From: Oxalicibacterium flavum
GTDB lineage: Bacteria; Pseudomonadota; Gammaproteobacteria; Burkholderiales; Burkholderiaceae_D
Assembly (NCBI RefSeq): GCF_014635065.1
Contig: NZ_BMCG01000002.1
Span: 372,001-436,000, forward strand
Direction of reading: 5' to 3'
DNA: 64,000 bases
In this document: positions 1 to 64,000 of the stretch, piece by piece
How positions within the stretch are numbered: the stretch's first letter is position 1
How the letters are laid out: every line of letters begins with the position of its first letter
Notes under the pieces: generated by a model
What the model was told of the DNA's origin: nothing
Seen by the model: the letters and a program-made list of their open reading frames with translations, nothing else
The model's database searches: none
Made by a program: the position numbers and the translations under genes

Positions 1-149
1 TCCTCGTTGGCGGTGACGTTCTTGATCGCGGTGATCGATTTGCCCGACTCCCACGTCAACACGCGGTCAACCAGCAGCAGCGGATAACGGTGCGGCAGGT
101 ACTGTTTGATCTGGTTGATGTCGAGGGTCTTGCTGACTGGAGTGTTCAT
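1..149 (-). CDS. fabZ: FabZ, 3-hydroxyacyl-ACP dehydratase (N-terminal part, cut by window edge)
   Basis: Only the first 49 codons are present. Read from the ATG at 149 they begin [20 protein letters not shown] and continue [10 protein letters not shown], the conserved FabZ N-terminal block whose PHRYP segment holds the active-site His. FabZ dehydrates beta-hydroxyacyl-ACP in cytoplasmic type II fatty acid synthesis and shares 3-hydroxyacyl-ACP substrates with the lipid A enzymes. The ATG overlaps the stop of lpxD as ATGA, which suggests translational coupling, and lpxD-fabZ is the usual order. The rest of the gene lies outside the window. Confidence 0.95.
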
Positions 150-1213
150 TCTGCGATTTTCGGTTTCGTTTGATCGCCAGGCGATTTGATGGTTTTTTCG
201 AGTTCCCGGATTTTCTCACGCATCGCGGCCAGATTGCGCACGATGACGGCGGATTTTTCCCATTCGGCATTCTTTGCCAGCGGATAGAAGCCCGTATATT
301 GCCCCGGCTCGTGGATCGAGCGCGACACCAGGCTGCCGGACGAGATGTGCACCTTGTCGGCGATCGTCAGGTGGCCGAGCACCATGGCCGCACCGCCAAA
401 GGTACAGTACTTGCCGATCACGGCGCTGCCGGCCACGCCGACGCAGCCGGCCATCGCCGTGTGCGCGCCGATATGGCAGTTGTGGCCGATCTGGATCTGG
501 TTGTCGAGCTTGACGCCATCCTCGATCACGGTGTCGGCCAGCGCGCCGCGGTCGATCGAGGTATTGGCGCCGATCTCCACGTCGTCGCCGATGCGCACCG
601 CGCCGGTCTGCGGAATCTTGACCCACGCGCCGCCTTCGTTGGCAAAGCCGAAGCCATCGGCGCCGATCACCGCGCCTGACTGGATGATGCCGCGCGCGCC
701 GATGCGGCATCCATCCAGGAAACTCACGCGCGGATGAAAATGCGTGCCCGGACCCACATATGCGTTGCGCCCAATCACGCAACCGGCTTCGATCACGCAA
801 TCGTCTTCCACCACCGCGCCGGCACCGATGGCCACATGCGGACCAACGACAGCCGAAGGCGCGACACTGGCAGTCGGATCGACGAAGGCGGAAGGATGAA
901 TACCTGCTTCCCTCGCAGGCGCTGCCAGCGCGACGAAATACTGCGCCGCATGCGCAAAGTAGGCGTACGGGTTGGCGGTAACGATGCGCGCGCCGGCGTA
1001 ATCGGCACCGATCGCCTCGTTGTCCTTGTCGGAAAGGATCAGGCAGGCTGCACGCGTCTGCGCCGCCTGCGTTCTCAGCTTGGGATTGGAGAGGAAAGTG
1101 ATGTGCGACGCATCGGCGTCGTTCAATGGTGCGATGCCAACCACGGTCAGGTCGGCATCGCCTATCAGTCGGCCACCCAAGCGTTCGACCAAATCACCCA
1201 GTCGAGTGCTCAT
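146..1213 (-). CDS. lpxD: LpxD, UDP-3-O-acylglucosamine N-acyltransferase
   Basis: This is the third enzyme of lipid A synthesis. It transfers a 3-hydroxyacyl chain from ACP to the 2-amino group of UDP-3-O-acyl-glucosamine in the cytoplasm. The 355-residue product starts [14 protein letters not shown] and has an N-terminal uridine-binding domain. It is followed by a long left-handed beta-helix of hexapeptide repeats (for example [13 protein letters not shown] and [17 protein letters not shown]; this segment holds the expected catalytic His), and a C-terminal helix. Length is normal for the family. It lies 15 bp downstream of the skp/ompH gene and overlaps fabZ by 4 bp, the classic bamA-skp-lpxD-fabZ envelope operon. 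Confidence 0.97.
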
Positions 1214-1228
1214 CGTTGCCTTGTCCGT

Positions 1229-1765
1229 TTACTTGGCGAGTGCCTTGATGACCTTGTCGGTGATATCGATGCGGTTGCTGACATAAGCCGCTTCCTGCAG
1301 GACGATGTCGAACTTCTCTGCTTCGGCAATCTGCTTGATGACCTTGTTGGTACGGTCGATGGCGCCGGCGGTCTCTTCATTGCGGCGCTGGCTCAGGTCT
1401 TCCTGGAACTCGCGCTGGCGGCGCTGCAGGTCGCGGTCCATGTCGGACAGCTCACGCTGACGGCGCACGCGATCCGATTCGGACAGCACCGGCGCATCCT
1501 TGTCGAACTTGTCGGCAGCGCTCTTCAGGCGGGTCGCCATATCCTGCAATTCCTTCTGGCGACGCGAAAATTCCTGCTCGAGTCGTGCCTGCGCGGCCTT
1601 GTAAGGCGCGGCTTCGCGGAACACGCGCTCGGTGCTGATGAAGCCGATCTTTGCCGACTCCTGAGCTTGCGCCGGGGAAATCAGGCAGAAAGCCGACAGC
1701 ATGACCGCCGCGCCCTTGGTGATGACTGATGAGGTAAAAGTTGCCTTCAAGATTGTTCTCCGCAT
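1229..1765 (-). CDS. skp: Skp/OmpH-family periplasmic chaperone
   Basis: The 178-residue protein has an N-terminal signal peptide ending in SPAQAQ. It is followed by a short beta segment (KIGFISTERVFRE) and a long charged coiled-coil rich in E, K, R and Q, as in the trimeric jellyfish-shaped chaperone Skp. Skp holds unfolded outer membrane proteins in the periplasm and delivers them to the Bam complex. The gene sits between bamA and lpxD in the usual order. The signal peptide is rather long (about 35 residues), so an internal start (MLSAFCLISPAQAQ) is possible. Confidence 0.93.
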   Translation of the reverse strand: MRRTILKATFTSSVITKGAAVMLSAFCLISPAQAQESAKIGFISTERVFREAAPYKAAQARLEQEFSRRQKELQDMATRLKSAADKFDKDAPVLSESDRVRRQRELSDMDRDLQRRQREFQEDLSQRRNEETAGAIDRTNKVIKQIAEAEKFDIVLQEAAYVSNRIDITDKVIKALAK

Positions 1766-1806
1766 TTCATGTTGCGATCATCAAACGAATATTATGCCTC
1801 AGATGA

Positions 1807-4203
1807 TCAGAAGCCTGTACCCAGTTGGAACTGGAAGGCCTGTGTTTCGTCACGTGTTTCGGGTCTGCCATCCTTGTTCGGATTCAGAGCCTTGCCGAAG
1901 CTCAGCTTGAGCGGGCCGATCGGCGACACCCAGCTCAGACCGATACCGACAGAATACTTGAGATCGCTGCCGAAACTCGTTTTCGGACCAGCTTTTTCAT
2001 CGGTGTTATAGACGTTACCGGCATCGGTAAACACGAACCAGCGCAGAGTACGATCGGTTCCGGAACCCGGGAACGGGAACTGCAGTTCCGCGTTCAGGAT
2101 CAGACGCGCCGAACCGCCATATGGATCGCCATTTTGGTCTTTCGGACCGAGCGACGCACTTTCATAGCCACGCACCGAACCGATACCACCGGCATAGAAG
2201 TTCTTGAAGATCGGGTAACCCTTGTCGCCGATCCCTTTGCCGTAGTTGATTTCACCGTTCAGCGCCAGCGTGCTGGCAGAGAACAGCGGCATGAAATACT
2301 GGTGCTGATACGTGGCACGGTAATACTTGGAATCGCCGGCGGGCGAAACCTCGAAGTTGGCGCGTTGATAGCGGCCCTTGGTCGGTACCAGCGCGCTGTC
2401 GCGGCTGTCGCGCTGCCATGCCACCGTCAATGGAATGCCCAGGGCCGACGCCTTGTAGGTTCCGTTCGCCGAGGTATCGATGCTCGGGTCCATGCGCTCC
2501 ACATATCTCTTGAAGCGATCCGGACTGTTGTAATACGGATCCGAACTCGTATAGACCTCCACTTCCGTGCGCTCGACGCCGGCGCCGAAGAAGACGCGAT
2601 CCACTTCCGAGAATGGCACGCCAAAGCGGATGCTGCCGCCGGTGCTGCGGAAGCGGTAGTCACCGGTGCTGATCGTTGGCGGGCGCGTGGTACGCGTGAA
2701 CAGTTCGTAGGTGCGGCTGATGCCGTCTTCCGTGAAGTACGGGTTGGTGCTCGACAGCGCGATCGTGCGGTTCAGGCGGCTGGTATTGACGTCGATGCCG
2801 ATCGTGTTGCCGCTGCCGAAGGCATTGGCCTGGTTGATGGAGCCGCTCAGGGTGAGCTTCTCGCTGCTCGAGAAACCGGCACCCAGCATGATGTTGCCGG
2901 TCGGCTTTTCGGTCACGCCAACATTGACGTCGACCTGATCCACGCTGCCCGGCACATCCGGCGTTTCGATCGTCACGTCGTTGAAGTAGTCGAGACGGTC
3001 GATGCGATCGCGCGAGAGCTTGATCTTCTCGCCGTCATACCACGAGTGTTCGTACTGGCGCATCTCGCGACGAATCACTTCGTCGCGCGTCTTGGTGTTG
3101 CCGCCGATGTTGATGTTGCGCACATAGACGCGCTTGCCCGGATCGATGAGGATGGTGAACGCGACTTCCTTGTTCTCGCGATTGATCTGCGGATTGGCGT
3201 TGACGTTGGCGAAGGCGTAACCGAAGTTGCCCATGCGCTCGGAAATCGCCTTGGTGCTGGCGGTCAGCTTCTCGCCCGAATAGACATCGCCCTTCTTCAA
3301 CTGCACCAGCGAGGCCAGTTCATCCTTGCGGCCCAGGGTTTCGCCTTCGATCTGCACGTCCGATACCGTGTACTTCTCGCCTTCGGTGATGTTGATGGTG
3401 ATGAAGATGTCTTTCTTGTCGGGCGAGATCGAGACCTGCGTCGAATCGACGCGCATCTCGATGTAGCCGTTGTTCTGGTAGAAGGACTTCAGCTTCTCGA
3501 TATCGCCCGCCAACTTCTGCTTGGAATACTGGTCGGCCTTGGAATACCAGGTAAACCAGCCCGGCGTGCGCAGGCTCAGGTTGTTGACCAGTTCCTTTTC
3601 CTTGTAGGCCTTGGCACCGATCACATTGATGCTCTTGATGCGCGCCACGTCGCCCTCTTCCACCGCGAAGGTGACCGAGACGCGGTTGCGCTCGAGCGGC
3701 GTGACGGTGGTCGTGATCGAGACGCCGTACAGGCCGCGCGACAGGTACTGGCGTTTCAGCTCCTGCTCGGCACGGTCAACCAGCGCCTTGTCATAGATGC
3801 GCGATTCGCCGACGCCGATTTCCTTGAGGGCCTTGGTCAGTTGTTCCTTGTCGAATTCCTTGGTGCCCGTGAATTCCACGCTGGCGATCGCCGGGCGTTC
3901 CTCGAGGAACACCACCAGCACGTCGTTCTCGACCTCGATGCGCACATCCTTGAAGAAGCCGGTCGCGTACAGAGCGCGGATCGCATCGGCGCCCTTCTCG
4001 TCGGTAAAGGTATCGCCCACACGCACCGGCAGATAACTGAAGACGGTACCGGCTTCGGTACGCTGGATTCCTTCGACGCGAATGTCCTTGACGGTGAAAG
4101 GTTCGGCCGCCTGGGCATAACCGGAGCACAGTGCGAAGGCGGCGATGGCAACGAGACGACGGGGGAAAATCGGCAAGGAAAAACGCTCGGAATGTAATTT
4201 CAT
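1807..4203 (-). CDS. bamA: BamA, outer membrane protein assembly factor
   Basis: BamA is the essential core of the Bam complex that inserts beta-barrel proteins into the outer membrane. The 798-residue product has a signal peptide ending YAQA. About five POTRA domains follow (roughly residues 30-430, for example FTVKDIRVEGIQRTEAGTVF) and then a 16-strand Omp85 barrel. The C-terminus ends FQFQLGTGF with the terminal Phe expected of an outer membrane barrel. It lies between rseP and skp. Its partner lipoprotein BamD is encoded in the same window at 42185-42985. Confidence 0.97.
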   Translation of the reverse strand: MKLHSERFSLPIFPRRLVAIAAFALCSGYAQAAEPFTVKDIRVEGIQRTEAGTVFSYLPVRVGDTFTDEKGADAIRALYATGFFKDVRIEVENDVLVVFLEERPAIASVEFTGTKEFDKEQLTKALKEIGVGESRIYDKALVDRAEQELKRQYLSRGLYGVSITTTVTPLERNRVSVTFAVEEGDVARIKSINVIGAKAYKEKELVNNLSLRTPGWFTWYSKADQYSKQKLAGDIEKLKSFYQNNGYIEMRVDSTQVSISPDKKDIFITINITEGEKYTVSDVQIEGETLGRKDELASLVQLKKGDVYSGEKLTASTKAISERMGNFGYAFANVNANPQINRENKEVAFTILIDPGKRVYVRNINIGGNTKTRDEVIRREMRQYEHSWYDGEKIKLSRDRIDRLDYFNDVTIETPDVPGSVDQVDVNVGVTEKPTGNIMLGAGFSSSEKLTLSGSINQANAFGSGNTIGIDVNTSRLNRTIALSSTNPYFTEDGISRTYELFTRTTRPPTISTGDYRFRSTGGSIRFGVPFSEVDRVFFGAGVERTEVEVYTSSDPYYNSPDRFKRYVERMDPSIDTSANGTYKASALGIPLTVAWQRDSRDSALVPTKGRYQRANFEVSPAGDSKYYRATYQHQYFMPLFSASTLALNGEINYGKGIGDKGYPIFKNFYAGGIGSVRGYESASLGPKDQNGDPYGGSARLILNAELQFPFPGSGTDRTLRWFVFTDAGNVYNTDEKAGPKTSFGSDLKYSVGIGLSWVSPIGPLKLSFGKALNPNKDGRPETRDETQAFQFQLGTGF

Positions 4204-4253
4204 TGGTGTCGGGATAAGGTTACCTTGTAGGACGATGCTTCAAGCGGCATCGT

Positions 4254-5609
4254 TCAAGAAACAAGCCGGTTGATGTCGTTGAAGACCGCCACCAGCATCA
4301 GGGTCATCAGCACTCCTATGCCCGCGCGCTGCGCAATCGCGCCTACACGCTCGGAGACCGGACGGCCCGTCAAAACTTCCACAGCATAATACAGCAAATG
4401 CCCCCCATCCAGCACCGGAATGGGAAGCAGATTCATCACGCCCAGACTGATGCTGACGAAGGCGATGAAGCTCAGATAACTGACCAGGCCGATACGTGCG
4501 GTCTGCCCCGCGTAATCGGCGATCGTGATCGGTCCGGTCACGTTCTTCCACGACACTTCGCCCACGATCATCTTGCCGACCATCTTGAGCGTCATGACGC
4601 TGGTATCCCAGGTCTTGACCACGCCCTTGACGAGCGCCGCCAGCGGGTTGACGCCTTCGCTGACCATCTCCGGCATCATCGACACCTCGACCTTGACGCG
4701 GCCGATTGCCTGACCGTCCTGCTCGACGCGCTCGGGCGTCAGACGCAGCGTCAGCGGCTGTCCGTCGCGCTGCAGATCGACCAGCAGATTGCGTTCGGGT
4801 GCGTCGCGGATCGTCTCGACCAGCGCCAGTCCGTCCGGCACCGCTTTGCCGTCGATGGCAAGCACCAGATCGCCCTCCTTCAAACCGGCGCGATCTGCGG
4901 CACCGTCCGGCACCACCTTGCCCAGCACCGGCGGCGGACGCGCCACGTCCAGTCCGAGCTTGCCGAGGAAATCGCCTTCGAGCTCCTCGGTCGACACGCC
5001 GGCCACCGGCAGCACGACCGTGCGCACCGCCCCATCATCGTTCGACGGCGCCACTTCCAGCAGCGCCGGCTTGCGGTCCACCACTGCCTGTACCAGCGAC
5101 CAGCGCAATTCATTCCAGACATGGACGGCTTCGCCATCGACCTTGAGCACGCGCTCGCCGCCGCGCAATCCGGCCTGATAGGCGGCCGTCTGCTCGGCCG
5201 GCGCCCTCAGCTTGGGCGCGGGTTCCGGAATGCCATGCACGTACAGCGCGGCAAACACCAGGATCGCCAGCAGGAAATTGGCGATCGGACCCGCCGCCAC
5301 GATCGCAATGCGGCGCCATACGGATTGGCTCGTGAATTCACGTTTGGTGTCTTCCGGAGAAATGACCATGCCATCGCCTTCGCGCGCATCGAGCATTTTC
5401 ACGTAGCCACCCAGGGGCAGAATGGAAACCGCCCACTCGGTCTGATCGGGGCCGAAGCGACGCGACCAGACGACCTTGCCCATGCCGACCGAGAAGCGCA
5501 GCACCTTGACGCCGCACCAGCGCGCCACCAGATAGTGCCCAAGCTCGTGCACGACGATCAGGACGCCGAGGACGACGGCAAAGGCAAGTATGGTTTGCAG
5601 CAATGTCAT
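4254..5609 (-). CDS. rseP: RseP, site-2 intramembrane zinc metalloprotease
   Basis: The 451-residue inner membrane protease has the zinc motif HELGH near residue 21, inside the first membrane helix. Two PDZ domains follow in the periplasmic middle region, and a C-terminal [12 protein letters not shown] segment supplies the third zinc ligand (LDG motif). RseP makes the second cut of anti-sigma factor RseA and so releases sigma-E, and it also clears signal peptide remnants. The start ATG overlaps the dxr stop by 4 bp, so the two are probably translationally coupled. bamA follows after 50 bp. Confidence 0.96.
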
Positions 5610-6778
5610 GACTGAATAAGGGTATGGGCCAGTTCGCGCGCGCGTCTGTCGAGTTCGAAGACCGATGCGATGTCGTCAACCGGGCTGGCAGGCAACGCAT
5701 CCATCACGCGAGCAATGAGATCGCAGACCGCACGGAAACCGATGCGACGATCAAGGAAGGCCTGGACCGCAATCTCGTTCGCGGCATTCAACACGGCCGG
5801 CGCGGAACCGCCCGCGTGCAATGCATCATACGCCAGTTTCAGGCACGGAAAACGCCGCATGTCGGGCGCCACGAAGGTCAGTTGCGCGATCTGCACCAGA
5901 TCGATCGGCGCCACGCCCGAGGCGATGCGTTCGGGATAGGCCAGCGCGTGCGCGATCGGCGTGCGCATGTCCGGGTTGCCGAGCTGCGCCAGCACCGAAC
6001 CGTCGGCATACGACACCATCGAATGCACCACGCTTTGCGGATGAATCACGACCTCGATGGCGGATGCCGGCATGCCAAACAGATAATGGGCCTCGATGAC
6101 TTCCAGCCCCTTGTTCATCATGGTGGCGGAATCGACCGAAATCTTGCGCCCCATCACCCATTTCGGATGCGCCACCGCCTCCTCGCAGGTCACGCTGTCG
6201 AAGGTATCGAGCGGCCGCGTCAGGAAGGGGCCGCCCGAGGCGGTCAGCATGATCTTCTCTATGCCGTGCGCCGTCGGGGTGCGCGTGTAGTGCTGCGGCA
6301 GACACTGGAAAATGGCGTTGTGCTCGCTGTCGATCGGCATCAGCACGGCGCCGCTGGCCGTCACCGCATCCATGAACAGAGGGCCAGACATCACCAGCGC
6401 CTCCTTGTTCGCCAGCAAGATCTTCTTGCCGGCGCACGCCGCCGCCAGCGTTGGCGCCAGACCTGCACCGCCCACGATGGCCGCCATCACGGTATCGCAG
6501 CCATCGGCCGTCACGGCCGCGCACAGTGCCGACTCGCCAAAGGCGACTGCCGTAGTCACCTTTCGCTCCCGCAGCAGCGCTTCCAGGCGCTGCGCCGCAT
6601 CGGCCGAACCAACCACGGCCACCTCGGGATGAAAGCGCTCGCATTGCGCCGCCAGTTCCTCGACCCGGTTCTGTGCCGTCAACGCAAAGATGCGGTAACG
6701 GTCCGGATGCCGCGCCACGACGTCCAGCGTCGATACGCCGATGGACCCGGTCGAACCGAGAATGGTGATGTGCTGCAT
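5606..6778 (-). CDS. dxr: Dxr (IspC), 1-deoxy-D-xylulose 5-phosphate reductoisomerase
   Basis: This NADPH-dependent enzyme converts DXP to 2-C-methyl-D-erythritol 4-phosphate, the first committed step of the MEP isoprenoid pathway. The Met at 6778 was chosen because it directly precedes the dinucleotide-binding block [11 protein letters not shown]; a reading frame extending 12 codons upstream has no homology reason. The product is 390 residues, a normal length. It contains the substrate-loop region TASGGPF and the metal-site signature DSEHNAIFQ. It sits 7 bp after cdsA and overlaps rseP by 4 bp. Isoprenoid output feeds UppS, encoded two genes upstream. Confidence 0.96.
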
Positions 6779-6785
6779 GAAAACC

Positions 6786-7604
6786 TTACATCCAGTGGCT
6801 GAACAGAACGGCAAGCGGCACCGTCGGAATCAGCGCATCCAGACGATCGAGCACGCCGCCGTGGCCGGGCAGAAGATTGCTGCTGTCCTTCATGCCGGCA
6901 CGGCGCTTGAGTTGGGATTCGAACAGGTCGCCGACGATGCTGGCGGCGACCATCAGGATCAGCACCGCCGCCATGCCGGCCACGCCCCAGTGGCGGAACA
7001 GCTGCACGGCAAAGGTGTCTTCGAGTGCCGGCACGGCGAGCGAGGCAAAGCCCGCCGCCAGCACCAGCAGCGCGCCGCCGATTGCGCCTTCCCACGACTT
7101 GCCGGGCGAGATGGACGGCGCCAGCTTGCGCTTGCCGAAAGCCTTGCCGCTGAAATAGGCGCCGACGTCGGCGATCCAGACCAGCATCATGACCGAGAAC
7201 ATGTAGAGCACCGAATGCGCGAACAGCGCCAGGATGCCGAGGAAGGCGCCGAGCAGCGCAATGCCGTAAATGCCGGTCAGGAAACGCCCGTTCATGCTGT
7301 CCTGCGGCGGCAGGCCGATGGCCAGCGAGGGCGTCAGGCGCGCGGCCCAGATCGCCACGCAGATCGCGGGCAGCAGGATGCTCTGGTTGTAGTTGCCGTT
7401 ATAGACCAGCCAGGCGAAGGCCGCGACCCAGATCGCGGCGCCGAACAAGGGCTGGCGGTTGCCGAACAGGCGCAGGCATTCCCACGAGGCGACGGCAAAG
7501 AAGGCTCCGGTCAGCACCGCAAAGGCCAGCCATGAACCGGAAGACAGCACCGCCAGCAGCACGATCAGCAGAACGACTGCCGTGATGATGCGGGTCCTCA
7601 GCAT
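6786..7604 (-). CDS. cdsA: CdsA, phosphatidate cytidylyltransferase
   Basis: CdsA makes CDP-diacylglycerol from phosphatidic acid and CTP at the inner membrane. The 272-residue protein starts [20 protein letters not shown] and has about eight hydrophobic helices. It ends with the family signature, here [18 protein letters not shown] followed by LDRLDA. The ATG at 7604 overlaps the end of uppS by 7 bp. The open frame extends further upstream inside uppS, but that part is only a shadow of uppS in another frame. Confidence 0.95.
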
Positions 7605-8362
7605 TTGGCGACCGCCATTTGCTCGACAACCTGTTGACTGGTACGGCCGAAACGACGTTCGCGTTGCTGGTAGGAGGAGATCGCCAGCCCCAGCGCATCG
7701 GCGTCGAAATCGGGCCAGTAGGTATCGGTGAAATACAGCTCGGTATACGCCAGTTGCCAGAGCAGGAAGTTGGAGATGCGCTCCTCGCCGCCGGTGCGGA
7801 TGAACAGGTCCGGCTCGGGCGCATAAGCCAGCGCCAGATACGGCGCCAGCTCTTCCTCGCCGAAACCGGCAGCGCCCGGATTGTCGGCGATCATGCGATT
7901 GACGGCCTGCATGATGTCCCAGCGGCCGCCGTAATTGGCGCACACCGTGACCGTCAGTCCGGTGTTGGCGGCCGTCTTGCGCTCGGCGCTGGCGATCAGC
8001 TTCTGCAGCTTGTCGTCGAAACGGCTCAGGTCGCCGACGATCTTCAGACGAATGCCGTTGGCGTGCATCTTCGACACCTCGCGTTCGAGCGCGGTGACGA
8101 ACAGGCGCATCAGGGTCGAGACCTCGTCGGCCGGACGACGCCAGTTTTCGGAACTGAAGGCAAAGAAAGTGACGTACTCGACACCCTGGCGGGCGCAGGC
8201 CTCAACCACGCCGCGCACGGCTTCCACGCCCTTGACGTGGCCCGCCACGCGCGGCATGAAGCGTTTGGTCGCCCAGCGTCCGTTGCCATCCATGATGATG
8301 GCGATATGACGCGGCACAGCCGATGTTTCCGGCACGACCTGGGTTGAACTCTTGGACGTCAT
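7598..8362 (-). CDS. uppS: UppS, undecaprenyl diphosphate synthase
   Basis: This is a cis-prenyltransferase that extends farnesyl diphosphate to C55 undecaprenyl diphosphate, the lipid carrier for peptidoglycan and O-antigen units. The 254-residue product carries the signature [12 protein letters not shown] near residue 20 with the catalytic Asp. It also has [11 protein letters not shown] and the C-terminal [15 protein letters not shown] region that binds diphosphate. It is encoded between frr and cdsA as in most proteobacteria. An N-terminal extension of about 17 residues precedes the conserved core. Confidence 0.96.
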
Positions 8363-8411
8363 AGGGTGACAGGCAAATTGGAGAAAACGGAAAAAGAAAA
8401 CGGGGGCCTGC

Positions 8412-8972
8412 TCAAACCGTCATGACCTCTTTTTCCTTCTCGACCACCAGTTTATCGACTTCGGCCACGAAACGATCGGTCAGCTTCTGCACGTCGTCCT
8501 GTGCGCGGCGCTCATCGTCTTCCGAGCACTCCTTGTCCTTCAGCAGCTTCTTCAGGGTCTCGTTGGCATCGCGGCGAATGTTGCGGATCGCGATCTTCGC
8601 GTCTTCCGCTTCGGTCTTGACCAGTTTCACCATTTCGCGGCGGCGCTCTTCGTTGAGCGGCGGCGTTGGCACGCGGATCAGATCGCCCTGCGACGACGGA
8701 TTGAGGCCGAGATCGGCTTCGCGGATTGCCTTTTCGATAGCAGCGCCCATTTTCTTCTCGAACGGCTGCACGCCGATGGTGCGCGCGTCAACCAGCGTCA
8801 GGCTTGCGACCTGGTTGATCGGCGTGGGATTACCGTAGTAGTCGACCGTCACGTGATCGAGAATGCCGACGTGGGCACGGCCGGTGCGCACCTTGGCCAG
8901 GTCGGCCTTCAGCGTCTCGATCGATTTCTGCATCTTCTGCTCGGCGGTCTTCTTTGCATCTGCAACAGACAT
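8412..8972 (-). CDS. frr: Frr, ribosome recycling factor
   Basis: Frr splits post-termination ribosomes together with EF-G. The 186-residue protein matches the family length (about 185). It shows the domain I three-helix bundle beginning [20 protein letters not shown]. The conserved [13 protein letters not shown] and [14 protein letters not shown] blocks follow, then the C-terminal helix [16 protein letters not shown]. It lies between pyrH and uppS in the usual order. Confidence 0.97.
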
Positions 8973-9054
8973 TTACTGCTCTCCTCTTCTTGCTGCGAGT
9001 TGAATCCGGATTATTGATTGATGAAGCATTTGCCGTTCGGCAAACCGTACGCTA

Positions 9055-9771
9055 TCACACGTGGACCAGCGTACCCTCGTCTTCGCCCAGCACGACGCGC
9101 TTCAACGCGCCCGGCTTGACGATGGAGAATACCTTGATCGGCAGGCGCTGGTCGCGGCACAGCGCAAAGGCGGTGGCGTCCATGACCTGCAGGTGCTTGG
9201 AAATGGCTTCGTCGAAGCTGATCGTCGCATAGCGCGTGGCAGACGGATCCTTGTTGGGGTCTGCGCTATAGACGCCATCTACCTTGGTCGCCTTGAGCAC
9301 GACCTCGGCGCCGATTTCCGAACCGCGCAGCGCGGCGGCGGTATCGGTGGTGAAGAACGGGTTGCCGGTACCGGCCGCGAACACCACGATCTTGCCCTCT
9401 TCCAGGTATTGCAGCGCCTTGGGACGCACATAGGGTTCGACCACCTGCTCGATGCCGATGGCCGACATCACACGGGCCGTCATGCCGACTTGCCGCATGG
9501 CATCGGCCAGCGCCAGCGAGTTCATGACGGTGGCCAGCATGCCCATGTAATCGGCCGTGGCGCGATCCATGCCCTGCGCACCCGGTGCGACGCCACGGAA
9601 AATGTTGCCGCCGCCGATCACAATCGCCAGTTCCACGCCCAGTTTTGCCACTTCCGACACATCGGCGACCATTCTTTCGATGGTGGCCCGATTGATTCCG
9701 TATGGATCATCTCCCATCAACGCTTCTCCCGACAGTTTGAGGAGGACACGTTTGTATGCTGGAGTTGTCAT
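9055..9771 (-). CDS. pyrH: PyrH, UMP kinase
   Basis: PyrH phosphorylates UMP to UDP and belongs to the amino acid kinase fold family. The 238-residue product starts [18 protein letters not shown], with the phosphate-binding KLSGEAL loop and the [10 protein letters not shown] glycine loop. The start at 9771 is preferred over the in-frame ATG at 9780, because AAGGA lies about 9 nt before it but directly abuts the upstream ATG. The gene is separated from tsf by an intrinsic terminator and continues into frr. Confidence 0.95.
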
Positions 9772-9912
9772 TGGCTGCATTCCTTGTCTTGCCCGGCTCT
9801 TCCGGGACAGTTCAGTTCTTGTTCGTTGTTATTACAGCCGGCGCATGCACCGGTTTGCCACATGCAGACGAATCTTAATCGTTTGTCACATCAAAGCATA
9901 CTTGATGATGTG

Positions 9913-9943
9913 AAAAAAACGGGCCTTCCGGCCCGATTTTTTT
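9913..9943 (-). terminator. Rho-independent terminator after tsf
   Basis: On the minus strand a CGGGCC stem pairs with GGCCCG across a GGAA tetraloop and is followed by seven T. The arm is also preceded by seven A, so the structure could work in either direction. It begins 2 bp after the tsf stop and separates rpsB-tsf from pyrH-frr. Confidence 0.9.
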
Positions 9944-9944
9944 A

Positions 9945-10826
9945 CTACGCCTGTTTTGCCGCTGCTACTTGCGCCGCCACTTCGGCAGCAAAGTCATCCT
10001 GTTTCTTCTCGATGCCTTCGCCAACCACGTACATCGTGAAGGACTTCACCGTGGTCTTGGCTTCCTTGAGCATCTGCTCGACGGTCTGCTTGTCGTTCTT
10101 GACGAACGGCTGGTTCAGCAGCGAAACCTCTTTCAGGTATTTCTGCACGGAACCTTCGACCATCTTGGTGACGATATCGGCCGGCTTGCCCGACTCGGCA
10201 GCTTTCTGCTCGGCAACCGAACGCTCCTTGGCGATCAGATCGGCCGGCACGTCGGACGAAGCCAGCGACACCGGCTTCATGGCGGCGATGTGCATGGCCA
10301 CATCCTTGCCGACCTGGTCTTCGGCACCGTCGAAATCGACGATCACGCCGATGCGCGTACCGTGCAGGTAGGCAGCCAGCTTGCCGGTGGTATCGAAACG
10401 CACGAAACGGCGGATCGACATGTTCTCGCCGATACGGCCGATCAGTTCGGTACGGGTTTCCTCGGCGGTCTTGTCGCCCAGCTTGACTGCCGACAGCGCA
10501 GCCACGTCAGCCGGATTGGCCTCGGCAACTGCCTTGGCCAGCGCGTTGGCAAAGCCCAGGAAGTCGTCGTTCTTGGTGACGAAATCGGTTTCGCAGTTGA
10601 CTTCGACCATCGCGCCGACATTGCCGGACACGTAGGTGGCGATCACGCCTTCTGCGGTCACGCGCGAAGCGGCCTTGGATGCCTTGCTGCCGAGCTTGAC
10701 GCGCAGGATCTCTTCCGCACGTTCCATGTCGCCGTCGGCTTCGGTCAGCGCCTTCTTGCATTCCATCATGGGCGCGTCGGTACGTGCGCGCAGTTCACCA
10801 ACCAGTGCTGCAGTAATTGCTGCCAT
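9945..10826 (-). CDS. tsf: EF-Ts, translation elongation factor Ts
   Basis: EF-Ts is the nucleotide exchange factor for EF-Tu. The 293-residue protein has the N-terminal UBA-like segment [19 protein letters not shown]. It also has the core motif [13 protein letters not shown], whose TDF(V) contacts the EF-Tu G domain, and two repeated alpha/beta subdomains. It follows rpsB in the conserved rpsB-tsf pair and is closed by a strong terminator. A second hairpin lies in the rpsB-tsf gap. Confidence 0.97.
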
Positions 10827-10920
10827 TACAAATCTCCTTGCAATCGACGTCTTTCTGACGCCATCGATTCAAACACGTTCAAAAATCCGCGTTCAAAATG
10901 TGTATTTCAAAACGCGCCCG

Positions 10921-10953
10921 AAAAAAAGGGGCGAACGATCGTTGCCCCTTTGG
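10921..10953 (-). terminator. Hairpin with T-tract between rpsB and tsf (attenuator or partial terminator)
   Basis: On the minus strand, AAAGGGGC pairs with GCCCCTTT. The loop region contains a small self-complementary AACGATCGTT, and the second arm runs into a T-tract. The sequence meets the criteria for an intrinsic terminator but lies between two genes normally cotranscribed, 31 bp after the rpsB stop. It may set the rpsB to tsf ratio. Confidence 0.7.
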
Positions 10954-10984
10954 TCCTGACGCGCGAGTCATCAGAGGCAGGGCA

Positions 10985-11731
10985 TTACGCCTGTTCGCTG
11001 ACCTCGACGAAATCGTCGCCGCCCTTGATCGATTCGACCAGTTCGGTTGCTGCATTGGCACGGCCTTCGAGAATGGCGTCAGCCACGCCGCGAGCGTACA
11101 GGGTGATCGCCTTCGACGAGTCGTCGTTGCCCGGGATCACGTAGGTCACGCCTTCCGGCGAGTGGTTGGTATCAACCACGCCGATGACCGGAATGCCGAG
11201 CTTGGCGGCTTCGGTGATCGTGCCCTTGTGGTAGCCGACGTCGATCACGAAGATGGCGTCGGGAATGCCGCCCATGTCCTTGATGCCGCCGATGGATTTT
11301 TCCAGCTTGACCTTCTCGCGCTCGAACATCAGCGCTTCCTTCTTGCTCAGCTTGGCGACCGAACCGTCTTCGATCGCAGCTTCCATTTCCTTCAGGCGCT
11401 TGATCGAGGTCTTGATGGTCTTGAAGTTGGTCAGCATGCCGCCGAGCCAGCGCTGGTCGACGAAAGGCATGCCGGCGCGTTGCGCCTCGGCCGCGATCAG
11501 CTCACGCGCCTGACGCTTGGTGCCGACGAACAGCACGGTGCCGCGGTTGGCGGACAGCTGGCGAACATACTTCATCGCCTCCTGGTACATACCCAGGGTT
11601 TTTTCCAGGTTGACGATATGGATCTTGTTGCGATGACCGAAAATATAAGGGGCCATCTTGGGGTTCCAGAAGCGCGTTTGGTGACCGAAGTGGACACCGG
11701 CTTCCAGCATTTCACGCATGGTGACGGACAT
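10985..11731 (-). CDS. rpsB: Ribosomal protein S2
   Basis: The 248-residue S2 protein of the small ribosomal subunit starts [20 protein letters not shown], the family N-terminal signature. It retains [12 protein letters not shown] and the second signature block [25 protein letters not shown] ribosome-binding site precedes the ATG. It is the first gene of the long minus-strand envelope and translation series and is divergent from map across 266 bp that contain the candidate promoters for both. Confidence 0.97.
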
Positions 11732-11852
11732 GAATTTCTCCAGGGTTAGGGTCTGGAATCCGCTCAGTCACCCGGCAACATGCCAGGCACCCTTTGCGAG
11801 CGAATTCGCGATTTACAAACAACCGCCCGAAAACCGATCCGGGCAGCCCGAG

Positions 11853-11882
11853 ATTCTACCCCGGAATGCCATTCCTTTTCAA
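11853..11882 (-). promoter_or_regulatory. Candidate sigma-70 promoter of rpsB
   Basis: On the minus strand, TTGAAA (11882-11877) and TAGAAT (11858-11853) are separated by 18 bp. This predicts a leader of about 115 nt before the rpsB ATG. Long rpsB leaders serve S2 autoregulation in some proteobacteria; no such structure was established here. Confidence 0.5.
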
Positions 11883-11923
11883 GTCCTGCAATGCGGGACG
11901 CGGCGCCCTGGCGTACGCTCGTC

Positions 11924-11929
11924 TATAAT
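11924..11929 (+). promoter_or_regulatory. Candidate -10 element upstream of map
   Basis: A perfect TATAAT lies 68 bp before the map ATG. No good -35 hexamer is found at 16-18 bp, so the call is weak. The rest of the 11732-11997 gap holds the divergent rpsB promoter and nothing else recognised. Confidence 0.35.
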
Positions 11930-11997
11930 CTCGCCTGAACATTCTTCTTTTCATTGCTGACATTATTGCTGACATTTCAGCAACTTCCGGATTCCCC

Positions 11998-12831
11998 ATG
12001 AGCAACATCACCATCAAAACCGCCGAAGACATTGCCGGCATGCGCGTCGCAGGCCGCCTCGGCTCCGAGGTTCTCGACTACATCACCCCCTTCGTCAAGC
12101 CCGGCATCACCACCGGCGAGCTGGACCGCCTGTGCCACGACTACATGGTCAACGTGCAGGGCACGATTCCGGCACCGCTCAACTATTGCCCGCCCGGCTA
12201 CACGCCCTACCCCAAATCGGTCTGCACCTCGGTCAACGACGTGATCTGCCACGGCATTCCGGGCGACAAGGTGCTGAAGAACGGCGACGTCATCAATATC
12301 GACGTCACCGTCATCAAGGATGGCTACCATGGCGACACCAGCCGCATGTTCTTCGTTGGCGAACCATCGATCCTGGCACGCCGCCTGAGCGAAATCACCT
12401 ATGAATGCATGTGGCTCGGCATCTCGAAGATCAAGCCCGGCGCGCATCTGGGCGACATCGGCCACGTGATCCAGCAGCATGCCGAAAAGGCCGGCTACAG
12501 CGTGGTGCGCGAATTCTGCGGCCACGGCATCGGCAAGATCTTCCACGAAGAGCCGCAGGTGCTGCACTACGGCCGCCCCGGCACGCTCGAGAAACTCGTG
12601 CCCGGCATGATCTTCACGGTCGAACCCATGATCAACGCCGGCCGCCGCGAAATCCGCGAGATGGGCGACGGCTGGACCATCAAGACCAAGGACCGCAGCC
12701 TGTCGGCGCAGTGGGAACACACGGTACTGGTGACCGAAACCGGCTACGAAATCCTGACGCAATCGGCCGGCACCCCGCCGCCGCCAGCCTTCATCGTGCC
12801 GACCGCCGCGCCGCAAGCCATCGACGCCTGA
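11998..12831 (+). CDS. map: Methionine aminopeptidase, type I
   Basis: Map removes the initiator Met from nascent proteins and uses two metal ions. The 277-residue product has all expected pieces. These are CHGIPGD with the His of the active site, the metal-binding Asp in [17 protein letters not shown], the metal-binding His in [15 protein letters not shown], and the Glu residues in [10 protein letters not shown] and [11 protein letters not shown]-terminal tail rich in Pro and Ala is longer than in the minimal enzyme. It is followed by glnD after 2 bp, so the two are probably cotranscribed; map lies opposite rpsB, the common genomic neighbour. Confidence 0.97.
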
Positions 12832-12833
12832 CC

Positions 12834-15410
12834 ATGTCCGCTCCCGCCCCGGCCCTTGTTCCCACCCTTGCCCTCGCTCTCAAGCAGCAGCTCAAGAGCG
12901 GTCGGCAGGCCGTCATCGACAATTTTCTGGCGAACGGCAAGGCTGAAATACTGCTCGGGGCGCTCAAGGACGCGGTCGATGTCGCACTGATCCGTGCCTG
13001 GACCGAGTTCGGCCTGCCGCCCAGTGCCGCGCTGGTCGCCGTCGGCGGCTACGGACGTGGCGAACTGTTTCCGCATTCCGACGTCGATGTGCTGATCCTG
13101 TTGCAGGAGCAGCCGGATGCCGAACTGCAGGGCAAGCTCGAGGAACTGGTGCAACTGTTCTGGGATATCGGCCTCGAGATCGGCCACAGCATCCGCACCG
13201 TCGAGGAATGTCTGCGCGAAGCCAAGGCGGATATCACGGTACAGACCAGCCTGCTCGAGGCGCGCCTGATCGTCGGCAACGCTGCGCTGTTCCAGGAACT
13301 CAAGCAGCGCTGCGACGCCGCCATGGATGCGCAGGCCTTCTTCCAGGCCAAGACGCTCGAACTGCGGCAGCGCCACGCCAAGTACGAAGACACACCCTAC
13401 AGCCTCGAACCCAATTGCAAGGAAAGCCCGGGCGGCCTGCGCGACCTGCAGGTGATCCTGTGGGTCGCCAAGGCAGCCGGCCTCGGCGATTCGTGGCGCA
13501 AGCTCGCCGAGCGCGACCTGATCACGCCGACCGAGGCGCGCCAGCTCAAGCAGAACGAACGCGCACTCAAGGAAGTGCGCATCCGCCTGCACATCGTCAC
13601 CGGCCGCCACGAAGACCGGTTGGTGTTCGACGTACAGACCGCGATCGCCGAATCGATTGGCTTCCACAACAGCGACACGCGACGCGCCAGCGAGTACCTG
13701 ATGCAGCGCTACTATCGCGCCGCCAAGGCCGTCACCCAGCTCAACGCGATCCTGCTGCAGAACATCGAGGCGCGCCTGTTCCCGGAAATGGTGTCGCCGG
13801 TCGCCATCAACCAGCGCTTCAACGAGGTCAACGGCTTCATCGACATCGCCGCCGACGATACCTTCGACACCACGCCATCGGCCATGCTCGAAGTGTTCCT
13901 GCTGCTGGCGCTGCATCCGCAGCTCAAGGACATGACAGCGCGCACCCTGCGCGCGCTCTGGCATTCGCGCTTCAAGATCGACAACAAGTTCCGCCGCGAC
14001 CCGGCCAATCGCGCGCTGTTCCTGCAGATCCTGCAGGCGCCGCAGGGCGTGACCCATGCGCTGCGCCGCATGAACCAGACCAGCATCCTGGGCCGCTACC
14101 TGCCGAACTTCCGCGCCATCGTCGGCCAGATGCAGCACGACCTGTTCCACGTCTATACGGTTGACCAGCACATCATGATGGTGGTGCGCAACGTGCGCCG
14201 TTTCATGCTCAGCGAACACGCGCACGAATATCCATTCTGCAGCCAACTCGCCGCCAATTTCGAGAAGCCGTGGCTGCTCTACATCGCCGCCCTGTTCCAC
14301 GATATCGCCAAGGGCCGCGGCGGCGATCACTCGCAGCTCGGCATGCAGGATGCGCACGATTTCTGCACCGACCATGGCTTGAGCAAGGAAGATACCGAAC
14401 TGGTCGTGTTCCTCGTCGAGAATCACCTGACGATGTCGCAGGTCGCGCAGAAGCAGGACCTTTCCGACCCCGAGGTGATCGCGCATTTTGCGCAGGTGGT
14501 CCGGGACGAACGCCACCTGACCGCGCTCTATCTGCTGACCGTGGCCGATATCCGCGGCACCAGCCCCAAGGTCTGGAACGCGTGGAAAGGCAAGCTGCTC
14601 GAAGACCTCTACAACATGACGGCGCGCGTGTTCGACGGCCAGGCGCCATCGGCCGAACGCGAACTGAAGAATCGTCAGGAAGAGGCATTGAAGAACTTGC
14701 GGCTGTACGGCCTGCCCGACCATGCACACGAAAAGCTCTGGGCCCAGCTCGACGTCGTGTATTTCCTGCGGCACGATGCTTCCGACATCGCCTGGCAGAC
14801 ACGCGTGCTGCACGACCGCATCGACAGCGAGACGCCCGTCGTCAAATGCCGCATCGCTCCCATCGGCGAAGGCCTGCAGGTCACCGTCTATCTGAAGGAC
14901 CGGTCGGATTTGTTCGCACGCATCTGCAGCTATTTCGACGGCAAGAACTTCAGCATTCTCGATGCCAAGATTCATACGACCCGGCATGGCTACGCGCTCG
15001 ACACCTTCCTGATCAGCGATCCGACCTTTGCCGACAATTACCGCGACCTGATCAGCCTGATCGAGCACGAGCTCGGCGAGGCGCTGCGCGCACAGGGCGC
15101 GCTACCGGCGCCGTGCTGCGGCCGCCTGTCGCGCCTGTCGCGCAACTTTCCCGCCACGCCGCTGGTCGATCTGCGTCCCGACGAACGTGGCCAGCAATAC
15201 CTGCTGACAGTTTCGGCCAACGACCGCAACGGTCTGCTATATTCGATCGCCAATGTGCTGGCACGCTACAAGGTCAACCTGCACACCGCCAAGATCATGA
15301 CGCTCGGCGAACGCGTCGAGGATATCTTCCTGATCGACGGCGCGGTGCTCGACAATCCGCGCAGCCAGATCCAGCTCGAAAGCGACCTGCTCGACGTGCT
15401 GCGCATCTGA
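12834..15410 (+). CDS. glnD: GlnD, bifunctional uridylyltransferase / uridylyl-removing enzyme
   Basis: GlnD senses glutamine and adds or removes UMP on PII proteins, setting nitrogen control. The start at 12834 ([16 protein letters not shown]) follows the map stop by 2 bp and gives 858 residues, typical for the family. An N-terminal nucleotidyltransferase motif [16 protein letters not shown] lies near residue 70. The central HD domain [12 protein letters not shown] lies near residue 488. Two C-terminal ACT domains (about 690-780 and 785-858) bind glutamine. The open frame upstream of 12834 is only a shadow of map. Confidence 0.96.
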
Positions 15411-15436
15411 CCTACAGCTTCCACCTGAAACACATA

Positions 15437-15455
15437 CGGCGCCGTCTTGGCGCCG
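15437..15455. repeat. Short inverted repeat after glnD
   Basis: CGGCGCC and GGCGCCG form a 7-bp stem around GTCTT, 27 bp after the glnD stop. There is no T-tract, so it is not a standard intrinsic terminator. It could slow polymerase or protect the mRNA end. Confidence 0.4.
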
Positions 15456-15472
15456 CGATTCCAACTGCAACC

Positions 15473-16219
15473 ATGACCGAACCCTACCGCCTCTCCAAAC
15501 GCATGTCAGAACTGGGCCTGTGCTCGCGCCGCGAAGCCGACGAATGGATCGCGCGCGGCTGGGTGCGTGTCGATGGCAAGGTCGTCTCCGAGCTCGGCAC
15601 CAAGGTCCTGCCCTCGCAGCGCGTGAGCGTCGAACGCCAGGCAGCCGCCGAACAGAGCAAGCGCGTCACCATTCTCATCAACAAGCCGGTCGGCTACGTC
15701 AGCGGCCAGGCCGAGGACGGCTACAAGCCGGCGGTGGCGCTGGTCAATGCCAATACACGCTGGAGTGACGACAAGGCACCCGTGCAATTCCACCCGACGC
15801 AACTGCGCAGCCTGGTCCCGGCCGGCCGCCTCGACATCGATTCGGTCGGTCTGCTGGTGCTGACGCAGGATGGCCGCGTCGCCAAAAAACTCATTGGCGA
15901 AGATACCGAGATCGAAAAGGAATACCTGGTGCGCGTGCAGTACGGCAAGCCGGGCCGCCTGCCGGACGCCGATCTCAGGCGCCTGAATCACGGCCTCTCG
16001 CTCGACGGCAAGAAACTGCTGCCGGCCAAGGTCAGCTGGCAGAACGAGGATCAACTGCGCTTCATCCTGCGCGAAGGCAAGAAGCGGCAGATTCGCCGCA
16101 TGTGCGAGATGGTCGGACTGAAGGTGCTTGGCCTCAAGCGCGTGCGTATTGGCCGCGTCAAGCTCGGCGATCTGCCGACCGGACAATGGCGCTATCTGCG
16201 CGAGGATGAGCAGTTCTAG
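15473..16219 (+). CDS. RsuA-family rRNA pseudouridine synthase (RluF/RluB-like)
   Basis: The 248-residue protein has an N-terminal S4 RNA-binding domain (LSKRMSELGLCSRREADEWI, about residues 5-60). The RsuA-type catalytic domain follows, with the GRLD motif in PAGRLDIDSVGLLVLT, whose Asp is the nucleophile. The C-terminal KKRQIRRMCEMVGLKVLGLKR block is also present. It isomerises a uridine in rRNA. The exact target (the 23S position of RluF, RluE or RluB) cannot be told from the sequence alone, although length and S4 domain favour RluF. It follows glnD after 62 bp on the same strand. Confidence 0.88.
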   Translation: MTEPYRLSKRMSELGLCSRREADEWIARGWVRVDGKVVSELGTKVLPSQRVSVERQAAAEQSKRVTILINKPVGYVSGQAEDGYKPAVALVNANTRWSDDKAPVQFHPTQLRSLVPAGRLDIDSVGLLVLTQDGRVAKKLIGEDTEIEKEYLVRVQYGKPGRLPDADLRRLNHGLSLDGKKLLPAKVSWQNEDQLRFILREGKKRQIRRMCEMVGLKVLGLKRVRIGRVKLGDLPTGQWRYLREDEQF

Positions 16220-16240
16220 CAGAGGACTGGAGCAAACGCG

Positions 16241-20000
<3,760 letters not shown>

Positions 20001-20228
20001 GCGGCACCGCCCGTCGCGCAGAGAAGCGGCGCAGCACTTGCGCCCGTATAAAAAACAGATCGTTTCATGATTGTCCGGTTTCCGCGGAACGGCGCTCTGT
20101 CCATGGATGGGACGCCGCGCATTCCGTATTGCATTGGGAGAAAGTATTACAAAGCGGGCCGGCCGACGCAACACCTGCCGTCGTCCGTCCCGCCATCGTT
20201 GGTTCCATCTTCACGTGCGCATTCATCG

Positions 20229-23200
20229 TCAGGCAGTCGCAAAGTCGGCCGCCGACTCCATATCCACGGCCACGATACGCGAAACGCCCTGCTCCTGCAT
20301 GGTCACGCCGATCAGCTGCTGCGCCATCTCCATCGCGATCTTGTTGTGCGAGATGAAGAGGAACTGCGTGTGCGACGACATGCGCTTGACCATGTTGCAG
20401 AAGCGCTCGGTATTGGCATCGTCCAGCGGTGCATCGACCTCGTCGAGCAGACAGAACGGTGCCGGATTCAGCTGGAACATCGAGAACACCAGCGCGGTCG
20501 CCGTCAGCGCCTTCTCGCCACCCGACAGCAGGTGGATGGTCGCGTTCTTCTTGCCCGGCGGCTGCGCCATGACCTGCACGCCGGAATCGAGAATCTCTTC
20601 GCCGGTCATGATCAACTTGGCCTGGCCGCCGCCGAACAGGATCGGGAACAGTTCGCCGAAATGCTTGTTGACCTTGTCGAAGGTGTCCTGCAGCAGTTCG
20701 CGCGTTTCCTTGTCGATCTTGGCGATCGCATCTTCCAGCGTGGTGATCGCCTCGGTCAGGTCGGCATTCTGCGCATCGAGGAAGTTCTTGCGCTCGGAGG
20801 CCGCCGCCAGTTCGTCGAGCGCCGCCAGGTTGACCGCGCCCAGTGCCGCGATCGCATTGGTCAGGCGCGTGACCTCGCCCTGCAGATAGGACGGCCGCAT
20901 GTCCGGGTTCAGCTTCTCGGCCAGCGCGGCTTCGTCGGCCTGCGCCTCGGCCAGCTGTTGCGCGTACTGTTCCTGATTCAGGCGCGCCGCCTGCTCCTTC
21001 AGCTGCAGTTCGGTGATGCGGTCGCGGATCGGCTGCAGGCTGCGTTCTGCCTGCATGCGCGCCTCGTCGTGGCCGCGCAGGGTCTGCGTCAGCTGGTCGA
21101 GTTCGTGGCGTGCATCGGCCAGCGCGCGTTCCTGCTCGGAACGCTTGTCGAGCAGCGTCTGCAGGCCGGCCTGCGCCGCCTGGTCGTCCAGGCTTTCGAG
21201 TTCCAGCGAGCCCTGCTGCATGTTGGCGAACAACTGCGCCGCCTGCTCGAGCGCGGTGGCGATGCTGCGTTTCAATTCCTCGATCTTGTTGCGCTGCGAT
21301 TTTTCCGAGAACTCGGCTTCCTGCGCCGCGCGTTCGAGTTCGCGCACGCGCTGGCGCGCATCGTTCAACTGCTGTTCCTTGGTCAGGTAATCGGTCTGGC
21401 CGTTCTCGTGGGTTTCCTGCAATTCGGCCAGTTCGGCGTCGAGCTGCTCGAACTTGGCTTCCGACTCGGCACGGACCTGCTGCTGCTCGGCTTCCTGCGC
21501 GGCGATTTCCTCGAGGTCGGCGGCAATCTGCGAACTGCGCTGGTTGAAGCGTTCCTGCACTTCCGACTGCTTCATGACGTCGATCTGCAAGCCGTGCACG
21601 GCCTGCGTCAGCGTACCCACGCGCTGGCGGATTTCCTGCAGGCGCTGCGTGGCCTGCGTCAGTGCGGATTCGGCACGCACCGAGCGCGACCTGGCCTCGT
21701 CGGCCAGCATCTGCTGCGCGCGCAATTGCTTGGTGATGTTCTCGATTTCCTGCTGGCGCGCCAGCATGCCGTCCTGCTCGGAATCCGATGCATAGAAGCG
21801 CACGCTCGAGCGGCCGATCACGTGGCCCTGCTTCGTCGCGAAGCAGGCGCCTGCCGGCAGCTTGCTGCGGTCAACGAAGGCGGCCGCCGTGTCGTCGGCG
21901 ACATAGACGTTGTGCAGCCAGTCCTGCATCAATGCGCGCAGGCCCGGATCGTTGAGCTGCAGCAGGCTGAGGAAGGGTTTGAGCCCAGGCGCCGCTTCGG
22001 CCGCTGCGCCGACCGCCGCATTCGGCGAGAACAGCGCGAGCTTGGCCGGTGGCGCGTCATTGAAGAAGGCCTTGGCCCAGTCGAGATTCGAGACTTCGAG
22101 CGCCGAGGTGCGTTCGCGCAGCACGGCTTCGAGCGCAGTTTCCCAACCCTGGTCGATCTGCAGCTTCTGCCACAGGCGCGGCAGGTCGCCGAGTTCGTGC
22201 TTCTGCAGCCACGGCTGCACCTTGCCCTGCGTCTGCACGTTTTCCTGCAACTGCTTGAGTGCAGCAAGGCGCGCCTCGAGCTGGGCGTTGTTGGCGGTTT
22301 CGGTGTTGACCTGCTGCTGGGCGGTGCGGCGTTCTTCTTCCAGCTTCGGCAACTGCTCCTGCGCTTCCTCGAGCTGGGCGGTCGCTTCTTCGAGCGTGGC
22401 CTGCTTTTCCTCGAGCTGCATCTTCAGGTTGGACAGATGCGTGGAATCCGGCAGGTTCAGGCCCTGCTTTTCCTGCATCAGGCGTTCGCGGCGCGTCGCC
22501 AGATTGGCGAGAATGCCCGAGGCGTTGCGCTGGTGCGCCGATTCGAGCTCGATCTGCTGCTGCGCCTGCATGATGCGGCCGCGCGATTCGGTGGTCTTCA
22601 GTTGCGCCTCGCGCCATGCCTGCTCGAGTTCCGGAATGCGCTCGCCTTCGCGCTGCGCGACTTCCTGCGCCTGCTCGACGCGCATCGCCTGTTCCTCGAG
22701 CTGGATTTCGGCTTCGGCCAGGTCCTCCTGGTATTGCGAACCCTGGCGCTGCCACTGGTCGCGCTGTGCGGTCAGCGAATTCAACTGCGACTGCAGGCGC
22801 GTGCGCGATTCGATGACGAACTTGATCTGCGCTTCCAGGCTGCCGATCTCGGAATTGGTCTGGTACAGATGGCCCTGCGCCTGGTGCATGCGGTCGCCGG
22901 CCGCATAGTGCGCCTGCCGCATGTGTTCGAGTTCGGCTTCGACGTGGCGCAGCTTGGCGGTCTGTTCCTCGAGTTCGATCTGCGCCTTTTCGATGTCGCG
23001 GAAGAATTTTTCCTGCTCGGTCTTGGCTTCGTTCTTGCGCAGCAGCCACAGCAGCTTCTGCTTCTCGTCCTGCTCGGCCTGAAGTTCGTGGAATTTCTGC
23101 GCGACGGCAGCCTGGCCCTGCAGCTTTTCGAGATTGGTGTTGAGTTCGCGCAGGATGTCTTCCACGCGCAGCAGGTTTTCGCGCGTGTCGTGCAGCCGGT

Positions 23201-23744
23201 TTTCCGTCTCGCGGCGGCGTTCCTTGTACTTGGACACGCCGGCGGCTTCCTCGAGGAAGATGCGCAGTTCCTCGGGACGCGCCTCGATGATGCGCGAGAT
23301 CATGCCCTGGCCGATGATGGCGTAGGCGCGCGGGCCGAGGCCGGTGCCGAGGAAGATGTCCTGGATGTCACGGCGGCGCACCGCCTGGTTGTTGATGTAG
23401 TAGGTCGAGGTGCCGTCTCGCGTCAGCGTGCGCTTGACTGCGATCTCGGCGTACTGGCTCCACTGGCCGGCGGCCTTGCCGTCGCTGTTGTCGAACACCA
23501 GTTCGACCGAGGAGCGGCCGGCCGGCTTGCGGTTGGTGGTGCCGTTGAAGATGACGTCCTGCATGGACTCGCCGCGCAGTTCGGACGCCTTGGATTCGCC
23601 CAGTACCCAGCGCACCGCATCGATGATGTTGGATTTGCCGCAGCCGTTCGGCCCAACCACCCCGACCAGTTGGCCCGGCACCTGAAAATTGGTTGGATCC
23701 ACGAACGACTTGAATCCGGACAGTTTGATGGAAGTTAAACGCAC
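20229..23744 (-). CDS. smc: SMC chromosome segregation ATPase
   Basis: SMC forms ring-shaped condensin complexes that organise and segregate the chromosome. The 1171-residue product begins MRLTSIKLSGFKSFVDP from a GTG codon at 23744; a TTG ten codons upstream is possible but lacks family support. The Walker A loop GPNGCGKSN is near residue 32. Two long coiled coils flank a hinge (about residues 510-660). The C-terminal head has the signature LLSGGEKALTATAL and Walker B CLLDEVDAPLDD. It lies 228 bp upstream of zipA. Confidence 0.96.
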   Translation of the reverse strand: MRLTSIKLSGFKSFVDPTNFQVPGQLVGVVGPNGCGKSNIIDAVRWVLGESKASELRGESMQDVIFNGTTNRKPAGRSSVELVFDNSDGKAAGQWSQYAEIAVKRTLTRDGTSTYYINNQAVRRRDIQDIFLGTGLGPRAYAIIGQGMISRIIEARPEELRIFLEEAAGVSKYKERRRETENRLHDTRENLLRVEDILRELNTNLEKLQGQAAVAQKFHELQAEQDEKQKLLWLLRKNEAKTEQEKFFRDIEKAQIELEEQTAKLRHVEAELEHMRQAHYAAGDRMHQAQGHLYQTNSEIGSLEAQIKFVIESRTRLQSQLNSLTAQRDQWQRQGSQYQEDLAEAEIQLEEQAMRVEQAQEVAQREGERIPELEQAWREAQLKTTESRGRIMQAQQQIELESAHQRNASGILANLATRRERLMQEKQGLNLPDSTHLSNLKMQLEEKQATLEEATAQLEEAQEQLPKLEEERRTAQQQVNTETANNAQLEARLAALKQLQENVQTQGKVQPWLQKHELGDLPRLWQKLQIDQGWETALEAVLRERTSALEVSNLDWAKAFFNDAPPAKLALFSPNAAVGAAAEAAPGLKPFLSLLQLNDPGLRALMQDWLHNVYVADDTAAAFVDRSKLPAGACFATKQGHVIGRSSVRFYASDSEQDGMLARQQEIENITKQLRAQQMLADEARSRSVRAESALTQATQRLQEIRQRVGTLTQAVHGLQIDVMKQSEVQERFNQRSSQIAADLEEIAAQEAEQQQVRAESEAKFEQLDAELAELQETHENGQTDYLTKEQQLNDARQRVRELERAAQEAEFSEKSQRNKIEELKRSIATALEQAAQLFANMQQGSLELESLDDQAAQAGLQTLLDKRSEQERALADARHELDQLTQTLRGHDEARMQAERSLQPIRDRITELQLKEQAARLNQEQYAQQLAEAQADEAALAEKLNPDMRPSYLQGEVTRLTNAIAALGAVNLAALDELAAASERKNFLDAQNADLTEAITTLEDAIAKIDKETRELLQDTFDKVNKHFGELFPILFGGGQAKLIMTGEEILDSGVQVMAQPPGKKNATIHLLSGGEKALTATALVFSMFQLNPAPFCLLDEVDAPLDDANTERFCNMVKRMSSHTQFLFISHNKIAMEMAQQLIGVTMQEQGVSRIVAVDMESAADFATA

Positions 23745-24017
23745 GTTATCGACCGTTCCCAGGATATACAGCAAGAATTCAATCGCTCCGCCCGAACGAA
23801 CGGGACGGCTGATGAGCCCGCGTCGCGTCCTTCGGCGGGGCTTGAAAGGGCCTAATCATAGCATTTGATGCAATGAAAAGAGGCTGAAATACAATCGGCG
23901 GCGGCAAATGGCACGTCCAGGTCAGGCATGCCTAAATAAGAACGCCGCCAACGGTATAATGTTGCCAATCCGAATCCTGCCCGCCGGGCCTCCACCTTCA
24001 TTCTGCCGCGATCAGCC
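23745..24017. other. Divergent intergenic region smc/dapC
   Basis: This 273-bp gap carries the start signals of two divergent transcripts. A TATAAT at 23955-23960 could serve dapC, but no convincing -35 element lies at the right distance. No repeat, RNA gene or small ORF was recognised. Confidence 0.4.
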
Positions 24018-25223
24018 GTGAATCCTCTTCTGAACCAGCTCCAGCCCTACCCGTTCGAAAAACTCAAGCAACTCTTCGCCGGCGTCCAGCCCGATCCTAC
24101 CTACGGTCCGATCAGCCTCGGCATCGGCGAACCGCGTCATCCGACGCCGGCCTTCATCAAGCAGGCGCTGGCCGATCACCTGGACGGCCTGGCGAGCTAT
24201 CCGACCACCGCCGGCAGCGACGCGCTGCGCCAGACCATCGCCCACTGGCTCGAACGCCGCTACGGTCTGCCGGCACTCGACGCGGCCACCCAGGTGCTGC
24301 CGGTCAACGGCTCGCGCGAAGCCCTGTTTGCCCTCGCGCAGACCGTGATCGATCCGAACAGCAAGGCGCTGGTGGTCTGCCCCAACCCGCTGTACCAGAT
24401 CTATGAAGGCGCGGCCTATCTGGCCGGCGCCGAGCCGTATTTCGTCAACTGCGATCCGCAGCGCAATTTCGCGCCCGACTTTTCGGCCGTCACGCCCGAG
24501 GCATGGGCGCGCGTGCAACTGCTCTACGTCTGCTCGCCCGGCAACCCGGCCGGCGCGGTACTGACGCTGGACGACTGGAAGGAACTGTTCGCACTGTCGG
24601 ACCGTTACGGCTTCGTGATCGCGGCCGACGAATGCTATTCGGAAATCTACTTCAAGGACGAAGCGCCGCTGGGCGCCCTGGAAGCCGCGCACAAGCTGGG
24701 CCGCACCGGCTATCCGCGCCTGATCGGATTTTCCAGCCTGTCCAAGCGCTCCAACGTGCCGGGCATGCGCTCGGGCTTCGTCGCCGGCGATGCGGCCATC
24801 CTCAAGAAATTCCTGCTCTACCGCACCTACCACGGCAGCGCCATGAGTCCTTCCGTGCAGAGCGCCTCGATCGCGGCCTGGAACGATGAACAGCACGTGA
24901 TCGACAACCGCCAGAAGTACATCGCCAAGTTCAGGCAGGTCACGCCGCTGCTGCAGGAAGTGCTGGACGTCGAACTGCCGGACGCCGGTTTCTATCTGTG
25001 GGCCCGTGTCGACAAGCTGGCGAACATCAGCGACGTCGAGTTCGCGAAGCGCCTGTATGCCGAATATAATGTGACGGTTCTGCCGGGCAGCTATCTGGGC
25101 CGCGAGGCGCACGGCATCAATCCCGGCACCAACCGCGTGCGCATGGCGCTGGTGGCCGAGGTTGACGAATGCCTGGAAGCCGCGCAGCGCATCGTCACCT
25201 TCTGCAAGAAGCTGGCAGGCTGA
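24018..25223 (+). CDS. dapC: DapC, N-succinyldiaminopimelate aminotransferase
   Basis: This is a PLP fold-type I aminotransferase of 401 residues that converts N-succinyl-L-2-amino-6-oxopimelate to N-succinyl-LL-diaminopimelate. It starts at a GTG (MNPLLNQLQPYPFEKL). It shows CSPGNPAGAVL, the PLP-binding Asp/Tyr stretch ADECYSEIYF, and the Schiff-base Lys in FSSLSKRSNVPGMRSGF. The assignment to DapC rather than another aminotransferase rests on its position directly upstream of dapD and near dapE, and on the family-specific SLSKRSN motif. Confidence 0.92.
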   Translation: MNPLLNQLQPYPFEKLKQLFAGVQPDPTYGPISLGIGEPRHPTPAFIKQALADHLDGLASYPTTAGSDALRQTIAHWLERRYGLPALDAATQVLPVNGSREALFALAQTVIDPNSKALVVCPNPLYQIYEGAAYLAGAEPYFVNCDPQRNFAPDFSAVTPEAWARVQLLYVCSPGNPAGAVLTLDDWKELFALSDRYGFVIAADECYSEIYFKDEAPLGALEAAHKLGRTGYPRLIGFSSLSKRSNVPGMRSGFVAGDAAILKKFLLYRTYHGSAMSPSVQSASIAAWNDEQHVIDNRQKYIAKFRQVTPLLQEVLDVELPDAGFYLWARVDKLANISDVEFAKRLYAEYNVTVLPGSYLGREAHGINPGTNRVRMALVAEVDECLEAAQRIVTFCKKLAG

Positions 25224-25284
25224 CGCGCCCGCCGGTTTCACTTACCACTTCACCCTTTTCACTCATCAACGAAGAAGCTAGGAC

Positions 25285-26109
25285 ATGACTCAACAACTCG
25301 AACAACTGATCGACCAGGCCTGGGAAAACCGTGCCGATTTCTCGCCCAAGAACGCGCCTGCCGACGTGCGCAATGCCGTCGCCGCCGTCATCGAGGAACT
25401 TAACAAGGGCACGCTGCGCGTGGCGCAGAAGATCAACGGCGAATGGATCGTCAATCAGTGGATCAAGAAGGCCGTGCTGCTGTCGTTCCGTCTCGAGGAC
25501 AACGTGGCCCTGCCGGCCGGCGGCAACATGCAGTTCTACGACAAGGTACCGACCAAGTTCGCCAACTACACCGAGGCCGATTTCGCGGCCGGCGGTTTCC
25601 GCGTGGTGCCGCCCGCCGTGGCACGCCACGGCAGCTTCATCGGCAAGAACGTGGTGCTGATGCCGTCCTATGTCAACATCGGCGCCTACGTCGATGAAGG
25701 CGCCATGGTCGATACCTGGGCCACCGTCGGTTCCTGCGCACAGATCGGCAAGAACGTCCACCTGTCGGGCGGCGTCGGCATCGGCGGCGTGCTGGAACCG
25801 ATGCAGGCCAACCCGACCATCATCGAGGACAACTGCTTCATCGGCGCGCGCTCCGAGATCGTCGAAGGCGTGATCGTCGAGGAAAACTCGGTGATCTCGA
25901 TGGGCGTCTACATCGGCAAATCGACCAAGATCTACGACCGCGCCACCGGCGAAGTCAGCTATGGCCGCATCCCGGCCGGCTCGGTCGTGGTGTCGGGCAA
26001 CCTGCCGTCGGCCGATGGCAAGTACAGCCTGTACTGCGCCGTAATCGTCAAGAAGGTTGACGCGCAGACGCGCTCCAAGACCGCGATCAACGAACTGCTG
26101 CGCGACTAA
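25285..26109 (+). CDS. dapD: DapD, tetrahydrodipicolinate N-succinyltransferase
   Basis: DapD succinylates tetrahydrodipicolinate with succinyl-CoA at the entry to the succinylase branch of lysine and diaminopimelate synthesis. The 274-residue protein has an N-terminal helical domain. A left-handed beta-helix follows, with hexapeptide repeats such as [20 protein letters not shown] and [19 protein letters not shown]. The length equals the family norm. It lies 61 bp after dapC with an AGAAGCTAGG-type leader before the ATG, and the pathway continues with dapE downstream. Confidence 0.97.
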
Positions 26110-26165
26110 GATCGCGGCGGCGACGCCTCGTCCTGATCTCACCTACCTGAAAAGCGGGAGCAAGC

Positions 26166-27293
26166 ATGGCAATGGATCGGTTGTTTCTCTTGATGAAGGA
26201 AAAGGCGGCATCCGACCTTTTCATTGCCGTCAATTCGCCGATCCATATCAAGATCAACGGCCAGTTGATTCCCGTGAATCAGACCAGGCTCGATCAGGCC
26301 GGCGTCATGGCCCTGCTCAGGGAAGTGGTGTCGCCTGCCAGGCTGGAAGAACTGGAACGCGACAATGAGCTCAACATCGGTATTCCGGTGTCGGGCGTCG
26401 GCAGTTTCCGGCTCTCGGCCTTCCGTCAGCGCGGCAGCATCTCGGCCGTGCTGCGCTACATTCCGGGCGACATTCCTCCTTTGGACAGCCTGCTGCTGCC
26501 ACCGATTCTTTCCGAACTGATCCTCGAAAAACGCGGCCTGCTGCTGGTCGTCGGTGCCACAGGTTCCGGCAAATCGACCACCATCGCTTCCATGCTCGAT
26601 CATCGCAATGCACAGCGCACCGGGCATATCCTGACGCTCGAGGACCCGATCGAATTCCTGTTCCGCAACAAGAAATCCATCGTCAACCAGCGCGAGATCG
26701 GCAGCGATTCGCGCGACCTGTCGGTGGCGTTGCGCAACGCGCTGCGGCAGGCGCCGGACTGCATCCTGATCGGCGAGATCCGCGACAAGGAAACCATGTC
26801 GGCCGCCCTCGCCTATGCGCAGTCCGGCCATCTGGTGGTCGCCACCCTGCACGCGAACAACAGTTATCAGGCGCTGATGCGCATCATCAACTTCTTCGCG
26901 CTCGAGCATCGCCAGTCGCTGCTCAGCGATCTGTCCTCGACGCTGCGCGCGATCGTCTCGCAGCGGCTGGTCGGCACCGTTGACGGCACACGGCGTGCGG
27001 CGGTGGAAGTCATGATGAACACGCGTCACGTGGCTGAACTGATCGAACAGGGCGAACTGGCGCAGATCAAGGACGCCATCGACAACAGCATGTCGCCGGG
27101 TTCGCAAACCTTCGAGCAGGCGCTCATGCAGTTGATCCAGGACGGCATCGTCAGTCAGGAAGAGGCGCTTGCGCATGCCGATTCGGCCAGCAACCTGTTC
27201 TGGCTCATCAACAACAACGGCAGGAAGCCGGAAGACGACGCGCCACCGCAGGAAGAAGGCGCCAGCTTCACCGAATTCACCCTCAAGATGTAA
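26166..27293 (+). CDS. pilU: PilU-like type IV pilus twitching ATPase
   Basis: This 375-residue member of the secretion ATPase superfamily powers or assists pilus retraction at the inner membrane. It has an N-terminal PAS-like domain (ASDLFIAVNSPIHIKINGQL). The Walker A is GATGSGKST (around residue 131). It also has an Asp box LTLEDPIEF, Walker B LIGEIRDKETM, and a His box HLVVATLHANNS. The C-terminal SNLFWLINN motif resembles PilU rather than PilT. No other pilus gene is nearby; it sits inside the dap cluster. Confidence 0.85.
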   Translation: MAMDRLFLLMKEKAASDLFIAVNSPIHIKINGQLIPVNQTRLDQAGVMALLREVVSPARLEELERDNELNIGIPVSGVGSFRLSAFRQRGSISAVLRYIPGDIPPLDSLLLPPILSELILEKRGLLLVVGATGSGKSTTIASMLDHRNAQRTGHILTLEDPIEFLFRNKKSIVNQREIGSDSRDLSVALRNALRQAPDCILIGEIRDKETMSAALAYAQSGHLVVATLHANNSYQALMRIINFFALEHRQSLLSDLSSTLRAIVSQRLVGTVDGTRRAAVEVMMNTRHVAELIEQGELAQIKDAIDNSMSPGSQTFEQALMQLIQDGIVSQEEALAHADSASNLFWLINNNGRKPEDDAPPQEEGASFTEFTLKM

Positions 27294-28784
<1,491 letters not shown>

Positions 28785-28862
28785 ATCCTTTCCACGGCAG
28801 GCAGATGCGCTATGCTCGTGCTGCCTGCCGCTTGCGCCCCGATCCATTCTCTACACGCCATC

Positions 28863-29753
28863 ATGCCGATCCATCCCCAGGAATTCACCACCATCCGCGA
28901 CCTGCTGCGCTACGCCGTCACGCGCTTCAACACCGCCAACCTGTTCTTCGGTCACGGCAGCAGCAACGCGCTGGACGAGGCCGCCTACCTGATCCTGCAT
29001 ACGCTCAAGCTGCCGCTCGACAAGCTCGATCCCTTCTTCGACGCGCGCCTGCTGCAGAACGAGGTTGATGCCGTGCTGCGCGTGATCGACCAGCGCGCCG
29101 ACGAACGCCTGCCGGCGGCCTACCTCACGAACGAAGCCTGGCTCGGCGGCTACCGCTTTTATGTTGACCAGCGCGTGATCGTGCCGCGCTCCTTCATCGC
29201 CGAACTGATCCCCGAGCAGTTCTCGCCCTGGGTCAACAACCCGGACAAGGTCGAGAACATCCTCGAACTGTGCACCGGCTCGGCCTGCCTGCCGATCCTG
29301 CTGGCCGACGCCTTCCCGAACGCGCAGATCGACGCCGTCGATATTTCGCCCGATGCGCTGGCGGTGGCCGAACGCAACGTTGCCGAGTACGACCTGCAGG
29401 AACGCATCACGCTGATCGAATCCGACCTGTACACCAATGTGCCGGACCGCAAATACGATCTGATCGTCACCAATCCGCCCTACGTCAACGCCGCCTCGAT
29501 GAGCAAGCTGCCGCCCGAATACCTGGCCGAGCCGCAGATCGCGCTGGCCGGCGGCGAGGACGGCATGGACCTGGTGCGCAACATCGTCGAGGGCGCGCGC
29601 TCGCGGCTGACCGCGCACGGCCTGCTGGTGGTCGAAGTCGGCAACGAACGCGCCTATGCCGAAGCCGCCTTCGCCGACCTCGACCTGACTTGGGTCACCA
29701 CCAGCGCCGGCGACGACATGGTGTTCCTCATCACGGCCGACCAGTTGCAGTAA
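28863..29753 (+). CDS. prmB: PrmB, ribosomal protein L3 glutamine N5-methyltransferase
   Basis: The 296-residue SAM-dependent methyltransferase of the HemK family has the SAM-binding stretch ILELCTGSACLPIL. It also has the catalytic NPPY motif in VTNPPYVNAASM, which marks N5-glutamine methylation. The N-terminal helical domain FTTIRDLLRYAVTRFN and the LPAAYLTNEAWLGGYRF block are typical of PrmB rather than PrmC. The start at 28863 gives MPIHPQEF; the frame is open further upstream, but that stretch lacks conservation. It is followed by a good promoter for the next gene. Confidence 0.93.
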   Translation: MPIHPQEFTTIRDLLRYAVTRFNTANLFFGHGSSNALDEAAYLILHTLKLPLDKLDPFFDARLLQNEVDAVLRVIDQRADERLPAAYLTNEAWLGGYRFYVDQRVIVPRSFIAELIPEQFSPWVNNPDKVENILELCTGSACLPILLADAFPNAQIDAVDISPDALAVAERNVAEYDLQERITLIESDLYTNVPDRKYDLIVTNPPYVNAASMSKLPPEYLAEPQIALAGGEDGMDLVRNIVEGARSRLTAHGLLVVEVGNERAYAEAAFADLDLTWVTTSAGDDMVFLITADQLQ

Positions 29754-29772
29754 GCGTCAGGCGTCATATAAT
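29745..29772 (+). promoter_or_regulatory. Candidate sigma-70 promoter upstream of the ABC-F gene
   Basis: TTGCAG (29745-29750) and TATAAT (29767-29772) are separated by 16 bp, placed at the end of prmB and about 105 bp before the next ATG. This is one of the best sigma-70 matches in the window. Confidence 0.6.
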
Positions 29773-29878
29773 TTTTGCAACCTGTGACGGCTTGTGCTGT
29801 CATAGCGTTGCATTCGTTTTTGGTTTTCCCCCGTTGATTTGAAAGACCGCGACCGTTATCCGTCGCTCAGTACCGTTC

Positions 29879-31864
<1,986 letters not shown>

Positions 31865-31877
31865 CAGCGGGATTTCA

Positions 31878-32732
31878 ATGAGCGCCATTCCTTCCCTTTC
31901 CATCATCGGTTGCGGCAAGCTGGGCCGCTCGCTGGCACGCATGCTGGTCACGCACAACAGCGTGCTGCTGGCCGACATCCTGAATCACGACGTCGCCAGC
32001 GGCGGTCGCGCCACCGCCTTCATCCGCGCCGGCCGCGTCGCACGCGGCTATGGCGATCTGCGGCCGGCAGACATCTTCCTGATCGCAGCACCCGACGACC
32101 AGATCGAAGGCTGCTGCGCGGCGCTGGCACAGACCGGCGCGCTGTCGGCCCGCAGCGTGGTGTTCCATTGCAGCGGCGCGCTGCCGTCCACCGTGCTGGC
32201 GCCGGCACAGGCGCAGGGTGCGGCGGTCGCCAGCATCCATCCGATCCGCACCTTCGCCATGCCGGAGAAGGTCATCGACGACTTCGCCGGCACCTACTGC
32301 GGCGTGGAAGGCGACCGGCGCGCGCTCGACGTCCTGACACCGCTGTTCAACGGCATCGGCGCGCGCTTCGTGCCCATCGAGCGCGACGCCAAGGTGTACT
32401 ACCACGCGGCTGCCGTGTTCGCCTCCAACTACCTGGTGACGCTGCTCGACACCGCGATCCAGACCTATGCGCGCGCCGGTATTCCGCAGGACGTGGCGCA
32501 GAAGATGATGTCGGTGCTGGTGCGCGAGACCGTCAACAACGTGTTGCAGACCGGCCCCGAGCAGGCACTGACGGGACCGATCGCTCGCGGCGACATCGAT
32601 ACGGTCAACCGCCAGTATCACGCGATCAATGCGGTGGAACCGGCACACGGCAGGCTCTACAAGCAGCTTGGTCTGGCGACTGCACGGCTGGCGCAGCGGC
32701 GCAAGGCGGCCGAAGCGGCGCAAAAGGAATAA
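31878..32732 (+). CDS. Rossmann-fold and DUF2520 domain protein
   Basis: The 284-residue protein begins with a dinucleotide-binding motif, LSIIGCGKLGRSLARML. It continues with an NAD(P)-dependent dehydrogenase-like N-terminal domain and a helical C-terminal DUF2520 domain (from about residue 130, AVASIHPIRTFAMPE). It resembles ProC-like and 6-phosphogluconate dehydrogenase-like reductases, but the substrate is unknown. It lies 14 bp after the ABC-F gene, so both are probably in one transcript. It converges with the ABC transporter genes on the other strand after only 20 bp. Confidence 0.8.
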   Translation: MSAIPSLSIIGCGKLGRSLARMLVTHNSVLLADILNHDVASGGRATAFIRAGRVARGYGDLRPADIFLIAAPDDQIEGCCAALAQTGALSARSVVFHCSGALPSTVLAPAQAQGAAVASIHPIRTFAMPEKVIDDFAGTYCGVEGDRRALDVLTPLFNGIGARFVPIERDAKVYYHAAAVFASNYLVTLLDTAIQTYARAGIPQDVAQKMMSVLVRETVNNVLQTGPEQALTGPIARGDIDTVNRQYHAINAVEPAHGRLYKQLGLATARLAQRRKAAEAAQKE

Positions 32733-32752
32733 GGCCGGCGGCCAGCGCCGAA

Positions 32753-33553
32753 TTACAGCGACTCCATCACCGCGCGCAGGAACGACTGCGTGCGCTCGTG
32801 CTGCGGATTGCCGAACACCTGTTCCGGCGTACCCTGCTCGACGATCTTCCCTTCCGAGAAAAAACAGATGCGGTCCGCGAATTCCTTGGCGAAGCCCATC
32901 TGGTGCGTGACCATCAGCATGGTCAGGTCGTGCTCGTCGCCCAGATGACGGATCACGTTCAACACCTCGCCGCACAGTTCGGGATCAAGCGCCGAAGTCA
33001 CCTCGTCGAACAGCATGATCTGCGGCCGCATCGCCAGTGCGCGCGCGATCGCCACGCGCTGCTGCTGACCGCCCGAGAGCTGCGCCGGATAGTGGTCGAG
33101 CTTGTCGGCCAGCCCCACGCGCTCCAGCAGTTCGGCGGCGCGCGCCTGCGCTTCCTTCTTCGACAAACCCAGCGCGGCGACCGGCCCTTCGGCCGCATTC
33201 TCGAGCGCCGTCATGTGCGGGAACAGGTTGAAGTTCTGGAACACCATGCCGATGCGGCTGCGCCCTTCGCGCTTCCAGCGTTCGCTGGCGCGCACCAGGC
33301 TGCCGTTTCCCGGCATGTGCGTGAGCGGACGGCCATCAACCTCGATCAAGCCGTCGTCGATGTCTTCCAGCAGCATCAGCATGCGCAGCAGCGTGGATTT
33401 ACCGGAGCCGCTGGGACCGATCAGCGCCACCTTTTCGTTGCGTGCGATGTCGAGATCGAGCGCGTCGAGCACGGTCAGCGGACCGTAACGCTTGGTCACG
33501 CCCTGGAAACGCACGATGGGAGAGTCAACGGAAGAAGGCAAAGGATTCGTCAT
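32753..33553 (-). CDS. Polar amino acid-type ABC transporter, ATP-binding protein
   Basis: The 266-residue ATPase energises the adjacent importer on the cytoplasmic face. It has Walker A GPSGSGKST, the Q-loop in GMVFQNFNLFPHM, the signature LSGGQQQRVAIARAL, Walker B IMLFDEVTSALD and the switch His in MVTHQMGF, as in GlnQ/HisP/EhuA proteins. The ATG overlaps the stop of the upstream permease gene (ATGA). It is the last gene of the four-gene operon SBP, permease, permease, ATPase. The substrate class is inferred from the binding protein. Confidence 0.9.
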   Translation of the reverse strand: MTNPLPSSVDSPIVRFQGVTKRYGPLTVLDALDLDIARNEKVALIGPSGSGKSTLLRMLMLLEDIDDGLIEVDGRPLTHMPGNGSLVRASERWKREGRSRIGMVFQNFNLFPHMTALENAAEGPVAALGLSKKEAQARAAELLERVGLADKLDHYPAQLSGGQQQRVAIARALAMRPQIMLFDEVTSALDPELCGEVLNVIRHLGDEHDLTMLMVTHQMGFAKEFADRICFFSEGKIVEQGTPEQVFGNPQHERTQSFLRAVMESL

Positions 33554-34233
33554 GCCGTGGTCCTGGTCTGGGTGGATGGCAATTGCAGGCGAAGTTCCAG
33601 TCTGCGCACCAGCAGCGCCACCACGATGCTGATGATGAGAAAGAAGATGCCTGCCAAGGTGATCGGCTCCAGGTAGCGGAAGCTGCGCGAGCCGATGTTC
33701 TTGGCCTGCAGCATGAGTTCCACCACCGTGATCGCCGACAGCACCGGCGTGTCCTTGAACATCGCCACAAGGTAGTTGCCGAGCGCCGGCACGATGGGCC
33801 GCAGCGCTTGCGGCAGGATCACGCGGCGATAGGCATGCAGGCGCGGCATGCTCAAGGCCTTGCAGGCTTCCCACTGGCCGCGCGGAATGCCGTCGAGCCC
33901 GGCGCGATAGACTTCCGCCGCGTAGCACGCGTAGTGCAGCGCGATGCCGGCGATGCCCGCGCTCCATGCCGACAGCGTCAGGCCGAATTCCGGCATCACG
34001 TAGAACAGGAAATAGAGCTGGATCAGCAGCGGCGTGCTGCGGATGAATTCGATCACGGTGGCGGCCGGCCACGACAGCACGCGCAGCGGACTGCGGCGCA
34101 TCAGCGCCAGCAGCAGGCCGAGCACCAGCGCGATGCTGAAGGCGACCAGCGTGATGACCACGGTGTTGACCGCAGCCCGCAGCAGGTCGGGCAGGATGCT
34201 CCACGCGAAATCCAGATCGACAAGCTGCTCCAT
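33550..34233 (-). CDS. Polar amino acid-type ABC transporter, permease (second)
   Basis: The 227-residue inner membrane permease starts MEQLVDLDFAWSILPDLLRA. It has about five hydrophobic helices and the family EAA loop PRGQWEACKALSMPRLHAYR that contacts the ATPase. The start at 34233 shares one base with the preceding permease stop, so the pair is coupled. It is the type of permease found in EhuD or GlnP/HisM systems and is likely to form a heterodimer with the product of the adjacent gene. Confidence 0.9.
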   Translation of the reverse strand: MEQLVDLDFAWSILPDLLRAAVNTVVITLVAFSIALVLGLLLALMRRSPLRVLSWPAATVIEFIRSTPLLIQLYFLFYVMPEFGLTLSAWSAGIAGIALHYACYAAEVYRAGLDGIPRGQWEACKALSMPRLHAYRRVILPQALRPIVPALGNYLVAMFKDTPVLSAITVVELMLQAKNIGSRSFRYLEPITLAGIFFLIISIVVALLVRRLELRLQLPSTQTRTTA

Positions 34234-34889
34234 CAATGCTGCTCCCGCACGATGCCGCGCGTGAAGCGGCGCGCCAGCAGGCGCATGCCGAGATTGATGC
34301 ATTGCGCGAGGATGAAGTACAGCAGCAGCGTGATGCCGAAGATCTCACGGCTCTGGAAGGTCAGCTGCACCAGCTGGTTGGCGCGGAAGGTCAGATCGGC
34401 CATCGTGATCAGCGACACCAGCGCCGTGCCCTTCAGCAGTTCGATCAGCAGATTGGTCGCCGGCGGAATCGCGTTGACCAGCGCCTGCGGCAGCACGATG
34501 CGCAGGAAGCGCCGCAGCGGCGGAATGTTGAGCGCGATGGCGGCCTCGATCTGTCCGCGCGGCACGCTCTGCAGGGCGCCGCGCATGACTTCCGCGCCAT
34601 AGGCGCCGATGTGCAGCCCGAGCCCGAGCACGGCGACCGTGAAGGAACCCATCTCGACATTGAACGGCGGCAGCGGCAATACGTAGTACAGCCAGAACAA
34701 CTGCACCAGCAGCGAGGTGCCGCGGAAAACTTCGATATAGACGTTGGCCAGCCAGCGCAGGCCGCGCCAGCGCGACAGCTTGGCAAGCGCGGCGGCGAAG
34801 GCCATGACCACCGCCAGCAGCGATGCGAGCAGCGTGATTTCGAGCGTGACGAGTACGCCCTTGAGCAGCAGCGGCAGCAGTTCCATCAT
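34233..34889 (-). CDS. Polar amino acid-type ABC transporter, permease (first)
   Basis: The 218-residue permease (MMELLPLLLKGVLVTLEITL) has the His/Glu/Gln permease N-terminal block and about five membrane segments. It also has the EAA loop PRGQIEAAIALNIPPLRRFL. Two adjacent ATG codons (34889 and 34886) could both be used. It lies 49 bp after the binding protein gene and overlaps the second permease by one base. Confidence 0.9.
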   Translation of the reverse strand: MMELLPLLLKGVLVTLEITLLASLLAVVMAFAAALAKLSRWRGLRWLANVYIEVFRGTSLLVQLFWLYYVLPLPPFNVEMGSFTVAVLGLGLHIGAYGAEVMRGALQSVPRGQIEAAIALNIPPLRRFLRIVLPQALVNAIPPATNLLIELLKGTALVSLITMADLTFRANQLVQLTFQSREIFGITLLLYFILAQCINLGMRLLARRFTRGIVREQH

Positions 34890-34938
34890 GCGCCTGTCCC
34901 ATCACCCAATGCCGGTAAAGCCGAGGAATGCGCACGCA

Positions 34939-35784
34939 TCATGGCTGCTCCCAGTCCGCCAGCCTGCGTTCGGTCAGGTTCGAGCGGTCGAAGCCGAACG
35001 GCGCGACGGTTTGCATGTGTTCGTCGCTGCCTATCCACTCGCGCAACGCAGCGTTGACCACATCGCGCAGGTCCTGGTCGCTCTTGCGGAAGGCCAGCGC
35101 GCCGTAGCCCATGTGCGCGGGATCGTCGTGGAATTCAAGCACGGCTTCCATCTTCCCCTTGCTCTTGGCCGCCATGTCCTTCATGGTCAGGCGCGTGCCG
35201 ACCGCCGCATGCGCGCGCCGCGTCTTCACGGCCTGGAACTGCGCGATGGTGTTGGGCACCTGCAGGATCTGGCTTTCGCGCACGCCGCCCTTGATCGCGT
35301 AATCGTATTCGGCGGTGCCGGCCATGACGGCGAGCTTGAGCGATGGATCGCGCGCGATGTCGGCAAAGCTGTGCAGGCGGCGCGGATTGCCCTTGCGCAC
35401 CAGCAGCGTGTCGTCGAGCTGGTAATGCGGATCGGCGAACAGCACCTGCTGCATGCGGTCCGGCGTGATGTACATGCCGGCCGCGATGACGTCGAAGCGA
35501 TTGGCCTGCAGGCCCGGAATCAGCGCGCCCCATTCGGTCAGCACCGCCTTTACGCGCGGGATGCCGAGCCGCGCGAAGACGGCCTTGGCGATCTCGGGCG
35601 ATTCCCCGGTGACTTCGCCGTCGAGATCGGCATAGGCGAACGGCACTTCGTTGGCGTAACCGATGCGGACCTCGCCGGTGCGCTGGATGCGCTCCCAGGT
35701 GGTTTCGGCACGGATGGAGAAGGACGCCGATAGACCGGCAACGACCAGGATCGCCGCCGCAAGCCGTCCGATTGCAAGCTGCAT
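34939..35784 (-). CDS. Periplasmic substrate-binding protein, ectoine/amino acid type (EhuB-like)
   Basis: The 281-residue protein has a signal peptide (ending near SFSIRA) and the family 3 solute-binding fold, with a GYANEVPFAYADLDGEVTGESP N-lobe start. The blocks LTEWGALIPGLQANRFDVI and AGMYITPDRM resemble EhuB, the ectoine/hydroxyectoine-binding protein, more than glutamine- or histidine-binding proteins; this is from memory and not from a search. No ectoine catabolism genes are visible nearby, so the ligand is uncertain. A GAGGAG ribosome-binding site precedes the ATG. It heads the transporter operon. Confidence 0.82.
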   Translation of the reverse strand: MQLAIGRLAAAILVVAGLSASFSIRAETTWERIQRTGEVRIGYANEVPFAYADLDGEVTGESPEIAKAVFARLGIPRVKAVLTEWGALIPGLQANRFDVIAAGMYITPDRMQQVLFADPHYQLDDTLLVRKGNPRRLHSFADIARDPSLKLAVMAGTAEYDYAIKGGVRESQILQVPNTIAQFQAVKTRRAHAAVGTRLTMKDMAAKSKGKMEAVLEFHDDPAHMGYGALAFRKSDQDLRDVVNAALREWIGSDEHMQTVAPFGFDRSNLTERRLADWEQP

Positions 35785-36031
35785 CGCGGCTCCTCGTTGC
35801 GGATGAATGGACAGGCAAGCCGGCTGGTGCCGTCTTGCCAGCGTGCCATATTAACGAAGCAATTTATGCGATGTCAAATCGTTCGTATTGAAATTAATCA
35901 ATATCATCGAGGTTTGGAACCTCCCGGCCGCCCGCCTTCGCCCTGCGTTCTGCAGGAAATTTGATCTACATCCGGTTTCCCGGCTGCGTGCAGGCGCATG
36001 CTGTCTCCATTGCAAGCGATGGGAGAATGGG

Positions 36032-36238
36032 ATGCTGGACATAGTCGTCAGAGGTTTGCTGGTGGCCGGCGGCGCCATCACCAGCTGGTTTGTCGCGCAC
36101 GATGCGCTCAACTACGAGATCGTCCGGATGGCGGCCGCGATCCTGATCTTCGTGCTGATGGTCGCGCTGGCGACCTTCTGGCGCGTCATCTGGAGCGGGA
36201 TCGCGAGACTGTTCGGCCGGCAGCAGCCGAAGCCGTAG
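36032..36238 (+). CDS. Small two-helix membrane protein, unknown function
   Basis: The 68-residue product begins MLDIVVRGLLVAGGAITSWF and has two hydrophobic segments (about 4-20 and 31-51) separated by a polar turn. The tail is basic (RLFGRQQPKP). A GGGAGA sequence lies 6 bp upstream of the ATG. It stands alone on the plus strand between the transporter operon and the metC-like gene, and its stop lies 5 bp from the metC-like stop. The 247 bp upstream (35785-36031) show no strong promoter. No family was recognised; that it is a real gene is likely but not certain. Confidence 0.6.
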   Translation: MLDIVVRGLLVAGGAITSWFVAHDALNYEIVRMAAAILIFVLMVALATFWRVIWSGIARLFGRQQPKP

Positions 36239-36243
36239 CAGCT

Positions 36244-37410
36244 CTACAGGAGCCGCAGCGCCTGCTCGAGGTCGGCGATCAGGTCGTCGGACTCTTCGAG
36301 TCCGATGTTGAGCCGTACCAGTTGCCCGGCATGCGACCAGTTGGCGCGCATGCCCTGCATGCGGTACGGCACGGCCAGGCTGTGCACGCCGCCCCAGCTG
36401 AAGCCGATCCTGAACAGCTTGAGGCCATCGACGAAACGGTCGGTCTGCGCCTCCGCGTATTGCGGATCGAACAGCACCGAGAACAGCCCGCCGGCGCCGC
36501 TGAAATCGCGCTGCCAGTGAGCATGGCCGGGGCAATCGGCGAACGCCGGATGCAGCACGGCAGCGATCTCCGGCCGCTCCTTCAGCCAGGCCGCGACCTT
36601 GCGCGCCGCGGCGTCGTGCGCCTCGAAGCGCAGCTTCATGGTCGGCAGGCTGCGCAGTACCAGATAGGCATCGTCGGGACCGACACCGAAGCCGAGCCGC
36701 ATGTGCGCCATCTCCAGCCGCTCGTTGAGCGCGCGATCGCGCGTGATGACGGCGCCCATCAGCACGTCGGAACCGCCGGACTGGTACTTGGTCAACGCCT
36801 GCATCACGATATCGACGCCCAGATCGAAGGCGCGCAACGCAAGGCCTGCGGCCCACGTGTTGTCGAGCGCGACCAGCACGCCCTTCTCGTGCGCGGCCTG
36901 GCAGATCGCCGGCAGGTCGGGCACCTCCATCGAGACCGAACCCGGCGCCTCGGTCCAGATCAGGCGCGTCTCGGGACGAATCAGTGCGGCAATGCCGGCA
37001 CCGACCATCGGATCGTAGTAGCGCACTGTGATGCCGAAATCCTGCCGCAGCCAGTTGGCGAGTTCGCGGCTCGGGCTATAGACATTGTCCGGCAGCAGCA
37101 CGTCGTCGCCGGTCTTGAGAAAGGCGAAATCGACCATCGCGATCGCCGCCAGCCCGCTCGGCGCCAGCACGCAATGACGGCCATCCTCGATCTCGGCCAG
37201 CCGCGCTTCCAGCGTGAAGGTGGTCGGCGTGCCGTGCAGGCCGTAGGTGTAGCCGCTCTTGTCCTGCCAGTTGCGCGCACGCATGGCGGCGACGTTCTCG
37301 AACAGCACGGTGGAGGCATGATGGATGGCTTGCGGCAAGGCACCGAAGCCGTCGGGCGCACGGTAGTCGCTGTGGATCAATGCAGTCTGCAACGAGCGGC
37401 GATCTGTCAC
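36244..37410 (-). CDS. metC: Cystathionine beta-lyase-like PLP enzyme (MetC family)
   Basis: This is a PLP enzyme of the Cys/Met metabolism family, 388 residues. It has the conserved YTYGLHGTPTTFTLEARLAE substrate block and a cofactor Asp in ALDNTWAAGL. The Schiff-base Lys is in MQALTKYQSGGSDVLMG. MetC splits cystathionine to homocysteine, pyruvate and ammonia. The start is a GTG at 37410 with GGAGG eight bases upstream. It lies last in a row after rimO and a secreted protein gene. Related cystathionine gamma-synthases or other C-S lyases cannot be excluded by eye. Confidence 0.82.
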   Translation of the reverse strand: MTDRRSLQTALIHSDYRAPDGFGALPQAIHHASTVLFENVAAMRARNWQDKSGYTYGLHGTPTTFTLEARLAEIEDGRHCVLAPSGLAAIAMVDFAFLKTGDDVLLPDNVYSPSRELANWLRQDFGITVRYYDPMVGAGIAALIRPETRLIWTEAPGSVSMEVPDLPAICQAAHEKGVLVALDNTWAAGLALRAFDLGVDIVMQALTKYQSGGSDVLMGAVITRDRALNERLEMAHMRLGFGVGPDDAYLVLRSLPTMKLRFEAHDAAARKVAAWLKERPEIAAVLHPAFADCPGHAHWQRDFSGAGGLFSVLFDPQYAEAQTDRFVDGLKLFRIGFSWGGVHSLAVPYRMQGMRANWSHAGQLVRLNIGLEESDDLIADLEQALRLL

Positions 37411-37431
37411 GTGCGGTTCCTCCGAAGATGT

Positions 37432-37887
37432 TTACTGTGGGGTGCGCGTTCCTGCTGAGGCGGCAGCGCCGGTAGCCGGCACGATCTGCAGCGCGAAAGG
37501 CTTGGTGACCTCGCCATCGGCCGACATCCATTCGCCGGTGACGCGGTCGCCGGCGATGGTGCCATCCCACTGGCCGGAGATATGCGTGCCGTCCTGCGAT
37601 TCCTCGAGCAGCAGGATGTCGCCCTCGATCTCGCCGGCCAGCAGGATTTGCAGCGACTGGCCGAAGAAGAAGTATTCGCCCTCCACGCCCTCGTCTGCCG
37701 GCACCTTGGGACGAATCGTGACCTGCACGCCGTCGTCGCCGATGGTGCCGCGCAGATGCACGGCCTGACGGAAGGCGGCCGGCACGCCGGTGGTCTGCAC
37801 CTGCGCCATCGGCGCCACGTCGGCAGCGAAAACCGGGCCGGCCAGCAGGCTGGCCGCCAGCGTGGCCGGCAACAGAATGGCTTTCAT
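37432..37887 (-). CDS. Small secreted protein of unknown function
   Basis: The product of about 151 residues has a clear signal peptide ([21 protein letters not shown]). A mature part of about 130 residues is rich in beta strands, with repeated G-D/E-G turns (for example GEIEGDILLLEESQDGTHIS and GQWDGTIAGDRVTGEW). This pattern resembles small lipocalin-like or immunoglobulin-like beta proteins that measure solvent exposure. Two adjacent ATG codons (37890 and 37887) overlap the rimO stop, preceded by a strong GGAGG. It is probably cotranscribed with rimO. No family was recognised. Confidence 0.72.
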   Translation of the reverse strand: MKAILLPATLAASLLAGPVFAADVAPMAQVQTTGVPAAFRQAVHLRGTIGDDGVQVTIRPKVPADEGVEGEYFFFGQSLQILLAGEIEGDILLLEESQDGTHISGQWDGTIAGDRVTGEWMSADGEVTKPFALQIVPATGAAASAGTRTPQ

Positions 37888-39251
37888 CATTGCGCCTCCC
37901 CCCACATATCGTGGGCATCGGCCGCGGTGATCGTGACGTCTGCGAATTCGCCGACCTTGAGCTTGCGATGTGGCTCATACGGCGGCTTGACATAGACCAC
38001 GCCGTCGATCTCCGGCGCATCGGCAGCGGAACGACCGATGCCGCCGCTGCGGTCGAGCTCGTCGATCAGCACGCGCATGGTCTTGCCGACCTTGGCCTGC
38101 AGGCGCTGCCTCGAGATTTCTTCCTGCAGCAGCATGACGCGCGCGCGGCGTTCCTCGCGCACCTCTTCCGGCACCGCGCCCGGAATGTCGTTGGCGGTCG
38201 CGCCTTCGACCGGTGAATAGGCGAAGCAGCCGAGACGGTCGATCTGCGCTTCCTTCAGGAAGTCGAGCAGGTATTCGAACTCGGCCTCGGTCTCGCCGGG
38301 AAAGCCGGCGATGAAGGTCGAGCGGATCGTCAGGTCGGGACACATCGCGCGCCAGGCCTGGATGCGTTCGATGTTCTTCTCGCCGCTGGCCGGGCGCTTC
38401 ATGCGCTTCAGCACGTCGGGATGCGCGTGCTGCAGCGGCACGTCCAGATACGGCAGCACCTTGCCCTCGGCCATCATCGGAATCACCTGATCGACGTGCG
38501 GATACGGATAGACGTAGTGCAGGCGAATCCACGCGCCGTATTGCGCGGCCAGGTTGCCGAGCGCCTCGGCCAGCTGCGTCATGTGGGTCTTGACCGGCTT
38601 GCCGTTCCAGAACCCGGTGCGGAACTTGACATCGACGCCGTAGGCGCTGGTGTCCTGCGAGATCACCAGCAATTCCTTGACGCCGGCCTTGAACAGGTTT
38701 TCGGCTTCCAGCATGACGTCGGCGATCGGACGCGAGACCAGGTCGCCGCGCATGGATGGAATGATGCAGAAGCTGCAGCGATGGTTGCAGCCTTCGGAAA
38801 TCTTGAGGTAGGCGAAATGCTTGGGCGTGAGCTTGATGCCCTGCGCCGGCACCAGATCGATGAAGGGCGCATGCGGCTTGGGCATGTGAACGTGCACCGC
38901 ATCCATCACCTCGCCCAGCGCGTGCGGGCCGGTCACCGCCAGCACCTTGGGATGCACCTTGGTGATGATGTCGTCGCCGTCGGCATCCTTCTTGGCGCCG
39001 AGGCAACCGGTCACGATGACCTTGCCGTTCTCGTGCAGTGCCTCGCCAATGGCGTCGAGCGATTCCTGCACGGCGGCATCGATGAAGCCGCAGGTATTGA
39101 CGATGACCAGGTCGGCGCCGTCGTAGGATTTGGCGGTGTCGTAGCCTTCGGCGCGCAACTGGGTAAGGATTTGCTCCGAATCGACCAGCGCCTTCGGACA
39201 TCCGAGGGAAACGAAGCCGATCTTGGGCGCAGCTTGGGGAACGTTGATCAT
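37887..39251 (-). CDS. rimO: RimO, ribosomal protein S12 methylthiotransferase
   Basis: RimO is a radical SAM enzyme that methylthiolates Asp in ribosomal protein S12. The 454-residue product has the N-terminal UPF0004 domain ([20 protein letters not shown], with Cys ligands of the second cluster). The radical SAM motif is [14 protein letters not shown], and a C-terminal TRAM domain follows (about 385-454). The order UPF0004, radical SAM, TRAM and the CPKALVDSE segment distinguish RimO from MiaB. Its stop overlaps the next gene's start region. Confidence 0.95.
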
Positions 39252-39349
39252 GTGGAAACGGCAAAAAAGCGGTGAAAAATCGAATCCGCTATTGTACCTG
39301 CACGGCCCGTCCGCCTGTCGGACAATACGCTACCGGGTGTTGTACCGTA

Positions 39350-39820
39350 TCACGAGCGCAATGACTGGCCGTCGCGCTCTGCCAGCGGGGTGAATCCGCC
39401 GAACGGGGCAGCCGCGGTCCTGTGCTCCTGGGCGGGCATGAGCAGCGTGCCGACCTCCCTGGTGCCGACCGCCGTGGCCGTGGCATCGCCGGACGGGCGG
39501 TCCTGAAATTCGACGAAGGACTGGATGCTGCGTTCCAGATGAGCGCCCATGGCCTGCCCGTAGCAACGAATCATCTGCGCCAGCGCCTGGCAGGTCAGCA
39601 TCGGCGCCGCCCCCGCCTCTTCCTCGACCATGATCTGCAGCAGGATGCTGCGCGTGATGTCCTCGCCGCTGCGCGCGTCAACCACTGCAAACGAGGCATT
39701 GTCGCGCACCAGTTGCCTGACATCGGCCAAGGTAATGTAGGCGCTCGTCTGCGTATCGTACAGACGACGATTCGGATACTTCTTGATCAGGCGCTCGGCA
39801 AACTTCTTTGCATTCGTCAT
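39350..39820 (-). CDS. phaR: PhaR, polyhydroxyalkanoate synthesis repressor
   Basis: The 156-residue protein starts MTNAKKFAERLIKKYPNRRL. It carries the PHB/PHA accumulation regulator DNA-binding domain (YDTQTSAYITLADVRQLVRD), followed by the PHB domain. PhaR binds both polyhydroxyalkanoate granules and DNA, and controls phasin genes and itself. The start at 39820 is preceded by AGGGA. The pha genes themselves are not in this window. The divergent gap upstream holds a 26-bp perfect palindrome that could be a regulator site. Confidence 0.92.
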   Translation of the reverse strand: MTNAKKFAERLIKKYPNRRLYDTQTSAYITLADVRQLVRDNASFAVVDARSGEDITRSILLQIMVEEEAGAAPMLTCQALAQMIRCYGQAMGAHLERSIQSFVEFQDRPSGDATATAVGTREVGTLLMPAQEHRTAAAPFGGFTPLAERDGQSLRS

Positions 39821-39905
39821 CGGAAATCCCTGTAGGCAGTGCAAGGCTTCTGAACAAACCGGCTCCGCAAGGGAGCCGCAAAACGGAGAACCACGTAATC
39901 GGACC

Positions 39906-39911
39906 ATTATA
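39906..39911 (-). promoter_or_regulatory. Candidate -10 element of phaR
   Basis: The minus strand reads TATAAT here, 86 bp before the phaR ATG. A matching -35 is not evident (TTGCAT lies 20 bp away), so this is only a weak candidate. Confidence 0.35.
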
Positions 39912-39956
39912 GTGCTCAAAAAAGCCGGACCATGCAATCGTTCTGCCGCAAACCGC

Positions 39957-39982
39957 GCCTGGCGGCAATATTGCCGCCAGGC
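39957..39982. repeat. 26-bp perfect palindrome in the phaR / small-gene gap
   Basis: The half-site GCCTGGCGGCAAT is repeated in exact inverse order with no spacer, giving a 26-bp palindrome. It lies about 137 bp upstream of phaR and 124 bp upstream of the divergent small gene, in a 285-bp intergenic region (39821-40105) with no other recognised content. It could be an operator for a dimeric regulator or a cruciform or RNA hairpin. Confidence 0.7.
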
Positions 39983-40105
39983 TGCGCCGCAGTTGCCCGA
40001 ACGAATGCCTGCCGATGCCATTTCCCGGAGGCTTGCCGTGCATGGAACGCCTTGCTGTAGTATTCGGACGGATCGAAACAGCACACGGGTCTTTCTGCAC
40101 ACCAC

Positions 40106-40324
40106 ATGTACATCGTCGTCATCGCCTGGCTCTACGTCGTCTTCATGATGTCCATCACGGAAACCTCGCCGGTGGCCGGCATCATGACGTTCGTGTTCTA
40201 TGGCCTTTTGCCGACCGGCATCATGGTCTGGCTGGCAGGAACGGGCAAGCGCAGGCAAAAGCGCAAGGCGCGCGATGCCGCAGCGCGGGAAGCAGCCAAT
40301 ACCGCCAAAGAGAGAAGTGAGTGA
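40106..40324 (+). CDS. Small membrane protein, unknown function
   Basis: The 72-residue product begins MYIVVIAWLYVVFMMSITET. It has two membrane segments (about 3-18 and 24-45) and a very basic C-terminal tail (GKRRQKRKARDAAAREAA). I recall similar short proteins next to laccase-domain and rluD genes in other Burkholderiales, but this could not be checked here. It is convergent with the laccase-domain gene, with stops 6 bp apart. The function is unknown. Confidence 0.65.
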   Translation: MYIVVIAWLYVVFMMSITETSPVAGIMTFVFYGLLPTGIMVWLAGTGKRRQKRKARDAAAREAANTAKERSE

Positions 40325-40330
40325 GGCGAC

Positions 40331-41107
40331 TCAGCAGCGCCAGATCAGCGCCGCCATGCGCCCGGTGACACCGTCACGCCGAAAGGAAAAAAAACGCTCG
40401 GGATCGTCCACAGTGCAGCAATCGCCACCGCTGACGAGAACGATGTCGAGTTCGGCCAGGATCGCGCGCGCCAGTCCATAGATGTCGCACAGATACTTGC
40501 GGGGCATGTCGTGGCCGGGGATGGGATGAAAGAATGCCGACGTGTGCGGACGGCGCTCGCCAAATGCAGCCTTCACATCCTCGCCGACCTCGAACCGTGT
40601 CGGGCCAATGGCCGGCCCCAGCCATGCCTGCAGCGTGCCGGCTCCGACGGACCGCATCCGCGCCACGGTGCTTTCCAGCACGCCTCCGGCCAGGCCACGC
40701 CATCCGGCATGCGCAGCGGCGACCACCCGTCCGTCCAGGTCGGTCAGCAGTACGGGCAGGCAATCGGCCGTCATGATTGCGCACACGACGCCGGCCTTGG
40801 TGGCAAAGACCGCATCGGCCTCGGGCGCATCGGCCACCTGCGATGCGTCCAGCACACGGTTACCGTGAACCTGCGTCAACCACGCCGGCTCGGCCGGCAC
40901 GCAGTTTCGCAAGACGGCCCGATTGCGCGCCACATGCGCGGGATCGTCACCCACGTGCATGCCAAGATTCAATCCCCCACTTCCATGGCGATCGCCATGG
41001 ACGCCTTCGCTCACACCGCCAATACGCGTGGTCATCAGCGCGCCCACGCCAGGCATCGGCACGCGCCACTGCGGCACGATGACGGGGAATGGGGCGGAAA
41101 ATGCCAT
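40331..41107 (-). CDS. pgeF: Laccase-domain protein, probable purine nucleoside phosphorylase / peptidoglycan editing factor (PgeF/YfiH)
   Basis: The 258-residue product starts MAFSAPFPVIVPQWRVPMPG. It has the YfiH-family metal site: the His in LTQVHGNRV, the Cys in IMTADCLPVLL, and the His in AAAHAGWRGLAGG. Family members are described as multi-substrate purine nucleoside phosphorylases in some species and as editing factors that keep L-Ser out of peptidoglycan in E. coli. It is located 5 bp downstream of rluD, as in many bacteria. The start at 41107 was chosen because the longer open frame only covers rluD. Confidence 0.9.
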   Translation of the reverse strand: MAFSAPFPVIVPQWRVPMPGVGALMTTRIGGVSEGVHGDRHGSGGLNLGMHVGDDPAHVARNRAVLRNCVPAEPAWLTQVHGNRVLDASQVADAPEADAVFATKAGVVCAIMTADCLPVLLTDLDGRVVAAAHAGWRGLAGGVLESTVARMRSVGAGTLQAWLGPAIGPTRFEVGEDVKAAFGERRPHTSAFFHPIPGHDMPRKYLCDIYGLARAILAELDIVLVSGGDCCTVDDPERFFSFRRDGVTGRMAALIWRC

Positions 41108-41112
41108 CGCGC

Positions 41113-42132
41113 TCAGGACTGAGGTTGCGCAATGCCGGCGCGCTCGAGCAGATCGGCAAAATCCGCCGGCAAGGCTGCCGACCATTCGCCGGCCTCGCCC
41201 GAGACCGGATGAATCAGGCCGAGCCGGCGCGCATGCAGCGCCTGGCGCGGGAAGACCTGCATCAGGTGCTGTTTTCCGTACAGCGCGTCGCCCACCAGCG
41301 CGAAGCCCAGCGATTGCATGTGCACGCGAATCTGGTGCGTGCGGCCGGTCTCGAGCCGGCAGCAGACGAGGCTGACTGGCTTGCCGTCCAGCGTGCCGGT
41401 CGCGAGCCGCTCGTAATGCGTGACGGCAGGCTTGGCGGAGAAATTGGTCGAGACCGCCATCTTGATGCGGTCGCGCGGATGACGGCCGATGGCGGCATCC
41501 ACTGTGCCGGACGAATTGGGCGTGCCCCACACCAGCGCCAGGTATTCGCGCTTGACGGTGCGTGCCTGCAACTGGCGCACCAGATCGGTATGCGCGACCA
41601 GCGTTTTCGCCACCACCATCAGGCCGCTGGTGTCCTTGTCGAGCCGGTGCACGATGCCGGCACGCGGCACGCCTGCGATCGCAGGAAAGTGATGCAGCAG
41701 GCCGTTGAGCAAGGTGCCCGACCAGTTGCCTGCCGCCGGGTGCACGACCAGGCCCACCGGCTTGTCAATGACCAGAATGGCATCGTCCTCATGCACGATG
41801 GCGAGGTCCATCGGCTCCGCCTTGAACGCCTGCTCCTCGGGAGCCGGCTGCGGCCGGATGACGAGCTTCTCATCCCCGTAGAGCGTCATTTTGGCTCTAG
41901 CAACTTCGCCATCCACGCTGACGTGGCCGGCTTCTATCCACTGCTGCAGGCGGCTGCGCGAATACTGCGGCACCAGCGCGGAAATCGCCTTGTCGAGACG
42001 CACACCGCAGGCCTCGGGCGTCAGTTGCAATTCGATCGCGGGCAAGGCGGCACCGTCGTCCGCATCGTCCAGCCCGTCCCACTCGCCGTCGGAAATCGAA
42101 TTATCGGGAATAGGTATGTCTGTCGGCTTCAC
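41113..42132 (-). CDS. rluD: RluD, 23S rRNA pseudouridine synthase
   Basis: RluD isomerises uridines 1911, 1915 and 1917 (E. coli numbering) of 23S rRNA. The 339-residue product has an acidic N-terminal leader of about 30 residues. An S4 domain (RLDKAISALVPQYSRSRLQQ) and the RluA-family catalytic motif GIVHRLDKDTSGLMVVAKT with its nucleophilic Asp follow. It ends with the RTHQIRVHMQSLGFALVGD block. It is divergent from bamD across only 52 bp, an arrangement common in Betaproteobacteria. Confidence 0.95.
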   Translation of the reverse strand: MKPTDIPIPDNSISDGEWDGLDDADDGAALPAIELQLTPEACGVRLDKAISALVPQYSRSRLQQWIEAGHVSVDGEVARAKMTLYGDEKLVIRPQPAPEEQAFKAEPMDLAIVHEDDAILVIDKPVGLVVHPAAGNWSGTLLNGLLHHFPAIAGVPRAGIVHRLDKDTSGLMVVAKTLVAHTDLVRQLQARTVKREYLALVWGTPNSSGTVDAAIGRHPRDRIKMAVSTNFSAKPAVTHYERLATGTLDGKPVSLVCCRLETGRTHQIRVHMQSLGFALVGDALYGKQHLMQVFPRQALHARRLGLIHPVSGEAGEWSAALPADFADLLERAGIAQPQS

Positions 42133-42147
42133 TGCGTTCCCATCGGA

Positions 42148-42153
42148 TATAAT
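42148..42153 (+). promoter_or_regulatory. Candidate -10 element of bamD
   Basis: TATAAT lies 32 bp before the bamD ATG. The -35 region falls inside rluD (around 42125-42131, GCTTCA-like) and is poor, so the match rests mainly on the -10 hexamer. Confidence 0.4.
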
Positions 42154-42184
42154 CAGTCATTGTTCAGCGGTCGATTCGCCCATC

Positions 42185-42985
42185 ATGCAAAAACACATGT
42201 CCAAAATCATTCCCATCGTGCTTGCCCTTCTGCTGTCGGCATGCGGTTCCACATCCAAGGATATCGACGAGACCAAGAACTGGTCACCTTCGAAATTATA
42301 CGCGGAGGCCCGCGATGAAATGAACACGGGCAACTACGAACGCGCGATCCAGCACTTCGAGAAACTCGAATCGCGCTATCCGTTCGGCACCTATGCGCAA
42401 CAGGCGCAGATGGAAATCGCCTACGCCCACTATCGCCAGGGCGACCAGGCACAGGCACTGGCGGCGGTCGAACGCTTCATCAAACTGCATCCCGACCATC
42501 CGAACGTCGACTACATGTACTACCTGCGCGGCCTGATCAACTTCAATGACCGCGTCAGCATTTTCGACGTCTTCTCGCGCCAGGATCCGACCGAGCGCGA
42601 TCCGAAGGCGGTGCGCGAAGCCTTCGATGCCTTCAAGCTGCTGGTCGAACGCTTTCCCGACAGCAAATACACGCCGGACGCCCGCGATCGCCTCGCCTAT
42701 CTCGTCAATGCCATGGCCAGCTACGACGTGCACGTGGCAAGCTACTACTATCGCCGCGGCGCCTATGTAGCGGCCGCCGCGCGCGCCCAATCGGCCATCA
42801 AGAATTATCCGGGAACGCCTGCCACCGAACAGGCGCTGTACATCATGATGAAATCGTACGAGGCGCTCAACCTGCCCGAACTGCGGGCCGATGCCCAGCG
42901 CGTGCTGGATCTGAACTATCCGAACAGCACCTATTACCACGGCGGCCCGGTCAAGAAGGAAAAACCGTGGTGGCAGGTCTGGTAA
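42185..42985 (+). CDS. bamD: BamD, outer membrane assembly lipoprotein
   Basis: BamD is the essential lipoprotein partner of BamA. The 266-residue product has a lipoprotein signal (IVLALLLSACGS, lipobox LSAC). Tetratricopeptide repeats follow (for example YAEARDEMNTGNYERAIQHF and LAAVERFIKLHPDHPNVDYM) and the C-terminal WWQVW. An alternative ATG four codons downstream (42197) is also possible. It is followed by a strong terminator that separates it from the AT-richer polysaccharide region. Confidence 0.95.
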   Translation: MQKHMSKIIPIVLALLLSACGSTSKDIDETKNWSPSKLYAEARDEMNTGNYERAIQHFEKLESRYPFGTYAQQAQMEIAYAHYRQGDQAQALAAVERFIKLHPDHPNVDYMYYLRGLINFNDRVSIFDVFSRQDPTERDPKAVREAFDAFKLLVERFPDSKYTPDARDRLAYLVNAMASYDVHVASYYYRRGAYVAAAARAQSAIKNYPGTPATEQALYIMMKSYEALNLPELRADAQRVLDLNYPNSTYYHGGPVKKEKPWWQVW

Positions 42986-43005
42986 GACCTTCCCGCTCAA
43001 CAACA

Positions 43006-43034
43006 AAAAAGGCCTCGCAATGCGAGGCCTTTTT
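43006..43034 (+). terminator. Rho-independent terminator after bamD
   Basis: A stem of GGCCTCGC and GCGAGGCC with a 3-nt loop is flanked by five A before and five T after. It begins about 20 bp after the bamD stop and ends transcription entering the next region. The A and T tracts make it potentially bidirectional. Confidence 0.93.
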
Positions 43035-43144
43035 ATTTGAACCACAACTCGTATTTCAACAATTAGCAACAGTTTGAAAAAGCTTAGGATTGAACGTCCT
43101 ACTTGTGTCATTCTCATGACTACTCGGCTTATCGCATTTTCCTC

Positions 43145-44116
43145 ATGCCCGTACTTCACTCTGATCGCCGCTTTGTCTTGAAGTCACTGCTTGCAGCGAG
43201 CGCCGTCTTTTGTCTGCCATCATGCATATCCGGAACACATTTCGACGGTAGCTTTCTGCAACTATGGCCTAGCCATCTGGACTTGCCCCCAAATGCATGG
43301 AAAAAACGCTTCGATATATTGCGCCAAGCGCAATGTCAGGATCTTTTTGTACAGTGGGTAGGGATAGAAGATGGAAATAACTCTTGGCGAGCATCCCAAG
43401 CCTTCATGGACATGCTCTTTGACTTAGCTGGAGAAAGAAGTATCGGCTTACATCTGGGCCTGCCCTACCATCAGAATTGGTGGGCAATTCTGAAAGCAAA
43501 GGACTTTGCCGAATTAGATACCTTCTTCGCTCAAACGCTAAATAGCGCCACCCGTTATATAGAAGAGTCCCCATTAAGCAGTCATGCAAATTTTCGCGGC
43601 TGGTACATTCCCTACGAACTGGAACAATACCACTGGGGCACAGCATCTTCCCAAGAAAAATTGATTCCTTGGCTGCAATCACTTTCAAATATCGCCACGA
43701 CAGACAAAGGTTTGCAACCAGCGATTTCAACTTACTTCAGCCAGCTTCCTACGGACGGATCGTTGGTCTCATTGTGGAGCAACATTCTTGATCACGCCAA
43801 TCTATATCCCATGATTCAGGACGGTGTTGGAGTGGCAGGGCTGGGCAACTATGAGGCTCTCGTACCGCTTCAGCAGCTATTTAATACGCGTCAGATCCGC
43901 TACGACCTGATCGTTGAACTGTTTCATCAACTTTCTGACGATACGAAACAAGAGAAATTTTTGGCCACTTCCGCTTCGCCATCAAGAGTACGGAAACAGA
44001 TGGAAGTAGCCAGTAGTTTCGGTGCAACCCGCATCGTTGCCTTTGCCATCGATCCATGGCTGACTGACGACACAGCGCCGGCACAGCGCTTAAGACAGGC
44101 GCTAATCAAAAATTAA
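43145..44116 (+). CDS. DUF4434-type exported lipoprotein (TIM-barrel, glycoside hydrolase-like)
   Basis: The product of about 323 residues starts MPVLHSDRRFVLKSLLAASA. The signal has a twin-arginine-like RRFVLK segment followed by the lipobox LPSC. The mature part resembles DUF4434, a TIM-barrel family with possible glycosidase function (FDGSFLQLWPSHLDLPPNAW, FRGWYIPYELEQYHW). It is convergent with the exopolysaccharide operon, 18 bp between stops, and is the most AT-rich gene of the region. I recall that E. coli ybcH, next to nfrA-nfrB, encodes such a protein; that memory needs checking. A TTG start 14 codons upstream is possible; no good ribosome-binding site marks either. Confidence 0.7.
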   Translation: MPVLHSDRRFVLKSLLAASAVFCLPSCISGTHFDGSFLQLWPSHLDLPPNAWKKRFDILRQAQCQDLFVQWVGIEDGNNSWRASQAFMDMLFDLAGERSIGLHLGLPYHQNWWAILKAKDFAELDTFFAQTLNSATRYIEESPLSSHANFRGWYIPYELEQYHWGTASSQEKLIPWLQSLSNIATTDKGLQPAISTYFSQLPTDGSLVSLWSNILDHANLYPMIQDGVGVAGLGNYEALVPLQQLFNTRQIRYDLIVELFHQLSDDTKQEKFLATSASPSRVRKQMEVASSFGATRIVAFAIDPWLTDDTAPAQRLRQALIKN

Positions 44117-44134
44117 ACATACGACCAGAAAGTA

Positions 44135-45268
44135 TCAAAGGCTTCGGCCGATAATTTCACGCATGATTTCACTGGTTCCACCAAAGATGCGCAAGGCCCG
44201 TGCATCCGCCCAGGCACGGCCGATATCATATTCCGCCATATAACCGTAGCCACCATGCATCTGCAATAACTCGTCCAGCACCTTGCCTTGCAACTCCGTC
44301 GCGTTCAACTTCGCCATGGCTGCAATGGTTGGATCTAGGTCACCCTCCATATGCTGCCGCAGGCAATCGTCAAGAAATATGCGCAGCATGGTACTTTGGG
44401 AAAATGCATCGGCAAGCCGAAACCGCGTATTCTGATAATCGATCACACGACGGCCGAAAGCCTTGCGAGTACTGGTGTATTCGACGGTCTTGAGCAGCAT
44501 ACCTTCCAGTGAGGCCGCCGCCCTCAAAGCGATAGCCAAACGCTCCTGCGCAAGTTCCCGCGACATGTATTCAAATGCCGCGTTCTCTTCGCCCAACAGG
44601 TTATCGGCCGACACCCTTACATCGTCAAAAAACAGTTCACATGTATCTTGCGCATGCTGCCCGATTTTGTATAAGGGTGAGCCTTTGCTAAATCCGGAAG
44701 CATGCGTTTCAACGCAAAACAACGACAATCCTCTTGCTCCAAGGTCAGGATTCGTACTGGCGACGACCAGAACGAGTCCTGCATTGACACCATTTGTAAT
44801 GAAAGTCTTCTGACCATTGAGTATGTAATGCTGGCCGTCTTTTCGCGCCGTCATGCGGATGGCCTTGAGATCACTGCCTGCTCCGGGTTCTGTCATGGCA
44901 ATGGCGCCGATCAATTCGCCGCATGCCATGGGAACCAACCATCTGTTTTTCTGCTTTTCCGTCCCGTAGGTATGCAGATAGGGCGCGACCATATCTGAAT
45001 GGATCGAGAATCCCACTCCCAGACAATTATTGCGGGCAAGTTCCTCAATAACCACCGCGGCATGGCCGAAATCTCCACCGCCGCCATACGGTTCGGGCAG
45101 CGCACAATTAAGCAGCCCTTCCGAGCCAGCCCTGCGCCATAGCTCCGGAGGCGTAACACCGGCTTGCTCCCAAGCGGAATAATGCGGCAGAATCTCGCGC
45201 TTAACAAAGCGATGCACCTGCTCACGAAAATGTTCGTGGTCATCACGAAAAACGGGACGCTTGCTCAT
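44135..45268 (-). CDS. Acyl-CoA dehydrogenase-family flavoprotein, last gene of the exopolysaccharide operon
   Basis: The 377-residue FAD enzyme has the family signatures AMTEPGAGSDL and FITNGVNAGLV, and a C-terminal FGGTSEIMREIIGR. The usual medium-chain catalytic Glu (YEGT) is Gly here. A Glu in the ELAQERLAIALRA helix fits the base position of long-chain and isovaleryl-CoA dehydrogenases, so the enzyme is probably active. Carrier-protein dehydrogenases such as prolyl-PCP dehydrogenases use the same base position. Its ATG overlaps the algF-like stop (ATGA). Linkage to a carrier protein and an adenylating enzyme suggests action on a carrier-bound acyl group. Ordinary fatty acyl-CoA oxidation is the alternative. 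Confidence 0.85.
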   Translation of the reverse strand: MSKRPVFRDDHEHFREQVHRFVKREILPHYSAWEQAGVTPPELWRRAGSEGLLNCALPEPYGGGGDFGHAAVVIEELARNNCLGVGFSIHSDMVAPYLHTYGTEKQKNRWLVPMACGELIGAIAMTEPGAGSDLKAIRMTARKDGQHYILNGQKTFITNGVNAGLVLVVASTNPDLGARGLSLFCVETHASGFSKGSPLYKIGQHAQDTCELFFDDVRVSADNLLGEENAAFEYMSRELAQERLAIALRAAASLEGMLLKTVEYTSTRKAFGRRVIDYQNTRFRLADAFSQSTMLRIFLDDCLRQHMEGDLDPTIAAMAKLNATELQGKVLDELLQMHGGYGYMAEYDIGRAWADARALRIFGGTSEIMREIIGRSL

Positions 45269-45936
45269 TTCTTGAACGCTTCAGTACGACTGATTTGACC
45301 ATGCAGAACCGGCTTCTTGTTTGTGCCAAGCATGAAGAAGCTGTAATGATCTCCGGGCCTCAATTCTGGCAGTTCAACGACATTCGACATCGCCTCATCA
45401 CATCCTGCATTCAACTTTGCAGACACGGGATTGACGTCTCTCTTGATCGCATTCCCTTGTTTCACTTCCTTGAAAAGCGCGGTGGCGGAAGGCACGATTT
45501 CCAGACGACCGACAGGACAAGCAGACGCCAGATTATAAAAATGCAGCGTCGCCTTGAGGCCATCCTGCCTATCATGGGTATCATCCAGCACGTCGAAGAT
45601 CAGCCGCCCTTCCCGTTGCTTGGGTACCAGCGTCACATAGGTACCAGGCTTGACGGGAACATTGGCCGACTGACCATTGAGTGTCACATTGACATCGCCA
45701 CTTTTGCGAACGATCGCATAGTCGCTAACGATTTGATGCCTTTCCAACTTATTTGGTGCGCCGCTCGCAATTCTGATCTGCAATACGGAAGAATCCATGT
45801 TCACCACTCGCACAAAGGAGGAACCCGCGGGTGGCTTGGCTGCATATAGTTGCGCCAGCGCTCCTTCGGCCATAACCCATGGCGTCGCAGTCATGCCTGC
45901 CACCACGTACAGCAGTCGCTTCCAAATATGATTCAT
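45265..45936 (-). CDS. algF: AlgF-like periplasmic polysaccharide acylation protein
   Basis: The 223-residue protein has a signal peptide (ending PWVMA). It then has the AlgF hallmark LYAAKPPAGSSFVRVVN, a GTYVTLVPK strand, and the later INPVS-like block DVNPVSAKLNAG. AlgF is a periplasmic protein required for O-acetylation of alginate, and WssG is its counterpart in acetylated cellulose. Here it overlaps both neighbours by 4 bp, the DltA-like gene upstream and the dehydrogenase downstream. This ties the acylation machinery to amino acid activation. Confidence 0.82.
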   Translation of the reverse strand: MNHIWKRLLYVVAGMTATPWVMAEGALAQLYAAKPPAGSSFVRVVNMDSSVLQIRIASGAPNKLERHQIVSDYAIVRKSGDVNVTLNGQSANVPVKPGTYVTLVPKQREGRLIFDVLDDTHDRQDGLKATLHFYNLASACPVGRLEIVPSATALFKEVKQGNAIKRDVNPVSAKLNAGCDEAMSNVVELPELRPGDHYSFFMLGTNKKPVLHGQISRTEAFKK

Positions 45937-47402
45937 GCATTCCTCGATTTTTGGGAAAGATAGGTCTGTTTATACAACTGCTCCATCTGCTTTCTATCGA
46001 CCTTGTCAGTAACGGTAATAGACAATTGCTCGCAGGCGAGCAGTTCGGAAGGCACCATGTATGGCGGTAAACGCATTGCCAGAATCTCCCTCCAATTCGC
46101 CAGGCATTCAGGAAGAGCCGTGCCGTTCCCTTCCTCGGTATCACGCAACTCGACGAACCCCACGAGCCTGACTATCGTCCCTTCGGGACGACGCAATGCT
46201 ACTGCCACACCGGCCCGAACCGATGGCAACGCCGACAAAGCCAGATCAATTTCCGCCAGTTCTATACGATAGCCATGGAACTTGATTTGATCGTCCATCC
46301 TGCCGCGGAAGGTCACCAATCCGTGGGAATCCATTTCTCCGATGTCCCCAGTCCGATAGCCGCGTTTACCATCCCGCACAAACATGCGCGTCTGATTCAG
46401 ATCTGAGCGATTCAGATAACCACGCATTACATGATCGCCGGCGATGCAAATTTCACCTTCATCGATGAAGACGGTGGCATAGGGCTTGGCTCGTCCTATG
46501 GGGAAAGGATTCGGCAACGTGTCACGCAAAGTCTTGTCCACCTCCACCCAAGTGGTGGAGCAGGTCGCTTCTGTTGGACCATACGAATTGATGATGCGTG
46601 CTGCTGGAAAACGAAGCCAGATTTCATCAACAAGGGCAACCGACAAGGACTCTGCCCCAAACAGAAAGACGCGCAAATCCGGCATTTTCTCTTGGCAGAA
46701 ATCAGGGTCGATCAGTTGCTGGCGCAGGAAGGACGGCGTGGAAGCCCATACCGTCGCACGGCTGTGAGCAAGATAAGCAAGAAAATGATCCCGGCGCGCA
46801 ATGATCTCCCGCGAACACAATACACATGCGCCACCCGTAACAAGCGCCCCCACCCAGTTGAACAGCGAGAAATCGAAGCTGAACAGCATTTGATCCATGA
46901 AGACCGGCCGCTCTCCCAAGGCCAGGGAATGCAGAATCCAGCCTGCGAACAGACTGACGCTTTCGCGACCGATCTGAACGCCCTTGGGATCGCCCGTGCT
47001 ACCGGACGTAAACATGATGTACGCAACACCCTCTTCTTCCAGACGTGCATCCTGGTTCACAACGCCTTCGAAACATTCCAGCTGCGCATCGTAACGCAGG
47101 GACGTTTTCAACAATGAGGAAATACGCGCAATACGTTCGTGAGGATTGATGACATCGACCGGAACAAACGGCACTTTCATCATGAGGCAACCGAGCATGG
47201 CGATCAGAAAAGCAGGCTCCTTGTGCCCCGTAATGAGCAGAGGCGCTCCGGCAAGGACGCCAGCCGCTTCGGCCTGACGCATCCAGTCATCCGTTGCCTG
47301 TTGCAACTGTTGCCAATCGAGCGAGCCGGAAGCATGTACCACAGCCTGCTCATCGACCATCGCCTCACCGACAAACTCGAATCGGTCGAAATCAAAATGC
47401 AT
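45933..47402 (-). CDS. DltA-like amino acid:carrier protein ligase (adenylation enzyme)
   Basis: The 489-residue enzyme would activate an acid as its AMP ester and load the adjacent carrier protein. It has the P-loop FTSGSTGDPKG (132-141), NSYGPTEAT (272-280), YRTGD, and the catalytic Lys near 467 in DKVDRK. Blocks ITGHKEP, VPVDVINPHERIARI and TVWASTPSFLRQQ match DltA, the D-alanine ligase of teichoic acid alanylation. Asp177 matches DltA Asp197, which binds the substrate amino group. Gly249 replaces the DltA Cys269 that selects D-Ala (B. cereus numbering from memory). The substrate is therefore probably an amino acid, but not certainly D-Ala. AAGGG precedes the ATG. Confidence 0.85.
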   Translation of the reverse strand: MHFDFDRFEFVGEAMVDEQAVVHASGSLDWQQLQQATDDWMRQAEAAGVLAGAPLLITGHKEPAFLIAMLGCLMMKVPFVPVDVINPHERIARISSLLKTSLRYDAQLECFEGVVNQDARLEEEGVAYIMFTSGSTGDPKGVQIGRESVSLFAGWILHSLALGERPVFMDQMLFSFDFSLFNWVGALVTGGACVLCSREIIARRDHFLAYLAHSRATVWASTPSFLRQQLIDPDFCQEKMPDLRVFLFGAESLSVALVDEIWLRFPAARIINSYGPTEATCSTTWVEVDKTLRDTLPNPFPIGRAKPYATVFIDEGEICIAGDHVMRGYLNRSDLNQTRMFVRDGKRGYRTGDIGEMDSHGLVTFRGRMDDQIKFHGYRIELAEIDLALSALPSVRAGVAVALRRPEGTIVRLVGFVELRDTEEGNGTALPECLANWREILAMRLPPYMVPSELLACEQLSITVTDKVDRKQMEQLYKQTYLSQKSRNA

Positions 47403-47423
47403 GATCGCCCTTCCCGCTCCAGA

Positions 47424-47663
47424 TCAATTCGACTGGTGCGAAGCGATGAAATCGGCCAGCGTGGAAATCGACTCCAGATGAACATCTATTTCCGTTGGTG
47501 GAATCTTGCATCCAAATTCGCGCTCTACCGCCAAGGCAACATCCACCGCCGCAAGGGAATCGATCAGGCCCGACTCGACCAGCAAGGTGTCCGTGTCGAC
47601 TTTGGAGAGGACGACTCCTTCGATCAGCTCAGCCACTCGGGCCTCTATCTTTTGTTTGCTCAT
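47424..47663 (-). CDS. DltC-like acyl/peptidyl carrier protein
   Basis: The 79-residue protein has the phosphopantetheine site SGLIDSLAAVD, with Ser36 as the attachment residue. It also has the acidic helix II and III pattern of carrier proteins. Its GLIDSLAAVDVALAVEREFG block resembles DltC (EGLLDSFGTVELLLAIENRF-type). A GGAG lies 7 bp before the ATG. It lies between the MBOAT gene and the DltA-like gene, the same functional set as dltA, dltB and dltC. It is the expected donor for the MBOAT acyltransferase. Confidence 0.88.
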   Translation of the reverse strand: MSKQKIEARVAELIEGVVLSKVDTDTLLVESGLIDSLAAVDVALAVEREFGCKIPPTEIDVHLESISTLADFIASHQSN

Positions 47664-47691
47664 TACTTTTCTCCAAATAGGAAATTCAAAA

Positions 47692-49269
47692 CTAGAATTG
47701 AAAATAAAGAAACCTGGCTTCCTTGTGCAGATTGATCAAGCACAGGAATAACAGGAACAACATCACAAGCAGCCACTGCCATGTTGGCTGCCATTGCATG
47801 AAGCGCCATTTCGCATTTCCTGTCTTGAACAAAGCTGGAGAGTATTCCCCCATGATCTGATGCGCGTTGGGAAAGAACCATGCAATCGACAGGAAAACAA
47901 CGATATAGATCAGTTGCTGATGCTGCCCTAGCATCCATCGCCAGGCATCGGCTGCAGGCAGATCCGCGAAATACGCCCAGGTTTCCCAGGATTCGAATCC
48001 ACGCAGGCCTGCCATTCCCTCCAACAAGCTGCAAGCATCGCCAACGCCGTGCGCACGAAAAAATACCTGCGCCACCAACACCGCAATGAACGTCAGCAAA
48101 ACGCTGGCGGCATGATTGCGCCAGTTGACCTTGCGCGCGGCAGGTTGACGACCGACGAAGAAAATTCTCCATGCATGATTGATCGACAGATAGGCAGCAT
48201 GCAGCAAACCAAACACCAGATATTGCAAACCGGCGCCATGCCAGACTCCGGCCAGACCCATGGTAAAAACCGTCGGAAATACGATCGTGCTGACAAATCC
48301 TCCGAGGGTGCGAACACCCGCCGTTCCTACCGGCAGGCCACGTGCTGTCCGCCGCCGAGAAACCGCCATGGCGACCGGATAATACAGATAAGCAGTCAGA
48401 TAGCGTGTCAGCGTCATGTGCCAACGCGCCCAGAAGTCGATAATGCTGGCAGCCTTGTAAGGCGAGTTGAAATTCAAGGGAAAACGGATGCCGAACATCC
48501 TGGCCAAGCCCAGCGCCATGTCTGAGTAACCGGAAAAATCGAAATACAACTGCAACGCATAGCAAAGAATCGCTGCCCATGCACTCCAGAATTGCAAATC
48601 GCCTGGTGCGGCGAATCCGGTGTCTGCATAGGGAGCAATGCTATCGGCTAACAACACCTTCTTCGCCAGACCGATAACGAACAGCATGCCGCCAGCAGAA
48701 AGATTCTCGGCCTTGAATACATAATTCTCACGTTGCGCGAACTGCGGCATCATCTCTTTGTGATGCAGAATAGGACCGGCGATCAGATGCGGGAAGAAGG
48801 TGACGAATAGCACGTAGCTCAACAGGCTTCGTTCATTGACGATACCTGCACGGCAATCCAGCAGATATCCGAGCTGCGTAAAGGTAAAGAACGAAATACC
48901 CAATGGAAGGATGATGTCTTCAAGCGGTGCATCCGTCACTCCCAGCCCATTCAGAAAAGCCAGAAGGGTAACGAAGTACTTGTAATGGAACAACACCAGA
49001 AGGTTGACAAAAACTGCCATTCCAACCGTCCAGTTCTGTAGTGTCGTACGGTTTCGTAACGCCAGAATGGCGAGGCTAATCAAATAGTTGAACAAGATCG
49101 AACCGGCCAGCAGCACGACAAACTGCGGATTCCACCAACCATAGAAAACGAAAGACGTCAGGCACAGCCAGACCGCTGCAAAACGCAAATTGATTCTTCC
49201 CGCGACGTAATGCACGGTCAGCGTGACCGGCAGAAACACCAGAAGAAAGAGATAGGAGTTGAAAAGCAT
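47692..49269 (-). CDS. algI: MBOAT acyltransferase, AlgI/DltB-like
   Basis: The 525-residue integral membrane protein starts MLFNSYLFLLVFLPVTLTVH and has about ten or more hydrophobic helices. It has MBOAT landmarks: FSGYSDMALGLARMFG, FWARWHMTLTRYL, and the invariant active-site His in GLAGVWHGAG. AlgI, WssH and DltB pass an acyl group from a cytoplasmic donor across the membrane to periplasmic or extracellular transferases. Here the likely donor is the thioester on the neighbouring carrier protein. The gene starts 12 bp after the AlgJ-like stop, without an obvious Shine-Dalgarno sequence (only an A-rich leader). Confidence 0.92.
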   Translation of the reverse strand: MLFNSYLFLLVFLPVTLTVHYVAGRINLRFAAVWLCLTSFVFYGWWNPQFVVLLAGSILFNYLISLAILALRNRTTLQNWTVGMAVFVNLLVLFHYKYFVTLLAFLNGLGVTDAPLEDIILPLGISFFTFTQLGYLLDCRAGIVNERSLLSYVLFVTFFPHLIAGPILHHKEMMPQFAQRENYVFKAENLSAGGMLFVIGLAKKVLLADSIAPYADTGFAAPGDLQFWSAWAAILCYALQLYFDFSGYSDMALGLARMFGIRFPLNFNSPYKAASIIDFWARWHMTLTRYLTAYLYYPVAMAVSRRRTARGLPVGTAGVRTLGGFVSTIVFPTVFTMGLAGVWHGAGLQYLVFGLLHAAYLSINHAWRIFFVGRQPAARKVNWRNHAASVLLTFIAVLVAQVFFRAHGVGDACSLLEGMAGLRGFESWETWAYFADLPAADAWRWMLGQHQQLIYIVVFLSIAWFFPNAHQIMGEYSPALFKTGNAKWRFMQWQPTWQWLLVMLFLLFLCLINLHKEARFLYFQF

Positions 49270-49281
49270 TTTATTTATTTT

Positions 49282-50331
49282 TTATTGCCGTGCTGCGAGT
49301 GCTGCACGCTCAGCCTCTGTCAAAGGCAGTGAAAGCGCCAATTCGGAAAACTCCCAGATCACCAGTTTCAGAGTGGATGGCCATGAGCTTTTCTGTTTCA
49401 AGGCTTCTTGCAACGCTCCGGAGAACTGCCCGCCATCCATGCTGATGTTCCATACCTCGCGCCCCAGAGCCATGCCAAGGTGTTCGGCAAAGTAACTGCG
49501 CCGACCATTGGAACTACCCGCCAAGAGAACCTCTGCCGCAGGGCCGTCATCCAGAAGTCCGCCGCCACGTACAACACTTATCGGTTGCTCGGATACCACG
49601 TCAAGTTTGGGCCGCCATTTTTCCGGAGCATTCTCCAGACCGGCAAGAACGATCAGATCACCCATGCGAGGACGAAGAGGTTCAGCCTCTTCAAACTTGA
49701 ACAGCTGATTGCTACGTCCCTTCAGCAGGACAAGTGCCTCTTCTGCCACACTAGCTGCAGCAATCCGTGCGCCAACAGCATTCATGTGCGCATCGGTCCG
49801 AAAAAAAAGTGGTTCGTTCGCCTGCAACATGGCTGGACGCAAATCGGCAAAAGGCACCCCGTCCTTTTTCAACTCAGCCTGCCATTCGTCCAGTTTTTGG
49901 CGCATGGACTCAGACACAGACAAGCCGCAAAGATGCGCCGACTCGACACGCGATTTATCAGGAACGGCGACGACAAGAATCTGCACGCCCTGCTGTCTGA
50001 TCTGGCTGATCCAGATACGCATGAGTTGCAACCGCTCGGCCAGCACGCTACCCGCTGCAGGTTGCAGCCCATCCTGGTAAAACAACCATTGCGGGCAACC
50101 CAGTCTCACCTTGCTTCCGAGATCTCCCAGAAAGCGATAGCGCCATGCGGCATTCCAAGTATTGATGCTGTCCTGCATTGGCAAGCGCAAAGACGAATTC
50201 AATGCCTGAGAAACAGTCACGCCGCCACCTCCGGCTACAGCACTGACTATCAGCCATGTGCTCCAGAGTAGCCCTGCCAACAGCAAGCCAGCTATTGCGC
50301 CAGCTATCAAGCGATGCGATTTACCGACCAT
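49282..50331 (-). CDS. AlgJ-like membrane-anchored SGNH acyltransferase
   Basis: The 349-residue protein starts MVGKSHRLIAGAIAGLLLAG with one N-terminal membrane anchor, so the enzyme faces the periplasm. It keeps the catalytic Asp-x-His (RTDAHMN, Asp180 and His182) and a Ser in LLAGSSNGR (Ser273/Ser274), the triad of AlgJ, AlgX and WssI proteins. It is predicted to take the acyl group from the MBOAT protein and pass it to the polymer or to the AlgX-like partner. The ATG at 50331 overlaps the AlgX-like stop by 11 bp; an earlier ATG at 50352 lacks a ribosome-binding site. Confidence 0.82.
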   Translation of the reverse strand: MVGKSHRLIAGAIAGLLLAGLLWSTWLIVSAVAGGGGVTVSQALNSSLRLPMQDSINTWNAAWRYRFLGDLGSKVRLGCPQWLFYQDGLQPAAGSVLAERLQLMRIWISQIRQQGVQILVVAVPDKSRVESAHLCGLSVSESMRQKLDEWQAELKKDGVPFADLRPAMLQANEPLFFRTDAHMNAVGARIAAASVAEEALVLLKGRSNQLFKFEEAEPLRPRMGDLIVLAGLENAPEKWRPKLDVVSEQPISVVRGGGLLDDGPAAEVLLAGSSNGRRSYFAEHLGMALGREVWNISMDGGQFSGALQEALKQKSSWPSTLKLVIWEFSELALSLPLTEAERAALAARQ

Positions 50332-51340
50332 GATCCAGTTTGACCAATGCATCGTTTACGCGAGCAGCCCATTGCGCAGGAGGCATCAAGGACCCGCTGT
50401 CCCAGCTTCCTGTCGCATCCGGGCCTTGGCTGAAAACCGGATCGAAAATCTGCCATAACAGAACTTGGGGTGGTGACTTTCTAAACTCATCGGATTCCAG
50501 ATATTCCAGCAGTACCATCCATGGGCCGACATTCCCTGGTTTCCAGTTCAATGACACCGGGCGATCAAGCGCTTGGGACAATTTCTGCGGAAAGCCGAAA
50601 TAAGGCTGCACCATGCTGTGTCCGCTAATATGCACGGGAGATGGGCCACTTTCATCAAGCAACTCTCCGGCTACGCTGCGCCGTGTGGTATACGTCTCGC
50701 GTCCTATCTGCTTGCGCTCTTCCGGAGAAAGGAACAACTCCGCAAGATCGCCAAACCGCCTTTCCCTGACCTCTGCTCCCAGTTGCAAACCGGTTCCAGC
50801 CTTCCCCTTCAGTACCGGTATCTGCTTCTTGATGAATTCAGCACTCGCTACCGCAGTCGCTTCTGCTGCCGGCAAAGTCCAATGCTGATCCGAACGGTAA
50901 TAAGCAGGAACACCTTTCTTCTGCTCAGCTTGCAGCAAAGCCTTCACATCCAAAATCGGCATTCCGGCCGCATCCAGCTTTTTCAAGATCGTTTCATACC
51001 TACCCAACACCGCGGGGCTGACCTGACGGTTTGCGGGCAATTTGTCCTGTGCGAAATAGACTTTGTCGGGGAGCAGTAATACCTCAAGACGCACTCCCCG
51101 CTCAGCAAGTGCATGACGCACAAAAGCCAGGAGCTTGACGGATGCATCGATTCCGTTTTCATCCAATACCGTCAGGCTGCCCCAACCCGGGAATAGCCAT
51201 CCCTCATTTCCTTTTATTACCAGTTGTGTGGAGTTCTGAGGAGAAACAGGATCTGCCTGCACACCTATTGCAGCCGCACTCAGTACGCAGGCAATCAATG
51301 CACGGTATAAAAACATGGGCATGGAAAAAGGAATTGTCAC
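50321..51340 (-). CDS. AlgX-like periplasmic SGNH acyltransferase
   Basis: The 339-residue protein has a signal peptide (ending AIGVQA). An SGNH-like domain follows, with KGNEGWLF, the catalytic Asp-x-His in YYRSDQHWT (Asp151, His153) and Ser242 in HISGHSMVQ. These match AlgX and WssF, which attach acetyl groups to alginate or cellulose in the periplasm. The start is a GTG at 51340 with GGAG 6 bp upstream. The carbohydrate-binding domain of AlgX is not evident. It is the first acylation gene after nfrA in the operon. Confidence 0.85.
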   Translation of the reverse strand: MTIPFSMPMFLYRALIACVLSAAAIGVQADPVSPQNSTQLVIKGNEGWLFPGWGSLTVLDENGIDASVKLLAFVRHALAERGVRLEVLLLPDKVYFAQDKLPANRQVSPAVLGRYETILKKLDAAGMPILDVKALLQAEQKKGVPAYYRSDQHWTLPAAEATAVASAEFIKKQIPVLKGKAGTGLQLGAEVRERRFGDLAELFLSPEERKQIGRETYTTRRSVAGELLDESGPSPVHISGHSMVQPYFGFPQKLSQALDRPVSLNWKPGNVGPWMVLLEYLESDEFRKSPPQVLLWQIFDPVFSQGPDATGSWDSGSLMPPAQWAARVNDALVKLDHGR

Positions 51341-51364
51341 GATATCTCCGCAATGTGCTGTTGC

Positions 51365-54118
51365 TTAATAAGAAAACGTCATGTTCATGAACAGGCCACG
51401 TGCACGGCCTGCATCGCCGCCTCCGATGTTGATGCGATATTGCAAGGTCCAATCGATATACGAGCGTGGTGCGTTATAGCGGTCCTCACGGAACCAATAG
51501 CGCACATTGATACCAGGACCTGCTCCCAATGCCCAACTGGAACCATTGCCCTGAAGAGGCACGTCTCCGCTCAGGTTTGACGTATTCAACACTGCGCGAT
51601 CCCTCTGCCATAACCAGTCGATCCCCCCAACCACGTAGGGAAATACAACCAGCCGCTCGCTGAGATCATCCAGCCGCATACTGCGTCCCACCCTGACTTC
51701 CGCGGCAGCGAATGACTGATCCTGTCTCAGTCTTCCGGACGATTCAGACTGCACAACATTCGTTGACGAATTTGTTTCCCGGATACGTATTGACGAATTT
51801 CCAGTGATATAACCCGCCTGCATGTAACCTTCCATCGTCCACCAGCTCCTCTCATCCATGCGCAAGCCGGTCCCTTCGTAGAATCCATAGGTCATGTAGG
51901 CCATCCAGTTACCACTTGAACTGGAGGCTTGGTAGGGATAAGTGAGATTCACGCTTTGCAGGGCGCACCTTCTATCCACATCGGATGGAATGATCGTTCC
52001 ACGCCGAGTGGCATGTCCGAGATTAAAGCGGCGCTCCAGTCCGAAGGTGAATCCGGAACTGGTTGACGGAGTCAGCCGCGCCCCCAGCGCGGCTACTGTT
52101 GTCGGCCATCCTGCCAAGCCATTCCCTTGTGACTCCGCAATGGCAAGCGATCCATTACCACATGGATTCGAAATGGTTTGTGCATCGGTGCGGCCGCCTT
52201 CGTCGTACAACGTGTTCGACAAACGACCATATATTTCAAAGACACGCGTGGAAGTATTGAGAAAGTCGGCAGGACGCCAATAGGCTTCGGCTGTGCCGAA
52301 AACGGCGTTTCCCGGCACCGTGACAGCAGCTCCGGCAGCCCCCGAAGAAGCCGGCCTGGCACCGCGATAACCGACGGAATAGGATGCCCCCCATTCGCGC
52401 GACAAGCCTGCAATACCAGCTCGAGTGTTGTAGCGTTGTTCTTGCGTCAATGGCAGATGACCATCGTCCGCCTCGTCAATAGCGTGCTTAAGTGCGTCGA
52501 CCGCCATTTGCTTGTTCCCCACTCCTGCAAAGGCGTAAGCCTCATCGATCACCAGTGTCGGAGGCGCCTTTCCCGTCGCGCGCGCAGCCTTGAAGTCCTG
52601 CAGCGCCTGACGCGGCTGTCCTAATCTTTGCGATAAATAAGCGCGTTGAATGAGAAGATTCACGTCGTCGGGCTTTTTCTCCAGTGCCTCGATCAGCATG
52701 CCTTCTGCTTCCTTCTGCTGAGTTGCATTTCCTGCGCTCAAGGCAGTCATCAGCAAACGCTGATTGTCCACATTGTCAGGCTGCTCCTTGACAGCCTGAC
52801 GAGCATATTCAATGGCCTGCTGATACTGTTGACGTCCGTAGGCGATATATGCCATCGCTGCAGATCCACTTCCTTCCACACCATCCCAGGGCTGCATCTC
52901 GCAAACGGTACCGTAAGGCGTAGCGCGGCATACCTGGAACGGCGCCATGTAGGCAGCGGCAGACAGATCGACCTTGCCACGCTCCCTCCGAGCCGCCTGG
53001 CGGCGGCGCTCAGCTAGCTCATCGTCCTTGGGCAAAAACGACAACAGGCCCAACGCACGTTCTTGCCGGCCGGAAGCGATCGCGGCATCGGAAGCCAGCA
53101 GACGTACATTGCGTACCTGTGTTTCATCCAGCCAGTCCAGTGCGAGTACCGCATCGAAATCCTCATCGGCAGCTTGATTGTCATGCTTTCGTTGTCTTAC
53201 ATACGCACGCAATACTTGTACCGCAACGCTTTCATCATCGATATCAAGCGCATCTGTCGCAGCCTGTTCAGCCTCCGCCAGACGGTTCAACTCAACTAGA
53301 ATGGTTACCTGAACCAGTCTGTAATTGAGAGAATCAGGCGCCAATGCAATAACCTTGTTTATCAAGGAAAGTGCATCTTCCAAGCGCCCATTCATCAATG
53401 CGCCATGCGCCTCTTCCGCAGGACGAATTGCCATTGAACGCCTTGCGTTACGCTGCCGTGCTTCCAGGTCCGCCCGATTGGGTGCACCGGCATCAATGGC
53501 TTTCTGGGCAGCCGCAGCCGTCTGTTCATACTTTTGTTGAGCATCCAGCGCGTCCAACCATAAAAGCGCCCAGTTTCCTTGAGAAGGATCGGTCAGATAG
53601 GCAACTTCCGCATCGCGGCTTGCATCCTCAAACCTTTGCTGATTGAATGCATCGTAAGCACGAGTGGCGATCGGAAACGCCTTGCGATATGCAGGTGTAT
53701 CCGTGCTTGATCCGCCTCCGGAAGCGGAAAGGTTGTTGCGTGCCTGAAGTAACTGAGAATTACCCAAACCATCCTTGATGGCTTGCTCCACGACTGCATT
53801 CGCCTCGACCAGCTTGCCTCGTTTCTGCAGAATGAAAACCAGCAACAAACGCAGTCTCGCAATGTCCGGGCGCAGACGAATTGCCCGTTCGGCTTGTGAT
53901 TGTGCGGATTGCAGGCGGCCGGCGTCGTAGTTCTTGTATGCCTGGTCTGCCAGACGCCATGCCTCCCCCGTAAGCGGCACTTCCTTGTTTCGTTTTTCCA
54001 CAACCCGCGTTGACATCAGCGAATCATCGACGACCTCGGCAAGGACAGAGTGCGAAGCGAACAACATACCAAGAACGAGTATGGAGATACCAAGCCAGCA
54101 AAAGCGAAATGAAGACAT
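51365..54118 (-). CDS. nfrA: NfrA-like outer membrane polysaccharide export protein with TPR domain
   Basis: The 917-residue protein has a signal peptide (ending SVLA). About 500 residues of tetratricopeptide-type repeats follow (for example AYKNYDAGRLQSAQSQAERA and YGRQQYQQAIEYARQAV). A C-terminal part of about 300 residues is typical of an outer membrane beta barrel and ends MNMTFSY. The arrangement matches NfrA, the outer membrane protein of the E. coli Nfr glycan system and receptor of phage N4, and is analogous to BcsC. The first base of its start overlaps the nfrB stop (TGATG), so translation is coupled. Confidence 0.85.
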   Translation of the reverse strand: MSSFRFCWLGISILVLGMLFASHSVLAEVVDDSLMSTRVVEKRNKEVPLTGEAWRLADQAYKNYDAGRLQSAQSQAERAIRLRPDIARLRLLLVFILQKRGKLVEANAVVEQAIKDGLGNSQLLQARNNLSASGGGSSTDTPAYRKAFPIATRAYDAFNQQRFEDASRDAEVAYLTDPSQGNWALLWLDALDAQQKYEQTAAAAQKAIDAGAPNRADLEARQRNARRSMAIRPAEEAHGALMNGRLEDALSLINKVIALAPDSLNYRLVQVTILVELNRLAEAEQAATDALDIDDESVAVQVLRAYVRQRKHDNQAADEDFDAVLALDWLDETQVRNVRLLASDAAIASGRQERALGLLSFLPKDDELAERRRQAARRERGKVDLSAAAYMAPFQVCRATPYGTVCEMQPWDGVEGSGSAAMAYIAYGRQQYQQAIEYARQAVKEQPDNVDNQRLLMTALSAGNATQQKEAEGMLIEALEKKPDDVNLLIQRAYLSQRLGQPRQALQDFKAARATGKAPPTLVIDEAYAFAGVGNKQMAVDALKHAIDEADDGHLPLTQEQRYNTRAGIAGLSREWGASYSVGYRGARPASSGAAGAAVTVPGNAVFGTAEAYWRPADFLNTSTRVFEIYGRLSNTLYDEGGRTDAQTISNPCGNGSLAIAESQGNGLAGWPTTVAALGARLTPSTSSGFTFGLERRFNLGHATRRGTIIPSDVDRRCALQSVNLTYPYQASSSSGNWMAYMTYGFYEGTGLRMDERSWWTMEGYMQAGYITGNSSIRIRETNSSTNVVQSESSGRLRQDQSFAAAEVRVGRSMRLDDLSERLVVFPYVVGGIDWLWQRDRAVLNTSNLSGDVPLQGNGSSWALGAGPGINVRYWFREDRYNAPRSYIDWTLQYRINIGGGDAGRARGLFMNMTFSY

Positions 54119-55821
54119 CAGGCAGCCTTTTCCTCAAGCATTGCATTGCTCAGGGAGAACCGCTCCTGCTCCATCACACCTTTCTGAAACGCGATCGCTT
54201 CCTCAAGCGTCGATTGATCCAGCCAGTTTTCTCGCATCATGATTTCACCCAGCGGCCGCTTCTCTTTTTCTTGTATTTCGAGCGCTTTGTTCAGGATGTC
54301 TTCATCAATGGCCTGCCAGGACAACAGCAGTTCGCCAAGGCGCAGCTTTTGTTGCGCAAGCTGATCTGTCGATGGGAAATCGTGCATGGTCTTGTCCCAG
54401 GCCAGCCGCTTGCCTGTAACAAGGTGCACAATAAAAAGACGCCACGCACGAGCTGCAGCCGCGGCGTTAATGAAGTTGCCAACGATCATGCGGGGAACGG
54501 AAAGCAAGGCATGCTCCCATCCATACATGGTGCCGACAAAGTAGGCACGTTGTGTGACACGCAAAAACAAGGCAAATGCATTGAGGCCCATCAGCGTAAC
54601 CAACCAGCCTCCTGGAGGGAAAACAGAGGGGTAATAGACGGTCCAGATACCAAGTTTATCGAGAACGAAGAACGCCAGAAAATTGGCCAGAAGGACATAA
54701 GCCAATATAGCCACGAAGGATGTCACCAGCCCTTTGCGATCGCGAAAAAGCAGGTATTTGACCGCTAACGAACCTTCCCATCCGACTTGCTGCCATCCCT
54801 GCAGGGCGATTCCCAAGGTCCATCGTGCCTTCTGTCTGTAAGCGGTGAAAAAGGTGTTGGGGAAATACTCGCGCACGCCCAGTGGCATGCGCAAGGTGGA
54901 CATCTGCTCTTTTCCAAAACCGAACAACGGATTCCGACGAACCAGATACTCGACCGGGAATTTTCCGAAAATCTGTTTCATGCCTCGACGTGCAAGGCGT
55001 GCACCAATGTCATAGTCCTCTGTTAGCGTGTCGCTGTTGAAAGGCTGATTATTCGTTTCCGCCGCCAGCTCTTCCATTGCCCTGCGCGAGAAGCAGGTGC
55101 CGACACCCGCCGATGGAACCATTCTCGACAGACTTTCACGAACGACCAAATCCTTGCTGTGCCACTCGGCAAATTCGTCCATGTACGTACCGGCCACCAA
55201 CTCATACCATTCGCGCTCCAACGATGTCACTGGCAATTGGATGAAATCGATGCGGGGAAGCAGGTAGTTGTAATACTTCAGTTCCAGCGGGTGCAGAACA
55301 TCTTCACTGTCATGCAGAATCATGCCGGCGAAAGGCTCGGATCGCCTGTCCCCCTCGGCAAAGATCGCCTGCACGATCCAGTTAAGGCAATCCGCCTTGC
55401 AGGTTGGTCCTGCGTGTGGCACTTCCACACGAATCAATTGCCGATAACGGCGACGCATGCGCTCGACTTCCTTGATGGTCCGCTCATCATTGCAATACGT
55501 TCCGACAAAAATCATGTAGTTCTTGTATTCGAGCGTCGACACCATGTTCTCAAGCATGGGAGCGATGACGTCAAATTCCAGCCAGGCCGGAACCATGATG
55601 GCAAGTGGCTGCTCCTCACGCGAGCGCAATTGCTCAGTTGTCAGTGCCGCATACCGTTTGCTGACCGTGAATTTTCGATAGACCTGCCGTACCCAGTACC
55701 AGACATCGATAAAAATGTCATCAAGACTCGAAAGCAGGATGACTACCCCTACCACGGCGGTAAGCAGCTCGAGGTAGTGGTAGTAATCGGCAATCAGGTA
55801 AGGCAAGTAAAGAGAAGACAT
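54118..55821 (-). CDS. nfrB: NfrB-like processive glycosyltransferase with C-terminal MshEN domain
   Basis: The 567-residue membrane glycosyltransferase (GT2 type) has Asp residues in HDSEDVLHP (171-174), TEDYD (267-271), and the synthase motif QKARW (330-334). About four membrane helices follow. The C-terminus has two 24-residue MshEN motifs, RLGELLLSWQAIDEDIL... (494-517) and PLGEIMMRENWL... (523-546), separated by exactly five residues. MshEN domains bind c-di-GMP, and E. coli NfrB is described as c-di-GMP controlled. Position 1 of motif II is Pro and position 10 is not Gly in either motif, so binding needs testing. The gene overlaps nfrA by one base. Confidence 0.9.
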   Translation of the reverse strand: MSSLYLPYLIADYYHYLELLTAVVGVVILLSSLDDIFIDVWYWVRQVYRKFTVSKRYAALTTEQLRSREEQPLAIMVPAWLEFDVIAPMLENMVSTLEYKNYMIFVGTYCNDERTIKEVERMRRRYRQLIRVEVPHAGPTCKADCLNWIVQAIFAEGDRRSEPFAGMILHDSEDVLHPLELKYYNYLLPRIDFIQLPVTSLEREWYELVAGTYMDEFAEWHSKDLVVRESLSRMVPSAGVGTCFSRRAMEELAAETNNQPFNSDTLTEDYDIGARLARRGMKQIFGKFPVEYLVRRNPLFGFGKEQMSTLRMPLGVREYFPNTFFTAYRQKARWTLGIALQGWQQVGWEGSLAVKYLLFRDRKGLVTSFVAILAYVLLANFLAFFVLDKLGIWTVYYPSVFPPGGWLVTLMGLNAFALFLRVTQRAYFVGTMYGWEHALLSVPRMIVGNFINAAAAARAWRLFIVHLVTGKRLAWDKTMHDFPSTDQLAQQKLRLGELLLSWQAIDEDILNKALEIQEKEKRPLGEIMMRENWLDQSTLEEAIAFQKGVMEQERFSLSNAMLEEKAA

Positions 55822-55824
55822 CTT

Positions 55825-58017
55825 TTACCCTTGCGACTCTTTACGCTTCCGTGATGCACGCCGGGCCAGAATCGCCAGCAGCAACAAGGCAAGAAGTCCA
55901 ATGCTGATTGCCGGCACGCTCCACGAGATGTAGCGACGCCATTCAAAGAAGGCGCTTTCGCCTGCACCTGGCGGATGGCTCGCATCCGGATTGGCGCTGT
56001 CAATCCAGGCCAGAGGGCCAGCGTCGCCTATGACTGCGATATTTCCGCGATTGAGAACAAACGGCACATCCGACCGCGCATTCTCATTGAGCAGCGCATA
56101 CCAGTAGAGTCCGGAATCTTTGCCGTCATCGATGACTTCTACCGTGCTCAGCTGTTCCACACCCTTGATGTCAAGAAGAGGGGCTTTTCTACCATCAACA
56201 CGTAACTCTTTGCCCCCGACAATCTGCACTTTGGGCTTGGCGCCGGAAACCGGCACTTCCATCGACAGGAATGGTCCCTTGGATTTGACGGAAGACTCAC
56301 CGGACGCGACGACGAATCTGGTGCCGGTAGGAGAAAGTCCGCTCGCCGAACCGATACGCACAATCTGCTTCAGGTGGGTTGGCGCAGACGCCAGATATTT
56401 TTCCGGAACAAAAAGCTGCGGGGTATTTGACAGCAAAGGCAGCAAGCCGATAAATGTGCCGTCCGGGTATGGATCTCCCAGCTTGATGTGACTGGAGGGA
56501 AGAACCTCCACTGGGTAACCTTGCGGAATCTCGTCACAGTTGGCCGATACAGGTTGACGCTGGAAGGAAACCTTCACCGAGTTTGTCACGCCGAGCACAT
56601 ATCCCGGCACACGCGCCGTCAGCCGTTCCGGACGGCCGTTAGCATTCAACTGTTTCGCGGACAGCAGAATGCCGTTCCAGAATACGGACACGACCGGCTT
56701 TGTCGTCGACGCGCTTGGCGCTGCTGCCACGTCGAGTACTAGCGTTTCCGGCATGCGCCCATCCAATGCCACTACACTCAACGGGAAGTTTGCCGTCCAG
56801 TCGCCGCGCGCCACGACATCAAAGTTATTGCTGGTGGCATCCAGGCTGGTCAGTCGCACGCTATTGGATTTAGCTTCATTGTCCGCTCTTGCGAGCTTTG
56901 CATCGACCTGTTCCGATACAAGTAGATTTCGCCACGTGCTGGAGAACACACCTGAAGCTTGTGCGCCGGCATTGTCGGCGATACCAATAATTTTCTGCTT
57001 GCCGAATGTCAGCAAACTGATCTGGCCGCTTTGCAATACGCTTCCAGCGGCAGTGGCACGATGCTTGCGCCACAAAGAAAACTCTTCCAGAGCAGCAGCA
57101 TCCAACGATAACTGCTGCTGCAACGCATCCAGAGCCGCATTCAGTTTTTTGTGCAGCGCCTCATCGACAATGGCCAATTCGGCCTTGATGGCTGGTGCAT
57201 TCAACACCAGTAAAGCGCCAAGCTCCGCAGGATTGGCGAGCTTGTGGCGCTCCTTGCCGCTTAACGCGGAAAATGCAGGGAAGCGCGTCAAGCCTGAAGG
57301 CACACTGACGCCCTTGAGATCAATCTCGCTGCCAACCGATGGCAATGCGCGGATATCAACCCGTTTGCCGTTTCTTTCAAGAGCTATACCGAGACGCCAA
57401 GCACTATCAAAACTCTTGGGTTCCAGTTTTTCATCAGCCACCAGCAACACGGGACGCCCAGGCAAGGTGCTCCATGCTTCCTTAAGGGTGGTAATCGCAT
57501 CGGAGTTGTAACGGTAGCTGATCACCGTGTCGTTTGACACGGTAAAGGAATTGGCAATCGAATTATTGGGAGAGCAACGATTGAAATGCGTCATTGCCTG
57601 CCAATCGACCGACAGCCTGACAAAGCCGTTTCTATGAACACCGCCACTCAAAGCGAATGTCTTCTCCAGCCGCCCTTCTCCATCTGTAATTCTCTGGGCC
57701 CAGGTAGGCTGCCCATCCAGAGACAAAACCAGCGTTGCCGGTTCCGGTTCGCCTTTCAGATATCGGCCTGCAAATTGAATGTTGGCGTTCGAAAGCACGA
57801 CGCCGGCAGGAACAGGCAAGTAGAAATCCTGGTGTGCATTGCCATCCGCCAGCACGATCGGTGCCGTAATGCCCAGATCCTTTAGCGTGATGTCTCTGCT
57901 GGCGAGTGTCTCGGTGCGCAATTCACGCAACGATTCACTGGCAGGGCTGGCCATTGTCAGACAAGGAATCAGCAACAGCGCTGCGCCCAACCCACGATAT
58001 ATCTGCCGACTACTCAT
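55825..58017 (-). CDS. BcsB-like periplasmic polysaccharide synthase subunit
   Basis: The 730-residue protein has a signal peptide (ending LTMA). Two BcsB-type repeats follow, each a carbohydrate-binding-like beta domain followed by a ferredoxin-like domain (DFYLPVPAGVVLSNANIQFA, TLVLSLDGQPTW). A single C-terminal membrane helix (AISIGLLALLLLAILARR) and a basic tail end it. BcsB guides the growing polymer through the periplasm beside the synthase. The start at 58017 has GGAG 6 bp upstream. It is 4 bp from nfrB, so BcsB and NfrB probably form the inner membrane synthase complex. Confidence 0.85.
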   Translation of the reverse strand: MSSRQIYRGLGAALLLIPCLTMASPASESLRELRTETLASRDITLKDLGITAPIVLADGNAHQDFYLPVPAGVVLSNANIQFAGRYLKGEPEPATLVLSLDGQPTWAQRITDGEGRLEKTFALSGGVHRNGFVRLSVDWQAMTHFNRCSPNNSIANSFTVSNDTVISYRYNSDAITTLKEAWSTLPGRPVLLVADEKLEPKSFDSAWRLGIALERNGKRVDIRALPSVGSEIDLKGVSVPSGLTRFPAFSALSGKERHKLANPAELGALLVLNAPAIKAELAIVDEALHKKLNAALDALQQQLSLDAAALEEFSLWRKHRATAAGSVLQSGQISLLTFGKQKIIGIADNAGAQASGVFSSTWRNLLVSEQVDAKLARADNEAKSNSVRLTSLDATSNNFDVVARGDWTANFPLSVVALDGRMPETLVLDVAAAPSASTTKPVVSVFWNGILLSAKQLNANGRPERLTARVPGYVLGVTNSVKVSFQRQPVSANCDEIPQGYPVEVLPSSHIKLGDPYPDGTFIGLLPLLSNTPQLFVPEKYLASAPTHLKQIVRIGSASGLSPTGTRFVVASGESSVKSKGPFLSMEVPVSGAKPKVQIVGGKELRVDGRKAPLLDIKGVEQLSTVEVIDDGKDSGLYWYALLNENARSDVPFVLNRGNIAVIGDAGPLAWIDSANPDASHPPGAGESAFFEWRRYISWSVPAISIGLLALLLLAILARRASRKRKESQG

Positions 58018-58080
58018 GAACTGCTCCAATACAAACATACACACTCGATTTTTCAGGAATGAGTGAATGACGAATCAGGT

Positions 58081-59223
58081 TTAACTACCGGTAAATTCCG
58101 ATACAGATCGCCCACACAACGCGTCCACGATTCTGGTACTGGCATTGCCGTCGCCGTAGGGATTCATGCGCAAACAGACGCTGTCATAGCGCTTCCGATC
58201 GTCCAGCAACGCATTGACTTCGGTGACGATCCTTTCATGAGACGTCCCCACCAATGTCACCGTACCTGCGGCGACTGCCTCCGGCCGCTCCGTTACTTCC
58301 CGCATGACCAGAACCGGCTTCCCAAGGTAAGGCGCTTCTTCCTGCACCCCACCGGAATCGGTCAGAATGATGCTGGCTTGCTGCATGAACCAGACAAAGT
58401 CGAGGTAATCCAAAGGGGCGATCAAATGCACATTCCCCAAGCCTGACAACTTCTCTCTGACGACATCGTTCACATTTGGATTCAAATGGACCGGATAGAC
58501 GATCTGTACGTCATCTCGCCGAGACAACTGATGCAAGGCGGTACAGATATTTCGGAAGCCGTCACCGAAACTCTCACGGCGATGCCCAGTGACCAGTAAC
58601 AGGCGACGGTTACGATCGATCCATGAATACTTTTCTTCGAGGGGACGCAAAAGGCTTTCATCTTCCGAGAGCCTGCGGCAAGTCATGGCAAGGGCATCGA
58701 TCACTGTGTTGCCTGTGATGAAAACCCGTCCTTGCAAGTTTTCTTTCAGCAGATTGTTTCGCGACGTTGCCGTAGGGGCAAAAAGCCATGTAGCCACGGT
58801 ATCGATAAAACGTCGGTTCATCTCTTCAGGAAATGGCAATGCCATGTTCCCGGTTCGCAACCCAGCTTCCACATGTGCGATTGCGATATTTCTATGAAAG
58901 GCGGCCAAGGCACAGGCGGAAGCTGTCGTTGTATCGCCATGTACCAGCACGACATCCGGTTGCTCCGCCATCAGGACCGCATCGATCTTTTGTAGCAAAC
59001 TGGCGAATAGGCCATTCAGCGTCTGATTACGCACCATCAGGTTCAAGTCATGGTCGGCCTGCAGACTAAACAGTCGCATTACCTGATCCAGCATTTCTCG
59101 GTGCTGTCCGGTTACGCACAACCTGCTTTCCACTCCACCCGCTTCCTTCAACAGGTGAACTAGAGGCGCCATCTTGATTGCCTCTGGACGCGTGCCAACT
59201 ACCGAAAGTATTTTTATTGCCAT
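58081..59223 (-). CDS. wecB: WecB, UDP-N-acetylglucosamine 2-epimerase
   Basis: The 380-residue enzyme converts UDP-GlcNAc to UDP-ManNAc. It has the N-terminal ILSVVGTRPEAIKMAPL, Asp in VHGDTTTAS, Glu in HVEAGLRTG, PFPEEMNRR, the active-site GHRRESFGDGF, and the UDP-binding SGGVQEEAPYLG. It is the first gene of the operon. E. coli WecB is reported to provide UDP-ManNAc for the Nfr glycan, which supports a ManNAc-containing polymer here. The ATG at 59223 (MAIKILSVVG) is preferred over a GTG seven codons upstream. No wecC follows, so ManNAcA and enterobacterial common antigen are unlikely. Confidence 0.95.
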   Translation of the reverse strand: MAIKILSVVGTRPEAIKMAPLVHLLKEAGGVESRLCVTGQHREMLDQVMRLFSLQADHDLNLMVRNQTLNGLFASLLQKIDAVLMAEQPDVVLVHGDTTTASACALAAFHRNIAIAHVEAGLRTGNMALPFPEEMNRRFIDTVATWLFAPTATSRNNLLKENLQGRVFITGNTVIDALAMTCRRLSEDESLLRPLEEKYSWIDRNRRLLLVTGHRRESFGDGFRNICTALHQLSRRDDVQIVYPVHLNPNVNDVVREKLSGLGNVHLIAPLDYLDFVWFMQQASIILTDSGGVQEEAPYLGKPVLVMREVTERPEAVAAGTVTLVGTSHERIVTEVNALLDDRKRYDSVCLRMNPYGDGNASTRIVDALCGRSVSEFTGS

Positions 59224-59267
59224 AAGCCGCTCAACGAATTTCACTTATGGTCGATATAGCGCACCCG

Positions 59268-59295
59268 ATTAAAGGAGGATAAAAAGCCATATCAA
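59268..59295 (-). promoter_or_regulatory. Candidate promoter of the exopolysaccharide operon
   Basis: On the minus strand, TTGATA (59295-59290) and TTTAAT (59273-59268) are separated by 16 bp, about 45 bp before the wecB ATG. It is the best sigma-70 type match in the region but not strong, consistent with an activated or conditional promoter. The nearest palindrome is centred about 50 bp further upstream. Confidence 0.4.
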
Positions 59296-59335
59296 CTGCC
59301 TTCTTCAACAAACCTGCTTTCCATTTACGCCGCCG

Positions 59336-59355
59336 CCATTTCCATGTGGAAATGG
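59336..59355. repeat. Palindrome 1 upstream of wecB
   Basis: CCATTTCCA and TGGAAATGG are exact inverted arms around TG. The core TTTCC-N4-GGAAA is shared with two other palindromes in the same gap. It lies about 113 bp before the wecB ATG and could be an operator. Confidence 0.7.
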
Positions 59356-59456
59356 CGAGCAGGCGCAATTCAAACAAATTAGTTGCAGCAGTTCAATCCG
59401 AAAGACGTTGCGTAATGACTCCCAAATTCATGGGAAGGCACTAAAAAGATACTTTT

Positions 59457-59472
59457 ATTTCCACATGGAAAT
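59457..59472. repeat. Palindrome 2 upstream of wecB
   Basis: ATTTCCA and TGGAAAT are exact inverted arms around CA. It is centred 119 bp from palindrome 1 and shares its core. Confidence 0.7.
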
Positions 59473-59604
59473 TTAATTAACAATTACCAAAAGATGGCAG
59501 GAACTGTTTTTTGTTTAGCCGCTTGGCTATTGAGGAAAATTGGGAATTCTTTCCTCGGCAGGGATTTAACAATTGCCTCGAAATGCAAACAATTGTTTCC
59601 TAGC

Positions 59605-59636
59605 AACAGAACATTTCCGCATGGAAATGTTCTGTT
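59605..59636. repeat. Palindrome 3, long hairpin after yaaA
   Basis: AACAGAACATTTCC and GGAAATGTTCTGTT are exact 14-bp inverted arms around GCAT. It is 12 bp beyond the yaaA stop and contains the same TTTCC-N4-GGAAA core. It lacks a T-tract, so it is not a standard terminator, but it could end the yaaA transcript or act as a regulatory site. Confidence 0.75.
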
Positions 59637-59647
59637 ACTAAAAGAGA

Positions 59648-60424
59648 TCACTCGGCGATTTTACGTTTGAATACCCAGGTCGACTCATTGGATCCGCTTT
59701 CATCGAAAACATAGCCCTCGGTATCGAATTTCTTCAATTGCTGCGGCCGCACGAACGCCTTGTCGATTGCATAGCGCGCCATCAAACCGCGCGCGCGTTT
59801 GGCATGAAACGAGATCACCTTGTACTTGCCGTCCTTCCAGTCGAGAAAGACCGGCGTGACGACCGGAACGTCGAGCAAGGCCGGCCGCACCACCTTGAAG
59901 TATTCCTCCGACGCCAGATTCACCAGCGCGGTCGCGCCGGTTTCGGCAATCTGCCTGTTCAAGGCCTGCGTCACCTCGTCGTCCCAGAAGGCATAGAGGT
60001 CCTTACCGGCCGGGTTGGCCAATCGCGTGCCCATCTCGAGCCGGTATGGCTGCATCAGGTCCAGCGGCCGCAGCAGGCCGTAAAGACCGGATAGAATGCG
60101 AAGGTGCGCCTGTGCGTACTGCAACTGCGCCGCATTCATCGTCGCCGCATTCAATCCCTCATAGACATCGCCGTTGAAGGCCAGCATGGCCTGCTTGGAA
60201 TTTGCGACGGTAAAGCGCGTGGACCATTCGGCGTAGCGATTGACGTTGAGTGTCGCGAGCTTGTCCGAAATCTTCATCAGGCTGGCGATCTGTGCCGGCG
60301 ATTGGCGGCGCAGGATATCGATCAGTTCGGCCGAACGCTTGACGAAATCGGGCCTGGTGCTGACATCGGTATGCGCGGGCGTATCGTAATCGAGGGTCTT
60401 GGCAGGCGACAGGACTATGAGCAT
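59648..60424 (-). CDS. yaaA: YaaA family peroxide-stress / DUF328 protein
   Basis: The 258-residue protein starts [16 protein letters not shown], the YaaA signature, and has the conserved [24 protein letters not shown] and [11 protein letters not shown] blocks. E. coli YaaA limits intracellular free iron during peroxide stress and binds DNA; the molecular reaction is not settled. The start at 60424 is preceded by GGAAGAG. It is divergent from the PIN-domain gene across 29 bp and lies upstream of the exopolysaccharide operon without an apparent link in function. Confidence 0.93.
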
Positions 60425-60453
60425 TTCTCTTCCGGACAAAGGTAAAGCTGGCA

Positions 60454-60909
60454 ATGATACCGAAGCGCATCGTTCTCGACACCAACGTGTGTCTCGATCT
60501 GTTCGTCTTCCGCGATGCGCGCTGGTCCGTCCTGCTGGCCGCCATGCGCAGCGGCGAGGTCGAAGCCGTGACGCGCACCGATTGCCGCATGGAGTGGCAG
60601 ATCGTGCTTGGCTACACGCACCTGAAGCTCGATGAACGACGGCGCCAGGAAGTGCATGCCGAATTCGACACCCTGATCCGCTGCCATCCGCTCGCCGACC
60701 CGGAGCCCGAAGCGTGCCGCCTGCCGGTCTGCAAGGACAAGGACGATCAGAAATTTCTGGAGCTCGCGCGCGACCTGCGCGCCGACACGCTGATCACCAA
60801 GGACAAGGCGCTGCTGAAGCTGGCGCGCAAGACGCGCCGCGACGGCCTGTTCGCGATCGTGACGCCGGAAGCCTGGACCGCGGAATATCGCAGCGCATGC
60901 GCGCAGTGA
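60454..60909 (+). CDS. PIN-domain protein (putative toxin or RNase, COG1569-like)
   Basis: The 151-residue protein has the PIN-fold pattern of acidic residues: Asp in [13 protein letters not shown], Asp/Glu in [11 protein letters not shown], then [13 protein letters not shown] and [18 protein letters not shown] proteins are metal-dependent RNases, often toxins with a small antitoxin gene just upstream. No antitoxin gene is present here; the 29 bp to yaaA leave no room, and the next gene is an enoyl-CoA hydratase. It may act as a solitary nuclease. Confidence 0.85.
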
Positions 60910-60987
60910 ATGTGGTCCGGCCTGCCCTGCCATTTATGCGGGCATCCTGTATATTTCCGTGACGTTCCTCTTTCCCTCTCACTGCCC

Positions 60988-61767
60988 ATGACTGCTGAAA
61001 TCCAGGCTTCGCGCCGCGACGCCACGCTGATCCTGACCCTCTCCAATCCGGGCGCGCGCAACGCCCTGCATCCGGACATGTTCGCCGCAGCCATCGAAGT
61101 GCTGTCGACCGCCGAGCGTGACGATTCGATACGCGCCGTGGTACTGACCGGTGCCGACAATTTTTTCTGTGCCGGCGGCAACCTGAATCGCCTGCTCGAA
61201 CTGCGCAATCAGGATGCGGGGCGGCAGACGGAAGGCGTCGATCTGCTGCGCGGCTGGATCGAGGCCATCCGCGATTGCCCCAAACCCGTGATCGCTGCCG
61301 TCGAGGGTGCCGCGGCCGGCGCCGGATTCTCGCTGGCGCTGGCCTGCGACCTGATCGTGGCGGGCAGCACGACGAAGTTCGCGATGTCCTATGTGCGCGT
61401 CGGACTGACACCGGATGGCGGCGGCTCGTGGTTCCTGTCGCAATCGCTGCCGCGGCAACTGGCGACCGAACTCATGATCGAAGGCAAGACCATCGATGCG
61501 AAACGGCTGCACGATCTCGGCCTCGTCAATCGCGTGGTTCCGGACGGCAGCGTGCTGGATACCGCGCTCGACTGGGCCGATGAACTGGCGGGACTGTCCG
61601 ACAACGCTGTCGACCGCATCAAGCAGCTGGCGCGCGAGGCGAGCGATAATTCGCTGGCGCGCCACTTCGAGGTGGAACGCCGTCACTTCGTCGAAAGTCT
61701 CAATCACCGGCATGCCGAGGAAGGCATCACCGCATTTCTGGAAAAAAGGACCCCGCACTACAAATGA
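60988..61767 (+). CDS. Enoyl-CoA hydratase/isomerase family protein
   Basis: The 259-residue crotonase-fold protein has the oxyanion-hole segments FFCAGGNLNRLLEL and AAVEGAAAGAGFSLALACDL. The block FAMSYVRVGLTPDGGGSWFL has Asp where many hydratases have their second catalytic Glu, which is more like PaaG-type isomerases or hydratases. The substrate cannot be told from the sequence. The start at 60988 (MTAEIQASRRDATL) was chosen over an upstream frame extension with no homology. The stop overlaps the start of the phosphatase gene by 4 bp. Confidence 0.88.
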   Translation: MTAEIQASRRDATLILTLSNPGARNALHPDMFAAAIEVLSTAERDDSIRAVVLTGADNFFCAGGNLNRLLELRNQDAGRQTEGVDLLRGWIEAIRDCPKPVIAAVEGAAAGAGFSLALACDLIVAGSTTKFAMSYVRVGLTPDGGGSWFLSQSLPRQLATELMIEGKTIDAKRLHDLGLVNRVVPDGSVLDTALDWADELAGLSDNAVDRIKQLAREASDNSLARHFEVERRHFVESLNHRHAEEGITAFLEKRTPHYK

Positions 61768-62468
61768 CGCAAGCACAAAGAAGACGCGTCTATCTGATGC
61801 GTCACGGCAGCGTGACCTACTTCGACGAGAACGGTCACCCCTACTCCCCCGACGAAGTACCTCTCAACGAGACCGGCCGTAAGCAGACCACCGCCGCCGG
61901 CCTCAGCTTCGCCGCGCAGAACATCCGCTTCGACCGCGTGATCACGTCCGACCTGCCGCGCGCGGTCGAATCCGCGACGCGCGTGCTGGCCGAAACCGGC
62001 CAGCGGATCGAGATCGAGCAATGGCCCGACTTCACCGAGGTGCGCGGCCATTCGCTCGACGCCATCCTCGACGAGGACCTCGAGGAAGCCTTTACCAGCG
62101 CCTTCTCGTGCATGGCCGGCGAGCACTGCCGCTTCCTCGGCGGCGAGAGCGTGGGCGAACTGATGGACCGCATTCATCCGGTGGTCGACCGCCTGCGCGC
62201 CGACTCCTCGTGGGATACCGTGCTGCTGGTGCTGCACGGCGGCGTCAACCGCGCGCTGCTGTCGTATGCGATCACGGGACAGCGCCTTTTCCTCGGCAAC
62301 CTCGAGCAATCGCCTGGCTGCATCAATGTGCTCGACGTCGGCACACGTGCCGACGACTGGGTCGTGCACGCGATCAACCACGCCCCGCTGCTGCCACTGC
62401 ATACGCATACGCGCCTGACCACCATGGAAGAAGTGCTCAGCCACTACAAGCGCTCGCGCGGCCTGTAA
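61764..62468 (+). CDS. Histidine phosphatase family protein (phosphoglycerate mutase-like)
   Basis: The 234-residue protein has the RHG catalytic motif in VYLMRHGSVTYF. The second Arg is in TSDLPRAVESA, a Glu in DFTEVRGHS, and the second His in LLVLHGGVNRALLSYA. It belongs to the two-histidine phosphatase superfamily. Phosphoglycerate mutase, SixA, CobC and general phosphatases are possible, and no cofactor or pathway is visible nearby. Its start is coupled to the enoyl-CoA hydratase gene (ATGA). Confidence 0.88.
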   Translation: MTQAQRRRVYLMRHGSVTYFDENGHPYSPDEVPLNETGRKQTTAAGLSFAAQNIRFDRVITSDLPRAVESATRVLAETGQRIEIEQWPDFTEVRGHSLDAILDEDLEEAFTSAFSCMAGEHCRFLGGESVGELMDRIHPVVDRLRADSSWDTVLLVLHGGVNRALLSYAITGQRLFLGNLEQSPGCINVLDVGTRADDWVVHAINHAPLLPLHTHTRLTTMEEVLSHYKRSRGL

Positions 62469-62572
62469 GTACCGGCGTGTCCGAAAGCGAAGCCGTGCGG
62501 ATTTCTGCATAATGCGGCAACGCCTTTTCGGCATCGTGCCGCATCACGTCAGAAAAATTGTCAGGAGAAACC

Positions 62573-63265
62573 ATGATCGACGTCTATTCCACCGCCACCC
62601 CCAACGGCCATAAGGTCCACATCATGCTGGAAGAATGCGGCCTGCCCTGGCAGGCGCACCACATCGATATCGGCGCCGGCGACCAGTTCAAGCCGGACTT
62701 CCTGAAGATTTCTCCCAACAACAAGATTCCGGCCATTACCGACAGCGACGGCCCCGACGGCAAGCCGATCTCGCTGTTCGAATCGGGCGCCATCCTGGTC
62801 TATCTGGCCAGCAAGGTCGGCAGGTTCCTTGGCGAAACCGATCGCGAAAAATTCGAGACCCTGCAATGGCTGATGTTCCAGATGGGTGGCGTCGGGCCCA
62901 TGCTGGGCCAGGCGCACCATTTCCGCATGTATGCGCCGGAAAAGATCGAGTACGCAATCAACCGCTACACCAACGAAGCCAAGCGGCTGTACGGCGTGAT
63001 CGACCGCCGTCTGGCGGAAAGTCAGTACCTGGCCGGCAACAGCTACACGATCGCCGACATCGCCACCTTCCCGTGGCTGCGTTCGTGGGAAAAACAGGGC
63101 ATCGTGCTGGCGGACTATCCGCATCTGAAACGCTGGTTCGACGAGATCGCCGAGCGTCCTGCCGTCAAGAAAGGCACGCAGATGTTCGTCAAGCAGCGCA
63201 ATACCGTCATCGACGACAAGGCGCGCGAGGTGCTGTACGGCGCCACGCAGTACGCCAAACGCTGA
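62573..63265 (+). CDS. Glutathione S-transferase, Nu class (YfcG-like)
   Basis: The 230-residue protein starts MIDVYSTATPNGHKVHIMLE, with the Nu-class TPNGxKV motif near the glutathione sulfur. It has SPNNKIPAI, then the glutathione gamma-glutamyl contact in LFESGAILVYLA, and the C-terminal helical domain with SYTIADIATFPWLRSW. E. coli YfcG is a disulfide reductase using two glutathiones. GGAG lies 7 bp before the ATG at 62573. It is followed by pdxY on the same strand. Confidence 0.93.
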   Translation: MIDVYSTATPNGHKVHIMLEECGLPWQAHHIDIGAGDQFKPDFLKISPNNKIPAITDSDGPDGKPISLFESGAILVYLASKVGRFLGETDREKFETLQWLMFQMGGVGPMLGQAHHFRMYAPEKIEYAINRYTNEAKRLYGVIDRRLAESQYLAGNSYTIADIATFPWLRSWEKQGIVLADYPHLKRWFDEIAERPAVKKGTQMFVKQRNTVIDDKAREVLYGATQYAKR

Positions 63266-63291
63266 TGCGCTCCTGACGCGCTGCCCTTGAA

Positions 63292-64000
63292 ATGAAGCCA
63301 GCCGCCCCGCCACTGGTCCTGTCGATTCAGTCGCACGTCGCCTACGGCCACGTCGGCAATGCCGCCGCCATGCTGCCGCTGCAGCTGCTCGGCGTGCAGC
63401 CGGTGGCCGTGCACACGGTGCAGTTCTCCAACCACACCGGCTATGGCGAATTCAAGGGACAGGTATTCAGCGCCGAACACATCCACGACGTGCTCGAAGG
63501 TCTGCGCGCGCGTGGCGTGCTGGCCGAATGCCGTGCGGTGCTGTCGGGTTACCTGGGCGACGCCGCCATCGGCGAGGTGATCCTGTCGGCGGTGCAGGAG
63601 ATTCGCCGCCATCGTCCCGACCTCGTCTATCTGTGCGACCCGGTCATGGGCGACGTCGGACGCGGCCTCTTCGTGCGCCCCGGCATTCCCGAATTCCTGC
63701 GCGAACGCGCATTGCAGGAAGCCAGCATCCTCACGCCCAACCAGTTCGAATTCGAACTGCTGCACGGCAGTACCGTCACGCACACCGAAGACGCCGTGCA
63801 AGCCGCACGCAAACTCCTCGGCAACGCCCGCCGGCGCGGGCCCGACACGATCGTCATCACCAGCCTGCGCACCGCAGACCTGCCCGCCGATCAGCTGAGC
63901 ACGCTGGTCGTCACCGCAACCAATGCGTGGACCATCCACACGCCCTTTCTCGACCTGCATCCGCTACCCAACGGCATGGGCGATGTCTTTTCCGCCGTAT
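63292..64000 (+). CDS. pdxY: PdxY, pyridoxal kinase (cut by window edge)
   Basis: The first 236 codons of a PfkB/ribokinase-superfamily kinase start at 63292 (MKPAAPPLVLSIQSHVAYGH). They show the VGNAAAMLPLQLLG segment, the substrate loop FSNHTGYGEFKG, the CDPVMGD motif (YLCDPVMGDVGRGLFV), TPNQFEFELL, and the start of the GMGDVFSAV anion hole at the window end. PdxY phosphorylates pyridoxal in the vitamin B6 salvage pathway; the HTGYG and LTPNQFE blocks fit PdxY. The last part is outside the window. Confidence 0.94.
   Translation, partial: MKPAAPPLVLSIQSHVAYGHVGNAAAMLPLQLLGVQPVAVHTVQFSNHTGYGEFKGQVFSAEHIHDVLEGLRARGVLAECRAVLSGYLGDAAIGEVILSAVQEIRRHRPDLVYLCDPVMGDVGRGLFVRPGIPEFLRERALQEASILTPNQFEFELLHGSTVTHTEDAVQAARKLLGNARRRGPDTIVITSLRTADLPADQLSTLVVTATNAWTIHTPFLDLHPLPNGMGDVFSAV

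Follow-up and report, generated by a model that had tools for sequence, protein, structure and literature searches.

A Short NfrB with an MshEN_N Domain in a Predicted c-di-GMP-Switched Exopolysaccharide Operon of Oxalicibacterium flavum

Introduction

Among the closest described relatives of the system considered here is the NfrB/NfrA/YbcH machinery of Escherichia coli, which, together with WecB, produces the NGR polysaccharide, the receptor of phage N4. NfrB of E. coli binds c-di-GMP via its MshEN domain with a Kd of 1.0 uM, as reported in passages of PMC8669469. In Achromobacter xylosoxidans, passages of PMC8669472 describe a cluster of nfrA, nfrB, wecB, a BcsB homolog, and O-acetyltransferase homologs, while the Acinetobacter PGR locus, also a phage receptor according to passages of PMC12507263, combines an NfrB-like synthase with BcsB and WecB homologs and an exporter. 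The word MshEN is absent from the main text of the latter paper, and its passages do not describe a decoration cassette. The published passages on these homologs give no chemical identity for the NfrBA-type polymer. Two further points of reference are the cellulose synthase BcsA-BcsB, in which a c-di-GMP-binding C-terminus, of the PilZ type, belongs to a synthase with a BcsB partner, and the MshEN domains of MshE and PilF, built of two 24-residue motifs with a five-residue spacer and a glycine at position 3 of each.

Here we describe an nfr gene cluster in a window of 64,000 nucleotides from Oxalicibacterium flavum (contig NZ_BMCG01000002.1). An MshEN-type c-di-GMP receptor on NfrB beside a BcsB homolog is not new and is already in print. 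Less familiar are a short NfrB that carries the MshEN_N sub-domain only, a cassette in which genes of alginate-type acetylation stand beside those for a DltA-like ligase, a carrier protein, and an acyl-CoA dehydrogenase, and an upstream palindrome in three copies whose further exact sites precede ugd and two diguanylate cyclase genes.

The nfr Gene Cluster and Its Relatives

The features of the locus are collected in Table 1. The cluster is an acquired one: it forms a low-GC insert flanked by bamD and yaaA. NfrB is linked to both nfrA and wecB, and the start of nfrA overlaps the stop of nfrB (TGATG).

Table 1. Features of the nfr locus, in positions of the window
Feature	Position	Strand	Basis
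YbcH-like (DUF4434) protein, convergent with the operon	43103..44116	+	PF14488 7e-46
Acyl-CoA dehydrogenase family protein	44135..45268	-	PF00441/PF02771/PF02770
AlgF-like periplasmic protein	45265..45936	-	PF11182 3.9e-12
Adenylation enzyme, DltA-like, altered pocket	45933..47402	-	DltA 3e7w 3.1e-74; pocket residues
Stand-alone acyl/peptidyl carrier protein, 79 aa, DSL motif	47424..47663	-	PF00550 4.5e-9
MBOAT membrane O-acyltransferase (AlgI/DltB kind)	47692..49269	-	PF03062 6.5e-19
AlgX/AlgJ-like SGNH acyltransferase 2	49282..50352	-	PF16822 1.9e-64
AlgX/AlgJ-like SGNH acyltransferase 1	50321..51340	-	PF16822 2.7e-59
nfrA, TPR + outer-membrane barrel export protein	51365..54118	-	Pfam NfrA_C 4.7e-28
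nfrB, short form, 567 aa	54118..55821	-	GT2 glycosyltransferase, TM helices, C-terminal MshEN_N
MshEN_N domain of NfrB, residues 494-546 (motif I 494-517, spacer 518-522, motif II 523-546)	54184..54342	-	
BcsB-like periplasmic partner, 739 aa, C-terminal TM helix 700-738	55825..58044	-	fold
wecB, UDP-GlcNAc 2-epimerase (UDP-ManNAc supply)	58081..59244	-	TIGR00236 461.5 bits, cut-off 210
Palindrome TTTCC-N4-GGAAA, three copies upstream of wecB	59339-59352, 59458-59471, 59614-59627		

With E. coli the cluster shares a GT2 synthase with a C-terminal MshEN region, the NfrA exporter, a DUF4434 protein (E. coli YbcH likewise matches PF14488, 1.5e-69), and the UDP-ManNAc epimerase on which the NGR system depends; the E. 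coli operon, however, lacks both BcsB and decoration genes, and its NfrB, at 745 aa, is longer and includes MshEN_C as well as a second, degenerate pair of motifs. The Achromobacter clusters share the wecB-bcsB-nfrB-nfrA order and a short NfrB (identity up to 82%), and certain species have this decoration cassette as well; the upstream palindrome is missing from them.

The relatives compared were the best 80 of 362 candidate loci retrieved with one query, so that all locus counts below describe close relatives only. Within this set, a BcsB relative occurs at 78/80 loci and wecB at 75/80. Cassette genes were counted as tblastn matches at E 1e-4 inside the flanks compared, which end early downstream at L036, L071, L090, and L096 and upstream at L093; two weak ligase matches (L049 and L106) were left out of the pocket and locus counts.

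The Synthase NfrB

Judged from its sequence, NfrB is a processive GT2 glycosyltransferase: it has a Pfam GT2 match, and both the TED motif (T267, E268, D269) and QxxRW (330-334; Q330, R333, W334) are invariant across an alignment of 27 proteins (A1). The GT and TM part of the predicted model resembles BcsA and hyaluronan synthase in a structure comparison that covers this part, nearly all matched rows stopping before residues 494-546. NfrB scores 929.9 bits against NCBIfam NF012033 (cut-off 537) and 581 bits against NF008411, the E. coli-type equivalog (cut-off 1170); since the C-terminal part is also absent, we class it as a short-form relative and not as an NF008411 equivalog. A frameshifted or broken long form was considered and rejected because the stop codon overlaps the nfrA start, the short form occurs in 62 of the 80 relatives (best 80 of 362), and two changes suffice to explain the short and long labels on a 91-protein tree, made by a quick method and with many weak forks.

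The MshEN_N Domain

The initial annotation had placed two MshEN motifs at residues 494-517 and 523-546, five residues apart, and this is exactly where they lie. The NCBIfam c-di-GMP motif profile NF053729 matches NfrB 494-546 (E 5.4e-13; 48.5 bits, cut-off 38), as it does all 27 proteins of the alignment. Scored against the consensus printed in PMC11731258, taken as 24 positions of which 11 are scored per motif, NfrB reaches 9 in motif I and 5 in motif II, i.e., 14/22, when the highest of 2000 shuffles of the same protein gave 12 and 11 other proteins of the cluster gave 7-10. This is the lowest value of 81 proteins, the relatives (best 80 of 362) all falling at 15-19. Position 3 of the motifs (Gly496 and Gly525), which in MshE carries the greatest weight for binding, is invariant in 80/80 of these relatives. 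NfrB also keeps the Arg that opens motif I and, in each motif, the Gln of position 24.

The deviations reported at the outset, i.e., Pro at position 1 of motif II and a departure at position 10 of both motifs, were correct as far as they went, but the list was incomplete, as motif I also deviates at position 11 (Ala) and motif II at positions 6 and 7 (Met), 11 (Trp), and 21 (Ile). Arg thus stands at position 1 of motif I only. Among the relatives (best 80 of 362), Pro opens motif II in 77, and none has Gly at position 10 of motif I, so both are traits of the family; E. coli NfrB has Gln at the latter position. Position 10 of motif II is Gly in 79 of the same 80 and Asp in one, Asn532 being found solely here. 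The idea that Pro at position 1 signals loss of function was rejected, given that it is the norm among NfrB relatives. Passages of PMC11731258 report that a PilF domain with Pro at the start of motif II has an MshE-like affinity for c-di-GMP and that one with Lys and Leu at position 1 binds more tightly than MshE; Arg at this position is therefore not a strict requirement.

The solved-structure sequences closest to residues 489-550 are PilF domains, and four helices are predicted (495-501, 507-520, 524-530, and 536-546). The linker 474-493 is predicted at low confidence, so the contact of the domain with the rest of the synthase cannot be read from the model. Pfam PF05157 gives no match on the window NfrB at E up to 1; on E. 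coli NfrB it matches 542-628, i.e., solely after the motifs. For this reason we do not file the region as a full MshEN domain but, by profile and glycines, as MshEN_N, with the deviation at position 1 noted. In contrast to MshE and PilF, the domain is fused to a glycosyltransferase and MshEN_C is absent.

The BcsB-like Partner

The identification of the neighboring protein as BcsB is borne out by its fold: with the predicted model, the top 22 Foldseek rows are all BcsB (best E 2.4e-25), at about 11% identity to the solved BcsB. Pfam PF03170 does not match the protein itself at E up to 1 but matches 27/40 members of its family (best 6.7e-11), and sequence-based searches of solved structures (phmmer, profile) returned nothing relevant, the fold comparison alone giving matches; we accordingly call it BcsB-like only. 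A role as YbcH substitute was rejected, because a YbcH-family (DUF4434) gene stands at the end of the cluster. The genome also has a true BcsB, distinct from this protein, and an 881-codon frame with PilZ, so MshEN is no genome-wide replacement of PilZ.

Proposed c-di-GMP Control

Taken together, the operon probably directs c-di-GMP-switched synthesis and export of an NfrBA-type ManNAc exopolysaccharide. By analogy with the published homologs, from which both the ManNAc substrate and the binding and activation by c-di-GMP are inferred, WecB would supply UDP-ManNAc, and NfrB would polymerize its sugar and move the chain across the inner membrane. Binding of c-di-GMP to the C-terminal four-helix MshEN_N bundle would switch on synthesis, in the manner of PilZ in BcsA. 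The BcsB-like protein may form a periplasmic cap in contact with the synthase, NfrA would export the chain, and the downstream cassette may decorate it. The original proposal, an MshEN-type receptor taking the role of PilZ next to a BcsB-like partner, is thus the best reading, with binding as a prediction and the idea itself already published. The genome has 22 GGDEF matches. Passages of PMC5013675 state that the glycines of MshE equivalent to Gly496 and Gly525 are required for binding and that isolated MshEN_N of MshE, without MshEN_C, binds c-di-GMP with a KD of 0.35 uM, a relevant point for the short NfrB, which lacks MshEN_C. In E. coli NfrB, passages of PMC8669472 report full loss of N4 killing for G491L and partial loss for G519S, both position-3 glycines.

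It is quite improbable that the domain is a remnant that has lost c-di-GMP binding and serves as a structural or docking module only, as in XpsE, whose MshEN domain is documented in passages of PMC5013675 to have lost binding. The lowest motif score of 81 proteins, the private Asn at a turn position, and two distant family members (L120 and L121) without the domain would fit such a loss; against it, XpsE lost both glycines (G11V and G40L, same passages), unlike NfrB, which keeps them along with Arg1 of motif I and Gln24 of both motifs, and the motif pair is kept in 80/80 close relatives (best 80 of 362). Nor is it likely that bound c-di-GMP controls assembly with the BcsB-like partner or with a dedicated diguanylate cyclase rather than catalysis, even though NfrB and DgcJ of E. 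coli interact directly (passages of PMC8669469) and the upstream palindrome is common to the operon and two diguanylate cyclase genes; the simpler assumption, drawn from BcsA, is that auto-inhibition is released. The operon suggests that a four-helix MshEN_N may suffice as the sole c-di-GMP sensor of a polysaccharide synthase with a BcsB-like partner, and its small size makes it convenient for studying the gating of a BcsA-like enzyme by a receptor other than PilZ.

The Putative Decoration Cassette

The genes downstream of nfrA probably encode a decoration step on the polymer, unusual in kind and possibly new. The MBOAT protein scores 180 bits against TIGR04091 DltB, under the cut-off of 375. 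The adenylation enzyme has Gly249 where Bacillus cereus DltA has the pocket Cys C269 and stays below the NCBIfam DltA cut-offs, which is why it is not filed as DltA. Our tentative reading, which we favor without giving it even chances, is that an acyl group derived from an amino acid is esterified to the NfrB polymer, instead of or besides acetate: the ligase, with its altered pocket, would charge the carrier with the amino acid, the dehydrogenase would oxidize the bound group, and the MBOAT and AlgX/AlgJ-like proteins would transfer it in the periplasm. This reading draws on the presence of the dehydrogenase gene at 26/31 loci with a Gly-type ligase pocket vs 0/14 with the DltA-like Cys (best 80 of 362), a contrast that is confounded with phylogeny and in which most Cys-type ligases lie near the end of the compared stretch. 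A dehydrogenase of at least 60% identity was found nowhere in the whole genomes of 10 of the 14 Cys-type loci. The genomes of four Pandoraea Gly-type loci have none at that level either (best 34%), so the dehydrogenase is not obligatory.

That the cassette adds acetyl only, with ligase, carrier protein, and dehydrogenase as bystanders, is less probable but deserves serious consideration. Passages of PMC8669469 and PMC8669472 describe it as acetylation machinery, and 8/80 loci (best 80 of 362) have an MBOAT gene without carrier or ligase matches in the stretch, two of them, L036 and L071, ending early. The main texts of the two papers contain neither 'alanyl' nor 'carrier protein' (a supplementary figure may name the genes). 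The gene arrangement speaks against bystanders: the carrier and ligase genes come after the MBOAT gene in the same orientation, both here and in the 31 relatives with this ligase type (best 80 of 362), and the dehydrogenase gene shares 4 bp with the algF-like one. In pyoluteorin and prodigiosin synthesis, a ligase, a carrier, and a dehydrogenase convert proline to pyrrole-2-carboxylate. The same trio of enzyme kinds is present here, and models of prolyl-carrier dehydrogenases score the window dehydrogenase at 182-199 bits, which would allow for pyrrole-2-carboxylate on the polymer. Model cut-offs are not reached, including those of the NCBIfam models AcrC (270 bits) and RedW (199 bits), and the ligase pocket (A, G, S, C, S) differs from that of a ligase beside a PigA-like dehydrogenase (Y, A, L, V, C; L122). 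With neither a prolyl pocket of the PltF/PltE kind nor a score above cut-off, we rejected this highly improbable route. The comparison ligase, presumably prolyl-specific in view of its neighbor, came from one strong PigA-like match (450 bits); in a phylum-wide search, 0/398 genomes exceeded the PigA cut-off.

An oxidized amino-acid ester, if indeed attached, would give this polymer, a phage receptor in other bacteria, a surface modification of a new type. Elements of Dlt and of alginate acetylation would then be joined in one hybrid machinery, with a redox step in the tailoring of a secreted polysaccharide, and the presence or absence of the cassette among close relatives would allow its effect on phage adsorption to be tested.

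The Upstream Palindrome

The palindrome is absent from all 80 named loci (best 80 of 362), and a literature search with its strings returned no related report. Its other exact sites in the genome lie before ugd and the two diguanylate cyclase genes.

Motif Pair and Domain Composition of NfrB

NfrB of this window is a short-form member of an already known kind of protein, and its C-terminal region carries the two 24-residue motifs, five residues apart, that the initial annotation had reported. The match of the NCBIfam model NF053729 (a c-di-GMP motif related to MshE) spans precisely residues 494–546 and scores 48.5 bits, the model's cut-off being 38 bits, and the pair scores 14/22 against the published consensus, while in 2000 shuffles of the protein the motif score never exceeded 12. 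The top solved-structure matches of residues 489–550 are PilF domains annotated as c-di-GMP-binding (phmmer, E 2.7e-5), and in the AlphaFold model the motif region forms four helices, with a block pLDDT mostly of 83–89, after a poorly predicted linker. The MshEN motif pair is real and not a product of chance.

Coordinates of the features discussed (window positions, unless NfrB residues are stated)
Feature	Position	Strand	Remark
DUF4434 gene (E. coli YbcH family)	43103–44116	+	opposite to the cluster, convergent at its end
Acyl-CoA dehydrogenase	44135–45268	-	joined to alginate-type acetylation genes
DltA-like ligase and carrier protein	45933–47663	-	joined to alginate-type acetylation genes
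nfrB	54118–55821	-	567 aa
MshEN motif I	NfrB residues 494–517
MshEN motif II	NfrB residues 523–546
Palindrome TTTCC-N4-GGAAA, three copies	59339–59352, 59458–59471, 59614–59627		upstream of wecB
bamD-yaaA junction	42985–59648		variable site in the genus; nfr cluster in the window genome

The deviations noted initially, at position 1 of motif II and position 10 of both motifs, are present, although most are not particular to this protein. Among the relatives compared (the best 80 of 362 candidates), all from named genomes, position 1 of motif II is Pro in 77, and 53 have Gln and 24 have Arg at position 10 of motif I, where Gly never occurs. Since Pro and non-Gly residues recur in these relatives and in binding homologs, among the positions noted initially only Asn532, where 79 of the 80 have Gly, sets the window protein apart; its motif score is the lowest of the 81. 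The position-3 glycines of both motifs are kept in all 80; in MshE these hydrogen-bond the bases via the backbone, and G11 and G40 variants bind poorly or not at all (PMC5013675), while in E. coli NfrB G491L abolishes N4 killing and G519S does so partly (PMC8669472). PilF GSPII-C, whose motif II likewise begins with Pro, binds like MshE (PMC11731258), and E. coli NfrB, whose motif I starts with Pro and carries Gln at position 10 and whose spacer is four residues long rather than five, binds c-di-GMP with a Kd of 1.0 uM (PMC8669469). From its sequence, window NfrB is expected to bind c-di-GMP, possibly more weakly.

E. coli NfrB is also longer (745 aa), and its PF05157 match (542–628) lies beyond the motif pair. 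Because the window protein ends 21 residues past the motifs, where the nfrB stop overlaps the nfrA start, it retains only MshEN_N, the four-helix part. For MshE, MshEN_N on its own has a KD of 0.35 uM for c-di-GMP (PMC5013675), so by analogy this part alone should suffice for the short NfrB, which is of interest as a minimal sensor. The 80 relatives (best of 362 candidates) comprise 62 short (559–578 aa) and 18 long forms (702–738 aa), the latter with a weak second motif pair close to the C-terminus. In a tree built by a quick method from the N-terminal 485 residues of 91 proteins, many forks of which are weak, the short-form label needs 2 changes, against a shuffled mean of 22.9. Two distant family members (L120 and L121) have no MshEN at all, and two genus members carry a long-form nfrB elsewhere in the genome, at 61% identity.

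The Putative BcsB-like Partner

The 739-aa protein encoded upstream of nfrB has no Pfam match, no NCBIfam match and no relevant PDB sequence match. Pfam BcsB is matched by 27 of its 40 aligned relatives (best 6.7e-11), and with its predicted structure (mean pLDDT 83.5) the first 22 Foldseek rows are all BcsB (best E 2.4e-25, ~11% identity), which bears out the BcsB-type partner proposed initially. The NfrB model itself best matches BcsA and hyaluronan synthases in Foldseek, and in VIA its best matches are a mannosyltransferase, hyaluronan synthase and BcsA. A BcsB relative adjoins nfrB in 78 of the 80 loci (best 80 of 362). The reading of an MshEN-type c-di-GMP receptor with a BcsB partner stands, its principle having been published already in 2021. 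The same genome encodes separate true BcsB and PilZ proteins, and 22 GGDEF matches, none of them within the window.

Gene Cluster and Putative Decoration Cassette

On the minus strand, from 59244 to 44135, the order is wecB, bcsB-like, nfrB, nfrA, two AlgX/AlgJ-like genes, MBOAT, carrier protein, ligase, algF-like and acyl-CoA dehydrogenase, with several overlaps. Among the 80 relatives (best of 362 candidates), the wecB-bcsB-nfrB-nfrA core is near-constant and the downstream cassette optional, even from one Achromobacter species to another; DUF4434 relatives occur in 19 of these loci, likewise opposite the nfrB strand. Linkage of nfrB with wecB is known, as is that with alginate-type acetylation genes in Simplicispira (PMC8669469); in Achromobacter, homologs of BcsB and of O-acetyltransferases accompany nfrB (PMC8669472). 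A related Acinetobacter locus, encoding NfrB-like, BcsB and WecB proteins, is a phage receptor (PMC12507263).

The nearest solved structure to the cassette ligase is DltA (3e7w, E 3.1e-74; pocket residues from PMC11253843). The amino-group-binding Asp of DltA is retained, and its selective Cys is replaced by Gly249. A ligase occurs in 45 of the 80 relatives (best of 362 candidates), with Gly at this place in 31 and Cys in 14, and the dehydrogenase gene accompanies 26 of the 31 Gly-type and none of the 14 Cys-type ligases. The remaining pocket places, as we presume them to map, hold Phe, Phe, Ser, Cys and Ser. Loci with a Cys-type ligase and carrier, and no dehydrogenase in the flanks covered (L064, L070, L076, L078, L079, L083, L086-L089, L091, L099, L105 and L109), suggest that the polymer there carries a D-alanine-type decoration. 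Proline is an unlikely substrate of the window ligase, because its pocket differs from that of the ligase beside a PigA-like dehydrogenase (locus L122); one Glu is common to the cassette dehydrogenase and the PigA-like protein, and we take it to be the catalytic base of the sub-type. Judging from gene kinds and linkage, the likeliest reading is that an amino acid would be loaded on the carrier, often oxidised there, and then transferred to the polymer. This would possibly be a new decoration: a word search of the main texts of PMC8669469 and PMC8669472, and the literature searched, gave no mention of amino-acid decoration of the nfr polymer.

Genomic Island and Upstream Palindrome

The nfr cluster is an acquired island: over about 43–59.5 kb GC is ~53%, down from ~63% around it, and bamD and yaaA flank it. 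In the 12 other genus genomes, the bamD and yaaA matches lie within ~110 bp of each other in five, enclose a different 16–32 kb insert in six, and fall on separate contigs in one. Both inserts examined gene by gene (L142 and L144) begin with a very large protein; that of L142, of secreted type, carries RTX repeats, and genes for an ABC transporter and an outer-membrane efflux protein come next. In the genus relative G080, the junction holds an MBOAT/AlgF/AlgX-like acetylation set without nfr genes (L148:9996-13216).

The palindrome occurs three times upstream of wecB and nowhere else in the window, with a chance expectation of 0.16 for a narrower form, one mismatch allowed. The nfr loci compared from other bacteria (best 80 of 362 candidates) all lack it. 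Its exact form, ATTTCCRYRYGGAAAT, occurs six times in the genome, against none for the reversed control: three sites lie upstream of wecB, one ~70–105 bp upstream of ugd, whose start codon is uncertain, and two at 78 and 85 bp before diguanylate cyclase genes, both with GGEEF; an rpiA-like frame, divergently oriented, begins or lies 131 bp away from the site at the second cyclase. It looks like an operator belonging to a regulon of the host for surface or biofilm functions, next to which the island would have landed, and its interest is that of a shared operator. The exact form is found 1–6 times per genome in 12 of 13 genus genomes, the window genome included, and the neighbours examined, with surface-structure genes among them in other genus genomes, include diguanylate cyclases, protein F of type II secretion or type IV pili, and outer-membrane efflux proteins, but AraC-type, HDOD and Sel1 proteins as well.

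Follow-up and report, generated by a model that had tools for sequence, protein, structure and literature searches.

A palindrome repeated upstream of an exopolysaccharide operon of Oxalicibacterium flavum marks a putative lineage-specific motility and biofilm regulon

BvgA, a NarL/FixJ response regulator from Bordetella, recognizes inverted TTTCCTA heptads at fhaB (PMC4314077), and an inverted heptad is also given as the optimal site in a further study (PMC7250471). In Burkholderia, an exopolysaccharide cluster is controlled by the c-di-GMP effectors Bcam1349/BerA and BerB (PMC3584217, PMC5552954). Among the published sites found, the inverted heptad of BvgA is the closest to a palindrome that recurs in a 64-kb window (the whole stretch of DNA analyzed) of the Oxalicibacterium flavum genome. 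The motif string itself, TTTCCNNNNGGAAA, was not found in the literature searched, and combined searches returned nothing direct, a hint that the motif may be previously undescribed.

TTTCCNNNNGGAAA has exactly three matches in the window, at 59339-59352, 59458-59471, and 59614-59627, as opposed to an expected mean of 0.05 in dinucleotide shuffles, none of which (0/100) reaches three. A preliminary description of this DNA had reported three perfect inverted repeats with a TTTCC-N4-GGAAA core. All three were recovered where it had placed them, centered at 59345.5, 59464.5, and 59620.5 (spacings of 119 and 156 bp), and each lengthens to a perfect 16-mer, ATTTCC-N4-GGAAAT. They share a 424-bp gap between yaaA and a wecB-led acetylated-exopolysaccharide operon, limited by the minus-strand start codon of wecB (near 59223) and the yaaA stop at 59648 (Table 1). 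One other apparent gap in the window, at 8362-9055, is occupied by a 186-aa open reading frame. In palindrome 3, the symmetry continues outward as CAGAAC..GTTCTG, and in palindrome 2 it ends at 16 bp. Since the longer symmetry of sites 1 and 3 is not common to both and is absent from site 2, the shared element is 16 bp long.

The product of the operon looks like an acylated exopolysaccharide. Its NfrB-like glycosyltransferase harbors a C-terminal MshE-type c-di-GMP-binding domain (residues 494-546; NF053729, E = 5.4e-13), and the exopolysaccharide synthase itself is probably c-di-GMP-controlled. The 739-aa BcsB-like protein matched no Pfam or NCBIfam model.

Table 1. Features of the exopolysaccharide locus (window positions) and of the motif targets elsewhere in the host genome, G000 (contig:position).
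Feature	Position	Strand	Basis or remark
Polysaccharide acylation genes: two AlgX-type, MBOAT, AMP-binding, AlgF, acyl-CoA dehydrogenase	44135..51340	-	
NfrA/TPR outer-membrane protein	51365..54118	-	NfrA_C
NfrB-like glycosyltransferase	54118..55821	-	NF012033, 929.9 bits
BcsB-like membrane/periplasmic protein, 739 aa	55825..58044	-	by reading
wecB-like UDP-GlcNAc 2-epimerase, first gene of the operon	58081..59223	-	TIGR00236, 461.6 bits
Candidate sigma-70 promoter of wecB, TTGATA-N16-TTTAAT	59295..59268	-	by eye; 5/6 and 5/6
Operator-like palindrome 1, ATTTCCATGTGGAAAT	59338..59353	.	symmetry goes on as CGCC..GGCG
Operator-like palindrome 2, ATTTCCACATGGAAAT	59457..59472	.	plain 16-bp form
Operator-like palindrome 3, ATTTCCGCATGGAAAT	59613..59628	.	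~20 bp past yaaA stop codon
Long inverted repeat around palindrome 3	59598..59643	-	21-bp stem, 4-nt loop as RNA; -29.2 kcal/mol, z -8.7
yaaA, peroxide stress protein	59648..60430	-	
cheW	C1:388162		
CHASE-PAS protein	C1:416039		GGDEF domain ~1.7 kb on
MHYT-GGDEF protein	C2:562716		MHYT label by reading
FecR/LysM protein	C2:603464		
UDP-glucose dehydrogenase (Ugd)	C2:666807		
Diguanylate cyclase	C2:691612		
Two chemoreceptors	C4:115017, C5:11533		
Another diguanylate cyclase	C4:127456		
Gap adjoining pilM	C4:321971		

Inverted repeats of this kind may function as RNA hairpins (i.e., as a terminator, an attenuator, or a 3′ stabilizer) rather than as DNA operators. Sites 1 and 3 are strong RNA folders (z of -6.4 and -8.7), the yaaA stop codon directly precedes site 3, and the long hairpin found there is possibly the 3′ hairpin of yaaA. 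Site 2, however, folds no better than chance (z of -0.7), the common part comprises only 16 bp and has A/T flanks at the sites elsewhere, and the sequence itself, beyond mere pairing, is kept across promoters of unrelated genes. The stems also lack a trailing U-tract, including that of site 3, and a scan of the yaaA-wecB gap for intrinsic terminators found none. A function at the RNA level is therefore improbable. An Rfam search gave no match.

The weak promoter that had been placed downstream of the sites, as seen by the automatic scan, is at chance level. That scan requires the second base of the -10 element to be A, hence the candidate promoter of wecB noticed by eye, which sits between site 1 and wecB, goes unreported. 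If this candidate is used, the centers of sites 1, 2, and 3 lie ~85, ~205, and ~360 bp upstream of the predicted start, respectively. These distances would favor activation from afar over blocking, and the location of site 1 would be activator-like. In mcp promoters, the site is found immediately upstream of a conserved CGATAATA, at roughly -35 to -40, which, compared to ~85 bp at wecB, indicates that placement varies between targets. The distance from the site to a -10 element showed no clear peak beyond the A/T-rich flank. For DNA looping, also suggested at the outset, nothing speaks apart from there being three sites: the majority of the other targets have a single one, and the spacings in the gap are out of phase (11.3 and 14.9 helical turns of 10.5 bp).

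A genome scan, one of the checks proposed in the preliminary description, showed the motif to be over-represented. In the host genome (G000, 3.2 Mb), TTTCCN4GGAAA occurs 14 times versus 2 for a reversed-pattern control, and the TTTCC-RYRY-GGAAA form occurs 8 times versus 0. With at most one mismatch allowed, ATTTCCNYRNGGAAAT yields 11, 18, and 13 sites in three genomes of the genus versus 1, 0, and 0 in the controls. Apart from the host, 12 genomes represent the genus; 11 of them have the RYRY site, which is missing from G003. The RYRY site is also found 3-4 times versus 0 in each of G017, G026, G029, G034, and G035, which represent five other genera of the family, and falls to the background level in other families (60 relatives scanned). 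G013 has 16 RYRY sites versus 0 controls and 57 matches to the N4 form versus 0, the count in this genome being inflated by at least six N4 matches that lie within a repeated transposase gene. This gene encodes a 448-aa transposase-like protein, is present in at least six copies (L269, L276, L277, L283, L288, and L291), and holds TTTCCTGAGGGAAA near its 3′ end. The consensus has A/T-rich flanks, with A at -1 in 79% of the sites, followed by TTTCC(A/G)(C/T), in which the preference at the inner bases is inflated by a set that was partly picked by its RYRY form.

Some matches are intragenic (e.g., C6:34619) and six of those in G013 are copies of one transposase, as would be expected of chance palindromes or of a functionless dispersed repeat. 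Against such an origin, the motif exceeds its reversed controls in many genomes, the sites adjoin coherent gene classes, the motif persists as an island inside a diverged gap, and, unlike a mobile element, it shows no repetition past 16 bp. Enrichment and conservation already contradict this explanation, leaving it with a very small probability.

The neighboring genes fall into recognizable classes. A GGDEF or MCP domain is found no more than 2.5 kb from seven of the 12 independent sites in G000 (covered fraction of 0.053, P = 7.6e-7), from 8 of 17 in G010 (P = 6.4e-6), and from 2 of 12 in G011, the last being not significant (P = 0.2); these P values assume uniform positions, ignore the intergenic preference of the sites, and are somewhat too small. 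In the relatives, a site precedes pilC in the pilB-pilC gap (G001, G008, G009, and G010), a TolC-type gene adjoining yaaA (G009 and G002), an HDOD gene (G002, G005, and G011), and a pilin gene (G034). The same type of diguanylate cyclase carries a site in G000, G010, and G007, as well as in G017 of another genus. The target domains retrieved by domain search are GGDEF, MCP, CheW, PilB/PilC, PilM, Ugd, FecR/LysM, HDOD, PgaA, and TolC-type. G013 has the most sites, yet its targets are more mixed, and those of G026 and G029 look unrelated.

In G011, two palindromes are located 23 bp apart upstream of a pgaA-like gene (L297:1481-1519), such that a different matrix operon has the same sites. A further conserved site adjoins a gene whose product is 206-227 aa long (MSNIAGKAYAMNV...), at L121, L107, L097, L342, and L058. 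In the host genus, this site-bearing gene is divergent from a gene for a receiver/Hpt protein, and the G013 copy likewise has a site.

Comparison of related genomes, a further check that had been proposed, shows the palindrome to be conserved in the pilB-pilC and mcp regions. Alignment of the pilB-pilC gap from four species gives a mean identity of 59%, and no other block of the gap is as well conserved as the palindrome. Three species share 22 unchanged bp, palindrome included, upstream of one mcp gene, in a region that is well conserved overall. The cheW site of G003 has decayed to two mismatches. In G009 and G002, the motif occurs at the same place as palindrome 3, past yaaA. In the two relatives readable there, the gene beside yaaA differs, so the sites of the exopolysaccharide gap cannot be traced along this operon into sister species. 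The expectation that the motif would also precede homologous operons was not borne out: it is found at none of 80 loci of the homologous glycosyltransferase in other taxa (Achromobacter, Pandoraea, Pseudomonas, and others; 1.2 Mb), where the reversed control also gives 0. The site is thus more readily assigned to a regulatory network of the lineage than to the operon.

With the sites themselves shown, along with enrichment across the genome, conservation, and the classes of genes targeted, the palindromes are best explained as the sites of one dimeric factor that would coordinate chemotaxis, c-di-GMP signaling, and matrix production in the genus and in some related genera, a reading to which a probability of about 0.87 is assigned. 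A protein would bind the sites, it would be the same protein throughout, and it would act here on the transcription of wecB. Judging by the consensus, the binding protein should be a symmetrical dimer. It is proposed to recognize ATTTCC-N4-GGAAAT with a preferred central RYRY (e.g., ACAT or ATGT) and A/T-rich flanks, and the same factor would bind before diguanylate cyclase, chemoreceptor, cheW, type IV pilus, and surface-polysaccharide or adhesin genes. Binding at these targets would couple chemotaxis, c-di-GMP signaling, and matrix production.

On the best reading, the sites in the exopolysaccharide gap belong to a lineage-specific motility and biofilm regulon and are not dedicated to the operon. 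The earlier view of repeated operator-like sites for a specific factor thus survives in part, strengthened by genome-wide enrichment, coherent gene neighbors, and conservation in alignments, and loses its component of a dedicated exopolysaccharide-operon switch. What began as three palindromes in one promoter is now the map of a putative regulon whose consensus can be tested. The targets that recur across species are chemoreceptor, cheW, pilus, and diguanylate cyclase genes, whereas the matrix genes hooked to this site seem to be particular to each species: in the host, those of an NfrB/Alg-like polysaccharide; in G011, pgaA; and in both G009 and G002, a TolC-type gene.

Candidate factors were sought among proteins with GerE, HTH_Crp_2, and HTH_8 domains. 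None of the screened proteins combines a clean presence/absence fit with an autoregulatory site, and no such site at one mismatch or less in the 16-mer lies beside the GerE and CRP genes. In G010, a perfect site is located 6 bp before the start of a LysR gene. These observations give slightly better than even odds that the factor belongs to another DNA-binding family (Xre, TetR, LysR, MarR, or others), even though no single one of these is positively favored.

The best lead within the screened classes, albeit a rather doubtful one, is a BvgA-like NarL/FixJ response regulator encoded beside fliC (G000 C2:442135-442782), phosphorylation of which would allow head-to-head dimers to bind inverted TTTCC(A/G)(C/T) heptads. 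The site architecture equals that of the high-affinity BvgA site, with its inverted TTTCCTA heptads (PMC4314077). The regulator has REC and GerE domains, its neighbors are a HisKA_3 kinase, a GGDEF gene, and flagellin, and its gene lies ~10.7 kb from the operators, ~6 kb outside the right end of the window. Among the site-bearing genera, close orthologues (76-84%) were found in G017, G034, and G035, the other genera with matching targets, and a 62% orthologue in G013. G000, G003, G034, and G035 have the same predicted recognition helix, from which G013 departs at one position. The regulator is, however, found throughout the genus (13 of 13 genomes), even in G003, where there is no RYRY site, and G026, with four sites, has no strong orthologue among the matches listed. 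Moreover, its own promoter has no site, and other NarL-type regulators suit the architecture equally well.

Genes for a PAS-PAS histidine kinase, a NarL-type regulator, and a diguanylate cyclase are found directly upstream of flagellin (L302:4295-10133, corresponding to G000 C2:440295-446133). This layout recurs in G003, with variations in G034 and G035. A fuller and still less probable scheme is a family-restricted regulon in the role of FleQ, in which a flagellar-locus two-component system, through a BvgA-like regulator reading inverted TTTCCRY heptads, might switch chemotaxis, c-di-GMP synthesis, pili, and the matrix system particular to each species.

Several other factors were considered and set aside. 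CRP/FNR is weakly excluded, as both G000 proteins have orthologues (78-86%) in G003 despite the lack of sites there. Among the enhancer-binding proteins, only the one at G000 C1:731725 fits the presence of sites in G000 and G010 and their absence from G003; it adjoins kinase and MFS transporter genes and is therefore probably unrelated. The L221-type REC-GerE regulator is absent from G006 and G010, both of which have sites. Against a FleQ/sigma-54 regulon, the sigma-54 promoter matches near the sites are weak and in slight excess only (9 versus 4 at two mismatches or less), and sigma-28 promoters there are likewise only slightly over-represented.

The described systems resemble the present one in different respects. 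FNR/CRP sites (TTGAT-N4-ATCAA) share the 5-N4-5 geometry and the A/T-rich flanks and differ in the half-site. BerA and BerB are similar in coming from a related order, in controlling exopolysaccharide, and in their link to c-di-GMP. The paper on BerB describes no palindrome, in contrast to the site found here, and an HTH_Crp_2 search retrieved no BerA-like protein from G000 or G009 and one, assigned by reading, from G013. The c-di-GMP-responsive FleQ regulon of Pseudomonas has comparable targets, i.e., motility, diguanylate cyclases, adhesin/TolC-type secretion, and exopolysaccharides. The DNA site of FleQ differs from the motif described here. BvgA originates from the same bacterial order and controls surface adhesion genes, and its inverted heptads also start with TTTCC and abut without a gap, which gives TTTCC-N4-GGAAA. 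The agreement extends to the first five bases and the gap-free 7+7 layout; the inner two bases differ, being (A/G)(C/T) here and TA in BvgA. In addition, the strong palindromes are for the most part solitary here, in contrast to the 22-bp-spaced arrays of BvgA promoters, and the genes targeted here belong to chemotaxis and c-di-GMP signaling. Once found, the protein would be a betaproteobacterial motility-biofilm regulator distinct from the known FleQ, BerA/BerB, and BvgA cases.
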